From positions 1 to 32,247 of the forward strand of contig CALMRE010000156.1 of assembly GCA_937871295.1 (NCBI GenBank): a stretch of DNA of 32,247 nt, written 5' to 3'. The translations under genes were made by a program, and so were the position numbers. Source of the DNA: an uncultured bacterium (GTDB taxonomy: Bacteria; UBP6; UBA1177; JAKLFG01). The notes under the pieces are model-generated. The model did not search any database and was not told the origin of the DNA. It worked only from the letters and a program-made list of their open reading frames with translations. Position 1 is the first letter of the stretch, and each line of letters begins with the position of its first letter. Below, in pieces: positions 1 to 32,247 of this stretch.

Positions 1-2
1 TC

Positions 3-3000
3 ATGGACTGCGAAGACATGAAGGATGAATTCGGCGTGGGCGAACTTCCCGACGATCCGACCGATAGCGACGAATTGACCGACGACGACACCGCGCCCAC
101 CCCGTGCGAACCGAACCCCTGCACCGCTATCGACGACAGTAACGGCGCCTGTACGGTCGACGGCGAAACCTTCATCTGCGGCTGCGACGAGAACTATTCG
201 TGGAACGCGACCGACAAGACCTGCGATCCCGGCATCCGGCGCACCGACTGCGTCAACATTCCGGCGGCGGGAGCGCACGGCACCGGCGACTACAGCGACG
301 GCAAGTTCGAACAGACGTGGGACGGCGAGGCATGGCTTCCCGCGTCGGTGGTCTGCACATGGGAATGCGACACCAACTACACGCTCAACACCAATGAAGA
401 TGGCTGTATCGCCGACACGCAGCGCACCGACTGCGCCAATATCCCGTTGAACGCCCACGGCGCCGGTGAGAACGCCGACGGCAAATTCCTGCAGGTGTGG
501 GACGGCGACAGTTGGGAACCGGCCGTCGCTACCTGCACTTGGGCCTGCGACGCCAACTACACCGTGAATACCGGCGGTGACGCCTGCGAAGCCGACACCC
601 GACGGACCACCTGTACCAATACGTTGCCCGCGAACGCGAACTGGTCCGGGGACAATGCCGACGGCAAGTTCCTCCAGACTTGGGACGGCGATTCATGGGA
701 ACCGGCGACCGCCGTATGCCTGTGGGCCTGCGTGACCAATTATGTCGTCAACACGGCGGGCGACGCCTGCGAGGGAGAGGTCCGTCGCACCGACTGTCCC
801 AATGCCCTGCCCGATAACGCTCACTGGATAGCCCCGAACGCCGACGGCAAATTTGAACAGGCGTGGGACGGCGACAGTTGGGAGCCGGTATCCGACACCT
901 GCGATTTCGCCTGCGATGCGCACCACACATGGAACGGCAATCTGTGCGAACTGGACACTCAGCGCGTTGACTGCGTGAACATCCCGGCCAACGCTCACGG
1001 CACCGGCGACAATGTCGACGGCAAATTCCTTCAGACTTGGGATATCGCCGGTGACGACTGGGCGCCGCTCACTTTCGACTGCTCATGGGAATGCGACACC
1101 AACTACACTCTCAACGGCGAAGGAACCGCCTGCGACGCCGACACGCAACGAGCCGCCTGTACCAATACCCTGCCCGACCATGCGGATTGGAGCGGAGACA
1201 ACTCAGACGGCCAGTTCGAACAGACTTGGGACGGCGGGGACTGGGTGCCCGCGACCTTCGATTGCGCGTGGGAATGTTTTGCGCAGTATGAAAAAACAGG
1301 CGATGAGTGCCTGTTGCGGCCGGTCATTTTTGTCGATCATACCGCGACCGATGGCGCCAATACCGGTTACTCATGGACCGACGCCTTCACCGATCTTTCC
1401 GACGCGCTCGATATGATCGTTACCGGTCAGGAGATATGGGTCGCCGCGGGCACCTACAAACCCTCCCGCTGCCCCTACTTCGACGGCTGTGACGATACGG
1501 AAAAGACCTTCCTGTTGTTCAGCGATACGGGGGTCGATTTCGTCCTGTATGGCGGTTTCGACGGCACCGAAACGACGCGCGCCGAGCGCGACTGGAATGC
1601 CAACGAGACCATTCTGTCGGGCGATATCGCCGGCGACGATGCATGGGATGATGTCAACGGCGGCTGGCTGAACCGCACCGATAATGTCTATCGCGTGTTG
1701 GTGTTCGATCCCGCCATGCCCTCGAATACCCTGCTGTTGGACGGCTTTACCGTCAGCGGCGGGCACAGCGAAGGTATGAATCAGCGGGGAGGCGCTGTTT
1801 CTTCCACCAACCATGCCGTTGAGGTGCGCAACTGCGTATTCACCGGCAATGTTGCTTCGAACGGTGGCGCCATCTTCGTTATCGACGGCCAACTGACCGT
1901 CGATAACGCTTTTTTCTACCGCAATGCGGCCGATCCTTCTTCTTCCGGCAGCGGTGGAGCGATAGCCACCCTGAACGCTCCCCTCTCCCTGACCGACTCG
2001 CTCTTTGAAGAAAACTTCGCCGGCGATAATGCCGGTGCGGTCAGCGGCGGTGGCGATGTGACGATATCCGGCTCTTCTTTCATCAATAACCATGCCGAAG
2101 GAAACGCCGCCGCCCTTTCCATCGGAAATGCGGCTTTGGCAACTATCACCGATACCGATTTTGTCGGGAATACTGCGGTATTCGGCGGCGCCATCGGCAT
2201 AAACACCACCACTTCGGTTATCGTTGCCTCCTGCTATTTCGAAGGCAATGAGGCGATCGACGAAAATGGCACGGGGGGATCCATCAGTGTGACCGCCGAC
2301 TCCTTCTCCCTTTCCAATTCCCAGTTCGTCAACAACAGCGCCTCCATGGGTTCCGCGGTGCAACTCTGGACGGTCGCCGACGCAACGGTGACCTCCGTCA
2401 CCTTCACGGGAAATACCGGTTCCGCGATCTCCGGCCAAGAATGCGCTGTGGTGATCACCGATTCAACTTTTACCGACAATATCGCCGCCGCGAGCGGTGT
2501 CTCCGCCATTGAGATACAGGACGCCTCCTCCCTTTCCATAAGCGGTTCGTCGTTCCTATCGAATGAGGCGAGCAAGAGCACCATTAATGTCAGAGATACC
2601 CTCCTTTTCTCCGTAAACGACTGTTCCTTCCAGAACAACAATGGATCGGCAATAGGTACAGGAGGAACCCCCCTACAGATGGCGGACTGTGATTTCATCG
2701 GCAACCATGCCGCCTCCGGAGCCGCCGTCAACCCCGGCGATGGCGATCACACGATAACCAACTGCCGTTTCAAGGACAATGCCGCCGACCTGCCGGGAGA
2801 ACCGGATAACATCTTTGCCGGCTGGGGCGGGGTCATGGCTATGATGGGGGCGAACATGACGGTCGTCAACTCAGTCTTCGAGGGTAACACCGCGGCCGAA
2901 ACGGGCGGCGCCGTCGTAGCCATCTGGTCCACGCTTTCCTTTACCAACTGCACTTTTACCGGCAACACCGACCCTAACGGTGACGGCATCGTCTACCTCG

Positions 3001-3404
3001 GAACGAACGGTCCCGTCGACAATACCGTACTTTGGGATACGGTGGAAGAGGTCACCACTCTCACGGTCGGAGAGGATGTGTACGACATGGGACCGAGCAA
3101 TCCGACCTTCAGTTACAGCGATGTCAAAGGGAGCGGCGGTAGCGCCATGACCTGCGGTATCGGCGGTGACGAAGCCTGTTGGGTGCTTCCCTTCGGCACC
3201 GACGGCGGCAACAACATCGACCTGCCTCCGGTGTTCGACACCGCCAATGTGAACGATCCGCTGAGTCTGCAGGGTGGCTCGCCCTGTAGGGATATCGGCA
3301 GTAATGCGCTTATACCGGAAGGCATCACCACCGACATACTCGGCAATGCGCGTATCTGGAACACTACTGTCGACATGGGCGCCTACGAGTATTGGGTTGA
3401 ATAG
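3..3404 (+). CDS. Large secreted/surface protein: acidic linker, EGF-like module, six ~60-aa Cys-rich tandem modules, then right-handed beta-helix (polymorphic outer membrane protein-like) ending in a choice-of-anchor-Q-like tail; probably 5'-truncated by the window
   Basis: 1133-aa ORF beginning at base 3 with no signal peptide. CEPNPCTAIDDSNGACTVDGETFICGC is EGF-like; six repeats of the form TQRTDCxNIPxNAHGxGxNxDGKFxQTWDGDxWxPxxxxCxWxCxxNYTxN; then many GGAI / FxxN Pmp-type repeats; C-terminus GITTDILGNARIWNTTVDMGAYEY. Confidence 0.8.
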   Translation: MDCEDMKDEFGVGELPDDPTDSDELTDDDTAPTPCEPNPCTAIDDSNGACTVDGETFICGCDENYSWNATDKTCDPGIRRTDCVNIPAAGAHGTGDYSDGKFEQTWDGEAWLPASVVCTWECDTNYTLNTNEDGCIADTQRTDCANIPLNAHGAGENADGKFLQVWDGDSWEPAVATCTWACDANYTVNTGGDACEADTRRTTCTNTLPANANWSGDNADGKFLQTWDGDSWEPATAVCLWACVTNYVVNTAGDACEGEVRRTDCPNALPDNAHWIAPNADGKFEQAWDGDSWEPVSDTCDFACDAHHTWNGNLCELDTQRVDCVNIPANAHGTGDNVDGKFLQTWDIAGDDWAPLTFDCSWECDTNYTLNGEGTACDADTQRAACTNTLPDHADWSGDNSDGQFEQTWDGGDWVPATFDCAWECFAQYEKTGDECLLRPVIFVDHTATDGANTGYSWTDAFTDLSDALDMIVTGQEIWVAAGTYKPSRCPYFDGCDDTEKTFLLFSDTGVDFVLYGGFDGTETTRAERDWNANETILSGDIAGDDAWDDVNGGWLNRTDNVYRVLVFDPAMPSNTLLLDGFTVSGGHSEGMNQRGGAVSSTNHAVEVRNCVFTGNVASNGGAIFVIDGQLTVDNAFFYRNAADPSSSGSGGAIATLNAPLSLTDSLFEENFAGDNAGAVSGGGDVTISGSSFINNHAEGNAAALSIGNAALATITDTDFVGNTAVFGGAIGINTTTSVIVASCYFEGNEAIDENGTGGSISVTADSFSLSNSQFVNNSASMGSAVQLWTVADATVTSVTFTGNTGSAISGQECAVVITDSTFTDNIAAASGVSAIEIQDASSLSISGSSFLSNEASKSTINVRDTLLFSVNDCSFQNNNGSAIGTGGTPLQMADCDFIGNHAASGAAVNPGDGDHTITNCRFKDNAADLPGEPDNIFAGWGGVMAMMGANMTVVNSVFEGNTAAETGGAVVAIWSTLSFTNCTFTGNTDPNGDGIVYLGTNGPVDNTVLWDTVEEVTTLTVGEDVYDMGPSNPTFSYSDVKGSGGSAMTCGIGGDEACWVLPFGTDGGNNIDLPPVFDTANVNDPLSLQGGSPCRDIGSNALIPEGITTDILGNARIWNTTVDMGAYEYWVE
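231..1320 (+). repeat. Six tandem coding repeats of about 180 bp (about 60 aa Cys-rich module)
   Basis: Six successive copies of [TR]xR-x-x-C-x-N-x-x-P-x-x-A...DGKFxQxWD...W-x-P...C-x-x-x-C in the first ORF; DNA-level conservation in tggGACGGCGAcagttGGGAaCCGG blocks. Confidence 0.85.
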
Positions 3405-3417
3405 TGAGTCGTGAGTC

Positions 3418-5157
3418 GTGAATCGTGAGAAGAAATACCGAATTGTAGGGGCGCGATCCATCGCGCCCCTTTTTCTTTTTTTGTTCCTCATCGCCTGTAA
3501 CGGCGGCAATACGACCACCACTGACGCCGATCTCGACGCCGATCTCGACGCCGACATGACCGATCAGTCGGATCAGTCCGACGATATTCCTGATCTCCCT
3601 GATGTCACCGTCGATGACGATCTCATCGAAACACCCGAAGCCGACCTGCCCGATGAGGATCCAGTCTCTTCGCCGATCATCGTTGCCCTGTCGGTAACGA
3701 TGAATCCGAATCCGGCGGCGCCGCTGGTCGGCGTCGTTACCGCAACCACCGAACCGGCGACCCGCCTGCGGGTGACGCTCGAAAGCAGTGAGGGAAGTGA
3801 AACTATACGCTATACGCAATTGTCGAGTGAACACCGGTTGCCGATCCTTGGCCTCCTGCCGGGGAAGATATATACCGTGACGGCGGCTGCCGAAACGCCT
3901 AACGGTTCAACGAAAACACACCCCAAGAATTTCACGCTGATCACACCTTCTTTGCGCCTTGATTTCCCCGATATACAACATATCAATCATCGACCGGAAG
4001 GACGCGAACCGGGATATATTCTTATTGTACTGGGCAAGGCACAGGGACCTGTCGACGATTTCGGTTTTCACACGGTTCTTTTCGATATCAAAGGCAATAT
4101 CCGCTGGTTTTACCAAAGCGACGGCAGACAGCACGGATTGCAGACGTTGCCTAATGGGAACCTTCTCATGCAGTTTTCTCAAAGAGTTCTTGAGGTCGAC
4201 ATGTTCGGCGACAGCGTCGGCGAATGGCTTGTCGGATCGGCGACCGGAGGTCCGCTTGCGGTCACGGTGGCGGGAGGAAAAAGATTTCATCATTCTGCGA
4301 TACAGACCCTCAACGATACCATAATCGTGCTTGACGATGACACCCGCATGATGGAAAATTACCCGACCAGCGATACCGACCCTGATGCGCCGAAGGATAC
4401 AGTACTCGTAAGAGGAGACGCCGTCATCGAATTCAATCGCGATGGCATCGTTTTAAAACAGCACTATCTTCTCGACATACTCGACCCCTATCGCATTGGC
4501 TATCTCTTTATCCCGGGCAACCAGTGGAGCCACGCGAACTATGCCCTGCCGATCGCCGATGACGACAGTATCGTCGTTTCGGTACGCCACCAGTCATGCA
4601 TCGCCAAATTCGACCGTGTCACCGGCGATCTTCGATGGATCCTCGGCAACCATGAAAAGTGGGACAAGACTTTTGAACCGTTCCTTCTCGCGCCGATCGG
4701 GATACCGTTCGAATGGCAGTGGTATCAGCACAATCCGAAACTCACGCCGGATGACACCTTTCTCGTGTTCGACAACGGAAATTACCGCGCAATGCCTTTC
4801 GATCCACCGTTGATCGCCGAAGAGAACCGGAGCCGCGCCGTCGAGTACCGGGTCGATGAGGTGAACATGACGGTCGAACAAATATGGGAATGGTTTCCCA
4901 ACGAAGACCCTCTCGTATACACGGCAGAACTCGGAGATATCCATCATCTGCCGCAGACCGGCGATGTCGTTGTTACCTTCGGAAGCATTCTCGAGGACAC
5001 CGCCAGAAAAGCGCGCATCTTTGAGGTGACCCATACGGCTCCGGCGGAAGTATTATACGAACTTCGCGTTGACGATATCGTCGCAAATGAGATGGGATGG
5101 ATAGTCACCAGTTCTGCCTTCCGCTCTTCTCTCTACCCCGAAGGGATGATCGAGTAG
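3418..5157 (+). CDS. Arylsulfotransferase (ASST)-like lipoprotein
   Basis: GTG start; lipoprotein signal with lipobox LFLIAC; D-rich linker DADLDADLDADMTDQSDQSDD; ASST-family pattern: FDIKGNIRWFY, HHSAIQTLNDTIIVL, WSHANYALPIADDDSIVVSVRHQSCIAKFDRVTGDLRWILG, WYQHNPKLTPDDTFLVFDNGNYRA. Confidence 0.8.
   Translation: MNREKKYRIVGARSIAPLFLFLFLIACNGGNTTTTDADLDADLDADMTDQSDQSDDIPDLPDVTVDDDLIETPEADLPDEDPVSSPIIVALSVTMNPNPAAPLVGVVTATTEPATRLRVTLESSEGSETIRYTQLSSEHRLPILGLLPGKIYTVTAAAETPNGSTKTHPKNFTLITPSLRLDFPDIQHINHRPEGREPGYILIVLGKAQGPVDDFGFHTVLFDIKGNIRWFYQSDGRQHGLQTLPNGNLLMQFSQRVLEVDMFGDSVGEWLVGSATGGPLAVTVAGGKRFHHSAIQTLNDTIIVLDDDTRMMENYPTSDTDPDAPKDTVLVRGDAVIEFNRDGIVLKQHYLLDILDPYRIGYLFIPGNQWSHANYALPIADDDSIVVSVRHQSCIAKFDRVTGDLRWILGNHEKWDKTFEPFLLAPIGIPFEWQWYQHNPKLTPDDTFLVFDNGNYRAMPFDPPLIAEENRSRAVEYRVDEVNMTVEQIWEWFPNEDPLVYTAELGDIHHLPQTGDVVVTFGSILEDTARKARIFEVTHTAPAEVLYELRVDDIVANEMGWIVTSSAFRSSLYPEGMIE
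3447..3483 (+). terminator. Rho-independent terminator-like hairpin plus T-tract, located inside the signal-peptide codons of the downstream lipoprotein
   Basis: AGGGGCGCGA-TCCA-TCGCGCCCCT: perfect 10-bp stem, 4-nt loop, followed by TTTTCTTTTTTT. Confidence 0.65.
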
Positions 5158-5160
5158 TCG

Positions 5161-6168
5161 TTACCCTTCCAGCAGTCGCTGGCCGCCCGGCAGTCGTTTT
5201 GTGAATAGAAAAAGTTTATACAGGTGATCCTGCAGGCGGGGCGCCCGTTCAAGCAGGGAGAAGAGCCGCTCCTGTTTCCGTTTGAAGGCAAGTATCCGCT
5301 TGAGTTCCGGCATCGCGTAGTTCGTATCCTTCAGTCTGCGGCCCAGTTCGCGGCCGCTGATGACCGCCGTCGATATCCCCTCGCCGGTCGCGCGCAGCGC
5401 CAGTCCCGCCGCGTCGCCGATGAGGTAGAGCCCGTCGTGTTCGACCCCGGCGTAGCGGTGTTCTACCCAGCCGCCTTTCAGCGAAGAGACGGCACTTCCG
5501 GGGAAACGCCGCCCGATCTGTTCGTCGAGCAGGCGGCGGGCGTCGGCGACCGGCATGCGGACCGGATCGAAATAAATCCCGATATTCACCCGGTCGCGGT
5601 GCGGGAACGACCAGAGGTAGGCGGCGCCGTAGCGCGCCGCGTCAAGGATAAGGGTGTAATCGGACGATGCGGCGCGCACCTCACGGTAGAGGCCTAAAGA
5701 ACGGCCGGTCGGCAGTCCCAGAAAGCGCCGGACGGCCGAGAGCGATCCGTCGGCGCCGACGATGCGGTCGGCCGACAATTCGTCGCCGTCGCCGGTAGCA
5801 ATGGTGTGACGATCGATCATGCGGGCACCGGTCCCGACAAGGAACTCGATCCCCGCCCCGTTGGGTATCTTCGCCAACTGGTAACTGGCGAGCGTTTCGC
5901 GCGGTACGGTGAAGCGGGGCGTTTCAAGGCGGAGCCGGTGCCCCTTTCCCGCTATTTCGACGAGTTGTTCGTCGAACCGGAGCGCCGAGGGGGGCACGAG
6001 GTCGGCGGGCATCAGCCGCGACAGCGCTCCGGCGCAGGCTTTCGGGCCGATGATCCGCTGTCGTTCCAGCACTATGACCGATGCGCCCGATCCGGCGAGT
6101 TCGCCGGCGCAGGCGAGCCCCGCCGGACCGGCGCCGATGATGAGTATGTCGCAGTGTTTTTTCGGCAT
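5161..6168 (-). CDS. Geranylgeranyl reductase family FAD-dependent oxidoreductase
   Basis: N-terminal DILIIGAGPAGLACAGELA dinucleotide fold; PKACAGAL; YLWSFPHRDRVNIGI (YxWxFP-type motif); LIGDAAGLALRATGEGISTA. Start set at the internal ATG (MPKKHCD). Confidence 0.85.
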   Translation of the reverse strand: MPKKHCDILIIGAGPAGLACAGELAGSGASVIVLERQRIIGPKACAGALSRLMPADLVPPSALRFDEQLVEIAGKGHRLRLETPRFTVPRETLASYQLAKIPNGAGIEFLVGTGARMIDRHTIATGDGDELSADRIVGADGSLSAVRRFLGLPTGRSLGLYREVRAASSDYTLILDAARYGAAYLWSFPHRDRVNIGIYFDPVRMPVADARRLLDEQIGRRFPGSAVSSLKGGWVEHRYAGVEHDGLYLIGDAAGLALRATGEGISTAVISGRELGRRLKDTNYAMPELKRILAFKRKQERLFSLLERAPRLQDHLYKLFLFTKRLPGGQRLLEG

Positions 6169-6245
6169 GGCCTCTCCCTCTCCGGACTCTTTGCATGGTG
6201 CCTCGCCTGCCGGTGAAAAGCAAGAAAGGAAGCGGCGCGGTTTGA

Positions 6246-6274
6246 TTGACTCTTGCGGCGCCGGACGATATACT
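6246..6274 (+). promoter_or_regulatory. Sigma-70-like promoter for the 6300 gene
   Basis: TTGACT - 17 nt - TATACT, 26 nt upstream of the ATG, with GGGAG between. Confidence 0.6.
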
Positions 6275-6299
6275 GGCGGGCACAAAAGGGAGTTTCCCC

Positions 6300-8378
6300 A
6301 TGTCCGCACCCTCTCCGGCGGCCCGCAGAGCGCTGTTCCGCGCCGTGATCTACGCCGCGCTCGGATCGGTCTTTCAGGTCCTGACGGTCCGCATGCTTTC
6401 CTATGTGTTCCCCTTCCAGATGATCTTCGCGATATCGCTGACCGCCGCCTTCTCGCTCCTGTTCACCGGTGTCGGCGCACTCTTGGCGAAGCGGTTGAAA
6501 ACCCGCACCCCGCTCATCATGGGCCTGACCGGTCTTTCGTTCTTCCTTTCCTTCGTGCTGATGTCGCTCGGGACCCTTCTTCCCAAAAGCGTCATGTTCG
6601 CCGTGACGCTGGAGAACATACTCGCGCTCCTGCCGGGCGGCATGGTCGCCTCCATCCCGCTGGCCGCCGCCGCGGTCGCCGTACCGCTGGTCCTGTCGGG
6701 CGTGCTGGCGGGCGGTTTCTACCTGACGGTGCTCGAGGAGGAGCCGCCGCTCCTCAAATGGCTGGTCGCCGGCACCGCCGTCGGCTTTTTCGCCGGCTAT
6801 GCGGGGACCGCCCTGCTTATCGGCATGACGGGGATTTGGAATTTGATTCTCATCGCGGCGATACTCGCCATGTTCGCCTTCCTGCGGCCGCCGCTTTTCG
6901 CTATTCTTGCGCTCATCGTCGTCGCCGCCGTCACCCTGACCGATCCCGACGCCTATCTTTTCAAGAAACTGGGGCGGGAACCGCTCACGTGGGTACAGGG
7001 AGATCAGGTCACCCATCAACTCGGCTTCTGGTCCCCCTACTCGCGGCTCGATTTCTACGATCTGGGCGACGGTCGGCTGGGCGGCCTCTACAACGGCATC
7101 CAATGGTGGTCCACCGGCGATACGGCGCGCGATATCGGCCTGCGGCGCGAACTCTACCGCGACATGACCGGCGATGTGCTGGTCATCGGATCGGGCGGCG
7201 GCTACGGGCTCCTGTCGCTGGTCAACGCCGGTTCGATAACGGCGGTCGAACTCGATCCGGGCGTCATAGAAGCCCTTCAGGGACCGCTGGCCCGCTACAA
7301 CCGGAACATCTACAACCGGGCCGAGGTCCACGCGCAGGACGGCCGCGCTTTCCTCGACGCCACCGACCGGAAATTCGACATCATAATCTACGAGGCTCCC
7401 GAGTTCGTCTTCGCGAACTCCGAAAAGAGTTTCGTCAGCATGGAGAACCATCTCTACACCGTCGAGGGTATCGCACAGGCCTTCGACCGGTTGAAACCCG
7501 GCGGCGCGTTCATCGTCTTCCATACCTACGGCCTGATACCCACCGAACGCTTCGTCGCGGCCTATCCCGACGGCGCGCAGTGGGCGGTCTTCAAAGCGGA
7601 GGCGGAGGTCATCCGGAAGGTGCAGGTGGTCTTCGCGGTCGCCGCGCGGGAAACCGCCGTCGTCGAAAAATGGCGCGATCTTTTCCTGCGTAACGGCGCC
7701 CGGGAGCTGTCGCTGACCCCCGAGTTCACCGCCGCGGTGCGGCAGGCCGCGCCGGTGACCGACGACCGGCCGCTGCTCCATTTCCGCGACTGGCGGCAGG
7801 CGGTTCCCTTCCTTGCGACCGGCTCCCTCATCGCGCTGGTGCTGACGCTTCTGCTTTTTCTCAAGCGGCCGCGCCGTCTGCCGCTGTTCTTCGCGCTGGT
7901 GGGGACCGGGTTCATCATGACCGAACTGGCGATCATCAATCTGCTGCGCTCCCTGCTGGGCGGCTATGTCGAAACGACCGCCGTCGCGCTCGGGTTTTTC
8001 GCCCTCTCCACCGCCGTCGGGGCGCTCTACCACGACAGGATACCGGCGCGCCGCCTCATCCCGTTGACCCTGGCGGGCTTCGCGATACTGTTCCTTCTGC
8101 TCACCCATCTGCCGGTGGCGGCCGCGTTGCCGGTGAAAATACTCTGGATCGGCGTCGCCGTGAGCGCCCCCGGCTTCATCATGGGGGTCTTCTTCCCGGC
8201 GGGACTCGCGGCGGGGGCCGCCGCCGAATCGCCCTACTTCTACGCGGTCGACACCGCCGGCACCGCGCTCGGCTTCATCCTGTTCTATCTGCTCATTCTC
8301 GCGGCGGGCTTCACCGGCGCCGTCGGCGCGGCGCTCCTCTGCTACCTCGGCGCCGCCTATCTCTATTCCCGCGCCTGA
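6300..8378 (+). CDS. Polytopic membrane protein with embedded spermidine-synthase-like (dcSAM/SAM-binding) domain
   Basis: Hydrophobic segments flank a Rossmann domain: DVLVIGSGGGYGLLSLVNAGSITAVELDPGVIEAL...VHAQDGRAFLDATDRKFDIIIYEAPEF; start at ATG 6300 (MSAPSPAAR). Confidence 0.8.
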   Translation: MSAPSPAARRALFRAVIYAALGSVFQVLTVRMLSYVFPFQMIFAISLTAAFSLLFTGVGALLAKRLKTRTPLIMGLTGLSFFLSFVLMSLGTLLPKSVMFAVTLENILALLPGGMVASIPLAAAAVAVPLVLSGVLAGGFYLTVLEEEPPLLKWLVAGTAVGFFAGYAGTALLIGMTGIWNLILIAAILAMFAFLRPPLFAILALIVVAAVTLTDPDAYLFKKLGREPLTWVQGDQVTHQLGFWSPYSRLDFYDLGDGRLGGLYNGIQWWSTGDTARDIGLRRELYRDMTGDVLVIGSGGGYGLLSLVNAGSITAVELDPGVIEALQGPLARYNRNIYNRAEVHAQDGRAFLDATDRKFDIIIYEAPEFVFANSEKSFVSMENHLYTVEGIAQAFDRLKPGGAFIVFHTYGLIPTERFVAAYPDGAQWAVFKAEAEVIRKVQVVFAVAARETAVVEKWRDLFLRNGARELSLTPEFTAAVRQAAPVTDDRPLLHFRDWRQAVPFLATGSLIALVLTLLLFLKRPRRLPLFFALVGTGFIMTELAIINLLRSLLGGYVETTAVALGFFALSTAVGALYHDRIPARRLIPLTLAGFAILFLLLTHLPVAAALPVKILWIGVAVSAPGFIMGVFFPAGLAAGAAAESPYFYAVDTAGTALGFILFYLLILAAGFTGAVGAALLCYLGAAYLYSRA

Positions 8379-8386
8379 TCCGCGAC

Positions 8387-9805
8387 ATGAAGATCGCGCT
8401 GATACATCCGCGGATCGTCGCGCCGCTCCCGGGCCCTCTGCCCGCCGCGGTCGGCGACCGGTCGGAGATCATGCCGCCGCTCGGGCTCCTCTATCTGGCG
8501 GGCTATCTGCGCGACCGCTCTTCCCACGATGCGGCGGTCATCGACGCGCTCGCGGAACAACTCGATGACGATAAACTCGCGGCGCGTTTGCGCCTCCTGT
8601 CCCCCGCCATCGTCGGAATAACGGCGATGAGCCATACCCTGCGCGACGCCCTTGCCGCGGTCCGCACCGTGAAGCGGACACTGCCCGGCGTACCGGTCGT
8701 CATGGGCGGCCCCCACCCGACCCTCTTCCCCCGCGAGACGCTCGCGCTCCCCGGCATCGACCTCATCATCGCCGGCGAAGGGGAACTGCCGCTGAAACTC
8801 TTGCTCGACGCGCTCGAAACGGGCGACGCGCTCGACACTGTGCCGGGGCTCGGCCGAAAGAGCGGCGGCGCCATGGTGCTTAACGAAACGCTCTGGTATG
8901 CCGACCGGCTCGACGATCTGCCGCCTCCGGCGCGCGAACTGATCCCGCCGGAACTCTACGGCTCGGCCCTTTCGACCCACCGGCCGCTCACCAGCATGCT
9001 CACCTCGCGCGGCTGTCCCTATCACTGTTCGTTCTGCGACCGGCCGCTCCTCAAGGGGAACCGGTGGCGCGCCCACACCGCCGCGGCGGTGGTCGGCGAG
9101 ATGGAGCGGTGCGCGGCGCAGGGCTTCCGGGAGGTGGTCGTCTACGACGATACCTTCACGGTCGACAGACAGCGCGTCCTCGATATCTGCGCCCTTAAAA
9201 TGACGCGGCTCCCCGACCTTCCCTTCACCATCCGCACCCGCCCCGATCTGGTAGACGGGGAGTTGCTTAAAGCGCTTGCCGCGGCGCGCTGCACGGCGGT
9301 CCATTACGGCGTCGAATCGGGCTCTCCGCGGGTCCTCGCGCGGCTATCAAAGGATGCCGATATCGGCAAAGCGGTGGCCGCCTGCGCCGCGACGCGACGG
9401 CTGGGCATGACGACGCTCGCCTACTTCATGATCGGCAGTCCCGGCGAAACGCGCGACGATATCGCGGAGACCTTCCGTCTCATCGACCGCATCGATCCCG
9501 ATTATCTCCATCTGACGGTGCTGATGCCCTTTCCCGGCACGGCGGTGTACCGAGAAATGCTGGATAACGGCCTGCTCAAAGAGGATGTCTGGCGTTCGTT
9601 CGCCGCAGACCCGGAACGGCAGTTCGAGCCGCCGCTCTGGGAGGGAACGTTTTCCCGGGACGAACTCCTGACGCTTCTGCGCCGGGGCTATCGCCGCTTC
9701 TACGGCCGTCCCGGCTATATCCTGCGGCAGTTGGGCCATATCTCATCGCCGCGCGAACTGTTCGTGAAGATACAAAAGGGACTGCGCGTTCTCACGATGC
9801 GCTGA
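8387..9805 (+). CDS. B12-binding-domain-type radical SAM protein
   Basis: N-terminal PPLGLLYLAGYL...VVMGGPHPTLFP...IIAGEGE (B12-binding-like fold); TSRGCPYHCSFC radical SAM CxxxCxxC motif; GVESGSPRVL. Confidence 0.87.
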   Translation: MKIALIHPRIVAPLPGPLPAAVGDRSEIMPPLGLLYLAGYLRDRSSHDAAVIDALAEQLDDDKLAARLRLLSPAIVGITAMSHTLRDALAAVRTVKRTLPGVPVVMGGPHPTLFPRETLALPGIDLIIAGEGELPLKLLLDALETGDALDTVPGLGRKSGGAMVLNETLWYADRLDDLPPPARELIPPELYGSALSTHRPLTSMLTSRGCPYHCSFCDRPLLKGNRWRAHTAAAVVGEMERCAAQGFREVVVYDDTFTVDRQRVLDICALKMTRLPDLPFTIRTRPDLVDGELLKALAAARCTAVHYGVESGSPRVLARLSKDADIGKAVAACAATRRLGMTTLAYFMIGSPGETRDDIAETFRLIDRIDPDYLHLTVLMPFPGTAVYREMLDNGLLKEDVWRSFAADPERQFEPPLWEGTFSRDELLTLLRRGYRRFYGRPGYILRQLGHISSPRELFVKIQKGLRVLTMR

Positions 9806-11228
9806 TGTGCCTCTCCCTGCGGCCGCCCGAGGCGTGCACATGCCGCACCAGCGAAGCGTGATACCGGAGACGCGACAGGAACGGCAGGCGGCGCGGCAGA
9901 CGCCAGAGCAGGCGGAGCATGCGCCACGAAAGATAGAACCGGAGATAGGTTCGCGTTATCAGAGAATTCAGCGGGATCCCGGTCGCCCGTTCATAGCGTG
10001 AGCGGCCCGAATAATAATCGACCGGCTCCTCCGCATCGGCGCCCCACAATTCCTCCGCCATCCGCGCGATCCGGGTATGCCGGAAATAGGCCACTTTGTA
10101 TATCGCCATCATGTCGAGCGCGGGGTCGAGAGCGAGCGTCGCGGTCCGCTCCAGTTCCTCTTCGGTCTCGCCGGGAAAACCCAGCATGAAACAGGCTTTT
10201 GTGACGATGCCGCGCCGGTGCGCATAGCGGATATTGTCCAGCGCCCGGTCGAGATCGAGCCGTTTCCCGACCAGTTCCTGAAGTCGCAAGGATGCCGTTT
10301 CAAGCGGAAAGAGCAGATGATAGACCCCCGCCGCCTTCATGAGGTCGATATCCTCCCCGGTCAGAAGGTCGCCGCGTATTCCGTTGGGAAAAGCGATGAA
10401 TAACTTCCATCCGGCCGACGCGATGCCTCGGAGAATGCGGTGCATCCGGTCGCGGTCGAGATTGAATACATCGTCGACGATATGTGTCTCGCGGATGCCG
10501 TGCCGTTCGTAGAGATAGCCGATCTCCTCCAGCACCCTCTCGGCGCTGCGGGGACGAAAACTCTTTCCCATGGTGTCATGACAGTAGGCGCACCGGTAGG
10601 GACAGCCGCGGGAGGTCATGAGGATGACATAACGCCGATCGGCATTGACGGCGTTCATCGGGGTATGCGGCACCAGATAGCGTTCGATATCCACCGCTTC
10701 GTAGTCGGGCATCGGCAGACGGTCGAGCGGAACGATAAGCGGACGATCGGGAGCAACGACCACCGCGTCGTCCCGGAGAAACGCCGTTCCCGGCTCACCG
10801 CGCGGATCCTCTCCCGCCGCATGACGCCGCACCACGGCAAGAAAGGTCTCCTCCCCTTCGCCGCGTACGACCAAATCCAGTTCCGGGAACTCCTTGAGCG
10901 CCTCTTCGGTGTTGCAGGTCGGATAGGCGCCGCCCGCGACGATAAGAGCGCGGGGCGCCGCGGCGCGGATCGCGGCCAGCCGTTCTTTCAGGAAAGCTTT
11001 CTCGAAGTTCATGAGCGACAGGCCTATGATGGCGGGTTGCGCATCAAGAGCCTTCGCGAGCGCCGCCTCGCGCTCTTTTTCGACCCGCAGATCGATCAGC
11101 GTGACCGCCGCCTCTCCGGGCAGTTCCCGCTTGATATAGGCCGAAAGCATCATGATGCCGAGCGGCAGTTCGAGATTCTGGTAGGCATGGAGATAGGTGT
11201 ACGGCTTTACCAGCAGTACCTTATGCAT
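9792..11228 (-). CDS. B12-binding-domain-type radical SAM protein
   Basis: LPLGIMMLSAYIKRE...VAGGAYPTCNTEEAL...VVRGEGEETF; TSRGCPYRCAYCHDTMGKSFRPRS CxxxCxxC motif; CFMLGFPGETEEEL. Confidence 0.87.
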   Translation of the reverse strand: MHKVLLVKPYTYLHAYQNLELPLGIMMLSAYIKRELPGEAAVTLIDLRVEKEREAALAKALDAQPAIIGLSLMNFEKAFLKERLAAIRAAAPRALIVAGGAYPTCNTEEALKEFPELDLVVRGEGEETFLAVVRRHAAGEDPRGEPGTAFLRDDAVVVAPDRPLIVPLDRLPMPDYEAVDIERYLVPHTPMNAVNADRRYVILMTSRGCPYRCAYCHDTMGKSFRPRSAERVLEEIGYLYERHGIRETHIVDDVFNLDRDRMHRILRGIASAGWKLFIAFPNGIRGDLLTGEDIDLMKAAGVYHLLFPLETASLRLQELVGKRLDLDRALDNIRYAHRRGIVTKACFMLGFPGETEEELERTATLALDPALDMMAIYKVAYFRHTRIARMAEELWGADAEEPVDYYSGRSRYERATGIPLNSLITRTYLRFYLSWRMLRLLWRLPRRLPFLSRLRYHASLVRHVHASGGRRERHISAS

Positions 11229-12081
11229 ACGGAGGACCGACGACCAGCGTACAGAGACAGGCCGCGCCGTACAGAAAACGGTAAAAAGCGCGGTGACGCA
11301 GGAAGCGGTGTTGCCGAAGTTCTCCCCGCAAAAGCGTCGACGCCGACGCGGTATGCAACAGGGAGGCTACGAGGAACGGCAGGCTCTGCGGGAAGCCCCA
11401 CCACCCCGCGCCGTAAAGAACGATCAAGAGGGATGCGCCGCTCACCGCGATGCCGAGGTGCAGCAGTATCCAGCGCCGGATGCCGAAACGGACCGCGCCG
11501 CTTGCGATACCGGCCGCGCGGTCGGCATCGTGGTCGATGAGTTCATGGTTGACATGTCCGGCGCTGAGTATCAGCGCAAAATAGAGCGACAGGAGCAGCG
11601 ATCGCATCCCGGGCTCGCCGATAAGCGCCCATCCCTGCTGGAACTGCGTGATGCCGACGGCGATATGCACGATCGTCCCGGCCAGCGGCACATACTTGGC
11701 GCCGTAGCGCGGGAAGGAGTAGAGGCCCCACAGGAAGAAGATGCCCAACGCGTAGGGTATCGCGGCGGGTCGCAGGAAGGCGAAAAACGCCAGCGCGCCT
11801 GCCAGCGTACCGGCCGAGACCGCGGCATATTCGCGCTCCGAACCGAACCCGGCGGCGGCAAGACGCGGATTGGCGCGGTCTTCGCGCAGACCGGCCCAAC
11901 TGTTGAAAGCATAAATGGAGATGATGACCAGATAGGATGCTACAAAGAACAAAAGCGCACGCGGGCTCCACAGCGCCGCGGGATCAGGCGCGGCGAACAG
12001 CGCGCCGACAAAGGTGAACCCGGAAACGAGAAGCGCTTCGACGCAGCGGTGGCGGCGGAAGACGACCGGCAACTGTTTCAT
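11221..12081 (-). CDS. UbiA-superfamily prenyltransferase-like membrane protein (divergent motif I)
   Basis: Multi-TM protein; motif I position YAFNSWAGLREDRAN, motif II HELIDHDADRAAGIASGAVRFG (DxxxD). ATG start overlaps the upstream stop (ATGA). Confidence 0.72.
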   Translation of the reverse strand: MKQLPVVFRRHRCVEALLVSGFTFVGALFAAPDPAALWSPRALLFFVASYLVIISIYAFNSWAGLREDRANPRLAAAGFGSEREYAAVSAGTLAGALAFFAFLRPAAIPYALGIFFLWGLYSFPRYGAKYVPLAGTIVHIAVGITQFQQGWALIGEPGMRSLLLSLYFALILSAGHVNHELIDHDADRAAGIASGAVRFGIRRWILLHLGIAVSGASLLIVLYGAGWWGFPQSLPFLVASLLHTASASTLLRGELRQHRFLRHRAFYRFLYGAACLCTLVVGPPYA

Positions 12082-13859
12082 TGCGACCGCCGGAAACGGA
12101 ACGCGGCAAGCGTCGGGCTGTCGAAGACCTTTTCCAGAAGCGGAGACCCCTCGAGCATCGAAAGGCCGACCCGGTCTTTCTTCAGTTCCATTCCCTTGTG
12201 GTATACGATCGCCGTGACGCCGCGCCGCGCAAGCCAGCCGACGGCCTCCGGTTCGGGCAGCCGTTCTCCGTGCTGGTAGTAGAGCATGCGCGGTGTCGGG
12301 AAGTAGCCGTTGAGACCGCTCACCGTGGAACGGCGGTGCAGGGACTGCCACTGCATATAGATGAGTTCGCGGTTATACTGAAAAAGATTGTCCCAACTGC
12401 TGGTGAACATCGATATCTCCGACACCTCCAGCCGCGGCTGGCCCGGTTCGCGCCGGATGAAGCGCAGCGGATCGTCGAACACGGCCGGGTCCCAGTTCTC
12501 CACCTGCATATTGAAATGGGAGGGAAGGTCCATGAACACCTCGTTCGGCGCGGTCGTCGCGACGAAGCGGGCGTAGTCGTCGGGCAGTTCTATATACCGG
12601 GCGACCGGCCACGCCTTGAAGGGGATCGGTATATTCTCGACGCCGTGCACGATGAAGACCGCGGCGATAACGGCATAGGCGGCGGCCCGCTTTTTCCCGA
12701 TCAGGAGGCGCACGAGACGGTCGAGCGACAGTCCCGCGCACAGCGACAGGGCAAGTAGCACCAGAAAGTAGGCGCGGTTGGTGACCCGCATATAGGAAAG
12801 GACCGGTATCCACGTGTAGAACGGGTAGAGCGGCGCGGGCGGCAGGAACTCGGCCTGCGGATGATACATCAGGTTGGGGCCGAGCGCGAACACGAACCCG
12901 AACGCCGCGATCAGCAGAAAAAGCCGCCGGTCGCGGTTCCACCGCAGCAGACCGTACACCCCCAACGCGGTCACCAGCAAGCCGATGAGATTGCGGTGAC
13001 GCACGAACCCCCAGTTCTGCGGGAGATCCACCAGCCCGCCGTAGATCGGGTTCTCGGGCAGAGCGGCTATGAAATCGAACGGCATCAGCGAGGTCATCCG
13101 CGCGGTGTAGAGCAGGCCGAAGGGATCGATGACATGCAGACGGGTCACCACGAAAAGGTAGAAGAGGAAATAGGGGATGGCGAGACCCCCGTACAGGGCG
13201 AGCGCCGCCGCCGCTTCGCGCAGGGAGGGGAGCGGCTCTTTTTTCAGCCGCTGATAGAGCAGTATCGCGGCGAGCAGCAGCGTCTGATAGATAAACACAT
13301 AGAGCGAGAAGTAGACCTCCAAGCCGCCGACCGCGGCGGCGGCCCAGAGATAACGCCCCCGCCGTTCACGCAGGTGGCGGACCAGCAGATAGGCGGCGGT
13401 CAGCGGAAGAGCGTAAAAATAGATGATCGAATCGTCTATATGGGCAAAGGCCATGTTCGAACAGGTGAAGGCGAACCCGGCGAAGATCGGCCCCGCACGG
13501 CCCGGCATGAACAGCGTCGCGAAACGGTACACGGCAAAGGCGGTCAGCGCAAAGATGGCCGTGAGATACAGATAGTAGGTCCAGAGATCCGACAGACCGA
13601 ACAGTTTGAGCAACAGGAACATCGCGCAGCAGCCGGGGGTGGACTCTCCGTAGGCGTGGAGATTCTCGATAGGATACATCGCGCGGCCGTATCGTTCGCC
13701 GGTCACCAATTCGTCTATCTTGAGGAGATATTGGTTGGACAGCGATATGAGCAGCCACGAATCGCAGTTGCCGGGAAGCGAGTTCTTCAGCGGGAACTGC
13801 AGAAAAAGAGCCCCGAAGAAAACGGTGTAGAGGATGAATACCGCCAGTCCGCGCCGCAT
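12078..13859 (-). CDS. Large polytopic membrane protein, possible GT-C-type glycosyltransferase
   Basis: About 593 aa, many TM segments, soluble C-terminal domain; MRRGLAVFILYTVFFGALFLQFPLKNSLPGNCDSW... Start at ATG 13859, 2 nt after the upstream stop. Confidence 0.6.
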   Translation of the reverse strand: MRRGLAVFILYTVFFGALFLQFPLKNSLPGNCDSWLLISLSNQYLLKIDELVTGERYGRAMYPIENLHAYGESTPGCCAMFLLLKLFGLSDLWTYYLYLTAIFALTAFAVYRFATLFMPGRAGPIFAGFAFTCSNMAFAHIDDSIIYFYALPLTAAYLLVRHLRERRGRYLWAAAAVGGLEVYFSLYVFIYQTLLLAAILLYQRLKKEPLPSLREAAAALALYGGLAIPYFLFYLFVVTRLHVIDPFGLLYTARMTSLMPFDFIAALPENPIYGGLVDLPQNWGFVRHRNLIGLLVTALGVYGLLRWNRDRRLFLLIAAFGFVFALGPNLMYHPQAEFLPPAPLYPFYTWIPVLSYMRVTNRAYFLVLLALSLCAGLSLDRLVRLLIGKKRAAAYAVIAAVFIVHGVENIPIPFKAWPVARYIELPDDYARFVATTAPNEVFMDLPSHFNMQVENWDPAVFDDPLRFIRREPGQPRLEVSEISMFTSSWDNLFQYNRELIYMQWQSLHRRSTVSGLNGYFPTPRMLYYQHGERLPEPEAVGWLARRGVTAIVYHKGMELKKDRVGLSMLEGSPLLEKVFDSPTLAAFRFRRSQ

Positions 13860-13861
13860 GA

Positions 13862-14803
13862 CTACAGCCTCGCCGGCAGAAAAAAGACCCCGAAAAGCAG
13901 TGCCAGCGCCAACAGCGCGAACCACGCGGCGTAGAGTTTCGCGGCGGCGGGGACGGTGCGGTCGGTCAGGAGCGGCGGCGTGAAGGAAATAAGAGCGACC
14001 GGCACGGCGACGATCGCCAGATCGGGCAGGTCGAGCGGCCGGTCGTGACGCGGCGCGATGAGGTATTCAAAAAACATATAGACCGCGCAGAAGATCACCG
14101 CCGGCACTATCGTGCGCCGCCACGCGACACTGCGGCGGAACCACTCTTTGAGCTCGGGCAGGAAAAGCAGCCCCGACAGCACGACGATGCCGCTCAGGAA
14201 CTGGAACGCGTAGAACTGCTGGGCGCGGAACATCGCCGTCAGTTTGAAGACCGCGTCGTGACTCGGTTCGACCGAGAACCAGCAGAGTCCGGCGGTCAAA
14301 AAGGCGCCGTAGAAGGCCACGCCGGTGTTAAGTATCGTTTTGGGGAGACTGCGGGAAAAGTACCACGATATGCCTATCGTGGCGATCAGCAGCGTCAGCA
14401 GTTCTGGGAACATCAGGAAGTTCTGTTCGTGGCCGTAGTGGAGTGTCAGAAGTTCGCGCGCGATCTCCGCCGGATCGCTGGACACCAGATAGTTGAGTTT
14501 GAACGGGTGGCCGAAGAGGACCGCGTAAAGCGGCGGGATGAATAGGATGATGCCGCCGGGGCCGAGATACATCAGTTGCCCGAACGGCGCCCGCAGTATA
14601 CGCCGGTAGCAGGCGGCGAAGAAAAGGAAAACATAGGTATACCAGAGAAAACGGTGGATCGCGACCATCGGATTGTTGTTGTCGGTAAGTATCTGCATCT
14701 CGACGAAGACCCGGCCGGCGGCCAACAGTTCGAACACCCCGAACAGTATCAGCATCCGCCACGGAAGCGCGATCCGCTCCCACCTGAAAAATGCGGCCAA
14801 CAT
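13862..14803 (-). CDS. Polytopic integral membrane protein of unknown function
   Basis: About 313 aa of hydrophobic segments; TGATG start/stop overlap with the upstream UbiA gene indicates translational coupling. Confidence 0.65.
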   Translation of the reverse strand: MLAAFFRWERIALPWRMLILFGVFELLAAGRVFVEMQILTDNNNPMVAIHRFLWYTYVFLFFAACYRRILRAPFGQLMYLGPGGIILFIPPLYAVLFGHPFKLNYLVSSDPAEIARELLTLHYGHEQNFLMFPELLTLLIATIGISWYFSRSLPKTILNTGVAFYGAFLTAGLCWFSVEPSHDAVFKLTAMFRAQQFYAFQFLSGIVVLSGLLFLPELKEWFRRSVAWRRTIVPAVIFCAVYMFFEYLIAPRHDRPLDLPDLAIVAVPVALISFTPPLLTDRTVPAAAKLYAAWFALLALALLFGVFFLPARL

Positions 14804-15636
14804 CAGGCACGGCCCCCCAGCATATCGACGATCGCCATAAAACCGGTGACGCACAACGCCGCCAACGCGGCCCGTATCAGCCGAGTATACAGGAATGGAA
14901 AAGATTTCTCAAGCGGATGGCGCAGCCGGACATGGATAAGCGTCGCCGCGAGCAGCAGCGGCACCGGCAGGATGAAGTAGCGCCCGCCCTGCGCGAGCGC
15001 CGCGCCGGACCCCGCCAACAGAAAAAGCGATATGCCCCAGAGCGCTCCGGGCGACAATACCGCCCGGATGGAGCGGCGGCCGGCGGCCGCGTCGCCCGCC
15101 GTATCGCCGATATCCTTGAAGATCGTCACCCCCGCGGCGAGCAGGATGAACGACAGTCCGAGCGGCACCTGCGCAGAGTCGCCGGTGATGAAGAAAGGGT
15201 GTATCAGTCCCCACGCCGTTATGATCGCCGCGACGAGCGGATGATCCTTGAACTTGAACGGGCCGGCCGAATAGAGCGTACCGAGCAGCGGGATGAGGAG
15301 CGCCAGAAAAAGGGCCGCACCACGGAACAAAAGCAGGCTTCCGGCGACCGCGAGCACCAGCAGAAGCGCCGTGTAGACCTGTGCCGCCCGCGCCGTCACC
15401 CGGCCCGCCGGGAGCGGCCGTTCCGGATGGTTGATGGCGTCTTCGGTGCGGTCGGTCAACGCGTTGAAGGCATACACATAGTTGTACGGGATGAGGGAGA
15501 GAAAGGCGGCGATACCGATATCGCGCAGGTCGAAGGAGCCGCGCGAAAGGTAGGGACCGGCAAGCGCCGTCAGAAAGGTGATGAAGCAGACATCGGGACG
15601 GTAAAGCCTGATAAGGGCGGTCACTTTCTCACGCAT
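14803..15636 (-). CDS. UbiA-superfamily prenyltransferase
   Basis: YAFNALTDRTEDAINHPERPLPAGR (NxxxDxxxD motif I) and FKDIGDTAGDAAAGRRSI (DxxxD motif II); multi-TM; start at internal ATG (MREKVTALIRLYRPD). Confidence 0.85.
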   Translation of the reverse strand: MREKVTALIRLYRPDVCFITFLTALAGPYLSRGSFDLRDIGIAAFLSLIPYNYVYAFNALTDRTEDAINHPERPLPAGRVTARAAQVYTALLLVLAVAGSLLLFRGAALFLALLIPLLGTLYSAGPFKFKDHPLVAAIITAWGLIHPFFITGDSAQVPLGLSFILLAAGVTIFKDIGDTAGDAAAGRRSIRAVLSPGALWGISLFLLAGSGAALAQGGRYFILPVPLLLAATLIHVRLRHPLEKSFPFLYTRLIRAALAALCVTGFMAIVDMLGGRA

Positions 15637-16229
15637 CGCGGGAAGGCGGTGCCGGCGTTCTCGACCACGATGAAAATGGCGGGGTCGTAAAAGTTGAGGA
15701 CCCACCGCTCGCCGGTGCCGTTCTCGACCGGGGAGGTGGACCAGTGCGGGCCGCAGAATTTATCGCGCCAGACCGTTTCCCAGTAACAGCCGGCGGGGCC
15801 CGGGCCGGTCGCCTTGTTCTCGTCATGGGCGCAGGGATGGTCGTTGTCCTCCTTCGCCCCCTTGTCCTTGCAGGGGTATTCAAGGCACTTTTCGGTCACC
15901 TTGCAGCGCCCGCCCGGTTCGAGATCGGGATAGCCCTCGACCATGGCGCGCAGTTCGTCGATGGTCGGCAGACGCCAGTCGAGGAACCCGGCCCATTCCA
16001 GATCGGCGCAGTACTGATCGGCCTTGTCGCTGGTTATCTGTTTCAGGTAGGTGATCACATTGTCGGGATCGTAACTCTGCCACATCAGGCGGGTCTCCTT
16101 GCCGACGAGCACCTCGTCGCCGTCGATGACCTGCACGGTGTAGGTCTCGTCGAGCGGAGACTCCGGCTCACAGGCGGAAAGGAAGATCGCCGCAGTAAGC
16201 ACGATCGCGGTCGCGTACAGATATTTCAT
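15621..16229 (-). CDS. DUF1566-domain lipoprotein with Cys-rich insertion
   Basis: Lipobox IFLSACEPE; ADLEWAGFLDWRLPTIDELRAMVE...CYWETVWRDKFCGPHWSTSPVENGTGERWVLNF...FPRCVR is the DUF1566 signature; Cys-rich insert CKVTEKCLEYPCKDKGAKEDNDHPC. Confidence 0.78.
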   Translation of the reverse strand: MKYLYATAIVLTAAIFLSACEPESPLDETYTVQVIDGDEVLVGKETRLMWQSYDPDNVITYLKQITSDKADQYCADLEWAGFLDWRLPTIDELRAMVEGYPDLEPGGRCKVTEKCLEYPCKDKGAKEDNDHPCAHDENKATGPGPAGCYWETVWRDKFCGPHWSTSPVENGTGERWVLNFYDPAIFIVVENAGTAFPRCVRK

Positions 16230-16274
16230 GCTCTCTCCCGTGGGATCGAACGACGGTCCGCCTGACGGGCGGAA

Positions 16275-17078
16275 CTATTCGTCATCGAGGTTGTTGTTGC
16301 GGGACTCCCAACTCATGTGCAGATATTCGCCTATCTTATCCGACACGAACCGGAGGATGTGGATATCGTCCTCGTCGAACGAGGAACTCTCGGTCTTGTT
16401 GATGAGTTCTATCATGCCGAAGGTAAGATTGTTGTAGGCGATGGGCGAGGCGACGATGGACTTGGTGGGATACCCGATCTTCTCGCTGATATCCTTGAAA
16501 AAGCGCGGATCCCGCTGGACATCCGACACGGCGATGAGGACGTTGTTGAGCGCCGAGAAGCCGGCGATCCCCTGTCCCATCGGCAGTTTGAGCCCCTTGA
16601 CGCCCCCCGCTTTCGGGCCGCGGCAGGCGACGAAGGTCAGTTCGCGGGCCGCAAGCGGCGCGATGGCCACCGACCCCGAATCGGCCGGTATATGCTTCAT
16701 GGCGAGATCAAGGAAGAAATCGAGCCCTTCCTGTTCCGGCTTGTCGAACCCGTCGAGCACCTCCTCGAATACCGCCGCGAGCACCTCGTTGGGGTCGCGT
16801 TTCCGGAGGGTGCGGCCGATGGCCTCTTCCGGCGCCTTGGCGGCGGCGGCGGTGCGGTTCGGGTCGATCTCGCGGATGAGGAACTTCTTGCCGCTCACCG
16901 TTTCGGTGACATGGATCGAACCATCCTCCTTGACATCGCAGAGGATGTTGTTCATCAGATGGCCCATACCGCCGCCTTTCAGGGCGTTCTCGAGGGCATT
17001 GAACCAGTTGGCGCCCTCCTCGCGGACGATCATCTCTTTAGAACCGTCGGTCGACGGGAAGTAAATCTCGAATTTCAT
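16275..17078 (-). CDS. GAF-domain protein
   Basis: C-terminal half: FFLDLAMKHIPADSGSVAIAPLAARELTFVACRGPKAGGVKGLKLPMGQGIAGFSALNNVLIAVSDVQRDPRFFKDISEKIGYPTKSIVASPIAYNNLTFGMIELINK. Confidence 0.78.
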   Translation of the reverse strand: MKFEIYFPSTDGSKEMIVREEGANWFNALENALKGGGMGHLMNNILCDVKEDGSIHVTETVSGKKFLIREIDPNRTAAAAKAPEEAIGRTLRKRDPNEVLAAVFEEVLDGFDKPEQEGLDFFLDLAMKHIPADSGSVAIAPLAARELTFVACRGPKAGGVKGLKLPMGQGIAGFSALNNVLIAVSDVQRDPRFFKDISEKIGYPTKSIVASPIAYNNLTFGMIELINKTESSSFDEDDIHILRFVSDKIGEYLHMSWESRNNNLDDE

Positions 17079-17127
17079 CGTTCCTCCGGGGCTGGTCGTT
17101 CTATAAAAGCTCGCGCGTCATTTTCCT

Positions 17128-18567
17128 TTATTTTTGGCGGTTAGTCAATTCTTTTTTGATCAGCGCGGTCACCTCCGCCGGATCGGCCTTTCCCTGTGAC
17201 CGTTTCATGGCCTGACCGACGAAGAATCCCAGCAGGTTATCCTTACCGCCGAGGTATTTCGCGACCGCGTCGGGATTATCGCGTACGACCGCCGCAACGA
17301 TAGCCGCCGTTTCGCCGCCCGCCATCTGTTGGAACCGGGGGTCGCTCCCTGTTATCTCTCCGGGATCTTTGCCCGTTTCCCGCATCACGCCGAACAGTTC
17401 CTTTGCCTGCGGCCCGGTCACCTTTTTGCCGTCGATGAGCGCCGCGAGCGCCGCGATATGCTCCGGCGGCGTCGCCACTTTCCCGAAGTTCTCCTTGTCC
17501 TCGACCCGCAGGAGTTCCCCGGCGATCCACGACGCGACGGTACGCCCGCCGGCCGGATAACTCTCCGCCGCCCGCTCGAAGTAGGCGCAGACCGCCGGAT
17601 AGCCGACGAAGAGATCGAGCAGTTCATTATTGAGGCCGAAGCGTTCCTTCAGCCGCCGCCGTTTGGCGTCGGGCAGTTCGGGAAGCGACGCCCCTATCTT
17701 CTCGACGAACTCCGTCGTGATGTGCAGCGGCCCGAGGTCGGGCTCGTTGAAGTAGCGGTAGTCGTTGCGGCCCGATTTCTTGCGCATCGTCTCGGTCCGT
17801 TTGAGTTTCGCGTTCCACAGCCGCGTCTCGCTCTCGACCGCTCCGCCGCTGCTCACGATGCCGATCTGCCGCTCTATTTCGTAGTCTATCGCCTTGGCGA
17901 TGAAGGCGAAGGAATTCACATTCTTCACCTCGGCCTTCGTGAACAGTTCGGCGCTGCCGACCGGCCGTATCGAGACATTGGCGTCACAGCGGAGATTCCC
18001 CTCCTCCATGTTGCCGCGGCAGATATCGAGGTACTTGACGGCGATGTCGTAGATCTTCTTGAAATACTGCGCCGCCTCTTCGCCGCTTTTGAGATCGGGA
18101 TGCGACACCACCTCGATGAGCGGCAGTCCGGCGCGGTTGAAATTGAGGAGCGTCCGTTCTCCCATGTGGGCCGATTTGGCGGTGTCCTCCTCCATGTGTA
18201 TCCGTTCGATACGGATGTCGCGCTCCGCACCATCGGCTCCGGTGACCGCGAGCCGTCCCTCCGCGCCGATGGGGGTGAAGAACTGCGTTATCTGATAGTT
18301 CTTGGGCATATCGGGATAGAAGTAGTTCTTCCGGTCGAAGGTCGAAGTGAGATTGACCCGCGCCCCGAGCGCCAGACAGAAGGCGACCGCCCGTTTGACG
18401 AACTCGTCGTTGAGCACCGGCAAGGCCCCCGGCGCGCCGGTGCAGACGGGGCAGATATTGCTGTTGGGCGCCGCATTGTAGTCGCTCGCACAGCGGCAGA
18501 AGGCCTTGCCCGCCGTTTTTATCTGGATATGTATCTCGAGCCCGATGACCGCCTCATATCGTGTCAT
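17128..18567 (-). CDS. gatB: Aspartyl/glutamyl-tRNA(Asn/Gln) amidotransferase subunit B
   Basis: YEAVIGLEIHIQIKTAGKAFCRC, CPVCTGAPGALPVLN, RKNYFYPDMPKNYQITQF, NFNRAGLPLIEVVSHPD; C-terminal tail domain. Confidence 0.97.
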   Translation of the reverse strand: MTRYEAVIGLEIHIQIKTAGKAFCRCASDYNAAPNSNICPVCTGAPGALPVLNDEFVKRAVAFCLALGARVNLTSTFDRKNYFYPDMPKNYQITQFFTPIGAEGRLAVTGADGAERDIRIERIHMEEDTAKSAHMGERTLLNFNRAGLPLIEVVSHPDLKSGEEAAQYFKKIYDIAVKYLDICRGNMEEGNLRCDANVSIRPVGSAELFTKAEVKNVNSFAFIAKAIDYEIERQIGIVSSGGAVESETRLWNAKLKRTETMRKKSGRNDYRYFNEPDLGPLHITTEFVEKIGASLPELPDAKRRRLKERFGLNNELLDLFVGYPAVCAYFERAAESYPAGGRTVASWIAGELLRVEDKENFGKVATPPEHIAALAALIDGKKVTGPQAKELFGVMRETGKDPGEITGSDPRFQQMAGGETAAIVAAVVRDNPDAVAKYLGGKDNLLGFFVGQAMKRSQGKADPAEVTALIKKELTNRQK

Positions 18568-19915
18568 GACGGCACCCCCGCTCGATGGTCGCGAAATCCA
18601 TGAAATTCTTTTCCAGCCACGCGGCCGCATCGAGTAGCAGGCCGTCCTTCGAAAGGTCGGCCGTCAGTTGCAGTCCGACCGGCATCCGGTCGTGCGTTCC
18701 CGCCGGAACGGCGATCGCCGGCATCCCGGTGAGATTCGCCGGTATGGTGAAGATATCCTCAAGGTAGAGGGCGAAGGTGTCGGGCTGCTCGGCCCGCTTG
18801 AAGGCGATACCGGCCGTCGCCGGGGTGAGCACCAGCTCGACCTGCCGGAAGAACTCCTGCCACCGCTTGAGTATCACCGTGCGGACCTTCGCGGCGCGCA
18901 GATAGTAGGAATCATAGTAGGCCCGCGACAGCACCCACGTCCCCAGCAGGATACGGCGCTTCACCTCGGGGCCGAACCACCGGCCGCGGCTCTGCGCGGT
19001 CGTTTCGCGGAAACCGCATCCTTCGGCGCGCGCCGTGTAGCGGATGCCGTCGAAGCGCGAAAGATTGGAACTCGCCTCGGCGGTCGCGACGACCTGATAG
19101 ACCGATATGACGGTATCGTATTCGGGGAAAGAGAGCGGGACGATGGTCGCCCCCGCCGCCTTCAACTTTTCGATGCAACGGTCGTAGGCGGGACGGACGG
19201 CGGCGCTCATGTTCTTTTCGTATTCGGTGATGACGCCGATACGCATCTCCGACGGGGAAAAACCCTTCGCTCCGAACGAAGGCGCCTCGATCGAGGTCGC
19301 GTCGTGATGATCGCGTCCCGCGGCGACCTGCATGAGTTCGCGGATATCATCGGGGCGGCGCGCGAATACCCCTATCTGGTCAAGCGAACTGGCGAACGCG
19401 GTCAGTCCGTAGCGTGAAAGGGTCCCGTAGGTCGGTTTATAGCCGTAGATGCCGCAGTAACTCGCCGGCTGACGGACCGATCCGCCGGTATCGCTCCCGA
19501 GCGCCACATCGCACATCTTGGCCGCGACGGCGGCGGCGCTGCCGCCCGAACTGCCGCCCGGCGTCCGTTCCTCGTCCCACGGATTCAACACATCGCCGTA
19601 GGCCGAATAGGTGGTGGCCGAACCCATCGCGAACTCATCCATATTGCATTTCCCCACCACCGTCGCGCCGGCCGCCGTGAGCCGGTCGATAACCGTTGCG
19701 TTGTAGGGGGCGATGTAGCCTTCGAGGAACTTCGATCCGCAGGTGAGTTGCAGTCCCGCCACCGCGATATTGTCCTTGACGCCGACGCAGACGCCGGAAA
19801 GCGGCCCGGCGCCGCCCTGCGTCGCCGTTTCGGGGACGACCTGCAGGTAGGCGTTGAGCGCCGTGTTGTGCGCCGCGATGCCGGCGTATATCTCTTTTTT
19901 GCCGAGCGTTTCCAT
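18554..19915 (-). CDS. gatA: Aspartyl/glutamyl-tRNA(Asn/Gln) amidotransferase subunit A
   Basis: GVKDNIAVAGLQLTCGSKFLEGYIAPYNATV; GGSSGGSAAAVAAKMCDVALGSDTGGSVRQPASYCGIYGYKPTYG amidase signature. Confidence 0.97.
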   Translation of the reverse strand: METLGKKEIYAGIAAHNTALNAYLQVVPETATQGGAGPLSGVCVGVKDNIAVAGLQLTCGSKFLEGYIAPYNATVIDRLTAAGATVVGKCNMDEFAMGSATTYSAYGDVLNPWDEERTPGGSSGGSAAAVAAKMCDVALGSDTGGSVRQPASYCGIYGYKPTYGTLSRYGLTAFASSLDQIGVFARRPDDIRELMQVAAGRDHHDATSIEAPSFGAKGFSPSEMRIGVITEYEKNMSAAVRPAYDRCIEKLKAAGATIVPLSFPEYDTVISVYQVVATAEASSNLSRFDGIRYTARAEGCGFRETTAQSRGRWFGPEVKRRILLGTWVLSRAYYDSYYLRAAKVRTVILKRWQEFFRQVELVLTPATAGIAFKRAEQPDTFALYLEDIFTIPANLTGMPAIAVPAGTHDRMPVGLQLTADLSKDGLLLDAAAWLEKNFMDFATIERGCRHDTI

Positions 19916-20238
19916 CACCCCTCCTCCCCGTCGGCGCACGCGCCGCCGCCGCGGTTGACCACCCGCTGGACGACGAGGAATTCCTCGGCGCTCTGGACGA
20001 AGGTGCCGCGTATCGCCGCTTCGGCTCCCGACCGCTCCGGCCTGTCGGGCATAAGCGGCAGTTCGCGCAGCGGCAGGGCGAAATAAGGGTCGACCCCGTC
20101 GACCGGGACGCGCGAAAGATCTTCGAGGTGTTTGAACATCTTCTCGAAATGGCCGCTCATCGCGGCAAGTTCGGCCTCATCGGCCGTCAGCGCGGCAAGT
20201 TCATACACCGCGCGGATATCATCGGACCGTTCTGTCAT
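19915..20238 (-). CDS. gatC: Aspartyl/glutamyl-tRNA(Asn/Gln) amidotransferase subunit C
   Basis: Short ORF upstream of gatA: VYELAALTADEAELAAMSGHFEKMFKHLEDLSRVPVDGVDP, typical GatC. Confidence 0.88.
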   Translation of the reverse strand: MTERSDDIRAVYELAALTADEAELAAMSGHFEKMFKHLEDLSRVPVDGVDPYFALPLRELPLMPDRPERSGAEAAIRGTFVQSAEEFLVVQRVVNRGGGACADGEEG

Positions 20239-20256
20239 GGGTTCCTCCGGGGAATA

Positions 20257-20850
20257 TCAGCGTTTGGCGGCGCTTTTGGCCGCGCCCGGCTTCACGCGCA
20301 CCTTGTCGCCGTCGAAATAGACCTCGAACTCGATATCGTCGCCGAACTTTCTGCGCATCTCGGGGATCTTGGTCTCCAGCATCTGTTTTATCGACTCCGG
20401 ATCGTATATCTTCCCCATGTGGGCCCGCGCCAGCGCCACATAGCGCTTCGCCGCGTCGGCAAGCCGCATCTCGACATCGTCCAGCGCCTGCCCCTTTTCC
20501 GCGATGGCGTCGAAATCGGGCCCCTTTTCCACCATCTCCGCCGGATCTTTGGTGACACCGCCGAAAAAATCGTTGCCCGGTTTGATGCGGCCGTCCTCGA
20601 TGGCGCGCAGACCGCGCTCCCATTTGATGCGGTAGGTCGAGAAGCGCGACAACAGCATCTGCACTATGTAGCGATCGGCGGAACTCTTGATGCCGTCGGC
20701 CACATCGTGCAGTTTTTTCACCTCGCGCTGAAGCCGTTCGTACATCTTGAGCGGCGGCTTTTTCTCAAAACCGGTGAAGTAGAAATTGAAGGCCCGGTCG
20801 AGCCTCTGTATGGTGATGGCTACCTCGTCGATCTTGCCTTTGAGATCCAT
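20257..20850 (-). CDS. MXAN_5187-like uncharacterised coiled-coil protein
   Basis: RLDRAFNFYFTGFEKKPPLKMYERLQREVKKL...RFSTYRIKWERGLRAIEDG resembles the MXAN_5187 C-terminal domain pattern from memory; no search run. Confidence 0.55.
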   Translation of the reverse strand: MDLKGKIDEVAITIQRLDRAFNFYFTGFEKKPPLKMYERLQREVKKLHDVADGIKSSADRYIVQMLLSRFSTYRIKWERGLRAIEDGRIKPGNDFFGGVTKDPAEMVEKGPDFDAIAEKGQALDDVEMRLADAAKRYVALARAHMGKIYDPESIKQMLETKIPEMRRKFGDDIEFEVYFDGDKVRVKPGAAKSAAKR

Positions 20851-20853
20851 CGG

Positions 20854-21690
20854 CTATTCGAGTTCGATGAGTTCCTCGGGAGTGGCGAGTTTGGCCGCCT
20901 CGACCTCCCACTGCAGTTTGCCGGTCCACTCCACGCCGGTCCGCTCGAAGATATCTTCGGCCGCGTAGCCGGGGATGATGACATCGCGTTTCTCGCCCGG
21001 CTTGAGCGGGTAGATCCCCTGCACCTGACGGGTGTAGATGAGGAAGAAGACCTTGTCCATCAGCATCTTGGTGTTGGTGTCGTCCATGAATTTCACGGCG
21101 ACGCCGATATACGAGAAGGCCTTGTCGCTCTTGTTGGTGATGGTGGCGTCCATCATGTACTGTTCCAGTCCGTTCTCGTACTGGACCGCGCCGTTGCGGA
21201 CGTTCTCGACGATGATCTTATCCTTGTACTGCTGGGCGGTCTTGATGAGGGTGTCGTCTATCGGGATCTCGATCGCCTCCCATTCCCGCTGCTTCTTTAT
21301 ATCGTCGAGCCGTTCGCGGAGGTTGATCATCCACTGGTCGCCGTACTTCACCGCGAAGAACTTTATCTGCGCGCCGGGCAGTTTGTTCATCGCCTCCTTG
21401 GCGCCGGTGAATTCGGTGAAGATGGCCACCTTGTCGCCCTCCTTGCTGATCTGGGGCGGGTTGAACTTCAGGAACATCGACAGCGAGTTTATCTGACGGG
21501 CGTCGCCCAGCCAAGTCTCCTGCTCTATCTCCTTTTTCGACTCTTCGTCGACCAGTTCCCACGCCGCATCATAGTTCTTCGCCTTGATGAGGTCATAATA
21601 CTTGTCCACCAGTTTCTGCGCATCGTGCTTGGTCGAGCAGGAGACCAGCGCGAACAGCAGCGAACAAATGAGGATAACGGCATTTCTCAT
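20854..21690 (-). CDS. Lipoprotein of unknown function
   Basis: MRNAVILICSLLFALVSCSTK lipobox (LVSC); good RBS (GGAG) upstream. Confidence 0.7.
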   Translation of the reverse strand: MRNAVILICSLLFALVSCSTKHDAQKLVDKYYDLIKAKNYDAAWELVDEESKKEIEQETWLGDARQINSLSMFLKFNPPQISKEGDKVAIFTEFTGAKEAMNKLPGAQIKFFAVKYGDQWMINLRERLDDIKKQREWEAIEIPIDDTLIKTAQQYKDKIIVENVRNGAVQYENGLEQYMMDATITNKSDKAFSYIGVAVKFMDDTNTKMLMDKVFFLIYTRQVQGIYPLKPGEKRDVIIPGYAAEDIFERTGVEWTGKLQWEVEAAKLATPEELIELE

Positions 21691-21737
21691 GTTTTTTCTC
21701 CGGTTGTTACCTTACAACAGAACTCTTCATTCCGGTG

Positions 21738-21766
21738 AGTATAAAAAGGCGCCTGCGGCAAGTCAA
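21738..21766 (-). promoter_or_regulatory. Sigma-70-like promoter for the minus-strand lipoprotein / gatCAB-direction genes
   Basis: Reverse strand TTGACT - 17 nt - TATACT, same hexamers and spacing as the 6246 promoter. Confidence 0.6.
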
Positions 21767-21772
21767 TAAAAT

Positions 21773-21800
21773 TTGCGGACTTCCGAAAGCGGGCTATACT
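21773..21800 (+). promoter_or_regulatory. Candidate promoter for the plus-strand lipoprotein / coaE
   Basis: TTGCGG - 16 nt - TATACT; ATG at 21834. Confidence 0.45.
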
Positions 21801-21833
21801 GGTCCGTCCGTTGTGCTAAGTGGGGAGAAAAAG

Positions 21834-22130
21834 ATGTATCCGACGAGGCTTTCGATCGTTGCGGCCGTGGTCCTGTTGTCGTTCCTGACCGCCTGCGAGA
21901 TAAAGGAGAAGATGCCCGACGATGCGGTCGTGCTCGAACAGGTCATCTTCATCGACGAGGTCCAGCAGGGTATCCCGCAGACCATTCAGATGCCCAACGG
22001 CACGGTGGTCACCTACAAGATGCCGGTGAAACTGGCCGACGGCGATGTCATCAAGATCCGCGAGATGCCGGGCGAACGCCCCTACTACATCAAGGTGAAA
22101 CTGCAGAAGAGGGAACCGAATGCCAAATAG
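21834..22130 (+). CDS. Small lipoprotein of unknown function
   Basis: MYPTRLSIVAAVVLLSFLTACEIKEK lipobox; RBS GGGGAGA upstream; overlaps the coaE start by 11 nt. Confidence 0.7.
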   Translation: MYPTRLSIVAAVVLLSFLTACEIKEKMPDDAVVLEQVIFIDEVQQGIPQTIQMPNGTVVTYKMPVKLADGDVIKIREMPGERPYYIKVKLQKREPNAK

Positions 22131-22713
22131 TCTGCTCGCCATCACCGGCAACATCGCCACCGGCAAGAGCTATGTCGCCGATATCCTGCGGCGCGATCAT
22201 GCGTTCGCCCATGTCAACGCCGACGAGATCGGTCACCGCGTCCTGCGCCTGCCCGAGGTGAAAGAGACGTTGCGGACCCAATTCGGCGATACGATCTTCG
22301 CGGGCGGCGAAGTGGATCGGCGGCGTCTGGGCACCGTCGTGTTCGGCGACCCGGCGAAACTCGCGGCGCTGGGCGACCTCACCCATCCGCTCATCATCGG
22401 GCGGGCGCGGGAGGAGGTAAAGACCCTTCTGGAGGCGGGGCACCGGGTCCTGTTCGAGGCGGCGGTACTGTTCGAGGCGGGCTGGGAGAAACACTTCCCG
22501 GCGACGCTCCTGACCGTCTGTCACGAATCGGAACAGATGGAACGGCTCATCCGGCGCAACCTCTGCACCGCCGACGAGGCGCTCCGCATCATCCGCGCCC
22601 AGATGCCGCAGGACGAGAAACTCGACCGCGCCACCTATGTGATAGACACCACCCACGGGCCGCGCGCCTTCCGCAAGACGCTGGAACTCATTGTAAAAGA
22701 TATCGTGGAGTAA
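22120..22713 (+). CDS. coaE: Dephospho-CoA kinase
   Basis: LLAITGNIATGKSYVADILRRD P-loop; VNADEIGHRVL; LTHPLI; VLFEAAVLFEAGW; typical CoaE layout. Confidence 0.9.
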   Translation: MPNSLLAITGNIATGKSYVADILRRDHAFAHVNADEIGHRVLRLPEVKETLRTQFGDTIFAGGEVDRRRLGTVVFGDPAKLAALGDLTHPLIIGRAREEVKTLLEAGHRVLFEAAVLFEAGWEKHFPATLLTVCHESEQMERLIRRNLCTADEALRIIRAQMPQDEKLDRATYVIDTTHGPRAFRKTLELIVKDIVE

Positions 22714-22823
22714 CTCACCCCTGCTTCGTCGCGACACCCCCGCTTCGCTGCCCCCTGCATCAGGGGGCCTCTATTGAAAGGCTCCCTGTCGCAGGGAGCT
22801 GGCGCGTAGCGACTGAGGGTGTT
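22714..22823. repeat. Palindromic intergenic element containing two tandem hairpins
   Basis: GCCCCCTG-CAT-CAGGGGGC (22750-22768) and GCTCCCTG-TCG-CAGGGAGC (22781-22799), each an 8-bp perfect stem with 3-nt loop, between convergent genes; imperfect outer arms CACCC...GGGTG. Confidence 0.65.
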
Positions 22824-24155
22824 CTAGAATTTCTTCAGCACCTTTTCCATCCGCTCCATGCCGTCGGCGATCGCGTCGGCATCGACATCGAGGAACGGGC
22901 GGAACCGCACCGAACTGGTCCCCGACGGCAGGATGATGACCTGCTCCTTCTCGCGGCAGAGCTCAAGGAACTTGTTGCGGATATCGTGCGACGGCATCGT
23001 GAAGGCGCAGAACAGCCCGCGGCCGCGGACATTGGTGATCATGTCGTGTTTCTTGGCGAGCGTCGCAAGAGCCGTCTGCAGCACCTTGCCCATCTTGGCG
23101 GCGTTGTCGACCAGTTTCTCGTCGCGGATGATCTTGAGATACTGCGACGACCGGACCATATCGACGAGATTGCCGCCCCACGTCGAATTGATGCGCGACT
23201 CCTCGGCGAACACATTCTTCGGAACCTTGAGCACCCGGTCGCCCACCATGATGCCGCAGGTCTGGAACTTCTTGCCGAAGCAGAGGATATCGGGCGCGAC
23301 GCCGAAGTGTTCGAACGCCCACATCTTGCCGGTCAGCCCGCCGCCCGTCTGCACCTCGTCGTAAATCAGGAGAAAATCGTACTTGTCGGCCAGCCGCCGC
23401 AGTTCCCTGAAGAACTCGGCGCGGAAATGGTTGTCGCCCCCCTCGGCCTGAATGGGTTCGATGAGGAGCCCCGCGATGTCGGCCCCCTCTTTTTTGCAGA
23501 TCGCCTCTATCTCCTTGACCACCGCCGCTTCGCGCGCCGCGACATCCTTGAGCACCGCCGGGGTGACCGGGAAGGTCAGGTAGGGGTTGTCCATCCGCGG
23601 CCAGTCGAATTTCGGGAAATACATCGTCTTGCGCGGATCGGCGGTATTGGTCAGCGACAGCGTGTAGCCGGTGCGGCCGTGGAACGCCTGCTTGAAATGA
23701 ATGATCTTGGTCCCCACCTCCTTTTTGATCCCTTTGGCCATGTTCTTGCGGATCTTCCAGTCGAACGCCGTCTTGAGGGCGTTCTCGACCGCCAGCGCGC
23801 CGCCGTCGATGAAGAACATCTTCTTCATCATCTTGGGCATCGCGATCTCGCCCATCGTCCGGACGAATTCGGCGTAGGCGACGGTGTAGAAGTCGCTGTT
23901 GGACGGTTTGTGGAGCGCCGAGAAGAACAGGTCGCCCACATAGTTGCCCTTCAGGGTCTTCGGGTGATTGTAGCCGATGGGCATCGAGGCGAAGAAGGAA
24001 AAGAAGTCGAGATAGTATCTTCGGCTTTTCGCATCGTACATATAGGAGCCGCGACTCTTCATGGTGTCGACGACCATCGGGTAGCCGTCGGCGAGTATGT
24101 ACTGGTTCAGGACCGCGTGCACTTGACGCGGCGTAATGGTCCGTTTCTCAGCCAT
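22824..24155 (-). CDS. lat: L-lysine 6-transaminase (lysine epsilon-aminotransferase), class III PLP aminotransferase
   Basis: YYLDFFSFFASMPIGYNHP, FFIDGGALAVENALKTAFDWKIRKN, FKQAFHGRTGYTLSLTNT, PKFDWPRMDNPYL, IYDEVQTGGGLTGKMWAFEHFGVAPDILCFGKKFQTCGI. Confidence 0.88.
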   Translation of the reverse strand: MAEKRTITPRQVHAVLNQYILADGYPMVVDTMKSRGSYMYDAKSRRYYLDFFSFFASMPIGYNHPKTLKGNYVGDLFFSALHKPSNSDFYTVAYAEFVRTMGEIAMPKMMKKMFFIDGGALAVENALKTAFDWKIRKNMAKGIKKEVGTKIIHFKQAFHGRTGYTLSLTNTADPRKTMYFPKFDWPRMDNPYLTFPVTPAVLKDVAAREAAVVKEIEAICKKEGADIAGLLIEPIQAEGGDNHFRAEFFRELRRLADKYDFLLIYDEVQTGGGLTGKMWAFEHFGVAPDILCFGKKFQTCGIMVGDRVLKVPKNVFAEESRINSTWGGNLVDMVRSSQYLKIIRDEKLVDNAAKMGKVLQTALATLAKKHDMITNVRGRGLFCAFTMPSHDIRNKFLELCREKEQVIILPSGTSSVRFRPFLDVDADAIADGMERMEKVLKKF

Positions 24156-24858
24156 TGATGCCTCCATCGGTATCGGTTTCTATGAACGAGCGGATCGTCG
24201 TTTCGAGCCGTTCGGCGAGTTGTTTGCGATCGGCCCCCCGGTCGGGCGGGATGGAGGGGAACACCTTGACATGAACGGTGCCCGCGCGGACCGCGTTCTC
24301 CCCCTTGGGCAGCACGATGCCGGTGCCGCGGATGGCCACCGGCAGTATCGGCACCCCCGCATCGGCGGCGAGCGCCAGCCCGCCGGTCTTGAAGTCGTGT
24401 ACCTTGCCGTCCAGACTCCGCGTCCCTTCGGGGAAGATGACCAGACTCCACCGTTCGAGCCTCTTTTTCGCGTCGTGCAGCGACCGCACCGCCCCGCGCT
24501 TGCTCGTCCGGTCGACCAGCACGTGGTCGAAGAAATAGAACATGGCGCCGAACAGCGGGATGCGCGCCAACTCCCTTTTCGCGAAGTATTTGGTCTCCAC
24601 CGGGATCACCGCCATGCAGACCGGGATATCGAAGAGGCTTTGATGATTGGCGACCACCAGATAACGCCCGTTCCGGTCGACATGCTCCAGCCCCTCGGTC
24701 ACGATGCGGATGCCGTTCCCGGCGAAGAGCAGGCGGCCGTAGGTGCGGAAGAACCAGTGCCCCAGCCCCTTGCCGGTGAGCAGGTGGAGCGGATAGACGA
24801 TATGACCGACGATGGTCCAGAGGAACGAGAAGAGCAGCGAATAGAGATAGCGTATCAT
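24148..24858 (-). CDS. 1-acyl-sn-glycerol-3-phosphate acyltransferase (PlsC family)
   Basis: NHQSLFDI (HxxxxD) and FPEGTRS motifs; N-terminal TM; start ATG overlaps the upstream stop (ATGA). Confidence 0.88.
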   Translation of the reverse strand: MIRYLYSLLFSFLWTIVGHIVYPLHLLTGKGLGHWFFRTYGRLLFAGNGIRIVTEGLEHVDRNGRYLVVANHQSLFDIPVCMAVIPVETKYFAKRELARIPLFGAMFYFFDHVLVDRTSKRGAVRSLHDAKKRLERWSLVIFPEGTRSLDGKVHDFKTGGLALAADAGVPILPVAIRGTGIVLPKGENAVRAGTVHVKVFPSIPPDRGADRKQLAERLETTIRSFIETDTDGGING

Positions 24859-26936
24859 GGCTTTTCCGCCTCGGCCGCCGCCGGCTCTTTCTTTTCCTCC
24901 TTTTTCTCCTCTTCCTTGAGGAGTTCCTTCGCCGGCTGAAAACCTTTCGTCTTCACCCCGATGAATATCTCGCCTGCCCCGTCCACCTGATTGCGCTCGG
25001 TGAAACGGAGCGGGCGGTTGAGGGTGAGCGACGGCCATTCGGCGCTCTTGAGTTGCCCGAGGAACGCGGCCAGCGTACCCCCGCCCCCCTTTTCCTGCGC
25101 CGAAAGGACCAGCGCCCCTATCTCGGCCAGCGTCTGCTCGATGGCGTACGGCGGCCGCTGGAACTTCGCGGTGAAGATCTCGCTGAAACTCTTCCACGCG
25201 GCGTTCGTCTCGCCGATATCCTGTGACGGCGCCGCCAGCGTCATACCGTCGATGAGCTTATTGATATTCTTCTCGAACGATGCGTCGCCCTTGACCTCGG
25301 ACGGCGCGGCGACCGTTATGGTGTTGATCTCCCACGACAGGTTGAACTCGGTCCGGAGGGTGTTCTGATTCTCCCGCACGCGGTTGCGTTCCCAGCCGGA
25401 CTGATAATCGAATTCGACATTCTTATAGACGAACGCCGGCAGCAGCGCCGCCATCTGTTCGGGGCTCCCCAGAACGAACAACGCATCGAAATCGGCCTGC
25501 ATCGGCGTCACCTTCGCGATGCGATCGAGCGCCCGCTTCATCATGGTCGAACTCTTGTATTTGTCGGCGTTCTCCTGCCGGAACCGGTAAAGCGCGGAAT
25601 TATATCCCTCCGGCATCGAGAGCAACTCCTCCACATCGTCCAGCAGCGCCTTGTCGCCCGGCCCGAAAGCGAGCGCATCGGTCACCTGTCCGCCCGCCGC
25701 CTCGACCGCCTGCCAGTAGAGATCGCGCAGACGCCGCCCCCGAAGATCATCGGGATAGGCAATCGCGAACCGTTTCTTCTCGCGGCTCGCCAGCCACGCC
25801 GCGATGTCGGCCGCTTCGCGCTCCTTGGTGTATTTCAGGTTGAACAGGAATCCCGGCGTATCGGAGAACCACGGCGTGAAGGCGATGAGCGGCAACGGCG
25901 CAGTGACCGACAGACGGGCGAATTCATCGACCGCCACCTCGCTGAACAGCGGCCCGATCCCGACGAAACATTTCTGCTCCCGGGCCTTTGCCATCGCCTG
26001 CGCCGCCTCGTCACCCGTCAGAAAACGATGTACGGACGGTACGATCCCCGCCTTTGAATATTCCTTGAAGAACCAGTCGTAGAAAACCTCGACCACCTCG
26101 TTGACCTTGCGCCACTTGTCGTCCTCCGACAGGAACAGACAGACGCTTCGCCAGTCGGGCGTGTAACTGCCGTCCAACAGCACCATCGGGGCGGGCGGCG
26201 GCGTTTCAGGAAGGGGCGGCGCCATCTCGGGCAACGCCTCGGGGGTCGCCTCCGCGGCGGCCGGCTGTTGCGCCTCCGGAACTTGCCCGGCGGAAACTTG
26301 GGGAGCATCGGGAACGGGCGAAACGGCAACGGGCGCGGAGGCTCCGTCGAACGAAGCAAGCGCCGCGGTGAAGGCCGCGCGCGTCTCGGGACCCTTGGCG
26401 AGGAAAGCATCCAACTCGCCCCGGACCAACTGCTGTTTCACCTCATTGAGTTTCGAATACCACTGCGCCGCCTTCGCGGTGTCGCCACGGTACAGATACG
26501 ACAGGAACACGATGCGCGACGCCGGTATCTTTTCCTCTTTGGTGAGCGACAGATAGACCCCCAGCATGAAATCGAGCGCACCGTCCCAATCACCCGCCGC
26601 AAAGGCCGCTTCGGCCCCCAGCTTGCGGGCATCGCGCAGATAATAGCCCTTTTCGGGAAGATCCTTGAGCAGCGTCACCGCCCGTTCGTACTTCGCCTGC
26701 TTGGCAAGCGACCGGGCGAGGAAATAGCGCAGTTCCCCCTGCTGTGCGCCGCTCCACTCGCGGGTAAGCAGATTGCGGATCTTTTCTTCGCAGACCGCGG
26801 GAATCCCCTTCGCTTCGCAGAGAATGATATCGTTGCGGACCGTGTCGAACGACACCGGTTTTTCGACGGCCGTTCTCTGCACCGAAGAACAGGAAACGGC
26901 GAGCATCGCTATGAGGAACAGGCACGAGCGCCGCAT
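24855..26936 (-). CDS. Large lipoprotein with N-terminal TPR-like region and periplasmic-binding-like domain (LpoA/Peripla_BP_6-like)
   Basis: Lipobox AMLAVSCSS; helical N-terminus; SVTAPLPLIAFTPWFSDTPGFLFNL, KRFAIAYPDDLRGRRLRDLYWQAVEAAGGQ, DALFVLGSPEQMAALLPAF. Confidence 0.65.
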   Translation of the reverse strand: MRRSCLFLIAMLAVSCSSVQRTAVEKPVSFDTVRNDIILCEAKGIPAVCEEKIRNLLTREWSGAQQGELRYFLARSLAKQAKYERAVTLLKDLPEKGYYLRDARKLGAEAAFAAGDWDGALDFMLGVYLSLTKEEKIPASRIVFLSYLYRGDTAKAAQWYSKLNEVKQQLVRGELDAFLAKGPETRAAFTAALASFDGASAPVAVSPVPDAPQVSAGQVPEAQQPAAAEATPEALPEMAPPLPETPPPAPMVLLDGSYTPDWRSVCLFLSEDDKWRKVNEVVEVFYDWFFKEYSKAGIVPSVHRFLTGDEAAQAMAKAREQKCFVGIGPLFSEVAVDEFARLSVTAPLPLIAFTPWFSDTPGFLFNLKYTKEREAADIAAWLASREKKRFAIAYPDDLRGRRLRDLYWQAVEAAGGQVTDALAFGPGDKALLDDVEELLSMPEGYNSALYRFRQENADKYKSSTMMKRALDRIAKVTPMQADFDALFVLGSPEQMAALLPAFVYKNVEFDYQSGWERNRVRENQNTLRTEFNLSWEINTITVAAPSEVKGDASFEKNINKLIDGMTLAAPSQDIGETNAAWKSFSEIFTAKFQRPPYAIEQTLAEIGALVLSAQEKGGGGTLAAFLGQLKSAEWPSLTLNRPLRFTERNQVDGAGEIFIGVKTKGFQPAKELLKEEEKKEEKKEPAAAEAEKP

Positions 26937-27014
26937 AGGCGAACCCCTATTTTAAGCCGGAGCGATACTATCAGAAGAAAGCCAATAATCAAGGAAACAG
27001 AACTGAAAAATAAG

Positions 27015-27045
27015 TTGACAATCGGGCCCTTTTCATCAATATAGT
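27015..27045 (+). promoter_or_regulatory. Candidate promoter for the tRNA array
   Basis: TTGACA - 19 nt - TATAGT about 20 bp before the first tRNA; the spacer is long. Confidence 0.45.
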
Positions 27046-27066
27046 ACCGCTTTGTTCTTTCACAAC

Positions 27067-27158
27067 GGAGGAGTGTCCGAGTGGTCTAAGGAGGCGGTCT
27101 TGAAAACCGTTGAGGGTCGTGAGATCTTCCGTGGGTTCGAATCCTACCTCCTCCGCCA
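27067..27158 (+). tRNA. tRNA-Ser (anticodon TGA)
   Basis: GGAGGAG acceptor pairs with CTCCTCC, encoded CCA; anticodon loop CTTGAAA; long variable arm; GGTTCGAATCC T-arm. Confidence 0.95.
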
Positions 27159-27168
27159 TTCAATACAT

Positions 27169-27262
<94 letters not shown>

Positions 27263-27277
27263 CTTGACGTCACTAAT

Positions 27278-27354
27278 GCGCCCGTAGCTCAATTGGATAG
27301 AGCATCTGACTACGGATCAGAAGGCTGGGGGTTCGAATCTTCCCGGGCGCGCCA
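27278..27354 (+). tRNA. tRNA-Arg (anticodon ACG)
   Basis: GCGCCCG acceptor pairs with CGGGCGC, encoded CCA; anticodon stem TCTGA-CTACGGA-TCAGA; GGTTCGAATCT. Confidence 0.95.
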
Positions 27355-27362
27355 CTTATTAT

Positions 27363-27400
27363 AACGGGTTAGGTCCTACGGGGCTTAACCCGTTTTTCTT
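27363..27400 (+). terminator. Rho-independent terminator after the tRNA array
   Basis: AACGGGTTA ... TAACCCGTT stem, extended inward with GU pairs to a C(TACG)G tetraloop, followed by TTTTTCTTT. Confidence 0.8.
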
Positions 27401-27484
27401 TACCGTCTCGCCACTAGGGCGTTATAACGAACCCTCATCCGACCTGCGGTCACCTTCTTCCTCAACAGGTACAAGGACTTCTGT

Positions 27485-27955
27485 CTACCCCACCACTTCC
27501 GCTATCTTATCGGCCGCTTCCTGCTTCAATCTTTCGTGATCGCGCAGCATCGTCGGGACCACCGCGCCGGGGAGCGTCGTCGCGCCGTTCGCTGCGGCCG
27601 CTTTGCCCATCTGTCCCAGCGCCCGGGTGCCGCCGAGGCAGGCGCAGGGGAAACCCATCGTCGCGAAGGGGATCACTTTCTTTCCCTTGAGGTCGCCGAG
27701 CGACTTGAGATAGGAGAGGATGACGGGGGAGGCGGAGAAGGCCCAGACGGGGCCGCCGACCAGCAGGAGGTCGTACGGGGCGATGTCGGGGCGGTTGACG
27801 ATGCGGAAGGGTTTGTTGGGGGCCTCTATGTCGGGGTCGATGGTGAGGTGGTGGAGAGAGACGCCGTGGTTGAGTTTCTTGAGGCGTTTCTCGATGAGTT
27901 GGGCGAGGGCGAGGGTCCGGCCGGTCTTGGAATGAACGATGATACCGATGCGCAT
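27485..27955 (-). CDS. Flavodoxin-like / flavodoxin-family protein
   Basis: MRIGIIVHSKTGRTLALAQLIEKRL FMN-binding loop; YDLLLVGGPVWAFSASPVILSYL; GKKVIPFATMG. Confidence 0.8.
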   Translation of the reverse strand: MRIGIIVHSKTGRTLALAQLIEKRLKKLNHGVSLHHLTIDPDIEAPNKPFRIVNRPDIAPYDLLLVGGPVWAFSASPVILSYLKSLGDLKGKKVIPFATMGFPCACLGGTRALGQMGKAAAANGATTLPGAVVPTMLRDHERLKQEAADKIAEVVG

Positions 27956-28040
27956 GGGGACCTCCACTGAATAGGAACCGTAATGACGGCGGCATCATGC
28001 AACGGGAGGAACGGAAAGTCAAGTAACGCCCTCCCCGAAC

Positions 28041-28069
28041 TTGACGCGCGGGCTGACTCCTGTTAAAAA
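28041..28069 (+). promoter_or_regulatory. Candidate sigma-70-like promoter for thymidine kinase
   Basis: TTGACG - 17 nt - TAAAAA, then GGGAGG RBS before ATG 28095. Confidence 0.45.
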
Positions 28070-28094
28070 TCGTACGGGCAACAGGGAGGGTCCC

Positions 28095-28673
28095 ATGGCG
28101 AAACTCTATTTCCGGTACGGTTCGATGGGGGCGTCGAAGAGCACTAACTGCATCATGGTCGCCTACAACTATAAAGAGCGCGGCCAGAATGTGGTCATTT
28201 TCAAGTCGGCGGTCGATACGCGGTCGCACACCGGTTTCATCGAGTCGCGCACCGGGATGAAGTGGCCCTGCGTCGATTTCACCGCCGATTATCGGTTCAG
28301 CATCGAGTCGGTCAAGGCGTCGGCGGGGATGGACCGGATCTCCTGCATTCTCATCGATGAGGCGCAGTTCCTCACCGAGGAGCAGGTGTTACAGTTGAGC
28401 GATATCGTCGATTATGCGGGGATACCGGTCATCTGCTACGGGCTACGGACCGATTTCCGGTGCGAGTTCTTTCCGGGCAGTTCGGCGCTGATGCGCTATG
28501 CCGATGAGTTGGAGGAGATACCGACCATCTGCTGGTGCGGGAGGAAGGCGCGGCTCATTGCGCGGATAGCCGGGGGGAAGATGGTGAAGACGGGAACTCA
28601 GATACAGATAGGCGGCAACGAGAGTTACATTTCATTGTGTCGCCGGCATTGGAAGGAAGAGAAACTCGGCTGA
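28095..28673 (+). CDS. tdk: Thymidine kinase (type II)
   Basis: LYFRYGSMGASKSTN P-loop variant; ILIDEAQFLTEEQV; YGLRTDFRCEFFPGS; CWCGRKA and SLCRRHW zinc-binding Cys. Confidence 0.93.
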   Translation: MAKLYFRYGSMGASKSTNCIMVAYNYKERGQNVVIFKSAVDTRSHTGFIESRTGMKWPCVDFTADYRFSIESVKASAGMDRISCILIDEAQFLTEEQVLQLSDIVDYAGIPVICYGLRTDFRCEFFPGSSALMRYADELEEIPTICWCGRKARLIARIAGGKMVKTGTQIQIGGNESYISLCRRHWKEEKLG

Positions 28674-28719
28674 TCGGCCGGTCCGTTAGAATCAAATCGG
28701 TCAAACACGGCGGGAAAAA

Positions 28720-29376
28720 TCAGGAAAGGAAGTAGGTCTCAGTCGTGGACGGCAGCAACTCGACGATGTCGGTGAAGCCGCGATCCATGGCATACAGACG
28801 CGCCGTCCTGCCGGTATTGTCGCGTATCTCGGTGTTGGCACCGTATTCGAGGTACAGTTTTATCACATCGATCTGTCCCCTCATCGCCGCCTGGATAAGC
28901 GCCGTTTCGCCGAGGTCGTTCTGCAGGTTGATGTTGGCGCCGGCGGCGAGCAGAAGGTGGCCGCGTTCGGGGAGGCAGGTGACGGTGTAGTGCAGCGCGG
29001 TATTGCCTTCGTTGTCGCGGATATCGGGTAGCGCCTGCGCCTCTGCGAGCAGGAACTTGATCATTTTCAGCGTTTCCAGATAGGCGCCGTTCTCGAAATG
29101 GTCCCGCACTTTGTCGCCCAGCAAGCGCACTCCCTTGGCGCAGGCGATCATGAGCGGCGTGAGTCCTTCGTGGTTCTTTTTGTTGATGTCGCCGCCTTCG
29201 CTGAGGTACTTCCGGATGTGGTCGTAGCGGTATTCGCTGACGGCGTCGAAGATGTTGAGGGGCGGGAGGTAGAGGATCTTTTTGATGATCCAGAAGATGG
29301 CGAAAAGGAGCAGAACGAAGATGGAGACGGTTAAAAGTATCTTGGGATCAATGGTTTGACCGTTGAACCACGGCAT
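28720..29376 (-). CDS. Membrane-anchored ankyrin-repeat protein
   Basis: N-terminal TM ILLTVSIFVLLLFAIFWIIKKILYL; ankyrin repeats NHEGLTPLMIACAKG, DNEGNTALHYTVT, NDLGETALIQAAMRGQIDVIKLYLEYGANTEIRDNTGRTARLYAMDRG. Confidence 0.85.
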   Translation of the reverse strand: MPWFNGQTIDPKILLTVSIFVLLLFAIFWIIKKILYLPPLNIFDAVSEYRYDHIRKYLSEGGDINKKNHEGLTPLMIACAKGVRLLGDKVRDHFENGAYLETLKMIKFLLAEAQALPDIRDNEGNTALHYTVTCLPERGHLLLAAGANINLQNDLGETALIQAAMRGQIDVIKLYLEYGANTEIRDNTGRTARLYAMDRGFTDIVELLPSTTETYFLS

Positions 29377-29541
29377 CTTCGTTCACCCGATGAGAACTGC
29401 AAAAACATCGTGCCGGGAGCGGGGAGGAAAGTCAAGAAAGGGGGAAATCTATAAAAATTTAGATGCGACCCCGTCGGGCCCCCTCCTGATACTGATACCT
29501 GATATGTCCTGCTATCACTCGTCCATCTGACTCGCAACTGT

Positions 29542-30544
29542 CTAGATGCGTTTCAATGGCAATTCGGCCTTAACCTCATCGTCAAGTCGTTCGTAGTTGG
29601 CGAATAGTGCTTCCAGCAATTCCTTTTGAGTCCATAGGCGTACACGGAAAAAACTGCCAGCCAGTTCTTTGGCCACATTGCTCTTGAACCACAAAGAGGC
29701 CTTCTTGGGCTCCAAACTTGGCAACCGCGCCTAAAAGTTTGTCAACGGTCGGTCTATCGATAGGTGCATCTTCCGATTTCACTTCGACACAAAGTCGCGG
29801 CGAACCGAACCCAAGTGGTCCGGCCCCAGCAAGAATGTCGACGCCACCATCAGGGCCATCTGGACTCAAGTAGGTCGTATATCCTTGCGCTTTTAATATC
29901 GCCTCAACCAATCTATTCATGCTATTTCCTTTGAATCTAGCGGAGATCAACTGAGCAATCTGGTCATGTGCCAACACCTCAAGATCGGTGTCTTCCGCCT
30001 CTTCGTCGCTTGTTGCTGTCGTATCGTTTGTTTTTATTGCGGTTTTCAATGTTTCCGGCTTCCAACCGCTTAATTTCATCTCACGCAAACGCGTTTCAGC
30101 ATTGTTTCGCTGAATTCGGCATATGGTTAAAAATGCCCCAAAGGTATAGAGTAAATCTTTCCCGAAGTTTGAACGAGGAATTGCCTCACCAATCCATTTT
30201 ACTGCTCTCCAATGATAAAAAGGGTTGGGGCCATCTGCCTCGAATTGATAGTTTCCTATAATCTCTCCTATCTGGATTGCTGGTTGTGTTTTCAACGGAA
30301 CGACAACCCAATCCCCCTTTTTCATGTCGTGAGCGAACGGCCAGAGTTGGCCAATCCAGTTATATAAGCGTTTGACCTTGGCGTCAGGATGTATTTCGGA
30401 CAAGATATTAAAAAGAGCCTGTCTATCATCAAGTCTCGCAAGATTGTGTGCTAGTCCATCCCATGTGACATACACGCGATTCTCTGCGATGAACTTCTGT
30501 TCGTACTCACCATACGAACCCGCGCGAACTAACCAAATTGCCAT
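29542..30544 (-). pseudogene. Mrr-like restriction endonuclease with a frameshift near the C-terminus
   Basis: Frame 1 (29582..30544) carries GPDGGVDILAG...LCVEVKS (PD-(D/E)XK) and ends in divergent sequence; a second frame (29542..29724) carries the expected tail FKSNVAKELAGSFFRVRLWTQKELLEALFANYERLDDEVKAELPLKRI. Confidence 0.72.
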
Positions 30545-30705
30545 GATATGCTCCTTTTAGTGAATAACAGTATTCTTAATATAAGGAAGCTTTGCCTGAT
30601 CAAAAAAATGAAAGGCGTCTGCCCCGATAAGCAAGCCCTCTGGTATCAGCTCTTTTCTGTCTTGGCAACTTCTCACTACCGCTCCCCCTCCCAACAGGCT
30701 TGTTT

Positions 30706-32247
30706 TCATTCCTTCGCCACCACGGTGTCGTATCCCCCGTAATGGGTCAGCCCCTCGTGGCTCTCGATACCGGTGTAGCGAAGCGAAGCGTCTTCGTACC
30801 GACGGAACGCGAATACCGCTTGATTCATTTGCAGGGTGTTGAACACATCGAGGCTTACGAGCAGATGAAAATCTTTGACCGTCAGCCCGGTGACGGTTAG
30901 GAATAAGTCGGGTTCCAATTTGGTGATGACATCCTGTAGTGTGTTCTCGCGAAAATCGGTCAAGTACATGAATGCCGGGATGCGAGTGGCGAATTTGATC
31001 AACTTCTCCTGAACGAGTTTGCGTTTTGATTTGTACTCTTTTTCCGCTTCGGTGAGTTGCTTCTTCTGCTTGTTCGTCAGGTCTTTTCCCTTTGCCTTAT
31101 TCTTGAGTTCCTTGACCTTGTCGCTCTTATTGATGATTGTCTCGATGATGTTGGCGCCGAGCGCACGCCAGCCCTCGATACGCTCCACGGCAGCCCTTGC
31201 TTCAGGATTGTCCATAACGCGCCGTAAGGTATTGTTGTCCACATTCACCAGAAGAGCGGACTGCCACTTACGGGCCAAAAGCGTGGCCGAGGTGCCTGCC
31301 ATTGCAATGTCGAGGATGCCGCCGGCATCTATCTGTACCATATTGGCCCCGTCATAGGCCAACACCGGTAAGAACGACACAAGATCCTTGACCGCATTTT
31401 CAGGATTCGACTCGTCTGGCGAAAGGCCGATCCCATATTCGGACAGTTGCCGTAGCGCACGGGTAGGCGCAAAGTCGAACACGAAACAGGCGGGCTTGAG
31501 TATCTCCTCCTCGTTTGGATTGTCGCCATTGGGATTTTTGATAGACCACGGCGACTGCACACGGAAAGCGGCTTGAAAATAGGTCTCGGGCGACTTGAGA
31601 TTACGAAGCATCAAGATGGATGACCACTGTGGCACGGTTACGCCAGTCGTGAGTTTTCCGCACGAGAGCGTGATCGTCTTGGTCTCGAATCCGCTCCCGA
31701 TGGCTTTGCGAACGGGAGGTAATGCATTTAATCCGATGCCCGCCGATGTACCAGCGGCGACGACAACTTCGTATCCGTGCCAGAAGGTGTTGTGCCGCTC
31801 GGCTAGCAGGTTCGCCATTGCGTGGCAGGATGCGACATTGGGAAGAAACCAGAATGAATGTTGGAGGTACGGTAACAGTCGGACATCCGAATAGGGAAAC
31901 GGCGGTCGTGTACCGGTTTTAAGGCTCTCTGCCGTCTGCGGAAGATAGGAGCCCCGGATGATCTCCAGCCACTTCTGCACATCGCTCTTATGAGTGAACT
32001 GTGCCTTTTTACCCTTGCCGGTGGCCGCGAAGAATGCATTGAGATCGAATTCATCGAATTCCCCGCCGCTTGCTATCGCCAGCAATTCGTCAGGCATTTG
32101 GTATGTCAGCAAGCGTAACTGCGGTAGCGCACCATAGGGATTCAATTTGCCGGGATTTTCTGCCGGGAATTCTTCTTTGGCGCGCTGTTCGTCGGTGTAG
32201 GTCCAGTTGAAGATCGCCTCTTCGATGAATTCGCCCGTTGCCAGCGC
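30706..32247 (-). CDS. SF2 helicase-type restriction enzyme/restriction-associated protein, C-terminal portion; 5' end lies beyond the window
   Basis: TKTITLSCGKLTTGVTVPQWSSILMLRNLKSPETYFQAAFRVQSPW resembles SF2 motifs V and VI. The frame is open from the listed start to base 32247 (ALATGEFIEEAIFNWTYTDEQRAKEEFPAENPGK), so the gene is truncated. Confidence 0.65.
   Translation of the reverse strand, partial: ALATGEFIEEAIFNWTYTDEQRAKEEFPAENPGKLNPYGALPQLRLLTYQMPDELLAIASGGEFDEFDLNAFFAATGKGKKAQFTHKSDVQKWLEIIRGSYLPQTAESLKTGTRPPFPYSDVRLLPYLQHSFWFLPNVASCHAMANLLAERHNTFWHGYEVVVAAGTSAGIGLNALPPVRKAIGSGFETKTITLSCGKLTTGVTVPQWSSILMLRNLKSPETYFQAAFRVQSPWSIKNPNGDNPNEEEILKPACFVFDFAPTRALRQLSEYGIGLSPDESNPENAVKDLVSFLPVLAYDGANMVQIDAGGILDIAMAGTSATLLARKWQSALLVNVDNNTLRRVMDNPEARAAVERIEGWRALGANIIETIINKSDKVKELKNKAKGKDLTNKQKKQLTEAEKEYKSKRKLVQEKLIKFATRIPAFMYLTDFRENTLQDVITKLEPDLFLTVTGLTVKDFHLLVSLDVFNTLQMNQAVFAFRRYEDASLRYTGIESHEGLTHYGGYDTVVAKE

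Follow-up and report, generated by a model that had tools for sequence, protein, structure and literature searches.

The window, by which we mean the whole stretch of DNA analyzed here, comprises the 32,247 nucleotides of contig C156 (CALMRE010000156.1) and belongs to an uncultured bacterium whose genome of about 3.4 to 3.45 Mb, distributed over 271 contigs, is 99% complete. All of the genes that a preliminary description had listed at positions 5161 to 15636 were present, with family matches far above chance. They encode a geranylgeranyl-reductase-like enzyme (GGR), a membrane protein with a spermidine-synthase-like domain (SPE), two B12-binding radical SAM proteins (RS1 and RS2), two proteins of the UbiA superfamily (UB1 and UB2), and two further polytopic proteins, GTC and TM330 (Table 1). 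The block is bordered by two lipoprotein genes, and whether the arylsulfotransferase (ASST) lipoprotein is part of the system is uncertain.

Table 1. Positions, strands and supporting matches of the genes in and beside the block
Gene	Product	Positions	Strand	Evidence
ASST lipoprotein	Arylsulfotransferase lipoprotein, neighbor of the block	3418-5157	+	PF05935, E=1e-61
GGR	Geranylgeranyl-reductase-like, FAD-dependent, 335 aa	5161-6168	-	TIGR02032, 115.8 bits, below cut-off
SPE	Membrane protein whose central SAM-binding domain resembles spermidine synthase	6300-8378	+	PF01564, E=7e-8
RS1	B12-binding radical SAM protein	8387-9805	+	B12-binding and Radical_SAM domains; CPYHCSFC motif
RS2	B12-binding radical SAM protein	9792-11228	-	B12-binding and Radical_SAM domains; CPYRCAYC cluster motif
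UB1	Divergent UbiA-superfamily protein, 286 aa	11221-12081	-	PF01040, E=1e-19
GTC	Predicted GT-C-fold integral membrane glycosyltransferase, 593 aa	12078-13859	-	AlphaFold model and Foldseek
TM330	Polytopic protein, ~9 TM helices	13862-14803	-	Matches neither Pfam/NCBIfam nor any known fold
UB2	UbiA-superfamily prenyltransferase, 277 aa	14803-15636	-	PF01040, E=3e-22
Lcl_C lipoprotein	Lcl_C-domain lipoprotein, first gene of the packed minus-strand run	15621-16229	-	PF07603, E=9e-12

Six of these genes form a minus-strand run in the order lipoprotein, UB2, TM330, GTC, UB1, and RS2. Successive genes overlap by 16 bp (lipoprotein/UB2), 1 bp (UB2/TM330), 4 bp (GTC/UB1), and 8 bp (UB1/RS2), and the gap between TM330 and GTC is 2 bp; this tight packing suggests one transcript with coupled translation from the lipoprotein gene to RS2. 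RS1 and RS2 are convergent, with 3' ends that overlap by 14 bp, and the block therefore is not a single operon. GGR, whose true start lies near position 6168, and SPE are divergent and separated by 131 bp. What had been described as one compact block consists of three parts: the minus-strand run, the plus-strand pair SPE-RS1 (6300-9805), and GGR alone (6168-5161, minus strand). Searches of the window with Rfam returned only tRNAs, with no riboswitch or other element, and the block contained no gene for a sugar-nucleotide enzyme or a phosphatase.

Two polytopic proteins had initially been left unassigned, and only TM330 keeps that status. GTC had zero matches in Pfam or NCBIfam, and its AlphaFold model, built from 16 sequences, was of moderate confidence (pLDDT 73, pTM 0.79). 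With Foldseek, the model matched the oligosaccharyltransferase subunit OST STT3 of yeast best (5.7e-8), followed by AftD (5e-6), DPY19, AglB, and AftA, while the matches to PglB and ArnT were weaker. The modeled protein resembles GT-C enzymes with polyprenyl-linked donors, including AftD and AftA, and it also has a soluble C-terminal domain. In GT-C enzymes, the catalytic Asp sits in the loop that follows helix 1; the motif GN(C/T)D, which was invariant among the aligned GTC sequences, is placed in the first external loop, after helix 1. Judged by this model, GTC looks like a glycosyltransferase of the GT-C fold. For TM330, searches of Pfam and NCBIfam gave no family, and a fair model with nine helices (pLDDT 78) found nothing convincing in a fold search against the PDB (best E=0.5). 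From its position in the run, TM330 may be a flippase or a partner subunit.

The two UbiA proteins differ in their motifs. UB2 has canonical motifs (NALTDRTED and KDIGDTAGD), and its profile matched chlorophyll synthase (2.7e-15) and the DGGGP synthase of M. jannaschii (3.2e-15). It remained below every equivalog cut-off (55.6 of 296 bits for the DGGGP synthase model), and its best-scoring group was that of DGGGP synthase, chlorophyll synthase, and homogentisate models rather than the MenA, MqnP, or UbiA models. In UB1, the first motif reads NxxxGxxxD, with Gly in place of the second metal-site Asp, and the second reads HxNHELIDxxAD; no match to solved structures was obtained. Thus, of the two Asp-rich motifs that define the superfamily within the PF01040 domain, UB2 has the full set and UB1 has it with the Gly substitution. 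G64 and the H/N/D motif residues of UB1 were invariant in 11/11 aligned orthologs; UB1 is an example of a UbiA protein that remains strongly conserved with its metal site changed. We placed both proteins in a tree with UbiA, MenA, and CyoE of E. coli, the M. jannaschii DGGGP synthase, chlorophyll synthase, and the DPPR synthase encoded in this genome; long branches make the deep nodes of this tree unreliable. UB1 and UB2 each formed a separate clade (support of 98/98 and 91/93, respectively), and neither fell in a characterized quinone, heme, chlorophyll, or DPPR-synthase clade. Likewise, no cut-off of the quinone prenyltransferase models UbiA, MenA, and MqnP was reached and no clade with E. 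coli UbiA or MenA was formed, within the limits that long branches set on the tree. No characterized equivalog fits either protein, and the earlier view, for which a clean fall into known quinone or tetrapyrrole clades would have been damaging, is supported in this respect. Plasmid searches with UB1 and UB2 found nothing.

Conservation was assessed in 25 genomes of the order, from families f1 to f3, and in a comparison set of 36 genomes from outside the order. Orthologs of UB2 were found in 24/25 genomes of the order, those of UB1 in 22/25, and those of GTC in 21/25 (at about 40% identity or more), and 0/36 outside genomes carried an ortholog of any of the three. GTC is missing from G009, G017, and G001, and UB1 is missing from G006; since single genomes lack one of them, the three genes are not strictly codependent. 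Their near-universal presence in the order and their absence from the other genomes sampled mark them as a basic feature of the envelope of this order.

The block itself recurs in three further f1 genomes (G002, G003, and G004), and these three other GTC-keeping genomes of the family have the same gene order as far as their contigs reach. The strongest conserved linkage is UB2-TM330-GTC-UB1. G002 has GGR, SPE, RS1, UB1, and GTC together and UB2 on a separate contig, while G003 and G004 carry a diverged SPE, RS2, UB1, GTC, TM330, and UB2 and no RS1. In G004, a UDP-xylose-synthase-like epimerase occupies the place of GGR beside SPE. The corresponding site in G001, a genome of the same genus, has just the lipoprotein gene and two adjacent genes, UB2 and TM330, both in diverged form. 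The lipoprotein adjoins UB2 in G001, G003, and G004, and the ASST lipoprotein is a neighbor in three genomes of the family, being adjacent in G002 and G004. Outside f1, UB1, UB2, and GTC lie apart from one another among unrelated genes, and only GTC and TM330 stay paired (four genomes in three genera). Conservation of the neighborhood in relatives, on which the preliminary description had made its reading depend, therefore holds within f1 and beyond it is confined to the GTC-TM330 pair.

GGR, SPE, RS1, and RS2 had been counted as members of the cluster, and they are present in it, but they are accessories that come and go outside the widely conserved core. Both radical SAM proteins have the radical SAM domain (E of about 1e-25) and share 31% identity. 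The NCBIfam models closest to RS1 were those of ApyD and HpnJ, far under the cut-off (HpnJ, 151 bits versus 578). Orthologs of both were seen only inside f1, those of RS2 (64 to 66% identity) only in G003 and G004 and that of RS1 (64%) only in G002, so that the two substitute for one another across relatives and occur together only in the present genome. GGR carries the motifs YLWSFP (YxWxFP) and GDAAG, and it is a distant member of its family that missed the TIGR02032 membership threshold of 158.8 bits. Its orthologs outside this genome were limited to G002 (79%), G018, and G022. With GGR in just four genomes, lacking in most of those that bear UB2, and with unrelated neighbors around the isolated copies, we rejected it as a core gene. 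In SPE, the aminopropyltransferase motif DxxD is replaced by ExxE (by inspection, YEAPE), so the catalytic Asp pair is lacking, and the scores against spermidine synthase models were 26 to 34 bits versus cut-offs of 250 to 472. Seven matches to the SPE family within this genome alone rule it out as a cluster-specific enzyme.

The genome has four UbiA proteins in total, and none of them is MenA-, UbiA-, or CyoE-like. Besides UB1 and UB2, they are a decaprenyl-phosphate phosphoribosyltransferase of the DPPR-synthase type on contig C219 (245 bits versus a cut-off of 234) and a UB1 paralogue on contig C112. The paralogue is encoded with two large GT-C-like genes, an acyltransferase, and an epimerase that we called UDP-xylose-synthase-like by eye, no NCBIfam model scoring above its cut-off; G001 carries the same gene set (contig C75, L079). 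A GGPP synthase, for which the preliminary description had suggested a search of the rest of the genome, was found on contig C27 together with a phytoene synthase and a CarR-type lycopene cyclase, and it is the only trans-prenyl-diphosphate synthase found in the genome. Thus, the earlier statement that no carotenoid partner gene is visible is correct for the window but not for the genome. Another contig (C238) encodes HpnC, HpnD, and HpnE with an oxidosqualene-cyclase-type protein.

We propose, at a little under an even chance, that UB2-TM330-GTC-UB1, with RS2 where it is present, assembles a cell-envelope glycoconjugate that is anchored to or carried by an isoprenoid. Within the membrane, UB2 and UB1 would make or charge a prenyl lipid, which TM330 may carry across, and GTC would add a sugar from a polyprenyl-linked donor at the outer face. 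RS1 or RS2, GGR, and SPE, which vary between lineages, could then tailor the lipid or the sugar by methylation, saturation, or some other decoration. That the genes share one pathway with these steps and substrates is what we infer from gene order in one family combined with shared retention across the order. The system reads as one for lipid-linked sugars because the GTC model matches GT-C glycosyltransferases, which moves the interpretation away from the lipid modification first suggested and toward lipid-linked glycosylation; the enzymes on which that suggestion was built are real, and their neighborhood is conserved within f1. Additionally, the genes of the run overlap or nearly touch, and the UB1 paralogue adjoins GT-C-like genes and an epimerase that also occurs next to SPE in the G004 copy of the block; the genome's polyprenyl-phosphoribose synthase (C219) is a plausible source of the donor. 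Against the glycoconjugate reading, the core is dispersed outside f1 and its genes are not strictly codependent, the block has neither a sugar-nucleotide enzyme nor a phosphatase, profile scores do not identify UB1 or UB2 as polyprenyl-phosphoribose synthases, the GTC model has moderate confidence, and TM330 has no match.

The strongest rival, which we consider unlikely, is that UB2 is the lineage's prenyltransferase for a quinone or similar aromatic compound, with a neighborhood due to chance and with separate envelope functions for GTC and UB1. In a genome whose UbiA proteins include none of the MenA, UbiA, or CyoE kind, UB2 is the likely enzyme if a quinone is made, and UB2 is found order-wide and in most genomes apart from GTC and UB1. 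However, its preference for the DGGGP synthase, chlorophyll synthase, and homogentisate models, its own clade, and its tight packing with TM330 and GTC within f1 speak against this role. It is rather unlikely that the block serves no single pathway and is a family-level aggregation of independent genes for membrane enzymes. The multiple copies of SPE, the patchiness of GGR and the radical SAM genes, and the dispersal of UB1, UB2, and GTC in the rest of the order agree with such an aggregation, whereas the overlapping, conserved UB2-TM330-GTC-UB1 genes and the recurrence of the GTC-TM330 pair in another family do not.

Decoration of carotenoids, with UB1 and UB2 as lycopene elongases and GTC glycosylating a C45/C50 carotenoid, is highly unlikely. 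The carotenoid genes clustered on C27 and the phytoene/squalene synthase present in 5/5 f1 genomes would suit it, yet genomes of f2 and f3 keep UB1, UB2, and GTC and have no phytoene/squalene synthase. Since these synthases were found only in f1, the core families cannot depend on a carotenoid, and its role as the core substrate is largely refuted; a carotenoid role of GGR and RS1, in f1 only, is possible. The chance that the substrate modified by the block is a sterol or a hopanoid is very slim: the subthreshold match of RS1 to HpnJ and the triterpenoid genes on C238 recommend it, but G002 (92% complete) has GGR, SPE, RS1, UB1, and GTC without the squalene-synthase pair, while in G001 the cyclase locus is present and the block is missing, and we rejected this substrate because the two genomes separate the block from the triterpenoid genes. 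Slimmest of all is an archaeal-type isoprenoid ether lipid, implied by the earlier proposal to look for GGPP synthase and G1P dehydrogenase, with UB2 as DGGGP synthase and GGR as its reductase: archaeal lipid genes occur in some FCB bacteria (PMC7852524), the UB2 profile matches the M. jannaschii enzyme (3e-15), and a GGR-like reductase is adjacent, but most genomes with UB2 lack GGR, and a search with PF01884 that detected the positive controls turned up no GGGP synthase in this genome (99% complete) and no match above the cut-off in the order, which refutes the idea unless a non-homologous GGGP synthase exists.

Overall, the block is real, conserved, and uncharacterized, and it is narrower and better defined than in the earlier reading. 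GTC is without a curated family, and identification of the product could add a GT-C family as well as a new lipid or glycan class, and would test whether modules of UbiA and GT-C enzymes reach beyond pentofuranose transfer. A bolder version of the glycoconjugate proposal, which is doubtful, is a new pathway characteristic of the order in which the two UbiA proteins of undescribed clades, one of them with a remodeled metal site, make a prenyl-ether sugar lipid, a new family of GT-C enzymes uses or glycosylates it, and B12 radical SAM enzymes modify it; if true, this would be a membrane lipid class known from no organism.

A literature search for clusters that combine UbiA with GGR, or a GT-C enzyme with radical SAM proteins, found no description, and likenesses to known systems are partial. 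RS1 and RS2 share the B12-binding and radical SAM architecture and an intact CxxxCxxC with HpnJ, HpnR, and rSAM_ladder_B12, but the scores were 62 to 151 bits versus cut-offs of 360 to 650, and no triterpenoid or ladderane genes lie nearby. UB2 is nearest by profile to the DGGGP/chlorophyll synthase branch (6m31 and 9sas), with which it shares NxxxDxxxD, RPLPxG, and KDxxDxxGD; in contrast to that branch, it has its own clade, in an order without GGGP synthase and a window without a chlorophyll gene. In mycobacterial arabinan assembly, the DPPR synthase is Rv3806c and AftA and AftD are GT-C enzymes. The GTC model matches AftD and AftA, and a gene of the DPPR-synthase family lies elsewhere in the genome; however, GTC has no sequence similarity to AftA or AftD, and the DPPR synthase is outside the block.

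A three-component system for pentofuranose transfer consists of a UbiA-family polyprenyl-phosphoribose synthase, a MATE flippase, and a GT-C enzyme of family GT136 (Kelly et al. 2024, PMC11127046). As in that system, a predicted GT-C enzyme shares its locus with UbiA and polytopic proteins, and in one relative there is also an epimerase. However, UB2 reached 35 of 234 bits with PRK12324 and lacks the KRxRP stretch of the genome's own DPPR synthase, UB1 had no match, and TM330 has neither a MATE nor an SMR/GtrA nor any other known fold; the block also adds a second UbiA protein and B12 radical SAM enzymes. Because the UbiA and flippase features both differ, with the GT-C feature agreeing by model, the block is not a member of the three-component system, which nevertheless is the nearest known architecture, and the block may work in a similar way.

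Where TM330, the protein of about nine transmembrane segments beside the predicted GT-C-fold membrane glycosyltransferase GTC, is missing from that place, GTC is adjoined in other genomes by a membrane protein of ~170 amino acids, which had no match in Pfam and possibly replaces TM330 as the partner of GTC. The lineage carries multiple copies of membrane proteins that have a SpeE-like domain at their centre, with seven matches in the host genome (SPE in the window and six elsewhere); SPE lacks the Asp pair of aminopropyltransferases.

The start of the window holds an arylsulfotransferase and a large beta-helix repeat protein, and two family-level relatives (G002 and G004) carry several beta-helix paralogues at the matching position. 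At its far end, GC drops to 0.50 and genes for ankyrin-repeat proteins and for Mrr-type restriction endonuclease occur; this is a possible mobile or defence segment.

Locations of the features discussed
Feature	Contig	Locus	Positions
~170-aa GTC neighbour		L028	4058-4570
~170-aa GTC neighbour		L029	9970-10485
~170-aa GTC neighbour		L034	10523-11026
~170-aa GTC neighbour		L035	1897-2439
SPE	window		6300-8378 (+)
Beta-helix end	window		3-5157
Ankyrin/Mrr end	window		28720-32247
UB1 paralogue locus	G000:C112	L047	4607-11701
UB1 paralogue locus	G001:C75	L079	
Cyclase locus	G000:C238	L146	2056-9868
Cyclase locus	G001:C23	L148	
Phosphoribosyltransferase locus	G000:C219	L048	9850-12651

The host and its congener G001 share a second locus with a paralogue of the divergent UbiA-superfamily protein UB1 and two ~735-aa GT-C-like proteins (LA_3751 family match, below cut-off). 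This locus also encodes an epimerase resembling UDP-xylose synthase and a PlsC-like acyltransferase. In both genomes, an oxidosqualene-cyclase-type protein gene also adjoins HpnC/HpnD/HpnE genes, a possible sterol or triterpenoid locus of the lineage; the cyclase-type protein scored 715 bits for TIGR03463 (cut-off, 851) and 293 bits for hopene cyclase (cut-off, 431). Elsewhere in the host, a decaprenyl-phosphate phosphoribosyltransferase lies beside genes for an SDR epimerase and an inositol-phosphatase-like protein, a set resembling a polyprenyl-pentose donor pathway.
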